From an uncultured Oscillospiraceae bacterium (GTDB lineage Bacteria > Bacillota > Clostridia > Oscillospirales > Oscillospiraceae): a stretch of DNA of 59,936 nt. Below are positions 1 to 59,936 of this stretch, in pieces (positions within the stretch are counted from its first letter, which is position 1; each line of letters opens with the position of its first letter). A model generated the notes under the pieces. The model saw only the letters and a program-made list of their open reading frames with translations. It was not told the origin of the DNA and did not search any database. The translations under genes and the position numbers were made by a program. The stretch is taken from assembly GCA_934589155.1 (NCBI GenBank), contig CAKTNP010000009.1:1-59936 (forward strand), read 5' to 3'.

Positions 1-147
1 TGCTGCTGCCGGAAGAAAGAATCCGAGCCGCACCAAGACCACCATGGACAGCAGCGCCGCAATGCCGAAAATACAAAAATCCCGCAGGCCCCAAAGCCAC
101 AGGTTGGCCGTGGCTTTCAGATTCTGTGGGTACAGATATTGTGTCAT
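1..147 (-). CDS. ICE conjugation membrane protein, PrgI/VirB3-like (partial)
   Basis: The gene is cut by the left window edge; 49 N-terminal codons are visible, starting MTQYLYPQNLK. A good Shine-Dalgarno (GGGGAG) precedes the ATG at 147. A hydrophobic stretch (about residues 25-40) fits a small inner-membrane protein. It follows the TrbL/VirB6-like gene after a 16-nt gap. In Firmicutes ICEs of the Tn1549 type this position holds a PrgI/VirB3-like component that precedes the VirB4 ATPase. The identity rests on position and hydrophobicity, not on a recognised motif. Confidence 0.5.
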   Translation of the reverse strand, partial: MTQYLYPQNLKATANLWLWGLRDFCIFGIAALLSMVVLVRLGFFLPAAA

Positions 148-163
148 ACTGGTTTCTCCCCTC

Positions 164-1033
164 TTACGCGCTTGCGGCTCTCGCAACGCTGCGCGTTAAA
201 TTGATTGCAGTCGTTGTAGCGTGGACCACGCTCATCATGTTGACCTTGACGGAGCTGTCCAGGCCGAACTGCTGCGCGATTCTCGGCACCTCCTTGGCGG
301 CCAGCAGGATCCCCAGCCCCAGCAGCATATTGTCCTGGAACGTTAAAAGGCCCAGAAACAGCAAGCTGGTTTGAAGGAAGGCCGTAAGGCACAGGGCCAC
401 GATCTGCTTGATCCATTGGTTAAAACCGTCCTGGTATCCTCTTGGCACACTGAACAGATACAGCGATCCTACCGCCGTCTGGATCAGCAGAATCCCGCCT
501 CGCTTGATGTTCGCAAAGAAAATGGAGATCACGCAATAAGCAAAGGCGATGAGGCAAAGCAGATTCATGAAACTGAAGGCCATTTCCGTAGAAACCCGAA
601 AGCTCCCCTCCAATATGGTACTGCATTCCCCGGACAAGCCTGCGCTCTGTTCCCCGGCAGCAACTCCGGCAAGGTCATGGAGGAAGGTTCCCTGTAAAGA
701 GATGCAGAACTTGTATAGCTCCACCGGCAGAGGGCCAATCAAGGAGCAGGCAAAGAAGCCCTTTAGGACGTTGATGGCCGTGGTCTTAATGTTGGCTCGC
801 CCACACTGATACTCAATGGCCACGTCAAAAGCCGCTACCACAATGCCTGTCAGAAACAGAGCCCAGCCAAATAGCGTAAACAGACGGATGGTAGCCTGGA
901 CCCAAGGCAGCTCAAACACATCCGCCCCCATATTCCCCATCCGGGCAAAGAAATCCGCAACCGCTCCATAAATGGTTTCATACCACCATTGCAGCAACGC
1001 GTCAAAAACAGTATTAGAGACCTCTTTTCCCAT
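164..1033 (-). CDS. TrbL/VirB6-like conjugal transfer membrane protein
   Basis: A polytopic membrane protein of at least 289 residues with several hydrophobic segments (about 45-70, 85-105, 150-185, 205-245). It ends with an amphipathic region that includes VNMMSVVHATTTAINL. This is the pattern of the VirB6/TrbL-type channel subunit that follows DUF3852 genes in Clostridia ICEs. The ATG at 1033 has no ribosome-binding site. The frame stays open upstream to a CTG at 1099, which lies 9 nt after a strong GGAGG, and the added residues (FDWLGDIISG...) look like a normal N-terminus. The true start may therefore be 1099. The role is transport of DNA and protein across the membrane during conjugation. 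Confidence 0.72.
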   Translation of the reverse strand: MGKEVSNTVFDALLQWWYETIYGAVADFFARMGNMGADVFELPWVQATIRLFTLFGWALFLTGIVVAAFDVAIEYQCGRANIKTTAINVLKGFFACSLIGPLPVELYKFCISLQGTFLHDLAGVAAGEQSAGLSGECSTILEGSFRVSTEMAFSFMNLLCLIAFAYCVISIFFANIKRGGILLIQTAVGSLYLFSVPRGYQDGFNQWIKQIVALCLTAFLQTSLLFLGLLTFQDNMLLGLGILLAAKEVPRIAQQFGLDSSVKVNMMSVVHATTTAINLTRSVARAASA

Positions 1034-1128
1034 AGCCTGGATGGTGTGCCCAATGGCGCCGCCTATCCCGGAAATGATGTCTCCCAGCCAATCAAACAGA
1101 ACAGATCACCTCCCCTCCTTGCCCCATT

Positions 1129-1455
1129 TTATAAAATGCTCCAGATATACAGGGGTGCCGTCAGGCAGAAGATCAGGCAGACAAACAAAATGCACGGCGC
1201 AGCGAACTCAAGCTGCCCGTGCTTCCGATATTCCAAATAGCTGGTTCCCACCTTCACAAAGAACAGGACGGCCAGGATCATATCGATAACCGGGAATACC
1301 ACGTTGTTGACCACGGCCTGAATCTGGGCCCTTGCGGTGTCCCAGGTCTGTTCAATCACCCCAGCCACATCACCGGCGGCCCAGGCCGTCATGGAGCACA
1401 AGGCCACTGCCATCGCAAGAAGTCCCATCATACACAGGATTCTTTCCTTTTTCAT
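1129..1455 (-). CDS. DUF3852-type small ICE membrane protein
   Basis: About 108 residues: an N-terminal signal-like segment ending AWAAG, an amphipathic middle, then two hydrophobic helices (FPVIDMILAVLFFV and APCILFVCLIFCLTAPLYI). The organisation resembles small pilin-like/VirB2-like subunits, and the family is commonly found just before TrbL/VirB6 in Firmicutes conjugative elements. The ATG at 1455 is preferred because AGGAG lies 8 nt upstream; an earlier ATG at 1479 overlaps the end of the adhesin gene. It probably forms part of the transmembrane mating channel. The family name is from memory of the pattern. Confidence 0.62.
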   Translation of the reverse strand: MKKERILCMMGLLAMAVALCSMTAWAAGDVAGVIEQTWDTARAQIQAVVNNVVFPVIDMILAVLFFVKVGTSYLEYRKHGQLEFAAPCILFVCLIFCLTAPLYIWSIL

Positions 1456-1471
1456 TGCTGTCCTCTCCTTT

Positions 1472-4400
1472 TCATTCATTCTCTTTTTTCCTCCTTAAAC
1501 GCAGCAGGGCGCAAGCAATGGCCCCACCCAGGGCCACGCTGCCAAGACCGATCCAAAAACCGAGATTGCTCTCATCTCCGGTATATGGCACATCCGGCAT
1601 GGGGATCTTCTCGTTGGTCATCTCCGCCTTGATAATTTGCCCGTCCTCGGTAATCTCAAATTCGTGGGGTGTCGTGTCAATGCTGTAACCCTCCGGAGCA
1701 TCGAATTCCTCATAGGTGAATTTTCCGCAACCCAGGGTGAATCTGGCAATCCCGCTTTCATTGGTATAGCCCTCAGCGGCCACATTGCCGTCTGCGTCCT
1801 TGATGCGGAAGCCTGCCCCCGGCAGAAGCTTACCGTCTGAAATATCTTTCTTGGTAAGTTCCAGTTCACCGGTGATCGGTTTGTTTTCCAAGTTTCCAAG
1901 CTCGATCACAGCGCCGTTTTCGCTGATCTGCACGGTAAAGATCTCATCCGACAGCACATAGCCCTCCGGAGCTGCGATCTCCCGCACCAGCCAAACACCG
2001 TAGGGGATATCCTCGAAGGAAAAGCTGCCGTCCTCGGCGGACTCTGCAGTCAGGAGCGCATTTTCCTCCGTAAAGTCTGTGCAGTCGGCACGGAACAGCC
2101 CAAACGCTGCACCGGGGAGCGGCTCGCCCTGTTCATCCAACTTGACGCCGGTGATGCTGCCGCGAATGATGCGGTTCAGAATGGCCTCGCCGTTGTTTAC
2201 CTCGATCCTGACCACAGCAGTGGTCTCGTCCTCATAGGTGAAGGCGATGGGATAGGTTTCTTCGCTGATGAGATACTGCGCATCGACGGCATACTCTTTC
2301 ACATAGTAGCTGCCGATTGGAAGGTCGGAGGCAAACACCAGCATGCCGTCTGCCTGCACACCGGCGATTTCGATCAGGCCGTCTGCCGGGATCACAGAGC
2401 CGTCCGCTGCGGTCAGCTCCTCCGCCGCATAAAGAGCGAAATACACATGAAGGATCTCGTCGCCGCTGCCGATCTGGAACAGTTCGTCCTTCTCCAGATC
2501 CTTGTACAGCTTGACCTCCGCTTTCTGCCGCTCGTCTTTGACGCCCAGGGCCACGATGGACACGGCTTCCTCCTGGCCGGCGTAGGTCAGGGTGACGTAA
2601 TGCTCCTCGGTATCCAGGAGGTAGCCAGCGGGAACCCCATTCTCGTCCTCTTTGACGACAAACTGGGTGAGGTACAGAAGATCCGTGGTGGCTTCACCAT
2701 TGTCGTCCGTAACAACGGTGTCCACCAGGTCTCCGGCGTGGTAGTGGGTCACGCCATCCGGAGAAGTGTAATCCACGGCAGCGTACACATTGTAGGTGGC
2801 GCCGGGGATCCCAACCTCGCCCCAAACGGGGGTGTACAGATCTCCGGTCTTAGCGATAGACACCAGACCCTCGCCGGTCTTGGAGATCTTGATGCGGCCC
2901 TTCTGGATCTCGTTGGGGACCACGATCTCCACAACCTTGAAGCCGTCCTCGTCCAGCACGGTGGTGTTTTCATTGATGCTGAACGGAATAGGCTCCGTCT
3001 CCCGGACGTAAGGCTCCGGGGTGCTGACCTCCAGGGCGGTGTAATCGCTGTACGGGAGATCGAAAGGAGTAATGAGGGTTCCGTCCGCCCCGGTGTAGAA
3101 GGTGTCCACTTCGGTGGGCACAGGGTACGGATTGGTCCAGGACAGCTTATTGCCTTCCTTGTCGAAGAAGGAGAAGCCAAAGCCCGCCAGGGGGATCTTC
3201 TCGCCGCTCTCGGAATCTACCTTGACCACTTTGATCTTCAAGCGGATCTGCTCATTGTTCAGGGTGTAATAATAGGTCTTCCCGTCCTCGGAGATTACCA
3301 CCTGGAAGTCGTCTACCAGATAGTGACCATATTTACCGGATACCTGATGCACGGTGTAAGTGCCGAAAGGAAGATCCTTGGTCTGAGCAAAACCGGCCTC
3401 ATTGGTGGTGAGGGTGTCCCGCTCGGCCTCCCGTGCGGAATCATAGGATTCTGCGGAAGAAAGCCAAATCTGGAAGACGGCGCCCTCCTCCTGGACCATC
3501 TGGCCGTTGCCGCCAGCGGTCTTGGTAATGGCGATCTTGCCCTTGACGGCGGCCTCCTTCACAAAGAAGTTCAGCGGATTGAACTCCACGGTGTAATTCT
3601 TGGGTTCCGAACCCACAGGTGTCTTGCCGGGGTTCAGCTTGTACCCCGCCGAGGGGCTGATTTCCTGGATGTACCAGCCCTCACCGCAGATGTAAGTCTT
3701 GGTGTCAAAGGCGCCGTTTTCATCCGTGGTGTAGCTGTCCACCAGATTGCCGTCCTGGTACACGCCGTACACGGCCCCGGCCAGAGTGCCGTCGCCCTGG
3801 GCATAGCCGGTTTCAATGTCGGACTTCACCACATGGGCGGACCACTTTTTGAGCTTGTTCTCAAAGGTCAGCTCGTTCACCTGGTCGTTATGGACAGTGA
3901 TCTGCTGATCTGCAGGCTGCACATACGCCTCCGGGCAAACCTCGTGGACCGTGTAAGTCGTGCCGGTATGCAGCTTATTGCCAACGTGGATCTCACCATT
4001 GGCGCCGGTGGTAACGGTGAGCTTCCCGGACAGATCCCCGCCCGTGATCTCAAAGGTAATGCCCTCCACGTTGCCATCCTCGGATACCTTCTTGATGGTG
4101 AGGTCGCTGTTCTTCATGGTGATCTTGACGGGGTTGGCCGTGGTGTTGCCCGCCGTGATCTTGATTCCCGTGATGGGATCCGGGACGATCCAGGCGGCGG
4201 AGGCGTCGTCCTGGACCTCGGTCAAGGTGAAGTTGTCGCCCACCAGGATGTCGTTAAAGCGGGCCTCACCCGTGGAATCCGTAGTGGCAACCACATTGAC
4301 GGCAGCGCCGGTGGTGGAGGTCCCGGTGAGCCGGAAAGAGATCCCGGCCAGCGGCGTTCCATCTTTGGCGGAGAGCTTCGTCACCACCAGGTTGCCACGC

Positions 4401-5938
4401 TCCAGAGTGTTTCGGAAGGTCAGCGTGATCGTCTGGTTCGCAACAGCGGTGAAAGACTGATCCGGCTGAGGCGCATAACCCGCAGGCGTGACCTCGTGCA
4501 TGATGTAGCTCGTGCCGTCTATGAGGCCGCTGCTGAAGGTGATGTTGCCATTGGAATCCGTTGCCTTCGTTTCCAGCACGGTGGATCCCTGTTTGACCTG
4601 GAAGGAGATCCCAGCGACTTTGCCATCCTCGGAGGTCTTCTTCACGGCGGCGTAGCCGGTGGCTTGGGCCTTCAACTTGAAGTAAGCCGGGGCAGGGTCC
4701 TGTTTGGAACGAATAAAAGTGGCAACAGGCTGATAAGTGTTGTAGACGGAACTGCTGGTCCAAGTCAGTACAGAGTCCGCTTCCTTGTTGGGCATATTGG
4801 GGTTCGTAGACAGGAACGTCTTCCCATTGACCAGGTTCTTGGCAGCAGCGGCGGAGGCAGTAATAGTGAGCTTGTTGCCGCTCTTGCTGAACGTAATGCC
4901 GCTCTCGGAAGGCATATCCCAACTGGACAGAACTCCACGGGTATCCGCAACAGTTGCGCTGTAATTACCTTTTCCGTCAGGCTTTAGTTCGATAGTAGGT
5001 GCCGCACCATAGGAGTCCTTACAAAAACTTGGAATGAAGCCATGTTTTTCCAGGATACTGGAAATAGTGTTATAGGCACTCATAAAATTGCTATTATCTG
5101 AGAAGGAATTTACGATACGGCTGCTGGTCCGCTTGAAGGAGTATGGATCTCGACAGCCTTCCGTAAATTCCCAGATGATAACCTGGGTAGCCGCATATTG
5201 TGCGGCCTGTATCAACCCATCCGGGGAATTGGAAAGTGCCTTGGCAAAGTTCGTGGGGAAGCCATATGCCATAGCCAAGGTAATAGCCTGCTGCTTGTCA
5301 CGGCCAAGAGCGTTCCATGCTGCAGAAGCGGCGGTTGGATTTGAGTAGTAATCCGTGTTGCTGTCTGTCTCAATGCTCGGCTTGATGCAATACGCATAGG
5401 TGGGGTTGGAGTAGCTGCCGAAATACATCTTACGGATGCCGTCATACCAGTTATTACCAAAAGTCAATGTGGGATCCGCATTGATTTGGTACTCGCCCAG
5501 GATCCAAAGCGTATCTTCGGTTCTGCTGGCCTGCAGAGAAGGCAACTTCAAGATATTCTGAGCCAGGGCCGGGACCGTAGAGGGAAGCACGTCCTGCGCA
5601 GGATCAGTAGATTCCATACTGTCCGTGGTTTCGGCGGGAACCGTAGCTTCCGTGGTGGCGGTCGTCTCCGGCTCGGTGGCTTCCGTCTCGCTGACTTCGG
5701 TAGATTCCGTATTTGCTGGAAGGGTATCTGCCGTCTCAGCAATGGTAGGTTCTGAATCCTGTACTGGTTCGGTTTCTGCGTCTGTGGAAACAGTAGAGCC
5801 GTCCGTTTCCACCGGCGTCGCATCGCTGATGGTCGGTTCAGTAGGTTGAAGTTCTTCCGCAAAGGCACTCATGGGGAGAACGCCAATTACCAGAACCAGG
5901 ACAAGGAGCAATGCGAGAATACGATTGAGTTGTTTCAT
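1472..5938 (-). CDS. Thioester-domain, multi-Cna-B (SpaA-like) surface adhesin with sortase signal
   Basis: A protein of 1488 residues. A signal peptide (1-27, cut after AFA) is followed by a Thr/Glu-rich stalk to about 125. A thioester adhesion domain (about 145-300) has the expected Cys184 in YAYCIKPS and Gln252 in TQVIIWEF, so an internal Cys-Gln thioester for covalent host attachment is likely. From about 430 to 1440 there are roughly ten Cna-B/SpaA isopeptide domains, recognised by repeated ITK/VKK starts, GAxF cores and E-x-APxGY ends. The C-terminus has a VPYTGD sorting motif, one membrane helix and a basic tail, so sortase should anchor it to peptidoglycan. It lies inside the conjugation gene block of an ICE, so it may aid mating contact or host adhesion. 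Confidence 0.88.
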   Translation of the reverse strand: MKQLNRILALLLVLVLVIGVLPMSAFAEELQPTEPTISDATPVETDGSTVSTDAETEPVQDSEPTIAETADTLPANTESTEVSETEATEPETTATTEATVPAETTDSMESTDPAQDVLPSTVPALAQNILKLPSLQASRTEDTLWILGEYQINADPTLTFGNNWYDGIRKMYFGSYSNPTYAYCIKPSIETDSNTDYYSNPTAASAAWNALGRDKQQAITLAMAYGFPTNFAKALSNSPDGLIQAAQYAATQVIIWEFTEGCRDPYSFKRTSSRIVNSFSDNSNFMSAYNTISSILEKHGFIPSFCKDSYGAAPTIELKPDGKGNYSATVADTRGVLSSWDMPSESGITFSKSGNKLTITASAAAAKNLVNGKTFLSTNPNMPNKEADSVLTWTSSSVYNTYQPVATFIRSKQDPAPAYFKLKAQATGYAAVKKTSEDGKVAGISFQVKQGSTVLETKATDSNGNITFSSGLIDGTSYIMHEVTPAGYAPQPDQSFTAVANQTITLTFRNTLERGNLVVTKLSAKDGTPLAGISFRLTGTSTTGAAVNVVATTDSTGEARFNDILVGDNFTLTEVQDDASAAWIVPDPITGIKITAGNTTANPVKITMKNSDLTIKKVSEDGNVEGITFEITGGDLSGKLTVTTGANGEIHVGNKLHTGTTYTVHEVCPEAYVQPADQQITVHNDQVNELTFENKLKKWSAHVVKSDIETGYAQGDGTLAGAVYGVYQDGNLVDSYTTDENGAFDTKTYICGEGWYIQEISPSAGYKLNPGKTPVGSEPKNYTVEFNPLNFFVKEAAVKGKIAITKTAGGNGQMVQEEGAVFQIWLSSAESYDSAREAERDTLTTNEAGFAQTKDLPFGTYTVHQVSGKYGHYLVDDFQVVISEDGKTYYYTLNNEQIRLKIKVVKVDSESGEKIPLAGFGFSFFDKEGNKLSWTNPYPVPTEVDTFYTGADGTLITPFDLPYSDYTALEVSTPEPYVRETEPIPFSINENTTVLDEDGFKVVEIVVPNEIQKGRIKISKTGEGLVSIAKTGDLYTPVWGEVGIPGATYNVYAAVDYTSPDGVTHYHAGDLVDTVVTDDNGEATTDLLYLTQFVVKEDENGVPAGYLLDTEEHYVTLTYAGQEEAVSIVALGVKDERQKAEVKLYKDLEKDELFQIGSGDEILHVYFALYAAEELTAADGSVIPADGLIEIAGVQADGMLVFASDLPIGSYYVKEYAVDAQYLISEETYPIAFTYEDETTAVVRIEVNNGEAILNRIIRGSITGVKLDEQGEPLPGAAFGLFRADCTDFTEENALLTAESAEDGSFSFEDIPYGVWLVREIAAPEGYVLSDEIFTVQISENGAVIELGNLENKPITGELELTKKDISDGKLLPGAGFRIKDADGNVAAEGYTNESGIARFTLGCGKFTYEEFDAPEGYSIDTTPHEFEITEDGQIIKAEMTNEKIPMPDVPYTGDESNLGFWIGLGSVALGGAIACALLRLRRKKENE

Positions 5939-6028
5939 GGCTTATTTCTTCCTTTCTCAAAAGATAAACAAAATAATATATAAACGCCGCTTTCCAAAGA
6001 GGCAGACGGGATCTCCGGGCAAAAGAAA

Positions 6029-6060
6029 AGCACGTTATTTGTTCTTCAAATAACGTGCTT
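6029..6060 (-). terminator. Hairpin between lipoprotein and adhesin genes
   Basis: An inverted repeat (AAGCACGTTATTT and its complement) of about 13 bp with a short loop lies between the lipoprotein stop (6087) and the adhesin start (5938). On the minus strand it is followed by AAGAAAAGAAAA-complement T-rich sequence (CTTTTCTTTT). It probably terminates or attenuates transcription before the adhesin. Confidence 0.65.
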
Positions 6061-6086
6061 GAATAATATGAAATTGTTACTATGCT

Positions 6087-6803
6087 TTAACCGTAATAGA
6101 CAGTGATGTAATAGCCATTATCTCCGTCGCTTTCCACATAAACGTCCAGGCGATAATTTGCCACATTAAATTCGTCACCCATCCGTTCGTTCTTGGATTT
6201 CAACAACTGCAAATCATTGTCGATTGCAGATACAACAGCCCAATTTAGATCGTCTTGCGTCTCGGCAATCACATATCCGGCAGGGTAGTATCCGCAATAC
6301 TCGTTGGACAGGCCGGGGGTCAGGATGGCACCCAGGGAAGAAATGTAGCTTCTGCCGTATTCAATGGCTTCACTACAACTCAGGGAGACAACCGGGGGTT
6401 CCGTCTCGGGAGGATCCGTGGGCTTGGGTGCCTCAGTCGCCGGGGGATTAGTGGCGGGAGGATTGGTGGCGGGAGGATTGGTGGGTTTCGGTGCCTCGGT
6501 CGCCGGAGGATTGGTGGGCTTGGGAGATTCGCTGGGCTTCTGAGTTGCAGCCGGTTCGGATGCAGCAGGCTTGGTGCTTTCTGTGGCCTTGGTGGTTTCA
6601 GTCTTGCCAGTGGTGGGTTTCGTAGTAGGTTTGGTAGTCGATTTGGTGGTCGGCTTAGTTGCCGTGGTTGCAGCAGTCGTTTCGGTGGCCAGCAGCGCAT
6701 CGCTGGGATCCGTAGTCTTGGCAGCATTGCCCTTGCAGCCGGTCAGGAGCAGGCTTACCGTAATCACCGCAACCAACGCTCTACAAATATTATTTCTCTT
6801 CAC
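6087..6803 (-). CDS. Thr/Pro-rich lipoprotein of the ICE
   Basis: 238 residues. A lipoprotein signal with lipobox LLTGC (Cys about 23) predicts lipid anchoring outside the membrane. Residues 30-140 are a low-complexity Thr/Lys then Pro/Ala/Thr stalk with repeats of NPPAT and EAPKPT. The C-terminal 95 residues form a small domain (SLSCSEAIEYGRSYI ... DNGYYITVYYG) of no family I recognise. The repeats are prone to length variation. It sits upstream of the adhesin with its own likely promoter. A surface role alongside the adhesin is inference from the stalk and anchor. Confidence 0.75.
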   Translation of the reverse strand: MKRNNICRALVAVITVSLLLTGCKGNAAKTTDPSDALLATETTAATTATKPTTKSTTKPTTKPTTGKTETTKATESTKPAASEPAATQKPSESPKPTNPPATEAPKPTNPPATNPPATNPPATEAPKPTDPPETEPPVVSLSCSEAIEYGRSYISSLGAILTPGLSNEYCGYYPAGYVIAETQDDLNWAVVSAIDNDLQLLKSKNERMGDEFNVANYRLDVYVESDGDNGYYITVYYG

Positions 6804-6850
6804 ACGAATGATCTCCCTTCATTCCGTTTTACCGATCTTTTCTACAAGCC

Positions 6851-6880
6851 AAAATACCACACCATTTGGCCCCTTGTCAA
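6851..6880 (-). promoter_or_regulatory. Sigma-A-type promoter of the lipoprotein gene
   Basis: On the minus strand TTGACA (6875-6880) and TATTTT (6851-6856) are separated by 18 bp. The -10 is weak but the -35 is perfect, and the site lies 48 bp upstream of the lipoprotein start, between it and the SpoVG-like gene. Confidence 0.5.
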
Positions 6881-6975
6881 GACGATTCTGTGTTTCCATT
6901 TTCAATCCTCTCTGCCTACAAGGATACCGACGCAAGGCTGAAAGTCCAGCGAGAATCGGAACTTTTTTTCGGAGA

Positions 6976-7314
6976 CTACATCGACTGCACCATGCCGGGG
7001 CTTTCGTCGATAGATTCTTCCATGTCCGAAGCTTCATCCTGCTCCATGTGCAAACGCTGCTCGTATGCGGCAAGGACAGCGTCGTTGATGGCGTTGCGGG
7101 AGGTTTCGTTCATGGCGAACACGGTATCCGAATACTTCATATCGCCATTTCTATCCTTATAGCTGCGGTACGGCATTCGGGCGAACAGTCCGTTTTTGCT
7201 GTCCATGACCGCAATGTCCCGCACCACATATTCGCCGCCGAGGATCACACTGGCGTATGCTTTAATGCGGTTGTTTTCACCGACCATGCGGTCGATCTGT
7301 GCTTTGATCTTCAT
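6976..7314 (-). CDS. SpoVG-family protein
   Basis: 112 residues. The core matches SpoVG: IKAYASVILGGEYVVRDIAVMD then NGLFARMPYRS, as in the chromosomal RNA/DNA-binding regulator, followed by an acidic C-terminal tail. The ATG at 7314 is chosen because GGAGGTG lies just upstream; the open frame extends further but overlaps the next gene out of homology. Copies of this family are common in Firmicutes conjugative elements, where their function is not established. It may bind RNA or DNA to control element genes (inference). Confidence 0.82.
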   Translation of the reverse strand: MKIKAQIDRMVGENNRIKAYASVILGGEYVVRDIAVMDSKNGLFARMPYRSYKDRNGDMKYSDTVFAMNETSRNAINDAVLAAYEQRLHMEQDEASDMEESIDESPGMVQSM

Positions 7315-7336
7315 TGTTGCACCTCCATTTTCTGTT

Positions 7337-7699
7337 TTACCATGCGAAAAAGGTAAAGCCCATATGCTCCTGCACTTCCTCCGGGGAAATGTCCTCGATC
7401 TCCGCAAAGCGCTGCTTATATCGCTCCACCTCCGCATCTGTCAGCGAGCGGAAATTTTCGCCGTCTGTACCAACGACAAAGAACGGTCCAGCGATCACAT
7501 CTCCGTTCAGGCGGCGATTTCCGTCCATCCCCATGAGCTTAGACTCCTCATTGCAGACAAGGAGCGTGCCGTCGCCGTTGCCTATGACCTCAATCATGCC
7601 GCCGACCGTTTCCTGCAGATCCTCAAGCTGGTCGGGGATGTTCAGCTCATAAGGCGCTTCATGGGGCTCCACCATGACAACGCGAAGGATCTTAGACAT
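7337..7699 (-). CDS. DUF3846-like ICE protein
   Basis: 120 residues, starting MSKILRVVMVEPHEAPYELNI with the motifs LEDLQETVGGMIEVIG and NGDVIAGPFFVVG. These resemble DUF3846, a small family frequent in ICEs and plasmids and often beside anti-restriction or partition genes. The function is unknown. The ATG at 7699 overlaps the end of the AbrB-like gene by 8 nt, suggesting translational coupling. Confidence 0.68.
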   Translation of the reverse strand: MSKILRVVMVEPHEAPYELNIPDQLEDLQETVGGMIEVIGNGDGTLLVCNEESKLMGMDGNRRLNGDVIAGPFFVVGTDGENFRSLTDAEVERYKQRFAEIEDISPEEVQEHMGFTFFAW

Positions 7700-8003
7700 T
7701 GGATTCACCGCCTTGCTGCTCCGCCCAACGCACCGATAGGTGGATGAGCGCCGCCCGCTGCTCCTTGGCAGAAAGGCTGTCCAGAAAATCCAGAAGCGTG
7801 ATCCCCTCCGGCTCTGGTTTAACCGGAGCACCAGGGGCATTTCTGCAATCGTTGCAGAGCTTTTCTCTCCGGACGATCACCGTGCGGTCATCCTGCTCGG
7901 CAAAGGACAGAACATCATTGCAGGAAAAGCCTACCCGCTTTCGGATCTCATAGGGGATGGTGATACGCCCACGCTTTCCGAGGATGCGGTACAGCTTAGT
8001 CAT
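7692..8003 (-). CDS. AbrB/SpoVT-type DNA-binding protein
   Basis: 103 residues. The N-terminal 45 residues (LYRILGKRGRITIPYEIRKRVGFSCNDVLSF) form a swapped-hairpin AbrB-type DNA-binding domain. The rest has a CNDC pair and a helical C-terminal region. GGAGG lies 8 nt upstream of the ATG at 8003. It is likely a transcriptional regulator of element genes. Its start overlaps the preceding gene's end by 8 nt, and the next gene overlaps its own end, giving a tightly coupled run. Confidence 0.75.
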   Translation of the reverse strand: MTKLYRILGKRGRITIPYEIRKRVGFSCNDVLSFAEQDDRTVIVRREKLCNDCRNAPGAPVKPEPEGITLLDFLDSLSAKEQRAALIHLSVRWAEQQGGESNV

Positions 8004-8232
8004 CCCCGTCACCTCCCACCATCTGCTCTTTCAGGCATTCACCGCAGCAGGGGCAGCAGTACGGGCAATCCTCGCAATCTTCGTTGTAGCTTTCACAGAA
8101 GGTGTCTTCCTCTACTTTCTGGATCACAATGCGTTTTCCGTCCACGAAGGCTTCCGCCATAACGCCGGGAACGATGCCGACAGCCTCCAGCGCATCAGTA
8201 GGGACGGGGATCAGTTCAAAATCATATCTCAT
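7996..8232 (-). CDS. Small protein with AbrB-like start and Cys-cluster tail
   Basis: 78 residues. The N-terminal half (MRYDFELIPVPTDALEAVGI ... VDGKRIVIQKV) is reminiscent of AbrB/MazE-type dimer domains. The C-terminal half is a dense cysteine cluster, CESYNEDCEDCPYCCPCCGEC, that could bind zinc or another metal. The ATG at 8232 is inside the end of the Dam gene (11-nt overlap). The family is not recognised. A partner or co-regulator role with the adjacent AbrB-like protein is inference. Confidence 0.6.
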   Translation of the reverse strand: MRYDFELIPVPTDALEAVGIVPGVMAEAFVDGKRIVIQKVEEDTFCESYNEDCEDCPYCCPCCGECLKEQMVGGDGDD

Positions 8233-9073
8233 GGTAGAGTATCCTTTCATTCAGAATTTCCTGGGAATCCAGCCGATCAAATAGCGTGAGCTGCACACAG
8301 GATCGGGCCAGCTCTGTGGTGTCGTAGTTGGAGATCAGCAGCTCCGGGTACCGTTTTCCGTTTTCGTATCGCTGCGCAATGTTGGATAGTCGGGAGATAC
8401 CCTCAACTACAATGCCGGGGCGGTCATACAATGCCCGGATCTCAGGACAGTCGTTGTAGGAGAGCAGAAATTTTCCCTTGATCCCAAGCAGTGCGTCGAC
8501 AAGTCCGGCATGGTCAAAGCCGTCTTCGGAAACCGCCTCGTAGTACTGATCTGCGTTGTAATACGGCGGGTCACAGTAAAAAAAACTCTCCGGACGGTCA
8601 TACTGCCGGATGAGCTTCACACAGTCCTTGTTTTCGATGACGACCTTTTGCAGCCTGCCTGCCGCCGATTCGATCAGCGGAAAGTTGTTCCACATGGCAT
8701 GGGGCTGGCTGCCGAAGGTCGATGTTCCGGCTGCGTAGCTATACCGGATCAGCGCATAGTAATAGGCGGCCCGACGCACATCCGGGAGCATGGCTTGGGA
8801 ATGCAGCATTCTCTTCATATACTCGAAGTCCAAGCGGGAATTGAGCATATACCGCAGCTCGTCCCGCAGGGCCTCCGGCTGCTCCCGGACGCAGCGGTAC
8901 AGGTTCACAAGATTGCCGTTGAAGTCGTTGAACACTTCAAAATCGTTGCCGGGAGGCTTGTGGAATAGCACCCATCCGGCCCCGCCGAACACTTCGATAT
9001 ACCGTTTGTAGTTTCGCGGGAAGCGAGCAAGGACCTCGTCACGAAGGGCTTTCTTTCCGCCGACCCACGCCAT
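8222..9073 (-). CDS. DNA adenine N6-methyltransferase (Dam/D12 class)
   Basis: About 283 residues. It has the D12-class layout: an SAM-binding start FMAWVGGKKALRDEVL, a second motif EVFGGAGWVLF, and the catalytic DPPY in FFYCDPPYYNADQYY. It probably methylates adenine in element or host DNA, protecting against restriction or acting in regulation. No restriction enzyme is adjacent, so it is likely an orphan. The first ATG (9073) is 19 nt from the ribosome-binding site. An ATC at 9085 lies 7 nt after a near-perfect AAGGAGGTGAT and would give INSFMAW, a normal N-terminus for the family; the start is therefore uncertain. Confidence 0.85.
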   Translation of the reverse strand: MAWVGGKKALRDEVLARFPRNYKRYIEVFGGAGWVLFHKPPGNDFEVFNDFNGNLVNLYRCVREQPEALRDELRYMLNSRLDFEYMKRMLHSQAMLPDVRRAAYYYALIRYSYAAGTSTFGSQPHAMWNNFPLIESAAGRLQKVVIENKDCVKLIRQYDRPESFFYCDPPYYNADQYYEAVSEDGFDHAGLVDALLGIKGKFLLSYNDCPEIRALYDRPGIVVEGISRLSNIAQRYENGKRYPELLISNYDTTELARSCVQLTLFDRLDSQEILNERILYHEI

Positions 9074-9204
9074 AAAGCTGTTGATGGAATCACCTCCTTT
9101 GCGGAGGCGTCTGCGCATACAAAGGTTCCGCAGAAAACAGAAAGAAGCCGTTTTCCATGTACGGAACATCCATACACGCAAAACGACCTCTTTGATTTAG
9201 ACTT

Positions 9205-10254
9205 TTAGCAGAGCTTCATTTCCTCGGCCTCCTGCGGGGAGGTGTCAGAAAGGAAATCGGAGAAATTTTCTCTTTCACCGGAAAAGTTCGGACTTGTTTC
9301 TTCGTCAAGCGGGATATATTCGCTTTTTCCAAAGTCCAGCGGCTCTTTCAGAATCACAGAGCCACCATGGTTGACACCGACACTCGGTTCTACGGAGCAG
9401 AATTTGCCGCCGTCATCGCTGTGGCGCAGGTGGTAGCAATACAGCCCCTCCGGAATGTCTGCATCCGTCAGTCGGGCATTTGAGAACAGTGCTGTTTTAC
9501 CGAGCAGCTCGATCTTCTCGTATTCATCATCCTCCAGATTGACATAGTCTGTACCGGCTGCATTCAGAGCGAGTCCATAGTCCAGCGGTTCCAGCCCCAT
9601 CAGCTCACAGCCGAGATCAATGGCCTCCCGCTCTGTTTCGGGAAACCATTCTTCGATTCGTACTCCGTTCTGATAGCGGTATCTGCCGCAGTTATGGCCG
9701 ATGTCCTCATCGGCCCACTCGTGCTCGATCTCCACATTGGGGAACATCTCCGCCAGCTTTTCCATTACCGGGTGCGGAGCAGACCATGCCGTCAAGAAGT
9801 TCAGGGCGTCCCCATCCTGATAGTCTACTTTCGCCTCACCGTAGCCGTAGGAATTCCATTTAGTGCCCCAATGATGGTTACGCCACCCATACCATGTGGG
9901 TACTCCGTATAGGCGAATGTTGTTCCAAGCGGCTTTTCCAAGTTCCCATTCTTCTGGACGGATATCCGAGCGCTGCCGAAGGAAAGCGTCCTCACTTTTG
10001 TGAGGAATGTTCTCAAGATCGTCCTGATGGATCGTTCCGCCGAGGGTGTAGACCTCGATAAAATCCTGATAGGCTTTCAGGCCGGTACTCGTCTGGCTGC
10101 CTGCCTCGATATTCAGGCTCTCCGGCATGGGTATGATCTTATTAAAATCTACTGAGCCGATTCCAAGATCATCATACTGGATGGCCTCCAGCATGGCTCG
10201 GATCTGCTCAGGCTCTCCGTGCAGCGTCAGCACATTTGTTACATGGTTTGGCAC
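9205..10254 (-). CDS. YubB/ferredoxin-like-domain ICE protein (DUF1281-like)
   Basis: 349 residues starting MPNHVTNVLTLHGEPEQI, the typical opening of the YubB/api_92-like ferredoxin-fold family found on plasmids and ICEs. The middle (about 130-200) has the signature WNSYGYGEAKVDYQDG ... TAWSAPHPVMEKLAEMFP ... WADEDIGHNCGRY, also typical of that family. The C-terminal third is acidic and variable. The function is unknown; the family travels with conjugative DNA and is thought to be accessory. Confidence 0.75.
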   Translation of the reverse strand: MPNHVTNVLTLHGEPEQIRAMLEAIQYDDLGIGSVDFNKIIPMPESLNIEAGSQTSTGLKAYQDFIEVYTLGGTIHQDDLENIPHKSEDAFLRQRSDIRPEEWELGKAAWNNIRLYGVPTWYGWRNHHWGTKWNSYGYGEAKVDYQDGDALNFLTAWSAPHPVMEKLAEMFPNVEIEHEWADEDIGHNCGRYRYQNGVRIEEWFPETEREAIDLGCELMGLEPLDYGLALNAAGTDYVNLEDDEYEKIELLGKTALFSNARLTDADIPEGLYCYHLRHSDDGGKFCSVEPSVGVNHGGSVILKEPLDFGKSEYIPLDEETSPNFSGERENFSDFLSDTSPQEAEEMKLC

Positions 10255-10266
10255 ACATTCTTCCTC

Positions 10267-10545
10267 CTATTCCATTTTCATCTCAAAGCCCTGCGCTTCC
10301 TGTATCGTCTGTTCTTCCGCCAACTCCGCCGCCGTGAGCTTGCGGAAAACATCTTCTTCAGGGATCAGGGCGAGGGACTGCCCGTTATCCCAATGCATCT
10401 GAAGCTGACCCATATCGTCCACATGGGTCACCGTGCCTCTCGTTCCGGAAGGAACCGGTGCATACGGGTCATCCATCCGGAGCAGCTGCACCCGTGTTCC
10501 GGGTGGGTAGTGGGTCCTCATTCGTTCACGCAGTTGATCGTTCAT
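10267..10545 (-). CDS. DUF4314 protein
   Basis: 92 residues. The core, YPPGTRVQLLRMDDPYAPVP then GTRGTVTHVDDMGQLQMHWDNG, is an SH3-like barrel matching DUF4314. It is common in Firmicutes ICEs and phages, often fused to or beside larger plasmid proteins. The function is unknown. It lies 12 nt upstream of the YubB-like gene in the same operon. Confidence 0.78.
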   Translation of the reverse strand: MNDQLRERMRTHYPPGTRVQLLRMDDPYAPVPSGTRGTVTHVDDMGQLQMHWDNGQSLALIPEEDVFRKLTAAELAEEQTIQEAQGFEMKME

Positions 10546-10560
10546 TGGTCGTGACTCCTT

Positions 10561-11418
10561 TCATTCCAGTTTCATTGTTTCGAGTTCGGGACCGGCAGAC
10601 ATCCGTTGGTGGAAGGCAGTTTCATTTTCCATGAAGTAGTCGCTGCCGCTGTTCCAGAAGGAAACATAGATCTCACCGTCGGCAGTACGGATAGGGCGCT
10701 GCTCCAGCCCCTCACCGAAGCCGTCTGCTGCCTGCCCGATCAGCTCGTCGATCCATTCCTGTTCTTCTGCCGGGGAAAGGACTTCCCGCAGCCCGGTACA
10801 GATCACACCGAACAGTTCTCCGTTGACCTCCTGCACATCCCAGACGGCAGAGACGATCTTGGCCTTAGCGGACTCGCTGCCGTCGAAGTAGTCGGCCATA
10901 TCGTTCAGATCCTCGTTTTGCTCCTTTTGAAGCAGCTCCCGGATCGCTCGCTCATTGTCGAGCGCATAGCCGTTGTCCACCTCATACCAATCGCCGTATT
11001 CCTCGTCCGTCATACGGACCTGAAGCGGGCAGTAGTAGTTGACGGTTACGGCGATCAGGTCCGCTGTCATTGCCTTGATGTCTGCCAAGACCGCCTGCGG
11101 CGAGTGATACTGCCCATAGACGATGCTCTGCTCGATCTCATGCTGCACCTCCGGTCTGGCGTGTACCACAGCGTGAGCACACACATTGGCGTCCTCCAGC
11201 GAATGGGAGGGTCGGAACAGAACCGCAAGATTTTGCTCGATGTCCGACTCGGAATAGAGCTTGACGGAGATCGGCTGATCTTCCTCATCCAGAATCGGAA
11301 TGTCCTTGGCCCGCCTGCGGATACCGATCTGCGACAGTTCATATTGCAGGCTCAGACGATCCATGGGCAGCTCCACAATGGCGGTCTGTTCGTTGTGCGA
11401 GATCACGGCTTTAAGCAT
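10561..11418 (-). CDS. Acidic ICE protein of unknown function
   Basis: 285 residues. The N-terminus MLKAVISHNEQTAIVELPMD leads into a region predicted to be mixed alpha/beta, and the C-terminal part is strongly acidic (DGSESAKAKIVSAVWDVQEV, EEQEWIDELIGQAADGFGEG). I recognise no catalytic motif. The acidic composition and ICE context would fit a DNA-mimic anti-restriction protein, but nothing in the sequence proves this. The ATG at 11418 overlaps the previous gene's end by 8 nt. Confidence 0.6.
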   Translation of the reverse strand: MLKAVISHNEQTAIVELPMDRLSLQYELSQIGIRRRAKDIPILDEEDQPISVKLYSESDIEQNLAVLFRPSHSLEDANVCAHAVVHARPEVQHEIEQSIVYGQYHSPQAVLADIKAMTADLIAVTVNYYCPLQVRMTDEEYGDWYEVDNGYALDNERAIRELLQKEQNEDLNDMADYFDGSESAKAKIVSAVWDVQEVNGELFGVICTGLREVLSPAEEQEWIDELIGQAADGFGEGLEQRPIRTADGEIYVSFWNSGSDYFMENETAFHQRMSAGPELETMKLE

Positions 11419-12100
11419 GGCGCACCTCCGTTTCCAGCACTGCCGCACCGAAGCGGGCGATGGTGACAGCCTGCACGATCAGGCGAAAGGCCCGATCTGA
11501 GATCACGCTGCTATCAGCCAGCTCACACAGCGAGATCTGCCGCTCGCCGGTTTGCAATTCTTTGACCGCTTTCCAAATAGCATAGCAGTCTGTGGACACA
11601 TCGCCGAGGCGCACCATCTGCAGATCGACTTTGCCACGGTCGGAAAGGTATCGTCTTGTCTTGGACCACAAGGTGTGATCCGCAGTCAGAAGATACAGCA
11701 CAGCAAGGCTGCGATGATCCGGTTTTCGCAGATACAGTTTCTGCGACTCAAAACGCTGTCTGTGCTGATCGGTTTGAAAAATCATAGGGGCATCATCCTT
11801 TCTGTCGTAGAGATGTGAAAGCCGTCCTTGGAACGGAATATGACGTGCGTCGGCAAATGCCGCATGAACGGCTTCATGAAGAGAGGCTGCGCCGCAGGAT
11901 AGCCGGACATCCAGTACCGGGCAGACCTCCATAGAGCATCCTTTCTTTTTTCTGTGGTAGAGGCAGAGCCTGCAATCGCAGTCCGCTTTGCTGAATGGAT
12001 ATGCCCTACGGAGTCTGCCTCCGCCTCGTTGGTTTCCGCCGGGTGGTCGCTGCATGATGGCCTCCATGCTGTTGAGGGCAGGTGTACTTGTGAAATACAT
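11411..12100 (-). CDS. ICE protein with Cys-rich N-terminus and DUF6075-like C-terminus
   Basis: 229 residues. The N-terminal half carries a cysteine pattern (CDCRLCLYHRKKKGCSMEVCPVL written as separate Cys at about 41, 43, 46, 55, 60) that could be a zinc-binding ribbon. The C-terminal half (from MIFQTDQHRQRFESQ, then HRSLAVLYLLTADHTLW, GDVSTDCYAIWKAVKEL and LADSSVISDRAFRLI) resembles a helical ICE-associated family that I recall as DUF6075. It may be a fusion of two small genes that are usually separate. AAAGGAG lies 8-9 nt before the ATG. It is the first gene of the visible ICE operon. Confidence 0.6.
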   Translation of the reverse strand: MYFTSTPALNSMEAIMQRPPGGNQRGGGRLRRAYPFSKADCDCRLCLYHRKKKGCSMEVCPVLDVRLSCGAASLHEAVHAAFADARHIPFQGRLSHLYDRKDDAPMIFQTDQHRQRFESQKLYLRKPDHRSLAVLYLLTADHTLWSKTRRYLSDRGKVDLQMVRLGDVSTDCYAIWKAVKELQTGERQISLCELADSSVISDRAFRLIVQAVTIARFGAAVLETEVRHA

Positions 12101-12130
12101 TTTGATCGCTCCTTTTCATGAAATAGAAAA

Positions 12131-12160
12131 AGCCCGAAGTCTTTTGCAAAACTTCGGGCT
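12131..12160 (-). terminator. Hairpin directly upstream of the ICE operon
   Basis: A 10-bp stem (AGCCCGAAGT/ACTTCGGGCT) is followed on the minus strand by TTTTTCTATTT. It is a good intrinsic terminator whose T-run ends only about 25 nt before the ribosome-binding site of the first ICE gene. Confidence 0.75.
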
Positions 12161-12175
12161 TGGAAAATACAAAAC

Positions 12176-12202
12176 GGCGGACAAGTTAAAAACTTGTCCG
12201 CC
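12176..12202 (-). terminator. Second hairpin upstream of the ICE operon
   Basis: A 12-bp stem (GGCGGACAAGTT and complement) with a 3-nt loop, followed on the minus strand by GTTTTGTATTTT. Together with the hairpin at 12131 it forms a tandem terminator or attenuator. Confidence 0.7.
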
Positions 12203-12307
12203 GTCTGCGAATATTGGGTTGTACGGGAGTTCGATACTGCACCCAAAGGGAAAACAGCGGTTTTACATCTTTAAATATGCATCTCAAAATCCCGGTATCA
12301 GGGCAGC

Positions 12308-12360
12308 AAAAAACCCCGATAAAATCGGGGTTTTTGCGGAACATATCTTTTTTATGTTCC
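12308..12360 (-). terminator. ssrA 3' hairpins and terminator
   Basis: Two stems follow the tmRNA CCA end on the minus strand. The first is GGAACAT...ATGTTCC (12338-12360), 5 nt after the tmRNA end. The second is AAACCCCGAT/ATCGGGGTTT (12311-12333), which ends in TTTTTT and is a typical intrinsic terminator for ssrA. Confidence 0.75.
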
Positions 12361-12365
12361 TTTTA

Positions 12366-12718
12366 TGGTGGAGGCGAGGGGAGTCGAACCCCTGTCCGAA
12401 AGCAACTCAAAAAGAACTTCTCCGGGTGCAGTTTGTTATTTACATTCCCTTTTCCCGGCGGGAGCAAACACCCTACGGGAATCGGTAGCTTCATGATTCA
12501 TGGTGCGGGCAAAGCTTACCGCACGCACGGGCACCACTAAAATGACACCCTAGCCCGGCTCGTGGTCCTTCCGGGGAGGATGGGCGCGCCTAATTAGGCC
12601 GCCTGAGCAACGTAAGTGTTGTCAGTTAAATTTAAAAAAGTTACCCGTTTTATCGTGGTCAGGCGCCACGACCCGCTATTCCAGTCTTGCTGCCCCCGTC
12701 GAAATCCGGTACGCCCCC
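12366..12718 (-). ncRNA. ssrA: tmRNA (transfer-messenger RNA)
   Basis: The 5' end starts GGGGGCG and contains the universal GGATTTCGACGGGG. The 3' end has the T-arm GGTTCGACTCC and finishes CGCCTCCACCA. The 7-bp acceptor stem pairs GGGGGCG with CGCCTCC (one G-U). The internal reading frame ends T-D-N-T-Y-V-A-Q-A-A then TAA, so the tag ends -VAQAA. The tag's first residue is uncertain because the frame stays open further upstream. With SmpB, encoded about 580 nt upstream on the same strand, it rescues stalled ribosomes and tags the peptides for proteolysis. ssrA 3' ends are frequent ICE integration sites, and ICE genes start about 265 nt beyond the 3' end here. Confidence 0.95.
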
Positions 12719-12732
12719 AGATCGATAGGGTG

Positions 12733-12752
12733 CCCGGGGCCGGAGCCCCGGG
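12733..12752 (-). terminator. GC-rich hairpin between cyclophilin gene and ssrA
   Basis: An 8-bp stem CCCGGGGC/GCCCCGGG with a 4-nt loop sits just after the cyclophilin stop. No T-run follows, so it may be a processing site or a weak terminator rather than a full one. It leaves only about 14 nt before the tmRNA 5' end, and no clear promoter is seen there; ssrA could be co-transcribed from smpB. Confidence 0.5.
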
Positions 12753-12758
12753 TAATTT

Positions 12759-13295
12759 TTAGAATCTGCCGTAGGGATCCTTCAGCTTATTGGGCTCGGG
12801 ATAGTCTACACCAAAGGTGTCCACGGTCATTTTCTTGATCCTCTGCTCCTGGATGGGGCGGTCCATCCGGTCCGTGGAGGTTTGAGCAATGGCGTCCACC
12901 ACGGCCATGCCCTCGGTGACCTTGCCGAAGGCGGCATACTGGCCGTCCAGGTGCTTGGCATCCTCGTGCATGATGAAGAACTGACTGCCGGCGGAGTTGG
13001 GAGACTGGCTCCGGGCCATGGACAGGACCCCCCGCTTGTGCCGCAGGTCGTTCTTAAAGCCGTTGTAGAAGAACTCGCCCTTGATGCAGTAGCCCGGGCC
13101 GCCCATGCCGGTGCCCTCGGGGCAGCCGCCTTGGATCATAAAGCCGGGGATCACCCGGTGGAAGATCAGGCCGTCATAAAAGCCGGACTTTACCAGGCTG
13201 ATGAAGTTATACACGGACTGGGGCGCCACATCGGGGTACAGCTCCGCCTTAATGATGCCGCCGTTTTCCATTTCAATGGTCACAACAGGATTCAT
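12759..13295 (-). CDS. Peptidyl-prolyl cis-trans isomerase, cyclophilin type
   Basis: 178 residues with the cyclophilin signature: FHRVIPGFMIQGGCPEGTGMGGPGY, catalytic Arg in FHR, GVLSMARSQSPNSAGSQFFI and LDGQYAAFGKVTEGM. No signal peptide, so it acts in the cytoplasm on prolyl bonds during folding. The ATG at 13295 is favoured over a TTG at 13301 because AAAGGAA lies 9-10 nt upstream. It begins 2 nt after smpB, so the two are co-transcribed. Confidence 0.92.
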   Translation of the reverse strand: MNPVVTIEMENGGIIKAELYPDVAPQSVYNFISLVKSGFYDGLIFHRVIPGFMIQGGCPEGTGMGGPGYCIKGEFFYNGFKNDLRHKRGVLSMARSQSPNSAGSQFFIMHEDAKHLDGQYAAFGKVTEGMAVVDAIAQTSTDRMDRPIQEQRIKKMTVDTFGVDYPEPNKLKDPYGRF

Positions 13296-13297
13296 AA

Positions 13298-13771
13298 TCA
13301 ACGATTCCTTTCTTTCATGGCGCGATCCATTTGCCGTTTCGCGTCTTTTACCGCGGCATCCTGCCGCTTGTCATAGAGTTTTTTGCCCTTGCACAGGCCG
13401 ATGGACAGCTTCACCCTGGCCCCTTTCAGATACACCGACAGAGGGATGATAGAGTAGCCGTCCTGCTTGACCTTACCATAGAGCCGCATGATCTCCCGCT
13501 TGTGCATCAGGAGCCTACGGGGCCGCTTGGGATCCTTGTTGAAGATATTGCCCTGCTCATAGGGGGAAATATGCATCTGGTTCACCAGAAGCTCCCCGTC
13601 CTTGATGCCGCACCAGGAGTCCTTTAGGGTGAGGTTCCCGGCCCGGATGGACTTGACCTCGGTGCCGAACAACTCGATACCGGCCTCGAACTCCTCCTCC
13701 ACGAAATACTCATGGTAGATCTCCCGGTTTTTGGCGATCAGCTTAATGCCCTTCTTTTCCGTTTCCCTCAC
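13298..13771 (-). CDS. smpB: SsrA-binding protein SmpB
   Basis: About 154-157 residues with SmpB features: KLIAKNREIYHEYFVEEEFEAGIELFGTEVKSIR, the HISPYEQGN segment, and the basic C-terminal tail (KRQMDRAMKERNR) that enters the mRNA channel. It binds tmRNA and delivers it to stalled ribosomes. A TATAAT (13787-13792) lies just upstream, so the leader is very short. The GTG at 13771 overlaps the GGGAGG ribosome-binding site and so cannot easily be used; an ACG at 13762 is 8 nt from GGAGG and gives (M)EKKGIKLIAKN, a typical SmpB N-terminus. Confidence 0.96.
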   Translation of the reverse strand: MRETEKKGIKLIAKNREIYHEYFVEEEFEAGIELFGTEVKSIRAGNLTLKDSWCGIKDGELLVNQMHISPYEQGNIFNKDPKRPRRLLMHKREIMRLYGKVKQDGYSIIPLSVYLKGARVKLSIGLCKGKKLYDKRQDAAVKDAKRQMDRAMKERNR

Positions 13772-13809
13772 CTCCCAGTGTAATTCATTATATCACGGCT
13801 GTCAAGATT

Positions 13810-14481
13810 TCAGCCGGGAAAGAGCAAACTTTCCAAGTCCCCCACGGCGTCCAGGCAGTGCGCGGCGTGGGACGCCATAAAGTCCCGGAGCTCCGGCACA
13901 TTGGTCCTCCCCCACCCTGCCCAGGCAAAGGCGGCTTTTCGGGCTTTCGCCATGCGGTATCCCGTCATCAGATCGTCCACCACCAGCATTTCGGAGTAGT
14001 CGATCCCACATTTCTCCCGGATTCGGTCCAGGGCGTAGGGCTCCGGCTTCCGCTGGGCGGGCTCCAGCTCCCAGCCGAAGATCAAATCCGGCTGGAATCC
14101 GAAATGGGACCCATAATCCCGCTCGATGTTGGTCCTGCAGGAATGGGAGGACACGCAGATCTTTCCTCCCGCTCCCCGATAGCGGGCCAGCAGCTCCCGC
14201 AGACCCGGAAAGGCCGGTGGCATATGCGTCATAGCATACTGGAGCCACATCCGAAACTGCTCCGCCAGCTCCGCATCCGACAGGCCGTAGCCCTCCTGGC
14301 AAAGGGCAACGAAGCCCTTCCCGGAACACCACCGGGTAAACTCCGGCAGCGCAGGCGGCCGGGCCCCGGGCCGGAACTTCGCCAGCATTTCCAAGAAGGC
14401 CGGATAGTTCACCGTCTCCTCGCTGCGGACCACCGTGTCGTCATGGTCCAGGACCAGGCAGCGGTACATCAGGCCGTTCAT
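13810..14481 (-). CDS. HAD-superfamily phosphatase
   Basis: 223 residues with HAD motifs: I DHDDTVV (about 12-18), II CVSSHS, III the Lys in QRKPEPY, and IV MLVVDDLMTG. An alpha-helical cap lies between motifs I and II. It probably dephosphorylates a small phospho-metabolite; the substrate cannot be read from the sequence. The ATG at 14481 overlaps the alarmone synthetase stop by 4 nt, so the pair is translationally coupled. Confidence 0.85.
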   Translation of the reverse strand: MNGLMYRCLVLDHDDTVVRSEETVNYPAFLEMLAKFRPGARPPALPEFTRWCSGKGFVALCQEGYGLSDAELAEQFRMWLQYAMTHMPPAFPGLRELLARYRGAGGKICVSSHSCRTNIERDYGSHFGFQPDLIFGWELEPAQRKPEPYALDRIREKCGIDYSEMLVVDDLMTGYRMAKARKAAFAWAGWGRTNVPELRDFMASHAAHCLDAVGDLESLLFPG

Positions 14482-15188
14482 GCCTTCCAGCCGGGCCGCA
14501 GATCATCCCGGCCCTGGTCGGCGTTGACCCGGCGCTGGAGCTCCTCCATCCGCCGGTCCAGTCCGGCGCTGACCTCGGCGCACTCCTTCAGCTCCCGCTC
14601 GATCTCCTCCGGATTGGAAACGTTCTTCTTGTACCGGATCTTGTGTTCCAGGCTGGCCCACCAGTCCATGGAAATAGTGCGGAACTGCACCTCCACCTTC
14701 ATCATTTTTTTCTGATTATGAAGGAAAATGGGCACCTCCACGATCAGGTGCAGACTGCGGTAGCCGTTGGGCTTGGGATTGGCGATATAATCCTTCTTTT
14801 GGATCAAAACCACGTCGTCCTGCCGCAGGAAAGCCTCGGACAGCAGATAAATATCCGTGGGATAGGAGCAGATCACCCGGACACCGGCGATGTCTGTCAG
14901 CTCCTGCTCGATCTTCTCCGCGGTGATGGGAAAGGATACGCCCCGGCGCTTCAGCTTTTCGGCGATGCTCTCCGTGGATTTGAGCCGGGTCTTGATGGCC
15001 TCGATGGGGTTACGGTCGTATTGCAGGGACAGCTCCTCGTTGAGTACGTTGAACTTGGTGGCCACTTCCATCATAGCGCAGTTGTAATAGGCCATCAGCT
15101 CCCGATAGGAGTAGATCTGGCCCTGGATCATGCTCTTGAGGCTGTTGGTGATTGGAAAATTGATCAGGGGTTTGCTGGACAGATCCAT
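14478..15188 (-). CDS. Small alarmone synthetase (GTP pyrophosphokinase family)
   Basis: 236 residues, containing only the RelA/SpoT synthetase domain: DIAGVRVICSYPTDIY, KPNGYRSLHLIVEVP, EVQFRTISMDWWASLEHKIRYK. There is no HD hydrolase or TGS domain, so this is a RelP/RelQ-type enzyme that makes (p)ppGpp from ATP and GDP/GTP. It follows DUF4097 and LiaF-like genes of the envelope-stress kind, suggesting that envelope stress is linked to alarmone production (inference). Confidence 0.9.
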   Translation of the reverse strand: MDLSSKPLINFPITNSLKSMIQGQIYSYRELMAYYNCAMMEVATKFNVLNEELSLQYDRNPIEAIKTRLKSTESIAEKLKRRGVSFPITAEKIEQELTDIAGVRVICSYPTDIYLLSEAFLRQDDVVLIQKKDYIANPKPNGYRSLHLIVEVPIFLHNQKKMMKVEVQFRTISMDWWASLEHKIRYKKNVSNPEEIERELKECAEVSAGLDRRMEELQRRVNADQGRDDLRPGWKA

Positions 15189-15208
15189 GATCGGATCCTC
15201 CTTTTTCT

Positions 15209-16027
15209 TTATGTTGCGGAGACCTCCGGCAGGAACCGGATCCGAATGGAGCCCACGCCGCCGTCCACCTGGACCAGGGTATCTCCGGTGCCGAACACGG
15301 CGCCGTCGGCCAGGTCGTTTCCGGCCACGTTGATGGAGCCAATACCCTTATCCACCAGGATCCGATAGTTCTCCTGGCCGATGAAGGTCAGCTCCGCGGC
15401 GCCCACGCCCATATCCAGCTTGCTCTGGCCCGTGAGCTTGGCGGTGAGCTCCAGCTTTCCGACACCCATGTCCAGGTCCAAATCATGAAGCGTGCCGGAG
15501 GATACGGTAAGACTCCCCACACCGCCGTCAATGTCCGCGCGTTCCGTGGCGCACAGCCGGGAGATCTCCACCTTGCCTGCGCCCAGATCCAGGTCCAGGT
15601 CCTTGGCCTCCAGATCCTCGATATGTACCAGCCCGGCGCCGGTGCTCAGCTTCGCCCGGTCGAATACCGTATCCCGGGGAATGGTCACGGTCAACTGGGC
15701 CCGGTTCTTGCCGGTGGTCCATCTGCTCTTCTCTTCGATCTTCACACAACCGTCCTGGTTCACCACCGAAAGACTCGTCAGGTTGGATTCCACCTCGAAC
15801 CGGTCTCCGGACCGGATGGTGAGCTCCGCCGCCGACAGATCGATGTCCAGGGAGCGGATCTCCTCCGCTATGTCGTAGGTTTTCATTTCGCCCGCAGGCT
15901 TTTCCACACCGCCAAATAGGCTGGGCAGGAAGGACAGCCCCTGTAAAATACCGCCTAAAATAGTCAGGCACAGCAGTGCGGCCAGGGCCAGGGCCGCATA
16001 CTTGATCCCACGCTGCCAGGCACTCAT
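15209..16027 (-). CDS. DUF4097-type beta-repeat membrane protein
   Basis: 272 residues. One N-terminal membrane helix (about 10-30), then a right-handed beta-repeat domain with repeated G-x-G-x-L/V-x-I/L units (LSTGAGLVHIEDLEAKDLDLDL, MGVGKLELTAKL, KGIGSINVAG). This is the pattern of DUF4097/DUF4098, usually next to LiaF/PspC-like envelope sensors. It probably acts on the outer face of the membrane. The ATG overlaps the LiaF-like stop by 4 nt. Confidence 0.82.
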   Translation of the reverse strand: MSAWQRGIKYAALALAALLCLTILGGILQGLSFLPSLFGGVEKPAGEMKTYDIAEEIRSLDIDLSAAELTIRSGDRFEVESNLTSLSVVNQDGCVKIEEKSRWTTGKNRAQLTVTIPRDTVFDRAKLSTGAGLVHIEDLEAKDLDLDLGAGKVEISRLCATERADIDGGVGSLTVSSGTLHDLDLDMGVGKLELTAKLTGQSKLDMGVGAAELTFIGQENYRILVDKGIGSINVAGNDLADGAVFGTGDTLVQVDGGVGSIRIRFLPEVSAT

Positions 16028-16707
16028 CGGATGTTCATGCCTCCGAAAACGCAGACCGCGTCCACGTACACCGTCACCAGGCTCTGGGCCGTGGGCTGAG
16101 GGTGCTTGTTGTCCACGCCGCCGAAGATGGACACAGGCTGGACTTTTACGGCTACGCCGTCGGGGACGATCAGGTCAATGCCGCCGAAAATGGCACTGGC
16201 CTTGATCATCACGTCGCCGCTCATGGAGGCGCCCCGCAGGTCGCATTTCACCCCGCCGAATACGGCGGTCAGCTCCGCCCCATCAAAGGGCTCGCCGTTG
16301 AAGCTCATGTTGGTGCCGGAAAAGGCGGCAAAGCCGTTTTTCAGGGGCTTTCCGCTGGCCTTCAGCTCCTGCATGATCTTATCCTGCTGGGGATCCCGGA
16401 AGCTGCCGAAGATCAGCCGTAGGCCGATCAGAATCACGATCACCGGCAGGACCAGCTTCCAAAGCATGGCATAGTTCAAAATGCCCTGGCTGCACAGCAG
16501 CAGGAACACACCCACCAGAAGACCGATGAGGTTCCCGGTCTTCTCTCCCGGGGAGAACAGGCCCACAAAGCAGGGCACAATGATGAACAGGGTCCACCAC
16601 CCGTCAAACAGCAGATTGATCTTGGTAATGCCCAGCGCGTTCAGCCCCAGGATGGCGCCTACGGCTACCAGCACCAGACCCCAAAGGATCTTTGTTCCTT
16701 TTCGCAT
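16024..16707 (-). CDS. LiaF-like membrane protein
   Basis: 227 residues. Four hydrophobic segments in the first 105 residues resemble LiaF/DUF5668 N-termini. The C-terminal domain (FNGEPFDGAELTAVFGGVKCDLR, IFGGIDLIVPDGVAVKV, VSIFGGVDNKHP) is the LiaF-type beta domain. In Bacilli this protein restrains the LiaRS envelope-stress system; no LiaRS pair is visible here. A TATAAT at 16758-16763, upstream on the same strand, marks a likely promoter for the four-gene operon. Confidence 0.82.
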   Translation of the reverse strand: MRKGTKILWGLVLVAVGAILGLNALGITKINLLFDGWWTLFIIVPCFVGLFSPGEKTGNLIGLLVGVFLLLCSQGILNYAMLWKLVLPVIVILIGLRLIFGSFRDPQQDKIMQELKASGKPLKNGFAAFSGTNMSFNGEPFDGAELTAVFGGVKCDLRGASMSGDVMIKASAIFGGIDLIVPDGVAVKVQPVSIFGGVDNKHPQPTAQSLVTVYVDAVCVFGGMNIR

Positions 16708-16803
16708 ATATCATTCCTCGAACGCTCTAAAATTTCAGGGAGTTTTCCCTTGGAATTATTATAGCATAGTTCCGCCCCAAAGGGAAGGGATTTCACCGGC
16801 GTT

Positions 16804-17778
16804 TCAATTCTGCCAGCAAATATCCGGTCCCTTTGTCAGGGGATACCGACACAGCTCCCGGCCCTCCAGGTCCTCCCGGTGCATATCCACGGCGGAAATG
16901 CGGCTGTTTTCATAGGTGGTGTAGTAGTAAATGCCTCGATCGGCGTTGCAGCAGGAGGAATATAGGGTGATCTCATACTTATCCTTCTCCAGGTGACAGC
17001 AGCCCCGCTGCTGCTCTACGGAACCCAGAATGTGGAAAAACTGGCTGACGCTCTCCCCTTCTTCCTGACCGGACTGGGAATTCATCCGGGTAAAGGCCGC
17101 CCGGACAAAACGGGATTGGGAGGACAGATCTCCGGGCAGGCCCATGGCCCCCATGCCCCGGCTGTAAGGCGCCAGGTCCAGGCCTGGAGCAAAGCGGTTC
17201 TCCGGCGTGTCGGGAGACAGTGCGGCAAAATTTTTCAGAGCAAACATCTGCATGGGGAACGGCGGATTGTTGGTCAGCACCCCCACGGAATCCTCATAGA
17301 TGTGCAGGCCGTCGGCCATGGATTCCAGTACGATGCAGTCCTTCCTGTCCGCCAGGAGCCAGTGGAGTTGGCCAACGGGCAAACTGGGACTGAAGGGCGT
17401 ATCCGTGATTTGAATTTTGTCCAGCAGCCCCCGCGCCTCCGCCACGGAGGCGCAGTTGCCCAAGAGCCAGGGAATCAGCTCAAATTGAGCCACGTTATCC
17501 CGGCCCTCCTCCGGCTTTCCATAAACGGCATTGCCCACAAAGTTCAGTCCCGCAATGCAGAGGCCCTTTTCATTGACGGCATCATAATACAGGGGATACC
17601 CGTCCTGCACATGGGCCATGCCCACCATGGCATAGTGGCTGGACAGTTCCGGCATATGCCGGAACCGGAAGGGGTAATTCCGTGGCGTTACCGTCATCTC
17701 CTCCCCATAGGGGAACTCATAGTCCAGATTCCGTCCGAAATAGAAATCCCGGGTCAAATAGGTCGCTGCGGTACACAT
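16804..17778 (-). CDS. Choloylglycine hydrolase family (bile salt hydrolase/penicillin V acylase)
   Basis: 324 residues, the usual length. After Met removal the N-terminal Cys2 (MCTAATYLT) is the nucleophile. Arg16 and Asp19 (GRNLDYEF), the Asn in GLNFVGNAVY and the Asn in LTNNPPFPMQ are the other expected active-site residues. The family cleaves amide bonds of conjugated bile acids or of acyl-amides such as penicillin V and acyl-homoserine lactones; the sequence alone does not settle which. There is no signal peptide, so it is cytoplasmic. AGGAGG precedes the ATG at 17778, and a TGG-TAGAAT extended -10 lies at 17807-17812. It is divergent from marR. Confidence 0.9.
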   Translation of the reverse strand: MCTAATYLTRDFYFGRNLDYEFPYGEEMTVTPRNYPFRFRHMPELSSHYAMVGMAHVQDGYPLYYDAVNEKGLCIAGLNFVGNAVYGKPEEGRDNVAQFELIPWLLGNCASVAEARGLLDKIQITDTPFSPSLPVGQLHWLLADRKDCIVLESMADGLHIYEDSVGVLTNNPPFPMQMFALKNFAALSPDTPENRFAPGLDLAPYSRGMGAMGLPGDLSSQSRFVRAAFTRMNSQSGQEEGESVSQFFHILGSVEQQRGCCHLEKDKYEITLYSSCCNADRGIYYYTTYENSRISAVDMHREDLEGRELCRYPLTKGPDICWQN

Positions 17779-17859
17779 AGTTCTGCCTCCTGGAAGTTTT
17801 TTCTTTATTCTACCACATCTTCCCCAGCCTATCCCCAACAAATTGTGAACATTTCATTT

Positions 17860-17912
17860 GTTGACAAATCAACATCTATATGATACAATGCGGAACATGT
17901 TGATTTTACAAC
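17860..17912 (+). promoter_or_regulatory. marR promoter with two matching operator sites
   Basis: The plus-strand promoter has TTGACA (17861-17866), a 17-bp spacer and TACAAT (17884-17889). Two GTTG-N6-CAAC boxes flank it: GTTGACAAATCAAC (17860-17873, overlapping the -35) and GTTGATTTTACAAC (17899-17912, just past the start of transcription). Their centres are 39 bp apart. This is the expected layout for autorepression by the MarR protein encoded next. The first box also lies about 50 bp upstream of the hydrolase promoter. Confidence 0.75.
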
Positions 17913-17926
17913 AAAGGAGGTTGCCT

Positions 17927-18379
17927 ATGGATGCCAACTTTGAGGCGTTTACCGTTCTCATTTCCCGAATCAGCCGAAGCATCAAGCGGATCAAAACTGA
18001 GGAAATGGCGGAATTTCAATTGAAGGGCACCCATGTTTCCTGCCTGTATTATCTCTATCTCTCCGACTCCATGACCGCAGCGGAACTCTGCGAGCGCACA
18101 GAGGAGGACAAGGCTGCCCTGTCCCGGTCTCTGGAATACCTGGAAGCCCAGGGCTATCTGACCGGGCCGGACAAAGGCGCACGACGGTACAAATATCCCC
18201 TGCATCTGACGAAAAAAGGCCGGGCCGTGGGCCGGGCCGTGGCAGACAGGGTCTCCCGGATCGCCTCCCAGGCCAGCTGCGACCTTACTGAGACAGAGCG
18301 TGAAATTATGTACCGGTCTTTGGGGCAGATTTGCGCCAGACTGGAGGCCATGGAGTTTCGGAACGAAAGGAAGGACTAA
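17927..18379 (+). CDS. MarR-family transcriptional regulator
   Basis: 150 residues. A winged helix-turn-helix is visible: LKGTHVSCLYYLYLSDSMTAAEL, EEDKAALSRSLEYLEAQGYL, then the wing GARRYKYPLHLTKKG. Flanking helices form the dimer interface. AAAGGAGG lies 7-8 nt before the ATG at 17927. It probably represses its own operon and maybe the divergent hydrolase, with release by a small ligand; bile acids or fatty acids would fit the neighbours, but this is inference. Confidence 0.92.
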   Translation: MDANFEAFTVLISRISRSIKRIKTEEMAEFQLKGTHVSCLYYLYLSDSMTAAELCERTEEDKAALSRSLEYLEAQGYLTGPDKGARRYKYPLHLTKKGRAVGRAVADRVSRIASQASCDLTETEREIMYRSLGQICARLEAMEFRNERKD

Positions 18380-18382
18380 AAT

Positions 18383-19228
18383 ATGGTACAAATCATTGTG
18401 GATTCCACTGTGGATCTTCCGGAGCGATATCGTAAGGCCGTCTCCGTCATTCCCTTAACCGTAAATTTCGGTGGAGAGGAATTCGTGGACGGCGTGACCC
18501 TGACCAAGGAGGACTTCTATCGTCGGCTCCTCGACAGCCCGGTGCTGCCCACCACCAGTCAGGCCACCCCCACCGCCTTCCAAGGCATTTTTGAAAAGAT
18601 CACGGCCGCCGGAGACAGCGCTGTTGTCATCACCCTTGCGGAAAAGCTCTCCGGAACCTATCAAAGTGCCTGTATTGCCGCAGAGGATTACCCCAACATT
18701 TTTGTAGTAGACAGTCTCTCGACTACCACAGGCGCCGGAATTCTGGCGGAGTACGCCCTAGACCTCGCCCGGAATGGCATGCCGGCCCAGGACTTGGCCC
18801 GGCGGCTTACGGAGAAGCGGAACGACATCTGCCTCATCGCCCTGCTGGACACCCTGGAATATCTGAAGCGTGGCGGCCGGATCTCCAAGGCCGTAGCCCT
18901 GGCCGGAGGACTGCTAAGCATCAAGCCAGTCATTACCATCTCCAACGGCGAGATATCCCTGATTGGCAAAGCCCGGGGCTCCAAGCAAGGCAATAACCTG
19001 CTGGTGGAAAAGATTCGCAGCTGCGGCGGCATCGATTTTGATTTGCCCATTCTCCTGGGCTATACCGGTCTGTCGGGCGAACTGCTTCAGACCTATATCC
19101 GGGACAGCAAAGCCCTATGGGAATCTGGGACCGATACTCTGGACGTGGTCCAGGTATGCAGCGTCATTGGTACCCATGCAGGCCCCGGTGCCATTGTAGC
19201 CTCCTTTTTCCGCAAATCCGATACCTGA
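18383..19228 (+). CDS. DegV-family fatty-acid-binding protein
   Basis: 281 residues. DegV features: IIVDSTVDLPERY at the N-terminus, the LPTTSQATPTAFQGIF motif, ALLDTLEYLKRGGRI, and the C-terminal SVIGTHAGPGAI. The family binds one fatty acid and, as FakB, presents it to FakA kinase for phosphorylation; no FakA is in the window. It starts 3 nt after marR ends, so it belongs to that operon, linking lipid handling to the regulator. Confidence 0.93.
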   Translation: MVQIIVDSTVDLPERYRKAVSVIPLTVNFGGEEFVDGVTLTKEDFYRRLLDSPVLPTTSQATPTAFQGIFEKITAAGDSAVVITLAEKLSGTYQSACIAAEDYPNIFVVDSLSTTTGAGILAEYALDLARNGMPAQDLARRLTEKRNDICLIALLDTLEYLKRGGRISKAVALAGGLLSIKPVITISNGEISLIGKARGSKQGNNLLVEKIRSCGGIDFDLPILLGYTGLSGELLQTYIRDSKALWESGTDTLDVVQVCSVIGTHAGPGAIVASFFRKSDT

Positions 19229-19247
19229 TAAACGCTGTAAAGGCAAA

Positions 19248-19284
19248 GAGCCCAAGCCTGGGGAGTTCTCCCGGGCTTGGGCTC
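19248..19284 (+). terminator. Terminator of marR-degV
   Basis: An 11-bp stem (GAGCCCAAGCC/GGCTTGGGCTC) followed by CTTTTTG on the plus strand, 20 nt after the degV stop. Confidence 0.85.
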
Positions 19285-19345
19285 CTTTTTGTAAAAATTC
19301 GTCATGCTAGCCGGCAAAATTTTTCCGGCTCTCATCCCGTATGGC

Positions 19346-19382
19346 AGAACAGGGTGCAGTCCAACGGACTGCACCCTGTTCT
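19346..19382 (-). terminator. Terminator of the queA-yajC group
   Basis: A 17-bp perfect stem (AGAACAGGGTGCAGTCC and its complement) with a 3-nt loop between convergent degV and yajC. No long T-run follows on either side; the stem is strong enough to stop transcription in either direction. Confidence 0.6.
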
Positions 19383-19413
19383 ATAGAATCGATCCTTACG
19401 GACAGCCAATATC

Positions 19414-19803
19414 TCAGTTGCCCTTGGAAGCCTTCTTCTCGGCTTTGGCCTTCTTCTTGGCCTCAGCAGCCTTCTTCGCTTTCTCCTGGGCCTCTTCGTT
19501 GGCGGTGTCGTTGGTGGAAATGGACCACTTGGTCAACTCCATCCGGACCCTGTCGGAGCTGGTCTCAATGACAATGCGGTCTTCCTTCACATTGACCACG
19601 GTGCCGACAATACCGCCGATAGTGGTGATACGGTCGCCGGTTTTGACGGCGTTGCGCATCTGCTCCGCTTCCTTCTTCTTCTTGTTCTCCGGACGGATAA
19701 GCATGAAGTAGAAGATGGCGAACATGACGACGAGCATCAGGATCATCTGCATGGAACCGCCGGCGGTGCTGGTCGTGGCGGCCGTGTCGAGAAACAGGTA
19801 CAT
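19414..19803 (-). CDS. yajC: Preprotein translocase subunit YajC
   Basis: 129 residues. One N-terminal membrane helix (MQMILMLVVMFAIFYFMLI), then RPENKKKKEAEQMRNAVKTGDRITTIGGIVG, the YajC hallmark, and a Lys/Ala-rich tail. YajC associates with SecDF and the Sec translocon. It follows tgt, a very common bacterial order, but has its own promoter in the gap. Confidence 0.93.
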   Translation of the reverse strand: MYLFLDTAATTSTAGGSMQMILMLVVMFAIFYFMLIRPENKKKKEAEQMRNAVKTGDRITTIGGIVGTVVNVKEDRIVIETSSDRVRMELTKWSISTNDTANEEAQEKAKKAAEAKKKAKAEKKASKGN

Positions 19804-19845
19804 AATTTAATCTCCTTTGTGGGTTTTTCTGCAATTGCTTGTTCT

Positions 19846-19873
19846 ATTATAACATTAAATTTCCTGAATGCAA
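19846..19873 (-). promoter_or_regulatory. Promoter of yajC
   Basis: On the minus strand TTGCAT (19868-19873) and TATAAT (19846-19851) are separated by 16 bp, in the gap between tgt and yajC. The -10 is perfect. Confidence 0.55.
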
Positions 19874-19882
19874 GGCCAAGTA

Positions 19883-21013
19883 TCAGATTTTTTCGTCTAA
19901 CTTGGTCGAATATTCCGTCCGGAACTGGGCAAAATTCCCGGCATCCAGGGCCTCCCGGATCCGTTCCATGAGTTTATTGTAGAAATAAAGGTTGTGCATG
20001 ACCGCCAAACGCATGGCCAAAATCTCCTCCGCCTTGAACAAATGCCGTAGATACGCCCTGGAATAACGGCGGCACACGGGGCAGTCACACTGGGGATCAA
20101 TGGGGCTCTCGTCCCGCTCATATTTGGCATTTTTCAGGTTAATGGCGCCGCTCCAGGTAAAAAGACGGGCGTGGCGGGCATTTCGAGCAGGCATAACGCA
20201 GTCAAAAAAGTCCACGCCCCGGGCCACGGCCTCAATGATGTTGCTGGGGGTGCCCACGCCCATGAGATACCGGGTCTTATTCTTGGGCATATAGGGCTCC
20301 ACGGCCTCAATGATCTCGTACATGATCTCGGTGGTTTCGCCTACGGCCAGGCCGCCGATGGCATAACCCGGCAGGTCCAGATCCGCAATTTGCTTCATCT
20401 GCTCAATGCGGATGTCGGCATAGGTGCCGCCCTGGTTGATGCCCCAGAGCATCTGCTGGGGATTTACCGTATCTGGCAGGCTGTTGAGCCGGGCGTTTTC
20501 CGCCTTGCACCGTTCCAGCCAGCGGACAGTCCGGGCGGCGGATTTGGCCACGTACTCCCGGGGCGAGGGATTCTCGATGCACTCGTCAAAAGCCATGCAG
20601 ATGTCGGAGCCTAAATGGGACTGGATCTGCATACTCTCCTCCGGTCCCATGAAGATCTTGTGTCCGTCAATGTGGGAGGCGAAATACACGCCTTCTTCCT
20701 TGATTTTCCGCAGGCTGGCCAGGGAAAATACCTGAAATCCGCCGGAATCCGTAAGGATCGGCCCATCCCAGGTCATAAACTTGTGCAGTCCCCCCAGATC
20801 GTGGACCAGCTGGTCTCCGGGCCGCAGATGCAGGTGATAGGTGTTGGAGAGCTCCACCTGGCAGCCGATGTCCTTCAGGTCCTTGGCGCTGAGGCCGCCC
20901 TTGATGGCCGCCTGGGTGCCAACGTTCATAAAGACCGGAGTCTGGACCGTGCCATGGGCGCAGGTGAACACGCCCCGGCGGGCAGCGCCTTCAGCTTTCA
21001 ATAGTTCAAACAT
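19883..21013 (-). CDS. tgt: Queuine/preQ1 tRNA-ribosyltransferase
   Basis: 376 residues, full length. Asp in LTDSGGFQVFS and the nucleophile Asp in DFFDCVMPARNARHARLFT are present. The zinc site is CDCPVCRRYS plus the later His in VMHNLYF. It exchanges guanine-34 for preQ1 in tRNAs for Asn, Asp, His and Tyr. It starts 8 nt inside the GNAT gene, in the queA-GNAT-tgt operon. Confidence 0.97.
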   Translation of the reverse strand: MFELLKAEGAARRGVFTCAHGTVQTPVFMNVGTQAAIKGGLSAKDLKDIGCQVELSNTYHLHLRPGDQLVHDLGGLHKFMTWDGPILTDSGGFQVFSLASLRKIKEEGVYFASHIDGHKIFMGPEESMQIQSHLGSDICMAFDECIENPSPREYVAKSAARTVRWLERCKAENARLNSLPDTVNPQQMLWGINQGGTYADIRIEQMKQIADLDLPGYAIGGLAVGETTEIMYEIIEAVEPYMPKNKTRYLMGVGTPSNIIEAVARGVDFFDCVMPARNARHARLFTWSGAINLKNAKYERDESPIDPQCDCPVCRRYSRAYLRHLFKAEEILAMRLAVMHNLYFYNKLMERIREALDAGNFAQFRTEYSTKLDEKI

Positions 21014-21575
21014 TTGTTACCTCCCGATCAGGGTTATAGCATACATAGAGCTTTCCTGGGACCGATTCTCCGTTATAGATCACGGTATTTACACTTTTCA
21101 GGAAACGAAAGCCGCACTTTTCACAGACCCGGCGGGACCGGTCGTTAGTATCAAAGTGACCGCAGGTCAGATAATCGTAATCCAGGACGGAAAAGCAGTA
21201 GTCCATGACGGCCTTCACTGCCTCCGGCATAAGCCCCCGGCCCCAATAGTCCCGACTCAGCACATAGCCCACTTCCCTGCCCAGTAATGCTTCGGGAAGA
21301 CCCGCGTCCTCATCCCGGGGCTCCAGGCCGATGGAGCCGATGACCTTGCCCGCTTCCCGGTACACCAGGGCAAAGGTCTTTTTCCCCGCAATGAACAGGT
21401 CCAGAATCTTTTGAGATTCCTCCATGGACTCATGGTGCTTCCACCCGGCCCGCTCACCTACGTCCGGGACACTGGCGTATTCGTAAAGGTCCGCCAGGTC
21501 CTCCTGTCTCCAGGCCCGGAGGATCAGCCGAGATGTTTCGATTCGAATATCTGTTACGTCAATGGACGCATTCAT
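21006..21575 (-). CDS. GNAT acetyltransferase (RimJ/RimL type)
   Basis: 189 residues. The GNAT core: [20 protein letters not shown] at the start, then [30 protein letters not shown] (acetyl-CoA pyrophosphate loop), [15 protein letters not shown]. It probably acetylates an amino group on a protein N-terminus or small molecule. It is wedged between queA and tgt, overlapping both (4 and 8 nt), unusual for queuosine genes; a role in tRNA modification is not supported by the sequence. Confidence 0.88.
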
Positions 21576-22624
21576 GTCTGATCCTCCGAAATATCCGGAA
21601 TATCCGCAAAGAAGCAGGCATCCCCAAAGGAGAAAAACTTGTATTTCTCCTGAACGGCCACCCGGTAGGCATTCAGGATATGCTCCCGGCCCGCAAAGGC
21701 GGACACCAGCATCACAAGGGTGCTCTCCGGCAGGTGAAAATTGGTGATGAGGCCGTCCATGGCCTTGAATCGGTAGCCCGGGTAGATGAAAATATCCGTC
21801 CAGCAGGACTTGGCCGAAAAGCTACCGTCCTCGTTGACAAGAGACTCCAACGTCCGGCAGGAGGTAGTGCCCACACAGATGATCCGGCCCCCCCGGGCCC
21901 GGGTCTCGTTCAGAAGGGCTGCGGTCTGCTCGTTCATCATGCACAGCTCCGAGTGCATATGGTGGTCCGTGACCTCCTCGGCCTTCACGGGACGGAAGGT
22001 GCCCAGGCCTACATGGAGTGTCACAAAAGCCTCCGACACGCCCTTCTCCCGGATCTTCTCCAGAAGCTCCGTTGTGAAGTGCAATCCCGCCGTGGGAGCG
22101 GCAGCGGAGCCCAACTCCCGGGAGTACACGGTCTGATACCGCTCCTGATCCTGAAGCTCCTCTTTGATATAAGGCGGCAGGGGCATTTTGCCCAAACGTT
22201 CCAAAATCTCCAGAAAAATGCCATCATAATGGAACCGGACCACCCGGTTGCCGTCCTCCCGGACCTCCTCCACCGTAGCGGTCAGTTCGCCGTCCCCGAA
22301 AATGACCTCCTGGCCCGCCTGCATTTTCTTGCCGGGCTTCACCAGGCACTCCCAGGCGTTCTCCCCCAAGTTCCGGAGCAGCAGCACCTCCACGGCGCCG
22401 CCGGTGGGCCGATGGCCCAGGAGCCGGGCAGGCAGCACCCGGGAATCGTTCATCACCAGGCAGTCTCCGGGATTCAGATACTCGATGATGTCATAGAAAT
22501 GCCGGTGGGCGATCTTTCCCGAGTTCCGGTCCATGACCAGAAGCCGTGCCCCGTCCCGCCGCTCCGAAGGGGTCTGGGCGATCAGTTCCTCCGGAAGTTC
22601 ATACCAAAAATCCTGTGTTTTCAC
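21572..22624 (-). CDS. queA: S-adenosylmethionine:tRNA ribosyltransferase-isomerase
   Basis: 350 residues, full length. QueA motifs: [71 protein letters not shown]. It transfers the ribosyl of SAM to preQ1-tRNA to give epoxyqueuosine. It leads the queA-GNAT-tgt operon. Confidence 0.96.
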
Positions 22625-22658
22625 AATAAACGCTCCAAATTTTCAAAATCTACCCCAG

Positions 22659-22687
22659 ATTATAATTCATATCCCCCGAAAAAGCAA
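22659..22687 (-). promoter_or_regulatory. Promoter of queA operon
   Basis: On the minus strand TTGCTT (22682-22687) and TATAAT (22659-22664) are 17 bp apart, 35 bp upstream of queA and divergent from dapA. Confidence 0.65.
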
Positions 22688-22746
22688 GCCGCAAACCGTA
22701 GCCCGGCCGTCGGATCCGGCATAGGATGGCGGGAGGTGAAAATTCC

Positions 22747-23640
22747 ATGAAAAAGCCCATTTTTGAGGGGGTCTGCACCGCTCTGGTGACGCCCTTCCGC
22801 CGGGACGGCAGTCTGGATCCGGATATGACCACCCGGCTGCTCCGGCGGCAGGAGGAAAACGGCGTTCGGGCCATTGTCCTTAGCGGCACTACCGGGGAGT
22901 CCCCCACCCTGTCTGCGGAGGAAAAGCTGCAACTCTTCCGATTGGGCCGGGAAGTTCTGTCCCCCGGGACATTGGTCATTGCCGGCACCGGCTCCAACGA
23001 CACGGCAAAGGCCGTGGAGCTGAGCCGCCAGGCAGAACAAGCCGGCGCGAACGCCCTGCTGGTGGTGAGCCCCTATTACAACAAGGCCACGCCGGAGGGC
23101 CTCATTACCCACTATACGAAAATCGCCCAGGCGGTGGAGCTCCCGATCATCCTCTACAACGTGCCCGGCCGGACCGGGGTGGACATTCCCGTGGAGGTCT
23201 ACGCCCAGCTGTGTAAAATCCCGAATATTGCTGGGGTCAAGGAGGCCAGCGGGAATCTGTCAAAAACTGCCAGGATCCGGCAGGTCTGCGGCCCGGACTT
23301 TTCCGTTTGGTCCGGAAACGACGACAGCATTGTGCCTACCCTATCCCTGGGAGGACGGGGCGTTGTTTCCGTCCTCAGCAACCTCTGCCCCGAGGAAACG
23401 GTAGCCATGGCAGATGCTGGGCTCCGGGGAGACTTCAAAACGGCGGCGGCCATGCAGTGCAGACTCATGCCCCTTATCGATGCCCTGTTTCACCGGGTGA
23501 ACCCCATCCCCATCAAGGCTGCCCTGGGCCTTATTGGGCTGGACTGCGGCCCCTGCCGCCTGCCCCTGACGGAGCTGCCGCCGGAAGAAACGGCGGAGCT
23601 GGGCCGGGTCATGGAAGACTGCGGGATCCGTGTGCGGTAA
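22747..23640 (+). CDS. dapA: 4-hydroxy-tetrahydrodipicolinate synthase
   Basis: 297 residues. DapA motifs: TALVTPFRRDGSLD, VLSGTTGESPTLSAEE, the Tyr in ILYNVPGRTGVDI and the Schiff-base Lys in AGVKEASGN. It condenses pyruvate and aspartate semialdehyde, the first step to diaminopimelate and lysine, and to dipicolinate in spores. The ATG at 22747 follows GGGAGGTG. It is a single gene, divergent from queA. DapA relatives include N-acetylneuraminate lyase; the motifs favour DapA. Confidence 0.92.
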   Translation: MKKPIFEGVCTALVTPFRRDGSLDPDMTTRLLRRQEENGVRAIVLSGTTGESPTLSAEEKLQLFRLGREVLSPGTLVIAGTGSNDTAKAVELSRQAEQAGANALLVVSPYYNKATPEGLITHYTKIAQAVELPIILYNVPGRTGVDIPVEVYAQLCKIPNIAGVKEASGNLSKTARIRQVCGPDFSVWSGNDDSIVPTLSLGGRGVVSVLSNLCPEETVAMADAGLRGDFKTAAAMQCRLMPLIDALFHRVNPIPIKAALGLIGLDCGPCRLPLTELPPEETAELGRVMEDCGIRVR

Positions 23641-23653
23641 TGTCTCCGGATAC

Positions 23654-23682
23654 AAGAAGCCGCTGCGTCGCAGCGGCTTCTT
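23654..23682. terminator. Bidirectional terminator between dapA and tyrS
   Basis: A 13-bp stem (AAGAAGCCGCTGC and complement) with a 3-nt loop, followed by TTGTTTTTC on the plus strand. It lies between the converging dapA and tyrS stops. Confidence 0.85.
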
Positions 23683-23701
23683 GTTTTTCTGTATTGGAAA
23701 A

Positions 23702-24925
23702 TCAGGCCAGCACGGCCTTATGAAACACCTTTTTACCCTTGCGGAGCTTCACTCCGGCCTTCAGCTGCTCTTCCGTGATCTGGAAGCTCACTTCCGGCAC
23801 CTTCACATCGTCCACGAATACGCCGCCCTGCTGGACCAACCGCCGGGCCTCGCCGTTGGTGGCCGCCAGCTTGCAGGCCACCATCAGGTTCAAAATACCG
23901 ATCTTGCCCTCTGTCAGCTGCTCCGCGGTGATCTCGGTGGTAGGCATGTTGCTGTCGTCTCCGCCGCCGGCGAACAGCGCCTTGGCCGCAGCCTGGGCCT
24001 TGTTGGCCTCCTCTTCGCCGTGGACCAGCTTGGTCAGCTCATAGGCCAGGATCTCCTTGGCCTCGTTGATCTTGGCATCCTTCCAGGTGTCCATCTCGTC
24101 GATCTGCTCCAGGGGCAGGAAAGTCAGCATCCGGATGCACTTCATCACGTCGGCATCCTCCACGTTCCGCCAGTACTGGTAGAACTCAAAGGGAGAGGTC
24201 TTGTTAGGATCCAGCCACACGGCGCCCTTGGCGGTCTTGCCCATCTTCTTGCCCTCGGAGTTCAGCAGCAGGGTGATGGTCATGGCGTGGGCGTCCTTGC
24301 CCAGTTTCCGGCGGATCAACTCCGTGCCGCCCAGCATGTTGGACCACTGGTCGTTTCCGCCGAACTGCATATTGCAGCCGTAGTGCTGGAACAGGTAGTA
24401 GAAGTCATAGGACTGCATGGGCATGTAGTTGAACTCCAGGAAGGACAGGCCCTTTTCCATCCGCTGCTTGAAGCACTCGGCCCGCAGCATGTTGTTGACG
24501 GAGAAGCAGGCGCCGATGTCCCGAATGAAGTCAATATAGTTCAGGTTCAGGAGCCAGTCGGCGTTGTTCACCATCATGGCCTTGCCCTCGCCGAACTCAA
24601 TGAACCGCTCCATCTGCTTTTTGAAGCAGTCGCAGTTGTGCTGGATGGTCTCCTGGGTCATCATGGACCGCATATCCGTCCGGCCGGAGGGATCGCCGAT
24701 CATGGCGGTGCCGCCGCCGATCAGGGCAATGGGCCGGTTTCCGGCCATTTGCAGCCGTTTCATCAGACACAGGGCCATAAAATGGCCTACGTGCAAGGAA
24801 TCGGCGGTGGGGTCAAAGCCGATGTAGAAGGTGGCCTTGCCGTTGTCCACCATTTCCCGGATCTCCGCCTCGTTGGTCACCTGGGCGATGAGGCCCCGGG
24901 CTACCAGTTCGTCATATACTTTCAT
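23702..24925 (-). CDS. tyrS: Tyrosyl-tRNA synthetase
   Basis: 407 residues. Class I signatures are [11 protein letters not shown] (HIGH) and KKMGKTAKG (KMSKS variant). The C-terminal S4 RNA-binding domain covers roughly the last 70 residues ([22 protein letters not shown]). It charges tRNA-Tyr. The ATG at 24925 follows AAAGGAG; the longer open frame is the T-box terminator region and is not coding. Regulation is by the upstream T-box. Confidence 0.97.
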
Positions 24926-24943
24926 AGTAACTCTCCTTTGCAA

Positions 24944-25209
24944 ATCAAAAGCCCTCTGTCCCATATGGGACAGAGGGCGAAATTACGCGGTACCACCTCT
25001 GGTTCGCAGCGGCTTCACAGGCGCTGCCTCATGGAGTCTGACAACTCCGCAAGCTGTATCGGGCTGACCCGTCCCGCCCTACATTGCTTCAGGCAGGCCG
25101 CTCCGGGAGGTATTTCCACAGGCTTTCCTACCGCCTCGCACCACCCGGCGGCTCTCTGAAAGAAGGGGCTCCGTGTACTTCATCCCATCACAGCGTTTTC
25201 TATGCAACT
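24944..25209 (-). promoter_or_regulatory. T-box riboswitch (tyrosine) upstream of tyrS
   Basis: The T-box sequence GGTGGTACCGCG (24986-24997) that pairs with the tRNA acceptor end is clear. It is followed by a terminator stem (GCCCTCTGTCCC and complement, 24950-24978) with a TTTTG tail. Stem I shows the AG-bulge-like GATGAAGTA near the 5' end. A TAC triplet at 25110-25112 is a candidate tyrosine specifier. Uncharged tRNA-Tyr should stabilise the antiterminator and allow tyrS transcription. Confidence 0.93.
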
Positions 25210-25215
25210 GGGGTT

Positions 25216-25244
25216 ATCCTAGCAGATAATCCCCGGAATGTCAA
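25216..25244 (-). promoter_or_regulatory. Promoter of the tyrS T-box leader
   Basis: On the minus strand TTGACA (25239-25244), 17 bp, TAGGAT (25216-25221). The -35 overlaps the recN stop codon (25241-25243). Transcription would start near 25209. Confidence 0.75.
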
Positions 25245-26914
25245 GCCTTAAAATTGGAACTTTCTCCCTGACGCAGCATTTCCTCCGCGCTTTTCAGGGT
25301 GATTTCCGTAATATTTGCCCCGCCGATGATCCGGGCCAGCTCCGCCTTCCGCCCTTCCAGCTCCAGAGGCGTCACGGTGGTGTAGGTCCTCCCCTGCCGC
25401 TCCCCCTTGGCGATGAGCAGATGGATCTCCGCCAGGGCCGCGATCTGGGGCAGGTGGGTCACGCAGAGGACCTGCTTGGTCCTGGCCACGCTGCGGAGCT
25501 TCTCCGCCACCTTCTGGGCGGCCCGACCGGAAACGCCGGTGTCCACCTCGTCAAAGATCAGGGTGGGCACATGGTCCTGCTCCGCCAGCACGTTCTTGAG
25601 GGCCAGCATGATCCGGGCCAACTCGCCGCCGGAGGCCACCTTGCTCATAGGCTTCAGGCTCTCGCCTATGTTGGCGGACATGTAAAAGGCCACGGTGTCG
25701 GCACCGGTGGGGCCCAATTCCGTTTCCGTAAAATTGCAGGAAAACTGGACCTTGGGCATATCCAACTGCCGCAGCTCCTCCAGGATCCGGGCGGTGAGGC
25801 CCTGAGCGGCCTCCTGCCGGGCGCTCCGCAGGGCTTTCGCCGCCGACCAGGCCTCCGCCTCGGCGGATTTCCGCTTTTCCTTCAGCCGCTCCAGGCGGTC
25901 GTCGGCAAATTCGATCTCGTCCAGCTCCTTCTGTGCTTTTTCCAGATAGGCCAGAATGTCGGCGCAGGTGGCGCCGTATTTCCGGCGGAGCCGGTGAATG
26001 GTGTCCAGCCGTGTCTCGATCTCCTCCAGCTCCTCGGCGGAGTAGGCAAAGGCATCTTTCTGGTCCCGGAGCTCCTCGGCGGCATCCTGAACCTGGTACA
26101 TAAGGTCCGCCACCCGCCGGTGGAGGGCCTCCAGACTGTCGTCATACCGACCGATCCGAGAAAGGGCCTGCTCCGCCTGGGCCAGCAGCGCCGCGGCGCC
26201 GTCGCTCATATCGTCCCCGTAGAGGCAGGCAACCGCCGAGTCCATGCCGTCGGAAAGCTTTTCCGCGTTCTGCAGCAGCTTTCGCCGGGCCTCCAGGGTC
26301 TCATCCTCACCGGGCTTCAGGTTCGCCCGGCTGATCTCGTCGATCTGGAACTTCAGGGCCTCCATCCGGCGGAGCTTTTCGCTCTCATCCATGGACAACC
26401 GGTCGATCTCCCGGTTCAAAGCCGCCACGGCGGCATATTTTTCGCCGTAGGCATCCAAAAGGGCCTGATCCCGGCCGAAGGCATCCAGATAGCCCAGATG
26501 GTTGGCCTCGTCAAACAGGGCCTGGGAATCATGCTGGCCGTGAATGTTGATGAGCTGCAGACCCAGCTGCCGCAGAGCGGAGACGGTAACGGCCTGGCCG
26601 TTGACCCGGCAGACATTCTTCCCGTCCAGGAAGATCTCCCGCTGGATCATGGTCTCCGGCGCATAAGTCACGTGATAGTCCCCAAACCAAGAAAGCTCCG
26701 GCATGTCCGTGAAAATTGCACTGACAAAGGCCTTCTGGGTGCCGGTCCGGATCACGTCCCGATAGGTTCGTTCTCCCAGAATGGCGGAGATTGCGTCGAT
26801 GACGATGGATTTACCGGCGCCGGTCTCACCGGTCAGCACGTTGAAGCCCCGGCCAAAGGTAATATCGGCCTGGTCAATGACAGCGATATTCTCAATATGC
26901 AGCAGGCTCAGCAA
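25241..26914 (-). CDS. recN: DNA repair protein RecN
   Basis: 557 residues. Walker A GETGAGKSIVIDAI at about 30-43, long coiled-coil arms in the middle, and a C-terminal ABC signature/Walker B region (VASGGELARIMLALK, TLIFDEVDTGVSG). It is an SMC-like ATPase acting at double-strand breaks. The start is a TTG at 26914 with AGGGGG 8 nt upstream. It is last in the nusB-recN gene block. Confidence 0.96.
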   Translation of the reverse strand: MLSLLHIENIAVIDQADITFGRGFNVLTGETGAGKSIVIDAISAILGERTYRDVIRTGTQKAFVSAIFTDMPELSWFGDYHVTYAPETMIQREIFLDGKNVCRVNGQAVTVSALRQLGLQLINIHGQHDSQALFDEANHLGYLDAFGRDQALLDAYGEKYAAVAALNREIDRLSMDESEKLRRMEALKFQIDEISRANLKPGEDETLEARRKLLQNAEKLSDGMDSAVACLYGDDMSDGAAALLAQAEQALSRIGRYDDSLEALHRRVADLMYQVQDAAEELRDQKDAFAYSAEELEEIETRLDTIHRLRRKYGATCADILAYLEKAQKELDEIEFADDRLERLKEKRKSAEAEAWSAAKALRSARQEAAQGLTARILEELRQLDMPKVQFSCNFTETELGPTGADTVAFYMSANIGESLKPMSKVASGGELARIMLALKNVLAEQDHVPTLIFDEVDTGVSGRAAQKVAEKLRSVARTKQVLCVTHLPQIAALAEIHLLIAKGERQGRTYTTVTPLELEGRKAELARIIGGANITEITLKSAEEMLRQGESSNFKA

Positions 26915-26941
26915 GGAGAACGCCCCCTTTTTTCTCAGAAG

Positions 26942-27394
26942 TCAGGACAGCAGATTTTTGATCTCACCGCAGAAGGCGGCAGCGGCATTGGAATCCCGCA
27001 TGACCAGAAACACGGTGTCGTCACCGGCCAGGGTCCCCACCACCACGGACATGTTCATGGCGTCCACAGCAGAAGCGGCGGCGGAAGCCAGCCCCGGCAT
27101 AGTCTTGATAATGACCATATTCTGGGCATAGTCGTAACTGGTGATGCACTCTCTGAAAATGGTGTTGAGCCGGGCAGAGAAGGTGCCGGCTCCCTCCCGC
27201 ACGGAGGTAGTGTAGCGATAGGTGCCGAAGGAAGTCAGTTCCTTCACCACCCGAAGTTCCTTGATATCCCTGGAAATGGTAGCCTGGGTGCTGTAAAAGC
27301 CCGCGTTCTGGAGCTCCTCCAGCAGCTGCTCCTGGGTCTCGATGTCCTTTGTGGAGATGATCTCCATGATCTTTGCCTGGCGTTGGGTCTTCAT
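26942..27394 (-). CDS. argR: Arginine repressor ArgR/AhrC
   Basis: 150 residues. N-terminal winged helix (RQAKIMEIISTKDIETQEQLLEEL, TQATISRDIKELRVVK) and C-terminal arginine-binding/hexamerisation domain with GTLAGDDTVF. It controls arginine biosynthesis and catabolism. Its location between nadK and recN is the conserved Firmicutes order. ATG 27394 chosen by homology and the GGAG site upstream. Confidence 0.95.
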   Translation of the reverse strand: MKTQRQAKIMEIISTKDIETQEQLLEELQNAGFYSTQATISRDIKELRVVKELTSFGTYRYTTSVREGAGTFSARLNTIFRECITSYDYAQNMVIIKTMPGLASAAASAVDAMNMSVVVGTLAGDDTVFLVMRDSNAAAAFCGEIKNLLS

Positions 27395-27407
27395 CCGGTC
27401 CACTCCT

Positions 27408-28271
27408 TTACTGATTTCTGAATTTGTTGGAAATGATGTCGTAAAAACTGCGATCTTTGATCCGAACAAGCTGGGTCTCCAGCTTGGACCGGGAAACGAC
27501 CACGGTATCTCCTGTGTTCAGGCGCATGGCCCGGCCGCCGTCGGCGGAAACAAAGGCGTTCTTTCGCCCGATCTTGCCAATCTTCACGGAAACCACCCGC
27601 TGGTCCGAGGCCACGATGCCTCGGCTCTGAATGTCATGGGCGCAAATAGGGGTAATGAGAATGTTCCGGGCCTCCGGCTCCACAATGGGGCCTCCGGCGG
27701 AGAGATTATAGGCCGTGGAGCCGGTGGGGGTGGCCACGATCAGGCCGTCGCCGCCGTAGCTCAAGGCCTGGACCCCGTCGCAGAATACGCTCAGGTGTAC
27801 GATCCGGGCCACGGCGCCCTTGGCCACCACTACGTCGTTGAGGCAGGTCTCCTCCAGCAGGGTTTGGCCCTCCCGGATCACCTTCACGTCCAGCATCATC
27901 CGCCGGTCGATCTCATATTCGTTTCGGGCCAGCTTGTCCAGCAGGTCCAGTTCCGTATTTTCCAGCTCCGCCATAAAGCCCATGGTGCCGATATTCACCC
28001 CCAGAATGGGGATCCCGGCCCGGGCCGCCGCCTTGGAGGCATGGAGAATGGTGCCGTCTCCACCGAAGCAGATCAGCATCTCCGCACGGGGTAGCTCCCG
28101 GTGAATGTCCTCAAAGGGTACGTTCTTGGGCAGGTCAAAGCTCTTATCCACGTCAAAGGGCAGACAGATATGGGTCTCCACCCCAAGCTTTTCCAGCCGG
28201 TCCCGGGCGGCCAGCACAGTCTTGAAGTTCTTATCCCGATAGGGATTGGGTGTCATTACAACACGCTTCAT
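27408..28271 (-). CDS. nadK: NAD kinase
   Basis: 287 residues. The catalytic GGDGT motif (ICFGGDGTILHASK) and the glycine-rich GDGLIVATPTGSTAYNLSAGGPIV are present. It phosphorylates NAD to NADP with ATP. It overlaps tlyA by 4 nt. Confidence 0.95.
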   Translation of the reverse strand: MKRVVMTPNPYRDKNFKTVLAARDRLEKLGVETHICLPFDVDKSFDLPKNVPFEDIHRELPRAEMLICFGGDGTILHASKAAARAGIPILGVNIGTMGFMAELENTELDLLDKLARNEYEIDRRMMLDVKVIREGQTLLEETCLNDVVVAKGAVARIVHLSVFCDGVQALSYGGDGLIVATPTGSTAYNLSAGGPIVEPEARNILITPICAHDIQSRGIVASDQRVVSVKIGKIGRKNAFVSADGGRAMRLNTGDTVVVSRSKLETQLVRIKDRSFYDIISNKFRNQ

Positions 28272-29080
28272 TCGTGGCCTCCCTTCAAGGTCTCATGGGC
28301 ACGGGCCACCAATTCCCCAAGATCCGGCAGGTTTTCCTGGCCGGGCTCCATGGAAAGATGACCCAAAAACTCAATGTTCCCCTCCGGTCCCTTGACCGGC
28401 GAGAAGGTCAGGCCCCGGATGGTCATATCCAGGCTCCCGGCCAGAGCCACGAAGTTTTCCAGGACCTCCTGATGGACGGCGGGATCCCGGACTACGCCCT
28501 TCTTGCCCACCTTGTCCTTTCCGGCTTCAAACTGGGGCTTGATGAGGCATAGGACCTGGCCCGTGGGCTTCAGCAGCTGCCGGATCACCGGCAGCACGAT
28601 CTTCAAGGAAATAAAGGAAACGTCCACCACGGAAAGGTCCAGGGGCTCCCCCAGATCCTCCGGCGTTACGTTCCGGATGTTGGTTCGCTCCATGCAGACC
28701 ACCCGGGGGTCGTTGCGGACCTTCCAGGCCAGCTGACCGTAGCCCACGTCGATGGCGAAGACCTTGGAGGCTCCATGCTGCAGGAGGCAGTCCGTAAAGC
28801 CTCCCGTGGAGGCGCCGGAGTCGCTGCACACATAGCCCTCCGGCCGAACGCCGAAGTCCCGCAGGGCCTTTTCCAACTTTAGCCCGCCCCGGCTCACATA
28901 GGGACACACGGCCCCCCGGACCTCGATGTCGGCGGTATCCTCGAACATGGCCCCGGGCTTGTCCGCCTTCTGGCCGTTGACGTACACCTCGCCGCTCATA
29001 ATAATGGCCTGGGCCTTGGAGCGGGTCTCCGCCAGGCCCTTTTCCGTCAAAAGGGCGTCTAACCGCTGTTTATTTTTCAC
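28268..29080 (-). CDS. tlyA: TlyA-family rRNA 2'-O-methyltransferase (S4 + FtsJ)
   Basis: 270 residues. N-terminal S4 domain (RLDALLTEKGLAETRSKAQAIIMSGEVYVNGQ) and FtsJ-like methyltransferase (CSDSGASTGGFTDCLLQHGASKVFAIDVGYGQL). The K-D-K-type residues (LVDVS, KPQFE) fit 2'-O-methyl transfer to rRNA. Some relatives are called hemolysins, but the family role is rRNA modification. It overlaps the dxs stop by 11 nt. Confidence 0.93.
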   Translation of the reverse strand: MKNKQRLDALLTEKGLAETRSKAQAIIMSGEVYVNGQKADKPGAMFEDTADIEVRGAVCPYVSRGGLKLEKALRDFGVRPEGYVCSDSGASTGGFTDCLLQHGASKVFAIDVGYGQLAWKVRNDPRVVCMERTNIRNVTPEDLGEPLDLSVVDVSFISLKIVLPVIRQLLKPTGQVLCLIKPQFEAGKDKVGKKGVVRDPAVHQEVLENFVALAGSLDMTIRGLTFSPVKGPEGNIEFLGHLSMEPGQENLPDLGELVARAHETLKGGHE

Positions 29081-30917
29081 GAGAAGAGCCCTCCTTTACC
29101 CGGTCTGCAATGCCCTGAGCGTCCAGCCCCAGGCTATGAAGCAGGAGCTTCCGCTCCCCATGGGTCACAAATTGGTCTCCGGTATTGACGGCGTCCATCC
29201 GGGCGCCGATCCCCTGCTCCGCCAGGGCCGCAATGACCTGCTCCCCCAGGGAGCCCTCCGCGGCGGCCTCTTCCACCACCAGAAGCCGCCCGGTCTTCTT
29301 CACGGACTCGGCAATGGGCGCAAGGTCCAGGGGCTTGATCTGAGCGATCCGCAAGACCTCGGCGGAGACCCCCTCCCGGTCCAGTAGCTCCGCCGCCTCC
29401 AGGACCTGGTTGATCATGGTACCGTAGGTCAGGATCGTCACGTCCCTGCCGGTCCGGAACACCATTTCCCGGGAAACCCCGGTATAGGCTCCGTCTCCCC
29501 CTCTGGGATAACGGACGGCCACGGGGCCGGTACATTCCTCCACGGCGTAGGTCAGCATTTCCCGAAGCTCTGCCTGGCTGGAGGGACATAGAATGGTCAT
29601 GCCAGGCACCTGACTCAGATACCCCACATCGTATAGGCCGTGGTGGGTCTCGCCGTCCTCGCCTACCAGGCCCGCTCGGTCCACGGCGAAGACCACGTGG
29701 AGCCCCAGGATCGCCACATCCTGGAAAATCATGTCATAGGCCCGCTGTAGGAAAGTGGAGTAAACGGCCACCACCGGGATCATGCCGCCCTTGGCAAGAC
29801 CTCCGGCCATAGACACGGCGTGGCCCTCGGCAATGCCCACATCAAAGGTCCGGTCCGGGAAGGCCGCCGCAAAGGGGGCCAGCCCCGTGCCCGGCAGCAT
29901 GGCCGCCGTAATGGCGCAGATCTTGGGATTTTTTTCTCCCAGCTGGGTCAGGGCCTTGCCGAAGGTACCGGAGAAGGTCTCTCCCCCGCCCTTCACCGGC
30001 TCGCCGGAGTCCGGGTGGAACTCGCCGATGCCGTGGAACATGGTGGGGTTCAGCTCCGCAGGTGCGTAGCCCCGGCCCTTCTGGGTGATCACGTGGAGCA
30101 GCACCGGCTTCTGCTCCGTTTTGGCGATCTGGAGCAGATACATCAGCCGGTCCAGATCGTGGCCGTCCACGGGTCCAATGTAGTTGAAGCCCATTTCCTC
30201 AAACATGGTGGTGCCGATCATGCTGTTTTTCAGCCATTTTTTGAAGCTATGGGTCATGGAATACAGAATTTTACCCCCGGGGATCCGATTCGTGAACTTC
30301 CGCCAGGCCTTTTTCAGGCCGAAATAGCTGGACCGGGTCCGGATCCGGGACAGATGCCGGGAAATGGCTCCCACGTTGCCGGAAATGGACATATCGTTAT
30401 CGTTCAGGATCACGATCAGGGGCAGATTGCTGGCACCGGCGTCGTTCAGCCCCTCAAAGGACAGGCCGCCGGTGGTGGCGCCATCGCCGATCAGGGCGAT
30501 CACATGGTGGTTCTGCCCCTGGGCCGTTCTGGCCCGGGCCAGGCCCAGGGCGATAGACACGGAATTGGAGGCGTGGCCCGCCACAAAGGCGTCCGTCACG
30601 CTCTCCGACGGCTTGGGAAATCCCGCCAAGCCGCCGAAACGCCGCAGAGAAGAAAACTGCTCCCTGCGGCCGGTCAAGATCTTATGCACATAGGACTGGT
30701 GGCCTACATCAAACACCAGCCGGTCCGCGGCGGTGTCGAACACCGTTTCCAGAGCCACGGTGAGCTCCACCACACCGAGGTTCGAGGCCAGATGGCCGCC
30801 GGTCTGGGACACATGCTCTACCAGAAAGCTCCGGATCTCCCCGCAGAGCTGTTCCAGCTCCTGGGGGCTCAATTTGATCAAATCTTCATGACCATGAATT
30901 TTCTCTAATATACTCAA
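29070..30917 (-). CDS. dxs: 1-deoxy-D-xylulose-5-phosphate synthase
   Basis: 615 residues. TPP-binding motif VIALIGDGATTGGLSFEGLND, HQSYVHKILTGR, and the DRAGLVGEDGETHHGLYD segment of the second domain are present. It condenses pyruvate and glyceraldehyde-3-phosphate at the start of the MEP isoprenoid pathway, matching ispA upstream. No ATG is in reach; TTG at 30917 (LSILEKIHG) is the best start, with TTG at 30929 possible. Both sites have a weak ribosome-binding site, so coupling to the preceding gene is likely. Confidence 0.95.
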   Translation of the reverse strand: MSILEKIHGHEDLIKLSPQELEQLCGEIRSFLVEHVSQTGGHLASNLGVVELTVALETVFDTAADRLVFDVGHQSYVHKILTGRREQFSSLRRFGGLAGFPKPSESVTDAFVAGHASNSVSIALGLARARTAQGQNHHVIALIGDGATTGGLSFEGLNDAGASNLPLIVILNDNDMSISGNVGAISRHLSRIRTRSSYFGLKKAWRKFTNRIPGGKILYSMTHSFKKWLKNSMIGTTMFEEMGFNYIGPVDGHDLDRLMYLLQIAKTEQKPVLLHVITQKGRGYAPAELNPTMFHGIGEFHPDSGEPVKGGGETFSGTFGKALTQLGEKNPKICAITAAMLPGTGLAPFAAAFPDRTFDVGIAEGHAVSMAGGLAKGGMIPVVAVYSTFLQRAYDMIFQDVAILGLHVVFAVDRAGLVGEDGETHHGLYDVGYLSQVPGMTILCPSSQAELREMLTYAVEECTGPVAVRYPRGGDGAYTGVSREMVFRTGRDVTILTYGTMINQVLEAAELLDREGVSAEVLRIAQIKPLDLAPIAESVKKTGRLLVVEEAAAEGSLGEQVIAALAEQGIGARMDAVNTGDQFVTHGERKLLLHSLGLDAQGIADRVKEGSSREK

Positions 30918-30936
30918 TTCACGACACAACCTGACA

Positions 30937-31572
30937 TTAAACTTTTCTCTGCGGCTGCTTTTTCCCTTTGGCGGCCTTCTTTTTGGGCCCGCACAAAAGC
31001 TGGGGCAGATGCTTGATCCCATACAGGACTCGGCCCACGGTCAGCACCACCTTGGTGCTGGACTCCATGGCGAAGCCCTTGCAGGCCGCCTTGCCGCCTA
31101 CGGTAAAGCCGGCCACCAGGGCGGACATCACAAGTCCCACCAGAGTCTGGCCGGAAAAGCCCAGCCGGGACACCAGCTGAACGGAAATATTGGCCGCGGC
31201 CGCACCGGAGACCACGCCGCAAATGTCGCCCACCACATCGTTGCAGATGGAGGACACCCGGTCGGCCTTCCGCAGCAGGTGGATACATTCCGCGGCGGCC
31301 GGGACCTTCTTAGCAGCCATGGAGTGAAAGGGCTTCTCCTCCGCGGAGGTCACGGCAACGCCGATGACGTCAAAGACAATACCAAGAAAAACGATGAAAA
31401 AAAGCACCGCGAAAGCCACAAAAATACCGGAGGCTTCCATCAGCGCGTCAGACACAAAGGAAATGGTGCCGGAGACCAGCATGGTCACCGGGAAGATCGT
31501 AAGAAGCCACCGGAGGTTTTCATTTTTTGCTTTCTTCTCTTTCTTATGCGGATCTGAGTCGTCCTTAGCCAA
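30937..31572 (-). CDS. Probable OLE-associated membrane protein (OapA-like)
   Basis: 211 residues. Hydrophobic helices at about 25-45, 50-80 and 140-165, and a very basic C-terminal tail (GPKKKAAKGKKQPQRKV). The part GIVFDVIGVAVTSAEEKPFH is reminiscent of the DUF21/CorB (CNNM) membrane domain. It sits directly between a 600-nt non-coding region and dxs, the place of OapA in genomes that carry OLE RNA. OapA binds OLE RNA and localises it to the membrane. TTG at 31572 is used, with AAAAGGAG 10 nt upstream. Identity is from location, size and topology; no motif is diagnostic. Confidence 0.75.
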   Translation of the reverse strand: MAKDDSDPHKKEKKAKNENLRWLLTIFPVTMLVSGTISFVSDALMEASGIFVAFAVLFFIVFLGIVFDVIGVAVTSAEEKPFHSMAAKKVPAAAECIHLLRKADRVSSICNDVVGDICGVVSGAAAANISVQLVSRLGFSGQTLVGLVMSALVAGFTVGGKAACKGFAMESSTKVVLTVGRVLYGIKHLPQLLCGPKKKAAKGKKQPQRKV

Positions 31573-31629
31573 TTGGGATACGCTCCTTTTGAATCGTAAT
31601 AAAAATAAAAAGTAACGGCGGCAGACAGG

Positions 31630-32226
31630 ATAAATCTTACGGCTTAGGTCGGGTGGGCTTTCCCCGGGGCGAACCCCCCGTTGCCGAAGGGGCAGTTTCC
31701 TTTTCATCTCCCCGTCCAAGCGTTGCCGGAATGGATACCCGATTGCCACTTAGACCGTACTGCAATCCCCTGTCTGCCCCAAAGGACAGCCTAGGTGTTT
31801 TCCACGGCGAAACAAACCGGTTCTTAGCCTCTTTTGCAAGCATGGTTTCCGGAAGCAATCGGCGAACGAGGTTTATGGCCATAAACGCTGATGCCTCGAT
31901 CCTCCATCCCCGCATGATCACGCAAGGCAGGCTACGCTGCACACAGCACACGATTCTGTGCACCGCAATGCAGGTTCATACCTGCTTCGTACGCAGTCAG
32001 GAGTCCAGATCGCTGGCTCGTTCAGCTGTCGCACAAGAACAGGTCTCCACGGAAGCCGGGTCGGGTATCTCATGCCATTGAAATGCGCCCGGGATCCTTA
32101 ACCCCCAGCACCCACCCTAAACTGGGCGTAAAAAGCAGGCACCAGGGACTTCATCGATATGCCCTTCAAAGGATTTTTAGGCCCTTCCTGGGAACCGGCA
32201 GTTCCGACTAGGATACTGCGCCGTTG
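31630..32226 (-). ncRNA. Probable OLE RNA (ornate large extremophilic RNA)
   Basis: A region of about 600 nt without a credible gene on either strand, while the flanking genes are packed tightly. It has its own promoter at the upstream end and a membrane protein gene immediately downstream, then dxs. This order (ispA, OLE, oapA, dxs, tlyA, nadK/argR, recN) and the length match known OLE loci of Firmicutes. Numerous short inverted repeats on the minus strand (e.g. GCAGGT..ACCTGC, GGTTTATGGCC..GGCCATAAACC regions) show structured RNA. The 3' limit is approximate. OLE RNA binds OapA and affects Mg2+ and stress physiology in Bacillus relatives. Confidence 0.8.
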
Positions 32227-32232
32227 AAATGT

Positions 32233-32261
32233 ATATTATCACAGATTTTCGGTATATACAA
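32233..32261 (-). promoter_or_regulatory. Promoter of the probable OLE RNA
   Basis: On the minus strand TTGTAT (32256-32261), 17 bp, TAATAT (32233-32238). Transcription would start near 32226, about 50 nt after the barstar stop. Confidence 0.6.
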
Positions 32262-32276
32262 GAGGATATGCAAAAA

Positions 32277-32561
32277 TTATTTTGCCGTTTCCTCCGTCTC
32301 CCATTCCAGGAGAAACCCGGGATTCTCCCGGGCGGCGTCCGTCACGGCCTTCCGGAACCCCTGGGCGTAGGCCCCCAGATTCTCGGCCAGGGCTGCGGCT
32401 CCCGTGACCTTCAGGCACCTGTCCGACAGCTCCGTCAGGCAATCGTAAAGGCCGTCCAGATTCCCGCCGTACCACTCCGGCAGCTCCAAACCGGCGGCCA
32501 GGGCCTCATGGAGCTCCCGCCGGTCCCGAATGGCCGCTCCGTTCAAAATACACCGGATCAT
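32277..32561 (-). CDS. Barstar-family ribonuclease inhibitor
   Basis: 94 residues. The barstar pattern is clear: LNGAAIRDRRELHEALAAGLELPEWYGGNLDGLYDCLTEL, where the WYGxNLDxLxDxL helix-loop carries the residues that plug the RNase active site, then an acidic C-terminal end (WETEETAK). It neutralises the RNase encoded just upstream, in the cytoplasm. Its ATG overlaps the RNase stop by 4 nt. Confidence 0.92.
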   Translation of the reverse strand: MIRCILNGAAIRDRRELHEALAAGLELPEWYGGNLDGLYDCLTELSDRCLKVTGAAALAENLGAYAQGFRKAVTDAARENPGFLLEWETEETAK

Positions 32562-33106
32562 TGGCCGTCCTCCGGAAACGCTGAGTAGACCACCTCAAAG
32601 GTCTCGTAATGGTCCTCGGTATAGTAGATTATCTGACAGTCCTCCCGGTACACCAATCGCTTGGCTCCCCGGCTGCCGGCGCCCAGGGTATCAATGTCGC
32701 ACTCGAAATAGGACAGCCCGTTCAGCTCCGGCAGGGCTCCCTCATAATTTCCGAAGCGGTCGCCGCCGATGCACTTGCCGGGGGCATAGTCCTCCAGACC
32801 GCCGCCGGGCCACCCCAAGGCCTTGGCCTCTTTTTTGGTAATGAAATTCTGCGGTAGACATCCGTACTGCCACACATACAGAGCCACATCCTCCTTGGAG
32901 GTGTATATTCCATCTTTATCCAGCAGAGGGACGGAGGTCGCCATGGGGACGGTCTCCGCTGTTCCCGGCCCAGAGGTCCCCGGCTCCGGTGAGGAGGCCG
33001 TCTGGGTGCTTACGGGATAGCCTCCATACCCCTGACCCACGCCGCAGGCGCTCAGAGACAGGACCAGCAGCACCGCCAGCAGCAGCGCAAGAATTCGTTT
33101 CGTCAT
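32558..33106 (-). CDS. Barnase-type secreted ribonuclease (lipoprotein)
   Basis: 182 residues. Lipoprotein signal with LSACG lipobox (Cys about 21) and a Ser/Pro/Thr-rich spacer to about 60. The rest aligns by eye with barnase: LPQNFITKKEAKALGWPGGGLEDYAPGKCIGGDRFGNYEG. Its catalytic residues are all present: Glu in YFECDID, Arg in KRLVYRED and His in TEDHYETF. It cleaves RNA outside the cell, most likely as a membrane-tethered enzyme. It lies between ispA and the OLE region, with barstar in overlap. Confidence 0.92.
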   Translation of the reverse strand: MTKRILALLLAVLLVLSLSACGVGQGYGGYPVSTQTASSPEPGTSGPGTAETVPMATSVPLLDKDGIYTSKEDVALYVWQYGCLPQNFITKKEAKALGWPGGGLEDYAPGKCIGGDRFGNYEGALPELNGLSYFECDIDTLGAGSRGAKRLVYREDCQIIYYTEDHYETFEVVYSAFPEDGQ

Positions 33107-33116
33107 GGCTTTCTCC

Positions 33117-33992
33117 TCAGAACTTCCGGTCCGTCAGCTCCCGGGCCAGCCAGGTGAGAAAATCCCGATCCGGGAAGGCCTCCAAGAAGCCAACGGCCCG
33201 TTCCGTATAATCCCGGACCATTTCCTCACACCGTTCCAGGCCATAGAGCCGCACGAAGGTGTTCTTGTCCTCGTCCACGTGAGTGGCCTTGCCCAGGGTC
33301 TTGGCATCGCCTACCACGTCCAGAATGTCGTCACGGATCTGAAATGCCAGACCCAGCAGTCCCGCAAAGGAGCAGGCCGCCTGGAGCTGAGCCTCGGTGC
33401 CGCCCCCGGCCAGAACGCCCAGGGCGCAGGCCGCATTCAGCAGGGCCCCGGTTTTCCGGGACTGGATGTCCAGGACCTCCTGCTCTGTGCAGGCCCGGCG
33501 CTCGCTGTCCATATCCAGGACCTGGCCGCCCACCATACCGAAGGTACCGGCATTCTCCGCCAGCACCGCCACGGCCCGGACAACGGTCTCCGCCGGTGCC
33601 TTGGCCGCGGACAGCACCGCAAAGGCGTCGGTGAGCAGTCCGTCTCCCGCCAGCACCGCCATGGCTTCGCCATAGACCTTGTGGTTCGTGAGCTTGCCCC
33701 GGCGATAGTCGTCGTTGTCCATGCAGGGCAAGTCGTCGTGAATGAGGCTGTAGGTGTGGATCATCTCCACCGCCGCCGCGAAGGGCGCCGCCGTCTCCGG
33801 CTCCCCGCCGCATATCTCGGCGAAGGCCAGGGTCAGAACCGGCCGCAGCCGCTTGCCCCCCGCCATAAGGCTGTATCCCATGGCGTCATAGATCTCATCC
33901 TGGGGCTGGCCCCGGCGTCCGTCCAGGGTGTCCTTCAAATAAGTTTCTATAAAGCTCTGGTATTGGGAAAGCTGTCTGCGGAAATCAGTCAT
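33117..33992 (-). CDS. ispA: Polyprenyl synthetase (farnesyl/geranyl diphosphate synthase)
   Basis: 291 residues. First Asp-rich motif LIHDDLPCMDNDD (FARM) and second FQIRDDILDVVGD (SARM) are intact, with GGKRLRP. It condenses isopentenyl diphosphate units, mainly to farnesyl diphosphate for undecaprenol and quinones. ATG 33992 overlaps xseB by 8 nt. Confidence 0.95.
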   Translation of the reverse strand: MTDFRRQLSQYQSFIETYLKDTLDGRRGQPQDEIYDAMGYSLMAGGKRLRPVLTLAFAEICGGEPETAAPFAAAVEMIHTYSLIHDDLPCMDNDDYRRGKLTNHKVYGEAMAVLAGDGLLTDAFAVLSAAKAPAETVVRAVAVLAENAGTFGMVGGQVLDMDSERRACTEQEVLDIQSRKTGALLNAACALGVLAGGGTEAQLQAACSFAGLLGLAFQIRDDILDVVGDAKTLGKATHVDEDKNTFVRLYGLERCEEMVRDYTERAVGFLEAFPDRDFLTWLARELTDRKF

Positions 33993-34218
33993 TTTCCTCA
34001 AACGCTCCTTCCACCGGCTGGCCGTCCGGGCCTTTGGACAGCTTTACGACTTTCAGCTCCGCTTTGTCCAGGAGCTTGGAGCATTTCTGCACCAGCCCTG
34101 TCCCCTCTTCAAAGAGCTTCATGGATTCTTCCAGGGCCACGTCGCCGCGCTCCATGGCACGGACGATCTCCTCCAGCCGGGTCAGGGCCTCTTCAAAGGT
34201 CGGTTCCTTTTTACTCAT
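33985..34218 (-). CDS. xseB: Exodeoxyribonuclease VII small subunit
   Basis: 77 residues. TFEEALTRLEEIVRAMERGDVALEESMKLFEEG is the XseB coiled-coil signature. It partners XseA to degrade single-stranded DNA. The ATG at 34218 overlaps the xseA end by 8 nt. Confidence 0.96.
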   Translation of the reverse strand: MSKKEPTFEEALTRLEEIVRAMERGDVALEESMKLFEEGTGLVQKCSKLLDKAELKVVKLSKGPDGQPVEGAFEEND

Positions 34219-35446
34219 ATGTGATCTCCTCCTGTTTTTCTTCCGAGGGATGAACGGCTTCCACCAGAGCCCGCAGGCTGCCGTCCGAAAGACGAAGCGC
34301 AATGAGATCTCCGGTTTTAACCTGGGTCACGGAGCGGAGCAGCCGCCCCTGATCGTCCGATGCCATGGCATAGCCCCGGGTCAGGACCTTCAGAGGGCTC
34401 ATGGCGTCCAACGCCGCCGTCAGGCGGACGAACCGCTGTTTTCTTCCGGCAATGGTGCGCTCCTCCGCCGCCAGCAGCCGGGCAAACAGGCCGTCCAGCA
34501 GCATGCGCCGCTCGTCCAAGTAACCCGTGGGGCTCTGCAGGCACCGGGCGGAGGCCAAGGCCGTCAGGCGGCTCCGGGACAGCTTCACCTGCCGGGCCAG
34601 GAGAGCCTCCATGGTGCTCTCCGTCCGGGCCAGCTGCCGCCGCAGGTCCCCCTGATCCGGCACCGCCAGTTCCGCCGCGTTGGAGGGCGTGGCCGCCCGC
34701 AGGTCCGCCACGAAGTCGGAAATGGTCACATCCGGCTCATGGCCCACGGCGGAGATCACCGGGATCTCCGAATCGTAAATGGCCCGGGCCACGATCTCTT
34801 CATTAAAGGCCCACAGATCCTCCAGGGACCCGCCGCCCCGGCCCGTAATGATCAGGTCCGCCAGCCGGTACCGGTTGGCGTATCGAATGGCCCCCGCAAT
34901 CTCCGCCGGAGCCTCCGCCCCCTGGACCCGGACCGGCAGCAGCAGGACCTTGGTCAGGGGGTAGCGCTTGCGAAGGATCCTCAGCATATCGTGGACCGCC
35001 GCCCCCGCCGAGGAGGTCACAATGGCAATCCTGGCCGGGAACTTGGGGATCGGTTTTTTATGGTTCTCGTCAAAGAGGCCCTCTCGGCTGAGCTTTTCCT
35101 TCAGCTGCTCGAAAGCCAGGTGCAGATCCCCCACGCCGTCGGGCATAAGGCCCGTGCAATAGAGCTGATAGGCGCCGTCCCTGGGGTACACGGCAATCCG
35201 ACCTGTGGCCAGGACCTTCATGCCGTTTTCCGGCCGGAACCGGAGCCGCACGGCGCTGGAGCGGAACATGACGCACTTCAGGGCCCCGCCCTCGTCCTTT
35301 AGGGTAAAATAGTGGTGGCCGGAGGGGTACATTTTATAGTTGCTGATCTCGCCCCGGACGCAGAGGCCGGAGAGAAGCACGTCCCCGTCCACCAGAGCCC
35401 CGATGTAGGCGTTGACCTGGGATACGCTGTAAATTTCCTGTTCCAT
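34211..35446 (-). CDS. xseA: Exodeoxyribonuclease VII large subunit
   Basis: 411 residues. N-terminal OB domain (SVSQVNAYIGALVDGDVLLSGLCVRGEISN), catalytic core with KFPARIAIVTSSAGAAVHD, ITGRGGGSLEDLWAFNEE and SAVGHEPDVTISDFVADLRAATPSNAAE. Functions with XseB in mismatch repair and recombination. It starts on the last base of the preceding gene's stop codon (TAATG). Confidence 0.96.
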   Translation of the reverse strand: MEQEIYSVSQVNAYIGALVDGDVLLSGLCVRGEISNYKMYPSGHHYFTLKDEGGALKCVMFRSSAVRLRFRPENGMKVLATGRIAVYPRDGAYQLYCTGLMPDGVGDLHLAFEQLKEKLSREGLFDENHKKPIPKFPARIAIVTSSAGAAVHDMLRILRKRYPLTKVLLLPVRVQGAEAPAEIAGAIRYANRYRLADLIITGRGGGSLEDLWAFNEEIVARAIYDSEIPVISAVGHEPDVTISDFVADLRAATPSNAAELAVPDQGDLRRQLARTESTMEALLARQVKLSRSRLTALASARCLQSPTGYLDERRMLLDGLFARLLAAEERTIAGRKQRFVRLTAALDAMSPLKVLTRGYAMASDDQGRLLRSVTQVKTGDLIALRLSDGSLRALVEAVHPSEEKQEEITYE

Positions 35447-36369
35447 TACCCTTCCTCCCAGGCCCGCCGGGTCAGGCAGGCCACGCCGTAGGCATTGTCC
35501 CGGGAGTACTCCGGGGGCCCGAACACCCCGCCCGAGGGTCCCATTTCCCGGCGCAGCAGGCTGTTGGAGGCCACGCCGCCGGAAAAGATCACCGGCAGGT
35601 CCGGATAGCGCGCCAAGGCCTGGGTCGTGGCGGTCTTCACTCCATAGACCAAACTCCGCAGAGCATAGGCCGCCGTTTCCGCCGGATCTTTGGACTTTTC
35701 GTAAAATTCCGTCACCTTATTCTGTACGCCGGAAAAAGAAAAGGCCATATCCCGGCATTTCACTTTGAAGTATTCTTTCCCCTGTGCCTTCTCGGACAGC
35801 TCGTCCAAGGCCCGTCCGGCGGGAAAATCCAGGTGCAGAAGCTGGCCCGTCCGGTCAATGAGCTGGCCTGCGGAAATATCCGTTGTGCCCCCCAGTTTTT
35901 CTGCCCGGACATTCCGTCCCTCCGGCTCCACATAGAGAAGCTCCGTGGTGCCGCCGGACAGGTGCCAAGCCAAAAGGGGACGGTCCAGCAGTTCCTCACG
36001 GCCTGCGCCGCAGCAGACGGCGGCAATATGGCCTTGCTGGTGGGAAAATCGGAACAGGGGCACATCCAGCGCCCGGGCCAGAACGGAGGCCTGGCTCTCC
36101 CCTGCCAAAAAGCAGGGCATATAGGACCCCTCCACCGCCCGGGGACGGGTGCTGACGCCAATAGCCCGGATCAAATTCCGGTCCATATCCGAAAACAGCC
36201 TGTCGGCAAGATCCGGCAGGCGTTTGATATGGGCAAAAAGGGCGTCGGACTGGCGCAGGCCCAGCTCCCCGGGCTTCACCGGCAGGAGCTGCGCACAGCT
36301 GCGCTCCACCGCCCCCACAGACGCCATGGAGGTGGTGTAGTTGCTGGTATCGATGCCTAAAAAAATCAT
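35446..36369 (-). CDS. TsaD/Kae1-family paralog in the nusB operon
   Basis: 307 residues, about 30 shorter than TsaD. It starts FLGIDTSNYTTSMA and keeps the metal ligands: the HxxxH in SHQQGHIAA and the Asp in SRDNAYGVA. LSGGTTELLYV and FSGGVASNSLLRR are the nucleotide-site motifs. True TsaD makes t6A in tRNA, with TsaB/TsaE, usually in another location. This is probably a paralog of unknown task, since it is always found in this block in some Clostridia. Whether it is the only TsaD cannot be judged from this window. Confidence 0.8.
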   Translation of the reverse strand: MIFLGIDTSNYTTSMASVGAVERSCAQLLPVKPGELGLRQSDALFAHIKRLPDLADRLFSDMDRNLIRAIGVSTRPRAVEGSYMPCFLAGESQASVLARALDVPLFRFSHQQGHIAAVCCGAGREELLDRPLLAWHLSGGTTELLYVEPEGRNVRAEKLGGTTDISAGQLIDRTGQLLHLDFPAGRALDELSEKAQGKEYFKVKCRDMAFSFSGVQNKVTEFYEKSKDPAETAAYALRSLVYGVKTATTQALARYPDLPVIFSGGVASNSLLRREMGPSGGVFGPPEYSRDNAYGVACLTRRAWEEG

Positions 36370-36863
36370 TGCGCCGCCTCGGTGTCGGGCGCCGGCTCCG
36401 CCTGGACCTGGGCAGGTTCCGCGGGGGCCATGCTCCGGGCGAAGCTGCCCAGAATGCCGTTGGCAAAGCCGGCGGCCTCCTCGTCATACTTCTTGATGAT
36501 CCGGATGGCCTCGGAAATGGCCACGCCCACGGGGATGTCCTCCATGTACTTGGCCTCAAAGATCGCCAGCTGCATGGCGGCTCGGGTCAGCCGGGAGATC
36601 CGCTTCACATCCCAGCCCACGGAGTAGGCCGCAATAATCCCGTTGAGCTCCTCCTTCCGGTTCATGACCCCGGAAACCACGGTATCGAGATAAGCAAGCT
36701 GCTTTTTGCTGGGGCGCTCGTTATAGACCGGGTTCTCCCCCGCCAGCTTTTTATAATAATCGGGCTCCAGACGGAGGTCGATCTCCTCCTCCGGGGTGTC
36801 GCCGGTAAATTCGGCGCTGTAAAGCAGGTGAACGGCAAGTTCTCTGGCATCTGACCTTAACAT
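36366..36863 (-). CDS. nusB: Transcription antitermination protein NusB
   Basis: 165 residues. N-terminal ARELAVHLLYSAEFTG and C-terminal AAMQLAIFEAKYMEDIPVGVAISEAIRIIKKYDEEAAGFANGILG are the NusB fold. A Pro/Ala/Glu-rich tail of about 25 residues (from APAEPAQ) is an extension. It binds boxA with NusE during rRNA transcription. It overlaps the TsaD-like start by 4 nt. Confidence 0.95.
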   Translation of the reverse strand: MLRSDARELAVHLLYSAEFTGDTPEEEIDLRLEPDYYKKLAGENPVYNERPSKKQLAYLDTVVSGVMNRKEELNGIIAAYSVGWDVKRISRLTRAAMQLAIFEAKYMEDIPVGVAISEAIRIIKKYDEEAAGFANGILGSFARSMAPAEPAQVQAEPAPDTEAAQ

Positions 36864-36944
36864 ATGGGTCTCCTATTCTCTTTTAGATTTCGTATAACGC
36901 AGGACGAGCCCTTCGCCGGAGGCGGAGGGCTTTGGTCCTTCTTC

Positions 36945-37313
36945 TTATTTCTGGGCGATCCCGCAGACGTTCACATTCACGTCCGTGACCGTCAGGCCCG
37001 TCATGGACTCCACGGCAGCCCGGACGGAATCCTGGACCGCGCCTGCGGCGGCGATCACCGTTGCGCCATATTCCACGTTGATGTCGCAGTCGATGGACAG
37101 GGCATTGTCGGGAGAAACGGTGAGCCGAACGCCGTTGCCCCAGTTCTTCTTGCCCAGCATCTCGGCAAGCTCCGCGCCGGGCTTCGCGGCCAGGCCCGCC
37201 ACGCCGTCCACTTCCCGCACCGCCACAGCGACGATGGAGGAGATCACTTCCTCGGAAATCAAAACAGATCCGTTGTCCTGTGTCTGGATAATGTACTGTT
37301 TGTTGTCTGCCAT
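36945..37313 (-). CDS. Asp23/Gls24-family envelope stress protein
   Basis: 122 residues. Family core: GSVLISEEVISSIVAVAVREVDGVAGL, VRLTVSPDNALSIDCDINVEYGATV, VTDVNVNVCGI. In Bacilli the relative YqhY is in this same place, before nusB, and is linked to membrane lipid metabolism. ATG 37313 with AAAGGAGG 9 nt upstream. Confidence 0.93.
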   Translation of the reverse strand: MADNKQYIIQTQDNGSVLISEEVISSIVAVAVREVDGVAGLAAKPGAELAEMLGKKNWGNGVRLTVSPDNALSIDCDINVEYGATVIAAAGAVQDSVRAAVESMTGLTVTDVNVNVCGIAQK

Positions 37314-37371
37314 AGCCAATGGCCTCCTTTGTTTTGCTGGCCGAAAACGGCACTTTTCACATTCTCATGTT

Positions 37372-37400
37372 AGTATAACACCGGAGGCGGCGAATTACAA
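37372..37400 (-). promoter_or_regulatory. Promoter of the Asp23-nusB-ispA operon
   Basis: On the minus strand TTGTAA (37395-37400), 17 bp, TATACT (37372-37377); start of transcription near 37365. It lies between spoIIIAH and the Asp23 gene, and is the only good promoter seen before the run of overlapping genes down to ispA. Confidence 0.65.
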
Positions 37401-37402
37401 CC

Positions 37403-37969
37403 TTATTTTACCTCAATAATGCGAATATCCTTTAATTCATAGCCGGACTGGCTGAGGATCACATCGGAGATCAGGGACACGTCTTCGGCCTGGAGCCCGC
37501 CCTCCGGCGCAGCCACAGCCACGGAGATCCCGTTGTCCGTCATGTACGCCACACAGTCCGTATAGCCCTTGGCAATGACCAGGCTTTCGATCTGGGCCTC
37601 GGACAGGGCCGTCTCCACGATGTTCTCCAGCTTATCGGAGGCGGCGCCGTCGGCCTCCTCTCCGTAGGACATGGCCTCCTGGAGCATGGACACGGCGCTG
37701 TCTCGGCTCTGCTGGCGGCTGAGCCGCACGGCGGCAAAGTAGTCGGCGGAAGCCTCGGCCCCGTCCACATCCTCCATGGCCGCCTGGGTCAGAGGATCGG
37801 AGCCGTCGGCCATGACCAGGGTGTCGTCATCCAGGAGCTTGTCGGCGTTCAGCGTATCCACCAGGTTTTCGGGGTCCCTGCTCTGGCTGTAAGACCAGTT
37901 CAGGTAGATCCCGGCGCAGACCAGCACCAGGACCGCCGCCACGATCACGTTCTTTTTCCACATTTTCAT
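37403..37969 (-). CDS. spoIIIAH: Stage III sporulation protein AH
   Basis: 188 residues. One N-terminal membrane helix (KNVIVAAVLVLVCAGIYLNW), then the EscJ/FliF-like ring-building domain near the C-terminus (LSEAQIESLVIAKGYTDCVAYM, AEDVSLISDVI). It forms the mother-cell side of the feeding-tube channel, bound by SpoIIQ. ATG 37969 preferred. Confidence 0.94.
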   Translation of the reverse strand: MKMWKKNVIVAAVLVLVCAGIYLNWSYSQSRDPENLVDTLNADKLLDDDTLVMADGSDPLTQAAMEDVDGAEASADYFAAVRLSRQQSRDSAVSMLQEAMSYGEEADGAASDKLENIVETALSEAQIESLVIAKGYTDCVAYMTDNGISVAVAAPEGGLQAEDVSLISDVILSQSGYELKDIRIIEVK

Positions 37970-37988
37970 ACAGTTTTCCTCCTCCAAT

Positions 37989-38516
37989 TTACTTCATTTT
38001 CAGGACCGTGACCTGGTCCGCGCCCAGGCCCGTTACGCTGCACACCGCCTGGACCACCGCCAGCCGGACCCCGGGATCGTCTCCCCCGCTGCAGACCACC
38101 AGCGCCCCCCGGAACCGGGGCCCCACCACCTGGGTGACTAGGGCCTCCTGGCTGGAGCCTCCCCGGGACAGGATCACCGTTTCCGTCCGCTCCCGCCGGG
38201 TCTTTCCGGCGTCGTCCTGGTCCGTGTCCAGCTCCCGGTCCTGCTGATAGACCGTCTGGCTGCCCTGGTCCTGGGTCAGCATGACCCGGACCGTCCCGGC
38301 CCCCCGGACCTCCGACAGGATCACTTCCAGTCGGGCCTCCCAATCCTCATTGGCCTCCTGCACGGCGGCGCCGTCCTTCTCCTGGACCTGCTGCGCCGTC
38401 CCGTCTCTTCGACCGGGGATCAGCAGCAGCGCCATTCCCACCAGCAGGATCATCCCGGGATATTTTAGGCGGTTCAGCAGGCTCCGGACCCTTTCGGCAA
38501 AGGCTTTCTTCTCCAT
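37989..38516 (-). CDS. spoIIIAG: Stage III sporulation protein AG
   Basis: 175 residues. An N-terminal membrane helix (YPGMILLVGMALLLI), a linker, and a ring-building domain with the typical C-terminal segment DPGVRLAVVQAVCSVTGLGADQVTVLKMK. It forms the channel ring across the mother-cell membrane. Confidence 0.94.
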   Translation of the reverse strand: MEKKAFAERVRSLLNRLKYPGMILLVGMALLLIPGRRDGTAQQVQEKDGAAVQEANEDWEARLEVILSEVRGAGTVRVMLTQDQGSQTVYQQDRELDTDQDDAGKTRRERTETVILSRGGSSQEALVTQVVGPRFRGALVVCSGGDDPGVRLAVVQAVCSVTGLGADQVTVLKMK

Positions 38517-38517
38517 T

Positions 38518-38991
38518 CTAGGCCCACCTCTGCGCTTTCTCCGGGATCCCCAGCTCCTCTTCCAGCATATGAGACAGCTTCGTTTTTATGTAGGGAGAGC
38601 AGGGTCCTCGGATCTCCACCGCCGCCGGGACCCGAAGCCCCTCCTTTGTTTCCAGCGTGACCTCCACCTCCAATTCAGCCCCCAGGGCCTTCCCTTTGTC
38701 CAGAATATATGCTTCTGTCTTTTCCCGTATGACTGCATCCGTCTGCGCTAGGAACGCCTCCGCCGCCCGGGCCTGTTCCCGGCCGATCCTGTATTCCAGA
38801 TCTCCAAGGTCCGCCTCCGCCGTCTCCAGAGACAGTGTCCGAAAAGGCCCCAATGCCGCCAGGATCAAAAATGCCCCGCAGGCCAGAGAGAAGATCCGGC
38901 CCTTTCCGGCCTTCCCCGCCAGCCGCCGGACCAGGGCGCAGAGGATCCCAGCCGCCGTCAGGGTCAGGACATAATTGCGGATCCACTCCAT
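38518..38991 (-). CDS. spoIIIAF: Stage III sporulation protein AF
   Basis: 157 residues. Two membrane helices (WIRNYVLTLTAAGILCALV and IFSLACGAFLILAAL) then a soluble C-terminal domain ending in KLSHMLEEELGIPE. The ATG shares its first base with the spoIIIAE stop (TAATG). Confidence 0.92.
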   Translation of the reverse strand: MEWIRNYVLTLTAAGILCALVRRLAGKAGKGRIFSLACGAFLILAALGPFRTLSLETAEADLGDLEYRIGREQARAAEAFLAQTDAVIREKTEAYILDKGKALGAELEVEVTLETKEGLRVPAAVEIRGPCSPYIKTKLSHMLEEELGIPEKAQRWA

Positions 38992-40049
38992 TACCCTGCC
39001 CCCTTCATAAAACACACCAGGCTAATGAGCTGCATGAGGCAGCCCGCCGCCACCATGGCCAGCACCAGCCCCATGGCCTGAGAGAAACCGTCGATCAGCT
39101 CCGCATGGGTCTTTCCCCCCAGCACGGCGCAGAGGGCCGCCGTGGCCTTCAGCATCAGATACTGGATACCCAGGCGCAGAAAGGGCACGGCGCAGATCCC
39201 CACGATGACCAGGGCCCCGTAGACCCCAGCGGAACTTTTGATGAGCTCCGCCCCCAGGACTACGGATTCCGAGGCGTCCGCCAGAATCCCGCCCACCACG
39301 GGCACCGCCGTGGAAATGGTCAGCTTTGCCGCCTTCACCGCGGCGGCGTCGGCCTTGCCGCTGATGACCCCCGTCAGGGACATGTACCCCGTAAACGCAT
39401 ACAGCAGGATCCGCAGACCCCAGGAGGCCAGATCCTTTACAAAATTCCGGAGCCTGCCCAGAAGGTCGTTCCCGGCGGCGCTGTCGGCAATGGTCAGGGC
39501 CAGCAGCACGTACACGCAGGGCACCAAAAGCCTGTCCGCCAGCCCCAGAAGCACCGTATCAAAAATCGCCGTGCCCAGATACAGGGCCGTTGAGCCGGAG
39601 ACCTGGCCGGAGGCGGTCATTGCCCCGGCCATGACGGGCAGCAGCACCTTACCGTACTCGCTGAGATCCCCCAGGGTCCCCGTGCCCAAGCGCAGCAGGG
39701 TCCAAAGGCGGCTGGTAAACAGGGCCGAAAGGCCCAGCGTCCCGGCCAGATCCACGGCGGGGCTGGTCTCCTGGCCCATGGAGCACAGGGCACACAGAAG
39801 CGACACCGCCAGCATAGCGGCGCAGAGCCCCACCGCCTGGCCAAGAGAAGTCTTGGCTTGGCCCAGGGCCTCCGTTAGAATCTCTCTCAGGCCCTGAGAC
39901 AGATCCGTCCCCGGCACAGGGACCAGCGCATCCTTGGGAACACCGCTGTAAACGCCGGAATCGTCCAGCACACTTTGGGTCTCCCGGGCCCATACGGGCA
40001 GACACAGCACGCAGGCCGTCAGGACCAGCAGCAGGATCCTCCTAACCAC
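38991..40049 (-). CDS. spoIIIAE: Stage III sporulation protein AE
   Basis: 352 residues. A signal-like N-terminus (RRILLLVLTACVLCLPVWA), then several membrane segments with conserved SpoIIIAE features (PVVGGILADASESVVLGAELIKSSAGVYG, MVAAGCLMQLISLVCF). The start is the GTG at 40049, with GGAGG 9 nt upstream in the end of spoIIIAD, which it overlaps by 8 nt. Confidence 0.93.
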   Translation of the reverse strand: MVRRILLLVLTACVLCLPVWARETQSVLDDSGVYSGVPKDALVPVPGTDLSQGLREILTEALGQAKTSLGQAVGLCAAMLAVSLLCALCSMGQETSPAVDLAGTLGLSALFTSRLWTLLRLGTGTLGDLSEYGKVLLPVMAGAMTASGQVSGSTALYLGTAIFDTVLLGLADRLLVPCVYVLLALTIADSAAGNDLLGRLRNFVKDLASWGLRILLYAFTGYMSLTGVISGKADAAAVKAAKLTISTAVPVVGGILADASESVVLGAELIKSSAGVYGALVIVGICAVPFLRLGIQYLMLKATAALCAVLGGKTHAELIDGFSQAMGLVLAMVAAGCLMQLISLVCFMKGAG

Positions 40050-40434
40050 CGAGCAGACCCTCCACCAGATCCAGGACCCCCTGAAACAGGGGCAGAGACA
40101 GATACAAAACGGTGGTGCCCGCGCAGAGCTTCGTGATTTTTCCCAAAGTCGATTCCCCCGCATCCTCGCACACGGAACAGGCTGCCTCCCCCAGAAGGCT
40201 TACCCCCGTGATCTTCAGCAGGATCCCCACCATCTCCCCGGACAGGCCGGACAGCCGTGTCAGCCGGCGAAGGAATTCCAGCACCGGCGTCAGAAATTCC
40301 CAGGTCAGCCCCACCAGCAGCACACAGCCCGCCAGGGACAGGAGAAGCCCCAGCTCCTTTGTTTCCTTCCGCACCGCCACCGTTAGGACGGTGCAGACCA
40401 CCGCCAAGGCGGCAGCACGCAGAAATAATTCCAT
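40042..40434 (-). CDS. spoIIIAD: Stage III sporulation protein AD
   Basis: 130 residues, mostly membrane helices (AAALAVVCTVLTVAV, LGLLLSLAGCVLLVGLTWEF), with the conserved GEAACSVCEDAGEST. It belongs to the channel's membrane core with AC and AE. Confidence 0.94.
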   Translation of the reverse strand: MELFLRAAALAVVCTVLTVAVRKETKELGLLLSLAGCVLLVGLTWEFLTPVLEFLRRLTRLSGLSGEMVGILLKITGVSLLGEAACSVCEDAGESTLGKITKLCAGTTVLYLSLPLFQGVLDLVEGLLGG

Positions 40435-40436
40435 GG

Positions 40437-40631
40437 CTAAAACCGGAACAGGTCCTTCACCAGGGTGAACAGGTCGGCGATCCGCTGGGCCACCAGCATG
40501 AGGACCACCACCAGAGCCGCCAGGGTGGTCATAGTGGCCTGCTCCTCCCGCCCGGACCGGACCAGGACCTGGTTCAGAATGGAGACGATGATGCCGATGG
40601 CGGCGATCCGAAAAATAAGATCAATATCCAT
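40437..40631 (-). CDS. spoIIIAC: Stage III sporulation protein AC
   Basis: 64 residues, MDIDLIFRIAAIGIIVSILN then TLAALVVVLMLVAQRIADLF: two membrane helices, the classic SpoIIIAC size. The longer open frame upstream is shadow of spoIIIAB; ATG 40631 gives the family length. Confidence 0.94.
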   Translation of the reverse strand: MDIDLIFRIAAIGIIVSILNQVLVRSGREEQATMTTLAALVVVLMLVAQRIADLFTLVKDLFRF

Positions 40632-40635
40632 AGGC

Positions 40636-41151
40636 TTACAGCAGCAAAATGGCCAGAGCCGTCCCGCCGCATAGACCCAGGGCGCGATAGCTGCGGATCC
40701 GCCCGGCTTGTCCCGCCCGCAGCTCCTCCAAGGCCCGAAGTGTCTCGTCCTTAGCCGCCACAAGGGCCCGCAGCTGGGCCTCCGTATCATACCGGCCCAG
40801 GGTGGCGCACAGCTCCAGGAGGATCCCTCGGCAGTTGGCGGGAAGATCCCGGATCCTGGCGGCCGCCGCGGCGGCGCACAGGGGCAGCTCCCCGGCATCC
40901 GGCAGCCGCAGTTGGGCCTCCAATTCCTCAAAAAAGGCCCCCACCGGACCGGAACAGGCCTGCTTCAGGATCCCGCAGACCTCCGGCAGCGGCGTCAGTC
41001 GGAATTGGATCTCGCATTGCAGAATTTCCAGGGCATTCTGGACCTGGCGCAGATTCCGCTCCTGGCCTCGGCACTCCGCCGCCATGGTAAAGCCGCAGCC
41101 GCCGCAGCCCGCCAGCACCAGGGCCGTTCCCACGATCTGCAGCGCCGTCAT
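40636..41151 (-). CDS. spoIIIAB: Stage III sporulation protein AB
   Basis: 171 residues. An N-terminal membrane helix (IVGTALVLAGCGGCGF), the family motif LRQVQNALEILQCEIQFRLTPLPEV, and a C-terminal helix (ALGLCGGTALAILLL). Its fold resembles GspF/EccF-type secretion parts. It overlaps spoIIIAA by 4 nt. Confidence 0.93.
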   Translation of the reverse strand: MTALQIVGTALVLAGCGGCGFTMAAECRGQERNLRQVQNALEILQCEIQFRLTPLPEVCGILKQACSGPVGAFFEELEAQLRLPDAGELPLCAAAAAARIRDLPANCRGILLELCATLGRYDTEAQLRALVAAKDETLRALEELRAGQAGRIRSYRALGLCGGTALAILLL

Positions 41152-42014
41152 GTCCGCAGCCTCTCGATCCTATATGTACGGTCCGGCCGCAGCACCGCCG
41201 CGCATTGAAAGATCCCGGTCTCCAGCAGGGTCCTATACACCGGCCGCTGGGTCAGATCCTGGACCTGGTCCCCGTGGGCCGTGGCCAAAAAACGTACCCC
41301 GCAATAGCCGCACCGCTCCATGGCCTGGCAGTCGGCGGCGGAGGTGATCTCGTCCACGGCAATCCACTGGGGACCCATGGACCGAAGGACCTGCTCCATG
41401 CCCTGGGCCTTGGGGGCGCCGGTCAGAATATCCGTCCGGGCCCCGGGGTAGAACTCCGGCGCACCGGCTGCCATGGGAAAGATCTCCCCACGCTCGTCCA
41501 CCACGGCGATGCATTCCTTCCGCTCATCGGAAATGGCACGGATCAGGTCCCGGAGCAGGGTGGTCTTTCCGCTGCCCGGAGGGCCCAGCAAAAGCACGGA
41601 GCCCATATCCGCCCAGGGCAGCAGCCGGCCGGCAATCCCCCGAACATCCCGGGCTACCCGAACACACAGGGAGCTGAGCTCCCGCAGGCCCGTGACTTCC
41701 CCGTGCTGAAGGACGGCATGTCCGCACAGCCCTACCCGATGGCCGCCCCGGCCGGTCAAATAGCCCTGGGCCGCGCCGGAGGCCGCATAAGCAGAAAATC
41801 CGGACACATGATTAACACAAAAAGAGAGTTCCGCCGGTCCCACCGTCAGATTCTCCAGCAGGACCTCCCCGGTCCCGGTCACCAGCCGGGGGGCTCTGCC
41901 CAAGGCCAGCCGCACCTCCAAAAGGCCCTCCCGCAGATCCTTCTCCCGGGTCATGACCTCGCACCGAATGGCGGGCGGGAGCAGGGCCAGCAGTTCCTTC
42001 CAACACACGTTCAT
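41148..42014 (-). CDS. spoIIIAA: Stage III sporulation protein AA (ATPase)
   Basis: 288 residues. Walker A in LLLGPPGSGKTTLLRDL, Walker B-like CIAVVDERGEIF, and MGPQWIAVDEITSAAD. It is the secretion-type ATPase thought to power the channel. First gene of the complete spoIIIAA-AH operon. Confidence 0.95.
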   Translation of the reverse strand: MNVCWKELLALLPPAIRCEVMTREKDLREGLLEVRLALGRAPRLVTGTGEVLLENLTVGPAELSFCVNHVSGFSAYAASGAAQGYLTGRGGHRVGLCGHAVLQHGEVTGLRELSSLCVRVARDVRGIAGRLLPWADMGSVLLLGPPGSGKTTLLRDLIRAISDERKECIAVVDERGEIFPMAAGAPEFYPGARTDILTGAPKAQGMEQVLRSMGPQWIAVDEITSAADCQAMERCGYCGVRFLATAHGDQVQDLTQRPVYRTLLETGIFQCAAVLRPDRTYRIERLRT

Positions 42015-42033
42015 ACGATCCCTCCTATACTTG

Positions 42034-42060
42034 AAGCTATGCGTCTTGTCCCTATATTAT
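42034..42060 (-). promoter_or_regulatory. Sigma-E-like promoter of spoIIIA
   Basis: On the minus strand ATAATA (42055-42060), 13 bp, CATAGCTT (42034-42041). It resembles the mother-cell sigma-E consensus (ATATT, CATACA-T), which drives spoIIIA in B. subtilis. The match is partial. Confidence 0.4.
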
Positions 42061-42126
42061 GTCACCGCCGAACCGCAAAAGAGACAGAAAAAGCGCCCAG
42101 GATCCGGCTCCGAGGCGCAAAAAATA

Positions 42127-42148
42127 CCGGGCAGGAAGACCTGCCCGG
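42127..42148 (-). terminator. Terminator of the ECF S component gene
   Basis: A 9-bp stem CCGGGCAGG/CCTGCCCGG with a 4-nt loop, followed on the minus strand by TATTTTTTGCG, just after the gene's stop. Confidence 0.85.
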
Positions 42149-42159
42149 CAAGGGATATT

Positions 42160-42753
42160 TTATTTTTTCGCAACGGCCTTGATGATCCGCTGGATCACGG
42201 GGACGCAGACCAGGTTGACCACCAACTCCGCCAGGAAGTTGAAGCCGATCATGGTGGTGATGACGTAGGCAAAAGTGTTGGCCCCTCCCGCCAGCTGGGT
42301 CAGGCCCTCCCAGAAGAAAATCCGGCAGCCCAGCAGAAACAGACCGGTGTTCACCAGGGGGCACACCAGGGCTGCCAGGATCACGGCCACCAAGCTGTTT
42401 TCCTTTTCCAGCGCCCGGTACATCAGGCCTGAGATCAGACCGGCCAGGACGCCCTTGCACAGCACGGTCACCACGGTGCCCATGGCGCTGAGGCCGTAGA
42501 AGAAGGCGGTATCCGGCTGCAGAAGCACCACCACGCTGAAAATGCCGCCGATCACCGCACCGGCCACGGGGCCGTACAGGGCCGCTGCCACGGCAATGGG
42601 CACCAGCACCAGGGACACGGACACGGGGCCCACCTTGATAAAGGAGCCCAGAAGCTGGAGTACCACCACAATGGCGGCCAGCATGGCCATGCCCGTCAGT
42701 TTGTGAACGGACGCGGACCGAGCGTTTCTGTCTTGGGGATTCTTGTTTTCCAT
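42160..42753 (-). CDS. ECF transporter substrate-binding (S) component
   Basis: 197 residues. About six membrane helices; the opening KLTGMAMLAAIVVVLQLLGSFIK and PIAVAAALYGPVAGAVIGGIFSVVVLL are typical of ECF S components. It takes up a vitamin or related compound with a shared EcfA/T module not present here. The substrate cannot be told; no riboswitch is visible in the short upstream gap (84 bp), which holds only a weak GCGCA/TGCGC hairpin. Confidence 0.85.
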   Translation of the reverse strand: MENKNPQDRNARSASVHKLTGMAMLAAIVVVLQLLGSFIKVGPVSVSLVLVPIAVAAALYGPVAGAVIGGIFSVVVLLQPDTAFFYGLSAMGTVVTVLCKGVLAGLISGLMYRALEKENSLVAVILAALVCPLVNTGLFLLGCRIFFWEGLTQLAGGANTFAYVITTMIGFNFLAELVVNLVCVPVIQRIIKAVAKK

Positions 42754-42837
42754 AGTTTGTTTTCCTCCTGCTGCCGCTCCAAATTCATGGATGCAGCGCA
42801 AATTTATTTTGTGCGCCCGAAGGCGGTCACAACAAAA

Positions 42838-45618
42838 TTAAGGTATCTCGTCGGGCACGGGACCAAGGTCTTCCATTTCCATCTGCTGGGTGGAGCCGGA
42901 CTGCATCTGCGCCCACTGCTCCTTGGTAATCAGGATTTCCCGGGGCTTGGAGCCTACAAAGGGTCCCACAATGCCACGGTCCTCCATTTCGTCAACGATC
43001 CGGGCGGCCCGGGCGTAGCCCAGCTTCAACCGGCGCTGGAGCATGGACACGGATGCCTGGCCCGTTTCCAGGATCACATCCACGGCGGCGGGCAGCAGCT
43101 CGTCTCCCCCGTCCACACTGTCGTCTCCGGCGGCCCCGGCGGCCTTTTCGGCCTCCTGCTCCGCCTTCCGGTCGATCTCGTCAATGACGTCCTGGCTGTA
43201 GGATGCCATGAAATGAGTCTTGACATACTCGGCCACGGTCTCCACCTCATCATCGGAGATGAAGCAGCCCTGGACCCGCCGGGGCTTGCCGTTGCCCAAG
43301 GGAGCATAGAGCATGTCGCCCTTGCCCACCAGCTTTTCCGCGCCCACGGCATCCAAAATGATCCGGGACTCCATGGCGGAGGCCACGGCGAAGGCGATCC
43401 GGGAGGGAATGTTTGCCTTCATCACGCCGGTAATGACGTTCGCCGAGGGCCGCTGGGTAGCGATGATCAGGTGTAGACCTGCGGCACGGCCCATCTGGGC
43501 AATGCGGCAGATAGATTCCTCCACCTCCTTGGCCGCCACCATCATGAGGTCGGCCAGCTCATCGATAATTACAACGATCTTCGGCAACTTCTCCCCCTGG
43601 CCGGACTGCTCCACCAGGTGGTTGTAGCCCTCTACCTCTCGGGCGCCCAGGTCCCGCATGAGCCGGTAGCGCCGGAGCATCTCCGTCACCGCCCATTGCA
43701 GGGCACCGGCCGCCTTCTTGGGATCCGTCACCACAGGGATCAGCAGATGGGGAATTCCGTTGTACACGCCCAGTTCCACCATCTTGGGGTCCACCATAAT
43801 GAGCTTGACCTCGTCGGGCCGGGACTTGTACAGGAAGGAAATAATAATGCTGTTCATGCACACGGACTTACCGGAGCCCGTGGTACCGGCGATCAGCAAG
43901 TGGGGCAGGGACGCAATGTCCCCGATGACGCAGCTGCCGGAAATATCCTTACCCAGGGCGAAGGAGGTTTTGGACTTCGCCCGGACAAAGGCCGAGGAGG
44001 ACACCACGTCCCGAATAGGCACCATGGTCACCTTCTTGTTGGGGACCTCAATGCCCACCACGGACTGCTTGTCGGGAATGGCGGCGATCCGCACGCCGGA
44101 AGCCCCCAAAGACAGGGCAATATCGTCCGCCAGGGCCGTGACCCGGGCCAGACGCACACCCATATCGATCTTCAGTTCATACCGGGTCACAGAGGGGCCG
44201 CGGGTAACGTTGCAGATCTGGGCGTCGATCTTGAAACTCTCCAGGGTGTCCTTGAGCAGCTGGGAATTGCGCCGCATTTCCTCGGTGCCGTCGGCAGCGC
44301 CTGCTTTCGCATCTCTCAGTAAATCGATAGGCGGAAAACAGTATTCCGCCGCAGGAGCGGCAGCCTGCCGGGCCACCTCCAGATCGATCTTCTCGGCCTC
44401 CTGACGGGTTTCCTCAGGCTTGACCCGGGATGGCGGCAGGTCCTCTTGCTGGGGTTCCAGTTCCACCGGTGCCTCTGCAGAGATCTCTGCCGGGGCCGGT
44501 TCTTCATGGACTGGTTCCTGAGGCCCTTCCGGATGCAGAGGCGGGAACTCACCAAGATCAAAGGGCAATTCTTTCTCCGCCTTCGGCTCATCCAGGGTCT
44601 CTGCGGACTCGGACTCATCCGGCATTTCCTCGGGCGCTGTCTCATGATGACCGTTCAGAATCATGGTACTGCCCGTAATGGGCTGGCCGTTGAATGTCTC
44701 AAAGCTCTCCTCCGGCAGGTTCTGCACCGGTTCCGGCTCCGCCGCCGCTACGGGCTCCGAGGCCACAGGTTCCTGGGTCTTTTTCCGCTTCTTTTCCTTT
44801 TTCTCCGGCGGCAGGGGCTGCGACAGGAAGTCCTGCTGCTCCCCGGCGTAAAGTGGGTCGTCCACCGGCAGGTCAAAGTCAGAGATCTGCCGTTTCCGCT
44901 CCACCCGTTCAATATGCTTCTGAGCAAAGTGATTCACCAGCACCGTAGCCGGCTCCTCCTTTTCCTCCTCCGGCTCCAGAGGCTCCGGCCGGGGCCGGTT
45001 CCGATAGGCCCGGATCAGGCTGCCAATGGGCATGTTGGAGGCGGAGAGCAGACACAGCAGCAGGATCACCACCATGGCGATAACCGTGCCGCCCTTGCCC
45101 AGGCCCAACTCAAAAAAGCCGCCCAGGATGCCGCCCAAAACACCGGCCGCCGTTCCCTCTATGCCGCCGAAGTAAAGATCCTGGAACATAGGCAGTCCCC
45201 AGACCACCTCATAGGAATAAAACACCTGGGAAATGGCAGACACGCACAACACGGAAAACAGCACGCACAGGCACCGCCAAATCCGCTTGCGGCGGATGGG
45301 GAAAAACAGCAGAAGGGTGATCCAGATGCAGGCAAAGGGCAGCACGCCGAACCCGGCCCGGCCCAAAAGCCCCCGGGAAATGTCCCCCAACAGGGTAAAG
45401 ATTGCGCCGTTCATATTGAACAGTGCCGCAAGCAGCACCAGGGCCGCCGCCCCCATGACAATGCCTGCTATAATGGTGGTGGGAATGGGCGAAGGATCTT
45501 CCTGCCGCTGGGCCGCTTGGGCCCGGGTGGCTGTCTGGGATTTCTTCCCGGCACTGTCCCCTTTCCGGCGGGCGGCGGAGTTTCCCTTATTCGATTGTGT
45601 TCGTTTCTTTTCCGCCAT
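42838..45618 (-). CDS. FtsK/SpoIIIE DNA translocase
   Basis: 926 residues. Four N-terminal membrane helices (about 45-200), a long Pro/Glu-rich linker (about 200-440), the motor domain with Walker A LIAGTTGSGKSVCMNS and Walker B VVIIDELADLMM, and a C-terminal gamma winged helix (ASVSMLQRRLKLGYARAARIVDEME) that reads orientation sequences. It pumps DNA at the division or sporulation septum. A SpoIIIE role is likely in a sporulator, but a second paralog may exist elsewhere. Confidence 0.95.
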   Translation of the reverse strand: MAEKKRTQSNKGNSAARRKGDSAGKKSQTATRAQAAQRQEDPSPIPTTIIAGIVMGAAALVLLAALFNMNGAIFTLLGDISRGLLGRAGFGVLPFACIWITLLLFFPIRRKRIWRCLCVLFSVLCVSAISQVFYSYEVVWGLPMFQDLYFGGIEGTAAGVLGGILGGFFELGLGKGGTVIAMVVILLLCLLSASNMPIGSLIRAYRNRPRPEPLEPEEEKEEPATVLVNHFAQKHIERVERKRQISDFDLPVDDPLYAGEQQDFLSQPLPPEKKEKKRKKTQEPVASEPVAAAEPEPVQNLPEESFETFNGQPITGSTMILNGHHETAPEEMPDESESAETLDEPKAEKELPFDLGEFPPLHPEGPQEPVHEEPAPAEISAEAPVELEPQQEDLPPSRVKPEETRQEAEKIDLEVARQAAAPAAEYCFPPIDLLRDAKAGAADGTEEMRRNSQLLKDTLESFKIDAQICNVTRGPSVTRYELKIDMGVRLARVTALADDIALSLGASGVRIAAIPDKQSVVGIEVPNKKVTMVPIRDVVSSSAFVRAKSKTSFALGKDISGSCVIGDIASLPHLLIAGTTGSGKSVCMNSIIISFLYKSRPDEVKLIMVDPKMVELGVYNGIPHLLIPVVTDPKKAAGALQWAVTEMLRRYRLMRDLGAREVEGYNHLVEQSGQGEKLPKIVVIIDELADLMMVAAKEVEESICRIAQMGRAAGLHLIIATQRPSANVITGVMKANIPSRIAFAVASAMESRIILDAVGAEKLVGKGDMLYAPLGNGKPRRVQGCFISDDEVETVAEYVKTHFMASYSQDVIDEIDRKAEQEAEKAAGAAGDDSVDGGDELLPAAVDVILETGQASVSMLQRRLKLGYARAARIVDEMEDRGIVGPFVGSKPREILITKEQWAQMQSGSTQQMEMEDLGPVPDEIP

Positions 45619-45635
45619 GATAACTCCTTTTTCGG

Positions 45636-46493
45636 TTAGCCGATCAAAGACAGGATCAGTGCAATCACACCAGCGCCCCAGCAGTAATAGGCAAATCCGC
45701 CAAAGGAGTCCTTGCTGGCCAGGTGTCGAATGAATCGGATGGAGAAATAGCCGGTAAAGCCTGCCACGACCATTCCCAGAAGATACTTCATCAAAATGCC
45801 GAAGGTGATGATCTCCACCCCGGATGCCACGCCGCCAATGGCGTCAAAGAGCTCCAGAATGGTGGCGCCCAGCACCGCCGGAATGGACATCAGGAAGGAA
45901 AACTTCACTGCGAAATTCCGGTCCAACCCCCGGGCCATGCCCACGGAGATGGTGGTCCCGGACCGTGATAAGCCGGGAATCACGGCAAAGGCCTGGCCCA
46001 CGCCGATCAGCAGCGCATCCGTCAGGGTCATGCTCTTGATTCCCTTATCCCCATGGGCCATACGGTCGGAATAGAACAAAATTGCGCCGGTGAGGATCAA
46101 TGCCCCAGCCACGGACATCAGGCTGCTGCCCAGTCCCTCCAGGAAACTCTTCACCGGCAGTACCAGAAACAGCGGCAGGGTGGCCGCAATAATCATGAGA
46201 ATCATCCGGCGGGCTCTTCCGTCAGGCCGGGACCCTCGGGGGAGCCGGCGCACGTGTATCATCTCCAAAAACTCCTGGATCATTTCCTGAATATCCCTGC
46301 GGTACACCACAAAAATGGCCACCAAGGTGGCAAAATGAAGCAGTACGTCAAAAAACATATTCTGCTGCTCCACATCGGGCAGTCCCAGAAGATGCTTAAA
46401 AATAGCCAGGTGTCCGGAACTGGATATGGGAAGAAATTCCGCAATTCCCTGGACCAAACCGAGGATGATCGCTTGTAGCCAAGTCATTTTCAT
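45636..46493 (-). CDS. uppP: Undecaprenyl-diphosphate phosphatase
   Basis: 285 residues. Family motifs QGIAEFLPISSSGHLAIFKHLLG and IPGLSRSGTTISVGMARGLDR are intact, in an eight-helix membrane protein. It recycles the lipid carrier for peptidoglycan and may give bacitracin resistance. It lies 17 nt before ftsK. TAGAAT at 46527-46532 is a possible promoter -10. Confidence 0.96.
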   Translation of the reverse strand: MKMTWLQAIILGLVQGIAEFLPISSSGHLAIFKHLLGLPDVEQQNMFFDVLLHFATLVAIFVVYRRDIQEMIQEFLEMIHVRRLPRGSRPDGRARRMILMIIAATLPLFLVLPVKSFLEGLGSSLMSVAGALILTGAILFYSDRMAHGDKGIKSMTLTDALLIGVGQAFAVIPGLSRSGTTISVGMARGLDRNFAVKFSFLMSIPAVLGATILELFDAIGGVASGVEIITFGILMKYLLGMVVAGFTGYFSIRFIRHLASKDSFGGFAYYCWGAGVIALILSLIG

Positions 46494-46603
46494 ACTCCTC
46501 CAGTATTTTTTCTATCTAACCAGATTATTCTAACACATATCCCGGAAGATTTCCACCCCTTTCTTTCGATCGGGTGCCGCCTGCGCCCCAGATACGCAAA
46601 AAC

Positions 46604-46626
46604 GGTGCGGCCCTATGGGCCGCACC
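46604..46626 (-). terminator. Terminator of the large SLH protein gene
   Basis: A 10-bp stem GGTGCGGCCC/GGGCCGCACC with a TAT loop, followed on the minus strand by GTTTTTGCG, 14 nt after the stop codon. Confidence 0.85.
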
Positions 46627-46639
46627 GCATTGGGGTTAT

Positions 46640-49600
46640 TTAGTATCCAAGCTCGCCCTCACGGATCGCGAACCAATCCGCGAAGCCCTTCAACACCGTG
46701 GCCACCTGGGCCCGGGTCGCAGTGCCCTGGGGCTGGATCTTGCCGCCGGAACCGGCGATGATCTTCGCGCTCACCGCCCAGCGCATGGCATCCTCTGCCC
46801 AGGCGCTGACGCTGCCGCAGTCCGGGAAGGCCGTCAGGCTGCCCTTGGCCTCCGGCTGCATGCCGATGTAGTCGGCATAGCGGTACAGGATCGCCACCAT
46901 CTGTTCTCTGGTGATAGGCTTGTTGGGATCAAAGGTGGTGTCGGAGGTGCCGCTGACAATGCCCTGCGCATAGGCCCAGCACACCGCCTTGGCGTACCAG
47001 TCGCCGGGATCCACGTCCCGGAACTTGATCTTTCCATCGTTGGGCTCGGAGCCCTCAACGGTATACAGGATCTGGACCATCATAGCCCGGGTCAGGGGCA
47101 TATTGGGTCCGAACCGGTCATCGGCCACGCCGACCATGAGACCACTCTCGCTCACCAGCTTCACGGGCTCATAGAACCAGTCGGTCTCGTCCACGTCCTT
47201 GAAGTCCGACACCTTTTTCACGATGGAGTCGCCCGAATCCTTGGAATCCTTGGGATCCTTGGGATTTTCGGATTCCTTGGGTTCCTCAGGATTCTCCGGC
47301 TGTCCGGGGTCCGGCTCCGTGGGCTGCTCCTCGTCGGCCTTGGTCTCGGTCAGGGCCAGAATGGCCTGGGCCATGGACTCCGCCGTAAAGGTGCCGATCA
47401 TATCGTCCTGGGTCTCGGTGCCGGAGGAAGTACTGAACGACTGATCCACAGGCAGGCACTTCAGCTTGGTCAGGACCAGCACGCCGTCTCCGGTGTTGGT
47501 AATGGTCAGGGTCGCGCCGCTTTCCGTGGGGGTCTTCGTGACCTTGTAGTACAGGTCCGTGGTGCCCAGGGTCTTGCCGTCATAGACCAGCTTCCCGTCG
47601 ATGGACTTCATGCCCACCTGGTACTCATAGTCCTTGCTGACCGCCAGGACCAGGGACTGGTCCTTCTGGAGATAGAACTCGTTCTTGGGGCCGTTATCCA
47701 GCACGTCCAGAGAAACACTGTTGGCCACGGGGCTATTGGTGACCACAAAGCCACTGATGCCCTTCATATTGCCCTGGACCTGGCTGTTCAAATCTTTGGC
47801 CAAGTCATTCTTGTACTCGCTGTCTTTTCCCTCGGGCAGGGTCACGGCTGCCAGCACCAGGTCCCGGATCTCCAGGAATTTGGGATCCATTTCCTGAACC
47901 TGGCTGTAGACGATGCGGTTGATCTGCTCCATAACGGGATCCGTGACCCGGATGCCATCGATGCGGACATGGCTTCTCGCCTCGCCCCTCTTGCTGATCT
48001 CGTACAGGCTCATCTTGTAGGTGCCGTAATCCAGATCCTTCAGGGCCACCACGGGAACGCTGTACGCATTCTCCCAAGTCTGAAAGCTGGTGCCTTCGGT
48101 GGTACCTTCGCCCAGCTTGGTGTCCACGATGAAGCCGCGCAGGGTCATAAAGCTTCCGTCATCCTGCTTCTGAGACAGCGTCGCCATCAGAAGGCCGGTG
48201 TTCTTCGTGCAGTTGGCATAGACCTCCACACCGGTACCGGTAAACTCAAACTTGGCGGCAACGTTGCTGCTGACAGCGGTCATTTCCACATCGGCACTGG
48301 CGCCGGTAGTTTTTTCGTAGGCGGAGTCAAAGCCATAGGGATTGTGCGTATCCTTCAGGACGGAATAGGTCCCCTGGCGCAGGGCACTTAGGTCGCCGTT
48401 TGCCACGGTCCAGCCGTTATTGCTGACCGTCACAAAATTGGACACGGGCTCATAATACACCGTGGTGGCGGGCAGCACATGGATCGCACAGTATTTCGTG
48501 GTGCGCTCCCATTTCTCCGTTTCACCCGTCGTTACGGGAACATCCATGGTCACGGCCACATAGAAGGTCTCCTCGTTGCCCGTAAAGACCTTAGTTGGCG
48601 TATAGGTCAGGGTTTCATACAGTCCGTCCTGGGTGGCGGTACCGTTGGTGATTGTACCATACTGCAGGGGGGCCACCGCATAACTGTATTTTTCATCGCT
48701 GAAGTTCTCATCCATGTACTTCATGCCGATGAACCTGAAGCTCTTGGACTCATCCATGGTCCGGAACACGTTCTCCCAAGTCAGCTCCAGAGGCAGGCCG
48801 AAGTCCGCCACCACATAGCGCTCCAGGCCGGTTCCGGTGTAATAGAGGTACACGTCCGTATCCTTCCGGACCACCTTCATCAGGTTGTATTCGCCGGTGC
48901 GGTACTTGGCGGGAACGGCAGGCATCTTGGTCAGCACGCCCGTCACCGTTACCTCGAATCCAACGTCGGACGTGACCGTGTTGCCCACCAGCAGGTCGGG
49001 CTGGGTCATATCCATGGCGAAGCTGTCGTCGAACTTGTCTTCCTTTGTGATCAGGCCGTATTGGTAGAACTGCTGGGAGTTCTCCTCGGAACCGAACCAC
49101 TCCAGATAGTGGACATTGAGATTTGCCTGGCCCTTCTTGGCACGGATGTAGTAGGTCACAAGAACGCCCTGGTGGTTGTAGGCGTAGACATAGTCTACAT
49201 AGGGAACATCCGCGGTGTCGTACTCTGTGGGATCCTTCTCCAGATCCTTTGTGTTCAGGCCGGGCAGATACTTTGCAATATCCTCGGCGCTGGCCTTGGT
49301 GCCCAGGGTGAACAGGTTCTCGTCATAGGTCAGGCTGGGATCGTGGGCCTCGTTCACGCTTTTCAGCCAGACGATACGCTCGTCGCCCCGATAGTCCTTG
49401 TCGTCGGCCCATTCCTCATGGATGTTGTTGCTGGACTGGGTCACGGTGATCATGTAGACCTCACGTTCGCTGGTTTCCATGCCGATGATGGTGTCCAGCC
49501 GCCGCTTGGTGGTGCTACCGCCGTCGTCCGTGATCTGGGTCACCTTCTGACCGTTGGCGTCCAGACCCGTATCCGCATGATAGTACAGAGTCTTGCCCGC

Positions 49601-52600
49601 AATGGGGTAGCTGCTGGGATCCGGGTTCACGGTACCGGCCTCGTACTTCACGGCAAAATCCAATTGGACCCAGGCCGTACTTGCCACGCTGCCCTTGTTG
49701 AAGTAGCCCCAGTCCTGGGTTTCCGTGGTGACCTCTTTGGTGACCTCGGTTTTCAGGACGTAACGGGCCACCACCTGGTCGGTGCTCTCCACCTCGATCC
49801 ACTCGATGCCGTCCCAGGACACGGCCCAGGCACCGGCATAATAGCGGATGTAACGGAAATCCTCCACGCCCTCGCTCTTGGTGTGGTCGCCGTCGGTAGT
49901 ACCCTGGCAGCCAGTCACCCAGCACTGCTGGTGCTTGCCCTCCGGCTGGAGGGTGCCCTTCCAGTACACCGTGTCGATGCCATTGCTTATGCCCGTTGTG
50001 GGGATCAGCTGAGCCAGCAGCATACCGCCTTCCGTGTTCACGGTGCCCTCCGCAGCCTGAATGACCTTGGTCCGGCGCTCCGGGGTGTCCTTATAGTCCT
50101 GATCCGTCTCGTTGTCCGTCATATGCTGGTTGGTGACGAACTTTTCCAGGGTGAGGCTCTTGCCGGAAACGTCCTCCTTCTTGACGATGACGTTATACCG
50201 CACGCCGTCCAGGGTAAAGGAGGTGGTGCCTTCAGTGCCCGCCGTCAGCTTCACCACGGTCCGGGCAGGAAGACGGGTGTTTGGAACGTAAATACCGGTT
50301 GTCGTTGCGGTTGTGGTTGTCGTCAGTGTGCCGTCCGCCAAGTCAATGTAATCGCGCGGATAATACGATCTCTTCATCCCGCCGTTGGCGTCCAGAACCC
50401 AGTTGTTCTTTGCCCAGTTGGCCAGGGACATATCCTGGGTGGTCAGCTTGCCCAGGTTTCCATCATTTTCGCCAACCAGCTGTCTGCCGTAGGCAATGAG
50501 ATGGAACTGAGTGCCATTCTTCCGGACGGTCCAGCGAGTGGCGTTCCCCTCCTCTGTCGTCACGGAGAGGCTGTTGTCATTCGGATCCAGGACCAGGTAT
50601 CTGCCGCCGTCGGAGATCAAGACCTCCTGGCCGCTTTCCAGCTCGGAAATCGCGTTGATCTTGCTCTTGGGTACACCGGCGAACGCTTCCATGAACACGG
50701 CGGTGATTTCTTCAATGTGCACGTCCGAAGTGTCATGGACCAGGGGCAGGCGACTACTGCTCTCCACATAGAACTCATACTTCTCATGCTCATAGACTAC
50801 GATGGTCCGGCCCGCCGGAATGGTGGTGCCGTCGGCGATCTTGGTTTCGCAGCCCAGGCACCAGGTATCGCCGGTGTAGCCCGCGGTGGTGTCCGTAGAG
50901 GCCTTATAGCCCCGGATCTCGGTGCCGCCGACGTGATTGGTGGAATCCACGTATTCGTTATTGTCGCCTTTGACGTATTCGCCGCAGGTCTTGCACTTTC
51001 GGCCCTGGCAGGTCATGGTCTCGTCCAGATCGTGCACATGGGGGGCCGTCACGGTCACGGTGTACTCCGCGCCGCCGATGGTCACCTTGCCGGTGCCGGC
51101 CGTCTTGCCCGTAAAGGTGGGGGTATAAGTGTAGACCGTGACCTTTGTCCCAGAGCTGGTTTCTGCAGCATAGGGCTTAACAACATCAGAACTGCCAACA
51201 CTGTTGTGAACGGTAATGCCATTTCCCCATTTATACAGTCCATTATCATACGGCGTAGAGGTCGCATAGTTAAAGTGATTTGTCGTTGCATTTGCTGTAC
51301 TGGTTCCATAGTTCCAGTACTCAACGGTATCTCCGATTTGCGCGTCATGCTGGAGATATTTACCGCCTGTTTCGATGGTCAGTCCAGCCGCGTTTTTTTT
51401 AATATTCCATACGGCTGCCGCCGCTTTATCCGTAGTGAACGTTCCGTTTGCGCAGAGATAGCTTCCATCCGCAGCTTTAATGTAGCATGTGGTCGTTCCC
51501 TCGGCAAATGCGGTGATCTCTTCCCCTTCGGTGGTAGCGCCGCTTTCCTGTTCTTCCTTTCTCTCCACCGTTACCGTGTAATCGGCGATCTCATTGCCGC
51601 TTTCGTCCGTCACGGAATAAGTCGTGCCGTCCGCAACCCCGGTGTCCTGGGCCTTGGTGGTCGTGGCCGTGCCGGTCTTGCTGGCGCCGATCTCCACGGT
51701 GACGGCATACTTCTGGTCCTCCTGCGACAGCTTGGGAATGACCAGCTCCGCCTCAGTGGTGCTTTGGGTGCCGTCCTGGTCCTTGAACAGGGCATGGCAG
51801 ACGGAGCATTCGTAGTGCTCCCGGATGCCTTCTGTTTCTACGGTAGCCGCTACCATATCCACCTTTTTCAGCTTATGGGTCGTGTGGGGCAGGACATCGA
51901 GGACCAGAGATGCGCGGCTCACCTGATTTTGCAACCCCGCATCGGAAAAGACGCGATAGCAGTCCTGGCATTCCCAGTATTCTTTTGTGCCTGTCGTAAA
52001 TTCGGTAGGCTCCACACGGTCATAATGTTCGATCTTGCTGTGTTCGCAGGGTACCTCCTCACCGGCAACAATCACGGTATACGGAATTGCGTTGTAGGTA
52101 AACGTTGTGGTCCCGGCGCTTTGCGCGACAATACGAACTACCGTGTAGCTGTTGTGACCGGGAACAACAGAATAGGCTGTGATACCGGTGGGATTGGAGC
52201 TGTGTCCAACGCCGTTGGAAAGAGAAAGATAGCCCTTTTGCCAGCTGGTAATCGCTAATCCGTCGTCCGTACAGCTCCAAGTGCATTCGTCGCTGCCGCC
52301 AAACATTAGGATTCCTTGCCAATCCGTTCGGATCTCCTCACCGTCCACATAGAACTTGGATGCCTTGCAGGTAAAGACGGTTGCGTCCTTGGGATCTGTA
52401 ACAACGCTTAACGTTTTTGCACTCACATCTGCTTTGAGGTACAGCCCATCCTTGGTGCTGCCGATAATCAGTGATTCCCCATCAGACAGGGTCGCATGGG
52501 AGTTCAGATCGATCACGGTATCCGTACTTTGGACCAGTTGCGTTTGCACCGACACGGAATTACCGGTCATATCCAGCTTCGCAGCCCAATCGTCAGCGGT

Positions 52601-53896
52601 GTGGTCCCCGTCAACATTAAAAAGCGTCACACTGTCGCCAACCTCAAGGTTATAACGGCAAGAAATTGGCACGTCCTTTGCCATGGTATTTGCCAGAGTT
52701 TCTATGTAGCCCTTGGTATTTTCCAGCACCGTGGCGCCGGCGTCTCCGCCCTTCGCCACCTCGGATTCATAGTAGCCCTTATCGCACCAGATATGGAACT
52801 GCGCGCCGTTGGCATAGGGCAGCTGGAATCCGCCGTTCTTTGTAATGCCCACGGTAGGCGTAAACTTCTCAACGCCATCTTTCGTATCGCTGTCGAAATA
52901 CCATTCACTGCCCAGCGCGTAATACATCTTCTCGTCGCCGTTGATGATTTTCATTCCGTGGGCCTGTACCTGGGCCAGTGACCGTGCGGAGGGGTTATCC
53001 CAATAGATAACCTCGAATTGGCCATATGCGTCACTGTACGAATAATTGCCGCTGTGCTGGTACATATAGTCGCCGTAGGCGCGGGGGGTCATACCTGCGT
53101 TTACGATTACCTGGGCAGCTTTGTCCATAAATTCTACGATACCGTTTATCATAGCTTCGTTGGTATTAGTCTTCGCGGTAACGCCCAGGTCATAGCAGAA
53201 CTCGTCGCTGCAAATGTTAAAGAATTTACAGCCCTGCTCTTGGAAATATGCCACATATTTTTCCAGAAGGGCCAGGGCAAATTTCACAGCGGTCTGGCTG
53301 GTCACATCCAGCGTAGTATTGGATTGTCCCTTCTCGGGGTATGTAACCTTAAAATTGACGGAATTTCCGTTGCCATCCGTGAGTCTGTCCAAAATGGTGC
53401 CCATATGCCCCGGCATATCAAAGGTAGGAACGATCTCGATGCCGCGTTTTCTGGCATATTGGATCAGATCCGCCATTTCATATTGGTCCAAGTAGTTCTT
53501 CCCGGTCTCAAGACTGGGACGGAAATGTACGTCCTTTGCGTAGGACTCACATTTGGCCCCGTCTTTGTTCTGATAGATCCCGTTTCCCAGGGCCTTGCTC
53601 AGATCATAGGTCGTGCCGTTGGCCTCCACGGTCATGTCCTTCAGCGCCAGGCGGAAGCCCTGGTTGTCGCTGAAGTATAGCCCCAGCTGGTTATAGCCGT
53701 TGATGGCCATATGGTCCACCAGCTCCTCCAGCACGCTGAGGCTCCAGTACTTTCGTCCCGCGTCCACCTGAACGATCTTATAAAAATCGTCCGGCTCTGC
53801 CGCATTGGCTTCGGGAACCAGCAGGCTCACAGGCAGAAAGCCCAGGAGCATACATAGCACCAAAAGCAGTGACAGACTCTTTTTCAGAAATTTCAT
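46640..53896 (-). CDS. Giant GH20-like surface protein with SLH domains
   Basis: 2418 residues. Signal peptide 1-32. A family-20 hexosaminidase-like TIM barrel at about 40-390 has TFDMPGHMG and the catalytic Asp231-Glu232 pair in NICSDEFCYD. The middle of about 1800 residues is an array of beta-rich repeats (VTVEIGASKTGTATTT, TGKTAGTGKVTIGG, TTSFTLDGVRYNVIVKK) with several cysteine pairs of the CxxC type (CQGRKCKTCGEYV) and a GEP/PEN-rich linker near 2200. Three SLH domains close the protein (FKDVDETDWFYEPVKLVSES, FRDVDPGDWYAKAVCWAYAQ, FPDCGSVSAWAEDAMRWAV), for attachment to the cell wall. It is likely a wall-bound enzyme acting on host or diet glycans. It is 73 nt downstream of the radical SAM gene. 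Confidence 0.9.
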   Translation of the reverse strand: MKFLKKSLSLLLVLCMLLGFLPVSLLVPEANAAEPDDFYKIVQVDAGRKYWSLSVLEELVDHMAINGYNQLGLYFSDNQGFRLALKDMTVEANGTTYDLSKALGNGIYQNKDGAKCESYAKDVHFRPSLETGKNYLDQYEMADLIQYARKRGIEIVPTFDMPGHMGTILDRLTDGNGNSVNFKVTYPEKGQSNTTLDVTSQTAVKFALALLEKYVAYFQEQGCKFFNICSDEFCYDLGVTAKTNTNEAMINGIVEFMDKAAQVIVNAGMTPRAYGDYMYQHSGNYSYSDAYGQFEVIYWDNPSARSLAQVQAHGMKIINGDEKMYYALGSEWYFDSDTKDGVEKFTPTVGITKNGGFQLPYANGAQFHIWCDKGYYESEVAKGGDAGATVLENTKGYIETLANTMAKDVPISCRYNLEVGDSVTLFNVDGDHTADDWAAKLDMTGNSVSVQTQLVQSTDTVIDLNSHATLSDGESLIIGSTKDGLYLKADVSAKTLSVVTDPKDATVFTCKASKFYVDGEEIRTDWQGILMFGGSDECTWSCTDDGLAITSWQKGYLSLSNGVGHSSNPTGITAYSVVPGHNSYTVVRIVAQSAGTTTFTYNAIPYTVIVAGEEVPCEHSKIEHYDRVEPTEFTTGTKEYWECQDCYRVFSDAGLQNQVSRASLVLDVLPHTTHKLKKVDMVAATVETEGIREHYECSVCHALFKDQDGTQSTTEAELVIPKLSQEDQKYAVTVEIGASKTGTATTTKAQDTGVADGTTYSVTDESGNEIADYTVTVERKEEQESGATTEGEEITAFAEGTTTCYIKAADGSYLCANGTFTTDKAAAAVWNIKKNAAGLTIETGGKYLQHDAQIGDTVEYWNYGTSTANATTNHFNYATSTPYDNGLYKWGNGITVHNSVGSSDVVKPYAAETSSGTKVTVYTYTPTFTGKTAGTGKVTIGGAEYTVTVTAPHVHDLDETMTCQGRKCKTCGEYVKGDNNEYVDSTNHVGGTEIRGYKASTDTTAGYTGDTWCLGCETKIADGTTIPAGRTIVVYEHEKYEFYVESSSRLPLVHDTSDVHIEEITAVFMEAFAGVPKSKINAISELESGQEVLISDGGRYLVLDPNDNSLSVTTEEGNATRWTVRKNGTQFHLIAYGRQLVGENDGNLGKLTTQDMSLANWAKNNWVLDANGGMKRSYYPRDYIDLADGTLTTTTTATTTGIYVPNTRLPARTVVKLTAGTEGTTSFTLDGVRYNVIVKKEDVSGKSLTLEKFVTNQHMTDNETDQDYKDTPERRTKVIQAAEGTVNTEGGMLLAQLIPTTGISNGIDTVYWKGTLQPEGKHQQCWVTGCQGTTDGDHTKSEGVEDFRYIRYYAGAWAVSWDGIEWIEVESTDQVVARYVLKTEVTKEVTTETQDWGYFNKGSVASTAWVQLDFAVKYEAGTVNPDPSSYPIAGKTLYYHADTGLDANGQKVTQITDDGGSTTKRRLDTIIGMETSEREVYMITVTQSSNNIHEEWADDKDYRGDERIVWLKSVNEAHDPSLTYDENLFTLGTKASAEDIAKYLPGLNTKDLEKDPTEYDTADVPYVDYVYAYNHQGVLVTYYIRAKKGQANLNVHYLEWFGSEENSQQFYQYGLITKEDKFDDSFAMDMTQPDLLVGNTVTSDVGFEVTVTGVLTKMPAVPAKYRTGEYNLMKVVRKDTDVYLYYTGTGLERYVVADFGLPLELTWENVFRTMDESKSFRFIGMKYMDENFSDEKYSYAVAPLQYGTITNGTATQDGLYETLTYTPTKVFTGNEETFYVAVTMDVPVTTGETEKWERTTKYCAIHVLPATTVYYEPVSNFVTVSNNGWTVANGDLSALRQGTYSVLKDTHNPYGFDSAYEKTTGASADVEMTAVSSNVAAKFEFTGTGVEVYANCTKNTGLLMATLSQKQDDGSFMTLRGFIVDTKLGEGTTEGTSFQTWENAYSVPVVALKDLDYGTYKMSLYEISKRGEARSHVRIDGIRVTDPVMEQINRIVYSQVQEMDPKFLEIRDLVLAAVTLPEGKDSEYKNDLAKDLNSQVQGNMKGISGFVVTNSPVANSVSLDVLDNGPKNEFYLQKDQSLVLAVSKDYEYQVGMKSIDGKLVYDGKTLGTTDLYYKVTKTPTESGATLTITNTGDGVLVLTKLKCLPVDQSFSTSSGTETQDDMIGTFTAESMAQAILALTETKADEEQPTEPDPGQPENPEEPKESENPKDPKDSKDSGDSIVKKVSDFKDVDETDWFYEPVKLVSESGLMVGVADDRFGPNMPLTRAMMVQILYTVEGSEPNDGKIKFRDVDPGDWYAKAVCWAYAQGIVSGTSDTTFDPNKPITREQMVAILYRYADYIGMQPEAKGSLTAFPDCGSVSAWAEDAMRWAVSAKIIAGSGGKIQPQGTATRAQVATVLKGFADWFAIREGELGY

Positions 53897-53969
53897 TGCG
53901 ATTCCTCCCTATAAACTGCGTCTCTCTTCCCAAAAGCGCATCTATACCAGACCGCCTCTGAACACAAAA

Positions 53970-55112
53970 TCAGCCGGGGCACGCCGCCCCAAGCTCCGCC
54001 TCCGCCAGGCGGCGCATATGCCGCACCATGCGGCAAAGATACTGTGGCACTCCCGCAGCGGAGCCGGTTTCCGCCAGTGCCGCCGCAGCGCAGGTGTGGC
54101 AAAGTCCCCGGTTAAAGCAGTCCCGGCACAGGCCGGACAGCCGCAGGGCCTGGGCCTGTTCCGTCACACGGCTCCAAGCTTCCGAAAAGTCCGCACCGTT
54201 CAGATCCGCCCGGGGCTCCGGCATCATGCCGCAAGCGGTGAGCCACCCGTCCCAGGAGATCCAGAACGCCGCGCTTCCGGCCCGGCAGCGAACCTTTCCG
54301 TCCACGGGGTCCACGCAGCTCTCGTCCAATCCCAGAGGCTCTACGACACCCCGGACCAGCCGGTCCAGATAGTTCAGGTACGCCCTCTCCCCGGACTGCA
54401 GGTGATAGGTCAACAAGTGATACCGGGCGGCGTCCTCCGGAGAAAATCTCGCCTCCGGTTCCCTGCCCTCCGGGTCCCGCCGCACCGGTGGGAACATGTA
54501 GGTGGTCACCGAAAGGGGCAGCCCCCGATCCTTGGCATAGGCCACCATGGCCTCCAGATCCGCCGCGTTGTCCGGCGTCAGAGAGCAGTTCAGCTTCACC
54601 GGAACGCCCTGCTCCCGCAGCAGGGTCAACGCCCGATCCACCCGGTCAAAGCCCCGGGAGGCGGCGCACAGGCGGCTATATGTATCGTTTCCGGCTCCAT
54701 ACAGGGTGATATTCAGCCGCTGGGGCGGGATCTTGGCAAATTTTTTCGCAGCCGCCTCATCGATCATGGAGCCGTTGGTGTTGATGGCGATTACAAAGCC
54801 CATCCGGGACAGGGCCTCATACAGGGGCCAGAAATCCGGCCAGGTCAGGGGTTCGCCGCCGGTGATGAGTAGGTAGAGCATGCCCATCTCCCTGGCCTCC
54901 TCCGCGGTCCTGAGCCATTGCTCCAGGGTCCGCTGTGGCCGGTCATGGGCCCGGACCTGCTCCGCCGTCTGCCGGATGTAGCACATGCGGCAGGAAAAGT
55001 TGCACATGGGCGTGAGCTCAAAGGTGCCGCTGAGGGGGATCCGCGCCAGACTTGCCCTGTCCATAAGCCCTCTGGACAGAGGGCGCTCCAGGTCAGCCAT
55101 AGTCTGTACCAC
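53970..55112 (-). CDS. Radical SAM/SPASM-type peptide-modifying enzyme
   Basis: 380 residues. The radical SAM cluster is CNFSCRMC (CxxxCxxC, about 37-44), followed by LLITGGEPLTWPDF. The C-terminal third has cysteines for extra Fe-S clusters (CRAGSAAFWISWDGWLTACGM, LCRDCFNRGLCHTC), as in SPASM enzymes that alter peptides. No RRE/PqqD domain is fused. GTG at 55112 (GGAGG 8 nt upstream) overlaps the kinase-like gene by 20 nt. Its neighbours make a ribosomal-peptide (RiPP) role likely. The crosslink made cannot be predicted. Confidence 0.9.
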   Translation of the reverse strand: MVQTMADLERPLSRGLMDRASLARIPLSGTFELTPMCNFSCRMCYIRQTAEQVRAHDRPQRTLEQWLRTAEEAREMGMLYLLITGGEPLTWPDFWPLYEALSRMGFVIAINTNGSMIDEAAAKKFAKIPPQRLNITLYGAGNDTYSRLCAASRGFDRVDRALTLLREQGVPVKLNCSLTPDNAADLEAMVAYAKDRGLPLSVTTYMFPPVRRDPEGREPEARFSPEDAARYHLLTYHLQSGERAYLNYLDRLVRGVVEPLGLDESCVDPVDGKVRCRAGSAAFWISWDGWLTACGMMPEPRADLNGADFSEAWSRVTEQAQALRLSGLCRDCFNRGLCHTCAAAALAETGSAAGVPQYLCRMVRHMRRLAEAELGAACPG

Positions 55113-55950
55113 GGGTACCGCCTCCTTTCAGCCAAGCCTCCAGCGCCAGGACTGCCCGCTCTTGCGGCGTGCAGGCAAAACGCAGGATAGGGATCTCCCG
55201 GATCATGGCCTGAGCCAGATCACAGACCCGTTCCACAAAATCAGGATTCCAGGTGTTGACCAGAAGCTGGGAATACAGCAACCGGAATGCCTCCTTGGGC
55301 GCAAGAGCACAGAGCTGCTCCTCCGGTGCCTGGTCCAGCATCACAACTGTGGCCACGGGAACACTCCGATTCACGTAATACCGGCTGGAACCGGCATAGG
55401 GGGAACCGCTGGCCATCCAACGTCCCCCGTCCCGGTGGAGAATCACCCGGTCGCCGTTCAGGATCGGCGTGTTCCGAAAGCTCCTCCACAGCTCCGCCTG
55501 GGTGGATTTTCCCACACCGGAGGGTCCGGAAAACAGGATCCCGCCGAACTCCGTCTCCACGCAGGAGGCGTGGAGAATCATGCGGCCATGGTCCAGGATC
55601 AACTCCTCCAGGGGGATTGCCAGAAAGCAGTCCCGCAGGGAGGCGCATGGTCTCTCTCCTGCCAGGTATTGGACCCGGCAGCTCCCGCTGTTCACCCTGC
55701 TGCGGATCTTCCGCCGCCGAGGACCGTAGTCCCGGAGAAATCCGTTCTCCGTCCGGTATAGATCAAAAAGCCCCAGGGATGCCAGTGGCTCCCCCAGCGG
55801 TGAAAAGGCCGGGACTTCATTGAAAGCCACTGGGATCTCCGGATCCGTCTGACCCAGAAAGGGGGCGAACTCCTCATTCACCCGGGGCAACTCCGGCGTT
55901 TCCAATCGGAACCCCAGACCGGCGATCGACAAATGGGTCTGGAAACTCAT
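55093..55950 (-). CDS. HPr-kinase-like (HprK-related) protein
   Basis: 285 residues. Walker A in GILFSGPSGVGKSTQAELW (about 145-155), after a His/Ser region (MILHASCVE) typical of HPr kinases, and GDRVILHRDGGRWMASGSPYAG. It lacks the full HprK length and the usual phosphotransferase partner, as in the HprK-related kinases of lasso and other peptide clusters, where they phosphorylate the precursor. It begins 3 nt after the precursor gene and overlaps the radical SAM gene. Confidence 0.85.
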   Translation of the reverse strand: MSFQTHLSIAGLGFRLETPELPRVNEEFAPFLGQTDPEIPVAFNEVPAFSPLGEPLASLGLFDLYRTENGFLRDYGPRRRKIRSRVNSGSCRVQYLAGERPCASLRDCFLAIPLEELILDHGRMILHASCVETEFGGILFSGPSGVGKSTQAELWRSFRNTPILNGDRVILHRDGGRWMASGSPYAGSSRYYVNRSVPVATVVMLDQAPEEQLCALAPKEAFRLLYSQLLVNTWNPDFVERVCDLAQAMIREIPILRFACTPQERAVLALEAWLKGGGTRGTDYG

Positions 55951-55953
55951 AAA

Positions 55954-56211
55954 TTACGAAGTGAAAGATGCAAGCGGGTCTACACTGCCACTCCAATAGC
56001 AGAATCCCTCCACCCCATAGCCACAGACTATAGAGTTGGTAAAAGGGCTCTTTCCATCTTCCGACTTGGACCACGCATTAGGATCCTTCAAAGTTCCGTC
56101 CTGACAGGCAAGCTCCTTCGTGGAGTTAAATACCACTTCACAATTCCCCGCAATCATTTCAGTCAGTTGAAACCGTTCGCAGTAAAGCGCAGGCTTTACA
56201 TACTTTTTCAT
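55954..56211 (-). CDS. Precursor-like peptide of the radical SAM/HprK cluster
   Basis: 85 residues. The N-terminal 23 residues MKKYVKPALYCERFQL then TEMIAGNC resemble leader peptides of small Clostridia RiPPs (K-x-Y-x-x-P ... ExFxLxExIAGxC). The rest is a Cys-containing, Ser/Asn/Gly-rich core (Cys at about 24, 36, 63, 70) ending DPLASFTS, a C-terminal serine. No enzyme motif. GGAGG precedes the ATG. It is most likely the substrate of the adjacent enzymes. Confidence 0.8.
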   Translation of the reverse strand: MKKYVKPALYCERFQLTEMIAGNCEVVFNSTKELACQDGTLKDPNAWSKSEDGKSPFTNSIVCGYGVEGFCYWSGSVDPLASFTS

Positions 56212-56274
56212 AATTACCGTTCCTCCCTACTCTCAATTCAAGATCTATCTCCACCTGCAATGCGCAGGAATGTT

Positions 56275-57033
56275 TCAGTCATTGGGCCGCAGCCGGGCAA
56301 CGGCCACATCGCCCAGAATACAATCGGCAGCGGTAACGGTGACCGTGTCTCCCTGCCCCAAAGCCGGCACAGGATAGGCATACGACGTACCGCCGAAATA
56401 AATATCGTCCAGGACGATATGGCACCGGAGCTCGGAGGCGGGAAGGGGGGTGCCGGTATTATTGGTCAGCGTGACCTCCAGGCCCTGGATCTCCAAATCC
56501 ACATTTGTACTCAAAAGTCCGGGATCTTCGGTAAAGGCGCTTTGGCTCTCCACCTTCACACACTCCGACACAGGGTCAAAAACGCCATTATTCTGGGCAA
56601 AAGCCCAGACGGTCTGGCCGGCAGGAAGGTCGGAAATGTGGAATTTTAGGGTAGTGCCGTCCGAAATCGCTGCTGAAACGGTGAGCTCCTCCAGGTATTC
56701 CTGCGAAATGTTGGAAATAACCAGGACTCCGATATTCTCTCCTTCCTCGAAATCCGCATCCGGATTCATTCCGGAATACTGGAACAGGGACGAGATCCGG
56801 AGCTTGCCGTCGGCCAGATCATAGGGATACCGGATGCCGGGCAGCCGCTGGGCGGTGGGCTCGCTTTCCTTCATGGAAGGGCTTGTCTCCGCCGGAGCTG
56901 AGGTCCCGGCAGGCTCTTCCGTCCCGGGAGTATCGTTTGATCCGCCGTGGTTTGACACCAGAAGCAGGATCGAAAGAAGCAGAACCAGGGCGAGGAAAAG
57001 GGAAAAAATGACTTTTTTCGTGGTCGATCTCAC
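56275..57033 (-). CDS. Membrane-anchored protein upstream of the peptide cluster
   Basis: 252 residues from GTG 57033 (AAGGAG 11 nt upstream). One N-terminal membrane helix (KKVIFSLFLALVLLLSILLLV), a Thr/Pro/Glu-rich stalk, then two beta domains (LEELTVSAAISDGTTLKFHISD, VDLEIQGLEVTLTNNTGTPLPASELRC) resembling FxLYD-like immunoglobulin-type folds. The function is unknown. It is the first gene after a strong promoter and 63 nt before the precursor, so it may belong to the same unit. Confidence 0.65.
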   Translation of the reverse strand: MRSTTKKVIFSLFLALVLLLSILLLVSNHGGSNDTPGTEEPAGTSAPAETSPSMKESEPTAQRLPGIRYPYDLADGKLRISSLFQYSGMNPDADFEEGENIGVLVISNISQEYLEELTVSAAISDGTTLKFHISDLPAGQTVWAFAQNNGVFDPVSECVKVESQSAFTEDPGLLSTNVDLEIQGLEVTLTNNTGTPLPASELRCHIVLDDIYFGGTSYAYPVPALGQGDTVTVTAADCILGDVAVARLRPND

Positions 57034-57170
57034 GGGTCTTAACGCTCCTTCTGATACTTCAAAAGATTGTGAAAACGTAATGACACAGACTGAGTATTCG
57101 CAAATCCTAGCTGGGTATGTATCGTTTTTTTGAATTTCCGCAGTGCGGGTTTTGCACAAATCACAAGAGG

Positions 57171-57326
57171 AATTCACAAACTTGAAACTATTTGCCTTAG
57201 TGTTACATTGCGAATCGAGGAATCAAATAATTCACAGAAAAGTTCAAATTTTTCGATTTTCAAGTTTTTCCAAATTCTGGCACATGCCAAGAATATTCAA
57301 TAAACCGCAAGCAAAATCAATTCACA
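57171..57326 (-). repeat. Three direct copies of TGTGAATT in an AT-rich leader
   Basis: On the minus strand TGTGAATT occurs at 57171-57178, 57229-57236 and 57319-57326, in a leader of about 360 nt between the promoter (57402-57430) and the anchored-protein gene. The region 57040-57640 is much AT-richer than its surroundings and has no gene. The repeats could bind a regulator. Confidence 0.5.
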
Positions 57327-57401
57327 AAGTTTTGTTTCGACAAGATTCTGAACTTTTTTTATTCAAACTCGGTTCAAAAAATGCATTTTAACTTCCTTAA
57401 C

Positions 57402-57430
57402 TTTATATCAAATTATTTTTTCCCTGTCAA
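57402..57430 (-). promoter_or_regulatory. Promoter of the anchored-protein/RiPP cluster
   Basis: On the minus strand TTGACA (57425-57430), 17 bp, TATAAA (57402-57407): a near-perfect sigma-A promoter. It gives a 5' leader of about 360 nt before the first gene. Confidence 0.78.
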
Positions 57431-57531
57431 GCTAATTCTATGTATTTCCTTTGTTTATTTCAGCATTTATTTCGTTCAATTTGGCAAATATTAAGGGGAA
57501 TCCGAAATTCGACGAGTTTTCTCCGCAGAAA

Positions 57532-57548
57532 TCTTAAGAACCTTAAGA
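57532..57548. promoter_or_regulatory. Inverted repeat TCTTAAG-AAC-CTTAAGA
   Basis: A perfect 7-bp inverted repeat with a 3-bp gap lies between the divergent promoters of the RiPP cluster and the chromate transporters. It is a candidate operator. Confidence 0.4.
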
Positions 57549-57612
57549 AACAAGGGCCTAAGCTTCGCTTCGCAGTTAACATGGAAATAAAATCCATTCT
57601 CCAATGACCATG

Positions 57613-57641
57613 TTGATTTTCCGGCGAATCTTATGTATGAT
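57613..57641 (+). promoter_or_regulatory. Promoter of the chromate transporter pair
   Basis: TTGATT (57613-57618), 17 bp, TATGAT (57636-57641) on the plus strand, 43 bp before the first gene. Confidence 0.6.
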
Positions 57642-57683
57642 GGGGCCGGAATCTATAAACACTATTCGGAAAGGAGCTTGCAT

Positions 57684-58256
57684 ATGAACACGCTGGGAAC
57701 GTTGTTTCTCACTTTTTTGAAGATCGGTGCCTTTACCTTCGGCGGAGGGTATGCCATGGTGGCACTGCTGGAAACGGAATTCGTGGAGAAGCGAAGCTGG
57801 CTCACCCAGGAGGAGTTTCTTGACATGACGGCCATTGCCGAATCCACGCCCGGGCCTTTGGCGGTAAACAGCGCCACCTACCTGGGCTACCGGCTGGGCG
57901 GTTTCGCCGGAGCGGCGGTGTCCACCGCTGCCGTGGCCCTGCCCTCTTTCCTTATAATATATGTCATCTCCCTGTTTTTCGATCAATTCCTGTCCCTGTC
58001 CCTGGTGGCCCGGGCTTTCCGGGGGATCCAGGTCTGCGTGATCTATCTCATCGGCTCCGCCGGAGTCAAGCTGTACCGGAATCTGACGCCTTCCATACTG
58101 AACCGATTGATCCTCATTGCCGTATTGGCGGCCATGACGGCGCTGTCTCTGCTGGCGGTGAGCTTCTCCTCCATCTTTTACATTCTCCTTTCCGGAGCCC
58201 TGGGGGTCATGGTGTATTTCCTGGACCGGGCCCGGCGGAAGGAGGTCCGAAAATGA
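57684..58256 (+). CDS. Chromate transporter, CHR domain protein 1
   Basis: 190 residues with the CHR signature FLKIGAFTFGGGYAMVALLE and MTAIAESTPGPLAVNSATYLGYRLGG, in about six membrane helices. Single-domain proteins of this kind work in pairs. ATG 57684 follows AAAGGAG. In Clostridia the physiological substrate is uncertain; the name reflects the ChrA family. Confidence 0.9.
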   Translation: MNTLGTLFLTFLKIGAFTFGGGYAMVALLETEFVEKRSWLTQEEFLDMTAIAESTPGPLAVNSATYLGYRLGGFAGAAVSTAAVALPSFLIIYVISLFFDQFLSLSLVARAFRGIQVCVIYLIGSAGVKLYRNLTPSILNRLILIAVLAAMTALSLLAVSFSSIFYILLSGALGVMVYFLDRARRKEVRK

Positions 58257-58819
58257 TCTATCTAAAGCTGTTTCTGACCTTCCTGGAGATTGGCGCCGTC
58301 AGCTTCGGCGGGGGCTACGGCATGATCTCCCTGATTCGGGAGGCGGTGCTGGGAAACGGATGGCTGACGGAAAGTGAATTCTTAAGCTTCATTGCCGTGT
58401 CGGAATCCACCCCCGGTCCCCTGGCCGTGAATATGGCCACCTTCATCGGTTCCTCTCAGGGCGGGTTTTGGGGTGCTCTGTCCGCTACCTTCGGAGTGGT
58501 GCTGCCGGCCTTTCTCATTATCCTTCTCATTGCCGCAGTGATCCGGAACCTTCTAAAATACGCCGGGGTCCAGGCCTTTCTCTCCGGCGTGCGGCCCTGC
58601 GTGGTGGCCATGATCCTGGCCACGGCCCTGACCATGGCCCTGGGGACCCTATTGGGCTTTACCGCCCTGGGGTCGCCCCTGTCTCCGGACCTGCGGGGCA
58701 TGGGGATCTTTCTGCTGCTGGGAGCGGTCCATCTGGGGTGGAAGAAGCTCCGGGGCAAGGCCCCCTCCCCCATCGCCATGATCCTGCTGTCAGCGGCGCT
58801 GGGTATTCTTCTGTACTAA
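58253..58819 (+). CDS. Chromate transporter, CHR domain protein 2
   Basis: 188 residues, homologous to the gene before: FLEIGAVSFGGGYGMISLI and FIAVSESTPGPLAVNMATFIG. Its ATG overlaps the first gene by 4 nt, fitting an obligate pair forming the two halves of a ChrA-type carrier. Confidence 0.9.
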   Translation: MIYLKLFLTFLEIGAVSFGGGYGMISLIREAVLGNGWLTESEFLSFIAVSESTPGPLAVNMATFIGSSQGGFWGALSATFGVVLPAFLIILLIAAVIRNLLKYAGVQAFLSGVRPCVVAMILATALTMALGTLLGFTALGSPLSPDLRGMGIFLLLGAVHLGWKKLRGKAPSPIAMILLSAALGILLY

Positions 58820-58821
58820 AA

Positions 58822-58846
58822 AAGTGGGAGCCAACGGCTCCCACTT
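58822..58846 (+). terminator. Terminator of the chromate transporter pair
   Basis: An 11-bp stem AAGTGGGAGCC/GGCTCCCACTT with a 3-nt loop, just after the stop. The T-run is short. Confidence 0.7.
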
Positions 58847-58856
58847 AAATCTTCCG

Positions 58857-59027
58857 AAAAAGACCGCAGTCCACCGTGCGCATGCAGTGCCCGCGAAAAT
58901 CGGACGCTGCGCACACTTGCGGCCCGGAATGTATTTTCTCCGACGTACACGCCGCCGGAGAAAATGATTTTACCCGATTCGACGCCTGCGGGCGGCGAAC
59001 TCTGCGAGGCTTTTCTATCACAATCAT
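58857..59027. other. Non-coding stretch between chromate genes and IS remnant
   Basis: No credible gene, RNA signature or promoter seen. The open frames here have no ribosome-binding sites and no family motifs. Confidence 0.4.
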
Positions 59028-59153
59028 AACCACCGGCCGTGCCGGTGGTATGCACTAGCCCCCTTGGGGCATGCCCATGGCCGAGCCTATAGGCTCATCG
59101 AAAAGTCTGCCAACCGCGCAGCTTTCACGGGCTGCCCCTTAAGGGGCTTTTGT
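59028..59153 (-). mobile_element. Likely right end of an IS200/IS605-type element
   Basis: Downstream of the transposase remnant are hairpins: GCCCCTTAAGGGGC (about 59134-59147), a GAGCCTATAGGCTC palindrome (about 59083-59096) and ACCACCGG-CCGTG-CCGGTGGT (about 59029-59050). Imperfect palindromes near the ends are the recognition sites of this single-strand transposition family. Confidence 0.55.
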
Positions 59154-59417
59154 TTATTTGCCCTCTGTTATTGGCTGACCCGTAAACGGGTCTACATACT
59201 CCTTTATACTCATTTGGTCGTCTGTGTAATCTTCCCGCAGCTGATTTCGGATATACTCTTGGATTGCCTTCCTGTTCGCTCCTACCGTACTTACATAATA
59301 GCCCCAGCACCAGAAATGCCGGTTTCCATACTTGTACTTGAGGTTTGCGTACTTCTCGAAAATCATTAGGCTACTCTTTCCTTTGAGATATCCCATTATC
59401 TGCGCTACGCCAAACTT
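59154..59417 (-). pseudogene. 5'-truncated IS200/IS605 TnpA transposase
   Basis: About 85 C-terminal residues of TnpA remain: FGVAQIMGYLKGKSSLMIFEKYA, YKYGNRHFWCWGYYVSTVG (the catalytic Tyr region lies in this part of the family), then QEYIRNQLRED. The normal N-terminal HUH region is absent; upstream sequence is unrelated. It is a remnant, probably cut by a later insertion. Confidence 0.8.
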
Positions 59418-59453
59418 TACAAAGGGTGAAAACAGACCGTGAAACGGGCTGCT

Positions 59454-59509
59454 GACAACAAACGGCGGTATGCTCCCGGAGAGGGCAGCATACCGCCTGT
59501 TTTGTTGTC
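59454..59509. repeat. Long inverted repeat
   Basis: GACAACAAA-CGGCGGTATGCT is mirrored by AGCATACCGCC-TG-TTTTGTTGTC, an 11-bp perfect core stem extended by a 9-bp outer arm. It could act as a two-way terminator; it lies at the junction where the IS remnant stops. Confidence 0.6.
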
Positions 59510-59936
59510 TGGGGTTTCCAAAGGGGTGCCCCCTTTGGCACACGACTTTGCTTGCAAAGTGTAGTGTGTTATACCTGCTGGCGTGGCTGACGGGGAAAAC
59601 GGGGTGCGGTGCTTTATGCGCCCTGTTTGCTCCGTCAGGAAAACAGGCTGAATTTTTACGAATGGGAATGAGCAAAAAATCGGGCTGTTTTCAGAGAACG
59701 GCGGCAGGTATATGAAGCCCCCTTCCCTCGTCCTACGCTCCGACTTGTGGACAAAGTGTCCCGAAGTTGTGGCCACACTCCCGGAAAAATAGCAGGACAG
59801 CGGGCAACCGTCAAGGCTGAAATGAACGGGTTTACACCCGGCCTTAACCGCCGCCCGCCGTCCCGCTGAATGGGTGGACAAGGCGGCCAATCCCTCAAAG
59901 TGCTTGGCCGCTCTCTTTCTGATTTTGGAGCGTTTC
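59510..59936. other. Mobile-element-type non-coding sequence
   Basis: Open frames on the minus strand (to 59890) lack ribosome-binding sites and have biased, low-quality translations; similar stretches recur at ICE and mobilisable-element ends in Firmicutes (recalled, not searched). I see no gene here. Confidence 0.35.

Follow-up and report, generated by a model that had tools for sequence, protein, structure and literature searches.

A stretch of 59,936 nucleotides from an uncultured Oscillospiraceae bacterium (hereafter the window) carries on its minus strand an OLE RNA gene followed by oapA, dxs, tlyA, nadK, argR and a recN-type gene (Table 1). A preliminary description of this DNA had reported a gap with a promoter, a small membrane-protein gene and a set of downstream genes, and every one of these is located where it was placed. 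OLE is among the largest structured bacterial RNAs that have no known biochemical function.

Table 1. Annotated features of the window around ole (positions are those of the window).
Feature	Position	Strand	Basis
OLE RNA (RF01071), full length	31599..32240	-	cmscan, 443.2 bits
ole promoter: -35 TTGTAT (32261-32256), 17-base spacer, extended -10 TG-N-TAATAT (32241-32233)	32233..32261	-	sequence
Three exact ARG-box half-sites: TGCATA (32272-32267), TGTATA (32260-32255), TATACA (32235-32230)	32230..32272	-	motif scan
oapA, 211 aa, TTG start, DxxxD motif (DVVGD), basic tail	30937..31572	-	ORF list, alignment, structure model
dxs (start codon inferred by eye)	29070..30917	-	TIGR00204, NCBIfam
tlyA	28268..29080	-	TIGR00478, NCBIfam
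nadK	27408..28271	-	PF20143/PF01513
argR (arginine repressor)	26942..27469	-	PF01316/PF02863
recN-type (RecF/RecN/SMC domain)	25241..26914	-	PF02463
barstar-family gene between ispA and ole, outside the OLE system	32277..32561	-	PF01337
barnase-type ribonuclease, lipoprotein-like signal by eye, outside the OLE system	32558..33106	-	PF00545
ispA (farnesyl diphosphate synthase)	33117..34001	-	NF045485
xseB, xseA, tsaD-like, nusB	33985..36863	-	Pfam
Asp23-family gene and spoIIIA genes (AA, AC/AD, AE, AH), with two unmatched ORFs between	36945..42014	-	Pfam

The proposal that the gap encodes OLE RNA is upheld by the covariance model of the family (Rfam, cmscan). The match runs from position 1 to 616 of the 616 positions of the model and scores 443.2 bits, where the cut-off is 50, with E-values of 1.7e-127 in 15 kb and 6.9e-127 across the whole window, and no other Rfam family overlaps it at gathering thresholds. 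The model aligns without large deletions and the P13 loop is present, which places the window OLE in the full-length class. By this measure the gap is a complete OLE RNA gene. Since the model overlies the promoter with its first c. 14 bases, the 5' start of the RNA probably lies near 32226. Open reading frames inside the gap, for example 31653-32081 (+) and 31637-31963 (-), fall on the structured RNA and do not count as evidence of genes.

The promoter that had been claimed upstream of the gap has a proper form, with a -35 hexamer, a 17-base spacer and an extended -10 element. The same layout recurs in relatives: a TTG anchor is possible in 59 of 62 loci, although the anchor in each was its closest match to TTGTATATTCA, so that their agreement at -35 is partly by construction.

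The gene order that had been claimed downstream of the gap is matched by the NCBIfam and Pfam assignments, and it recurs in relatives. The genes ole, oapA and dxs stand in that order in loci L001-L080 (ole is partial at several contig ends), and all 69 related loci that extend far enough have argR after nadK on one strand. On the other side, the Asp23-family gene upstream of nusB is one that we take to be yqhY. In most close relatives the run ole-oapA-dxs-tlyA-nadK-argR is unlinked from ispA/xseA/nusB and is preceded by unrelated genes; of the 46 related loci in which more than 5 kb is available before oapA, 6 have asp23 or spoIIIAE there. The window, unlike most of these relatives, retains the old gene order on the ispA/xseA/nusB side.

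Between ispA and ole lie barnase-type and barstar genes that overlap each other (32277-33106) and that the preliminary description did not mention. We ruled them out as partners of OLE: neither has a match in 104 related loci (some of which share genomes) or in L001-L080 (46 of these 80 loci extend beyond oapA by over 5 kb on its upstream side).

The TTG start codon of oapA is preceded by AAAAGGAG, and the gene lies directly downstream of ole, with 26 bases between the end of the Rfam match (31599) and the start of oapA (31572). In related loci the oapA start is likewise mostly assigned to GTG or TTG by a simple start rule, often after a strong Shine-Dalgarno sequence. An alignment of 24 OapA sequences has 27 invariant columns, which include the aspartates of DxxxD. 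The motif reads DVVGD or DVIGD in all 24 and in every OapA open reading frame from 103 of 104 related loci (partly from the same genomes; L102 was dropped with its start unassigned). DxxxD has been named as distinctive of OapA, and CNNM domains are without it (PMC11332333). Among 8,000 scored candidate proteins, 7,783 are related to OapA at E ≤ 0.001.

The OapA protein of the window is predicted to adopt a CNNM-like membrane fold. At default thresholds neither Pfam nor NCBIfam assigns it to a family; the CNNM family (PF01595) matches it weakly, at 18 bits and below the cut-off of 28.4, and matches 17 of the 24 aligned OapA members at E ≤ 0.01. An AlphaFold2 model of middling confidence (pLDDT 74) gave as its first four PDB fold matches the archaeal CNNM protein CorB (7m1t, 7m1u; Foldseek probability 1.00, TM 0.41-0.49), and the first five Foldseek matches are all CNNM proteins, none of which reaches E 0.001. 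A search of PDB sequences with the OapA profile returned nothing useful. For H. halodurans OapA, 7M1U has been named among the top matches (PMC11332333). The predicted transmembrane fold of OapA is like that of the metal transporters MpfA and CorB, but unlike them OapA is without CBS and CorC domains and has DxxxD (PMC11332333).

We also assessed the elements by which OLE RNA is known. Thinning at 97% identity left 62 of 71 ole sequences, and in 54 of these 62 non-redundant RNAs the k-turn strand ATCGATGAAG stands without a mismatch. The loop GG(C/T)(A/G)AC is present in all 62; we take it to be the P13 loop, an assignment based on the Rfam alignment. The GGG/CCC pairs of P6 are likewise retained in all 62. 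By contrast, the CCUCCU anti-Shine-Dalgarno mimic that has been described in P6 of H. halodurans OLE (PMC12054373) is found within one mismatch in none of the 62, the best match in P6 having two mismatches in 46 and three in 16. Loss of the mimic here does not disprove binding of bS21, because published OLE mutants without the mimic still bind it; it is the P6 G-C pairs that matter for this binding in H. halodurans (PMC12054373). As judged from these alignments, the mimic is not general among OLE RNAs, and the adjoining G-C pairs are retained.

A search for OapA in a genome collection gave 255 encoding places, of which the best 80 were used. The record titles for these best 80 of 255 places are mostly those of Oscillospiraceae or other Clostridia genomes from metagenomes, and at least 24 name a gut site. 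The best OapA identities among them are 57-63%, and the window's own species is absent there; closer OapA proteins (97%, 89%, 89% and 88%) come from metagenome contigs 1 to 22 kb long. The window also has a choloylglycine-hydrolase-family gene (16804-17841, Pfam), which is consistent with a gut habitat. On the strength of this gene and of the at least 24 gut-titled relatives among the best 80, the organism is likely to live in the gut.

It had been suggested that carriage by a gut organism would widen the setting in which OLE works. This widening is not new, in that occurrence in uncultured gut clades has already been published: Fernando and Breaker report 2,822 OLE matches in Bacillota, uncultured gut clades included (PMC11332333). 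The class has been described as occurring mostly in 'extremophiles and/or anaerobes' (PMC12054373). Because the name 'extremophilic' is misleading, a complete OLE from probably ordinary gut anaerobes has its use, although the distribution had been mapped before.

To place the locus among its relatives, we counted OLE and its partners in 295 genomes of the order to which G001 (the genome of L001) belongs. These are mostly incomplete metagenome-assembled genomes, the counts are raw and ignore kinship, and the OLE search used stricter Infernal filters, which can miss weak matches. OLE is present in 91 of the 295 genomes. A strong OapA match is present in 92, namely the same 91 genomes and G202; three further weak OapA matches are frames of 426-452 aa, MpfA-like in appearance. 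OapB is found in 79 of 91 genomes with OLE versus 110 of 204 without, and OapC in 68 of 91 versus 48 of 204. MpfA-like strong CNNM matches (E ≤ 1e-20) go the other way, being present in 15 of 91 genomes with OLE versus 183 of 204 without. Correlation of OLE with OapA-C and its anticorrelation with MpfA have been published (PMC11332333), and our counts reproduce both trends inside one order. The claim that the small protein is an OapA-like partner is thereby borne out on three sides: DxxxD in 24 of 24 aligned sequences, a CNNM-like predicted fold, and OapA in 91 of 91 genomes with OLE.

We found no link to Spo0A. Despite a published link between OLE and sporulation, Spo0A presence does not follow OLE within the order: it is missing in 11 of 91 genomes with OLE versus 15 of 204 without, six of the missing cases being inferred from gaps in lists. 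Locating OapB by the Pfam KOW domain (PF00467) was abandoned, the short matches resembling ribosomal protein L24 by eye; OapB was located instead by its position between map and infA. One of four such candidates (L121) was compared with PDB, and it matches 7k9b, 'OLE-associated protein B', with E 1e-7. An OapC candidate (L113) matches YbxF with E 1.4e-16.

Two genomes of the sample depart from the usual arrangement. In G202 (L124:5652-6308), oapA stands before dxs-tlyA-nadK-argR behind what by eye is a TTGACA-type promoter, and an OLE match was found neither in the oapA locus nor by the whole-genome search. It is a candidate exception that the survey adds to the reported OapA-OLE pairing. In G049, OLE (784 bases, the lowest-scoring of the sample) and oapA are each adjoined by group II intron pieces at two contig ends, after OLE (L127:4998-6016) and before oapA (L126:4782-4866), as if an intron lay between them. 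Six of the 91 genomes (G021, G046, G049, G143, G296 and G307) have OLE and oapA listed on separate contigs; contig ends account for some of these cases (G143), perhaps not for all.

The locus almost certainly encodes an OLE ribonucleoprotein, as had been proposed: the covariance match is full, and the 211-aa protein downstream has the motif, predicted fold and co-occurrence of OapA. Like the H. halodurans OLE-OapA system, it has the RNA family, oapA behind ole and the isoprenoid/exoVII block (PMC12265935, PMC10898510, PMC9723947, PMC12054373), with argR nearby, a promoter of its own, the k-turn strand, the P6 G-C pairs and the loop assigned to P13. It is unlike the H. halodurans locus in the barnase and barstar genes inserted in the window and, together with the other OLE RNAs of its lineage, in not retaining the CCUCCU mimic in P6. 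The TANB77 and RF39 clades are also gut Bacillota with OLE RNA, but theirs is a shortened variant form in which the OapB site is often missing, and the hosts largely lack OapB and OapC (PMC11332333). The window OLE, unlike these, spans all of the model, and most of its relatives retain OapB (79/91) and OapC (68/91).

We infer the working of the complex at this locus largely by analogy with Halalkalibacterium halodurans. An OLE RNA of c. 620 bases would be transcribed from its own extended -10 promoter and processed; a longer read-through transcript is possible. OapA, the CNNM-like membrane partner encoded by the gene after ole, would bind the RNA and anchor it at the membrane, and the complex would support stress adaptation and divalent-metal balance. 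Most relatives without OLE may hand this task to MpfA-type CNNM transporters.

Could the gap instead be a long structured 5' leader that regulates oapA-dxs in cis and has only kinship with OLE, without being a free-standing RNA? The RNA and oapA do adjoin on one strand, 26 bases apart, but the match to OLE is full length with the partner-binding elements retained, OLE has been published as a separate RNA of c. 630 nt (PMC9723947), and G202 has oapA without any OLE found; we consider a leader very unlikely. That the locus is a decayed and non-functional OLE locus is more improbable still: the adjoining barnase and barstar genes do indicate rearranged surroundings, but the match scores 443 bits with its pairs and loops retained, oapA is intact with the invariant residues, and the promoter layout is that of the relatives.

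The OLE ribonucleoprotein is in this respect a further example of a known system. What is new is the ARG-box part. In the 59 anchored ole promoters of relatives, the majority sequence is CTTGTATATTCA followed by the extended -10 element, and the ATTCA of this consensus sits in the spacer, where ordinary promoters vary. TATNCA and TGNATA are half-sites of the ARG box, the ArgR operator, whose consensus is TGNATAWWTATNCA. Relative to the TTG of the -35 element, TATNCA half-sites peak at +5 (41 promoters), -22 (21) and +26 (21), and TGNATA half-sites at +1 (56 promoters); the peaks at +1 and +5 fall inside the TTGTATATTCA anchor and are partly by construction, and those at -22 and +26 are independent of it. 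The argG promoters of this group serve for comparison: of the 7 that were over the cut-off among the 23 matches listed, 4 have TGNATAWWTATNCA exactly and 6 have it with at most one mismatch.

The enrichment of ARG boxes at ole promoters of the group is, as a property of these sequences, statistically strong. The counts of TGNATAWWTATNCA and the resampling, permutation and control-window tests that follow are all independent of the TTGTATATTCA anchor. With at most one mismatch, TGNATAWWTATNCA occurs in 10 of 62 ole promoters, where AT-matched genomic windows would give about 0.4 and resampled sequence about 0.5 of 62; 7 of 62 still have such a box once the -35 element is masked. Among 231 control promoter-like windows (AT ≥ 0.55, excluding argG loci and ole promoters), one has it. 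In non-redundant sets the counts are 10 of 56 in a first set and 10 of 61 in a second, or 20 of 117 ole promoters. At this stringency the true TGNATAWWTATNCA ranks first among 30 permuted palindromes in both sets, and every other permutation reaches at most 2 per set. At two mismatches the first set gives 35 of 56 versus at most 13 for the other permutations among the ten listed.

The first set comprised 71 promoters, 56 of them non-redundant by promoter similarity; the three of the 62 loci without an anchor are L102, L103 and L104. The second, which represents other members of the order, was drawn from 80 of the 91 ole upstream regions, of which 14 failed the first start pattern and 4 the final one (L248, L258, L262 and L263), so that 76 were used and 61 were non-redundant. 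The 11 regions outside it are those of G001 and G007, already in the first set, and nine others.

For this organism's own ole promoter the case for an ArgR box is weak. The three exact half-sites are concentrated there, in that 2 of 5,987 overlapping 70-mers of the window (step 10 bases) have three half-sites and both lie at the ole promoter. The case is nonetheless weak because this half-site count is equalled in relatives by 13 of 378 windows matched for AT and because the best 14-mer has three mismatches; within 120 bases upstream in the window, the full 14-base TGNATAWWTATNCA box is absent.

For the lineage as a whole, an operator is probably part of the ole promoter, with ArgR its most likely regulator: half-sites and, in some species, nearly complete ARG boxes lie over or ahead of that promoter. 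We give about an even chance to the further proposal, drawn from the same comparison, that ArgR controls OLE transcription in this order of gut Clostridia. The argR gene belongs to the same gene run (ole-oapA-dxs-tlyA-nadK-argR-recN). A pull-down with OLE RNA in H. halodurans brought down ArgR, and argR is often a neighbour of ole (PMC10898510); ole is reported to have its own promoter, and OLE RNA to increase with ethanol (PMC9723947). Under such control, ArgR would act both on promoter DNA and, as reported for H. halodurans, on OLE RNA, in a feedback loop that would tie the amount of OLE particle to arginine. The accounts of the H. halodurans system covered here do not mention ARG-box-like sequences at its ole promoter. 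No mention of an ARG box at an ole promoter was found in the OLE RNA and ArgR literature covered, which takes in few subscription papers; nor was an account of OLE RNA with an 'Oscillospir' name found in it.

Somewhat short of an even chance, in our judgement, is that a regulator other than ArgR binds the conserved element over -35, or that this element is only an unusual promoter context. In CTTGTATATTCA, the commonest form in near relatives, the half-sites stand closer together, by 4 bases, than in a classical ARG box, and exact TGNATAWWTATNCA boxes are rare, with one ole promoter in each set (L103 in the first, L193 in the second). We rejected CTTGTATATTCA as a regulon-wide site, since among the matches listed in 17 genomes all seven exact copies stand at ole and never at another gene; the looser CTTGNATATNCA matches non-ole places too, with at least 39 places listed. 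In the window, matches to TTGTATATNC with one mismatch are not above chance (8 versus 4.4, a number that 8 of 100 shuffles reach). The two-mismatch test is also less distinct in the second set, at 18 of 61 versus at most 12 for the other permutations among the ten listed. Set against this, the half-sites are the same as those in the argG operators of the group, boxes with at most one mismatch recur in distant relatives, some of them lying over -35 and spacer (L201, L244, L259 and L184), and at one mismatch the true motif tops the 30 permuted palindromes in both sets. With ArgR as the candidate, the ARG box at the ole promoter makes the association of ArgR with OLE a directly testable hypothesis, and the promoter result offers a concrete handle on what the OLE system senses.

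Elsewhere in the window, the region 8222-12718 holds a D12-class adenine methyltransferase gene and a gene for an Api92/LPD28-type protein near the tmRNA gene (12366-12718), and is perhaps a mobile element at ssrA. The region 46640-53896 encodes a surface protein of 2,418 aa with glycosyl hydrolase family 20 and S-layer homology domains.
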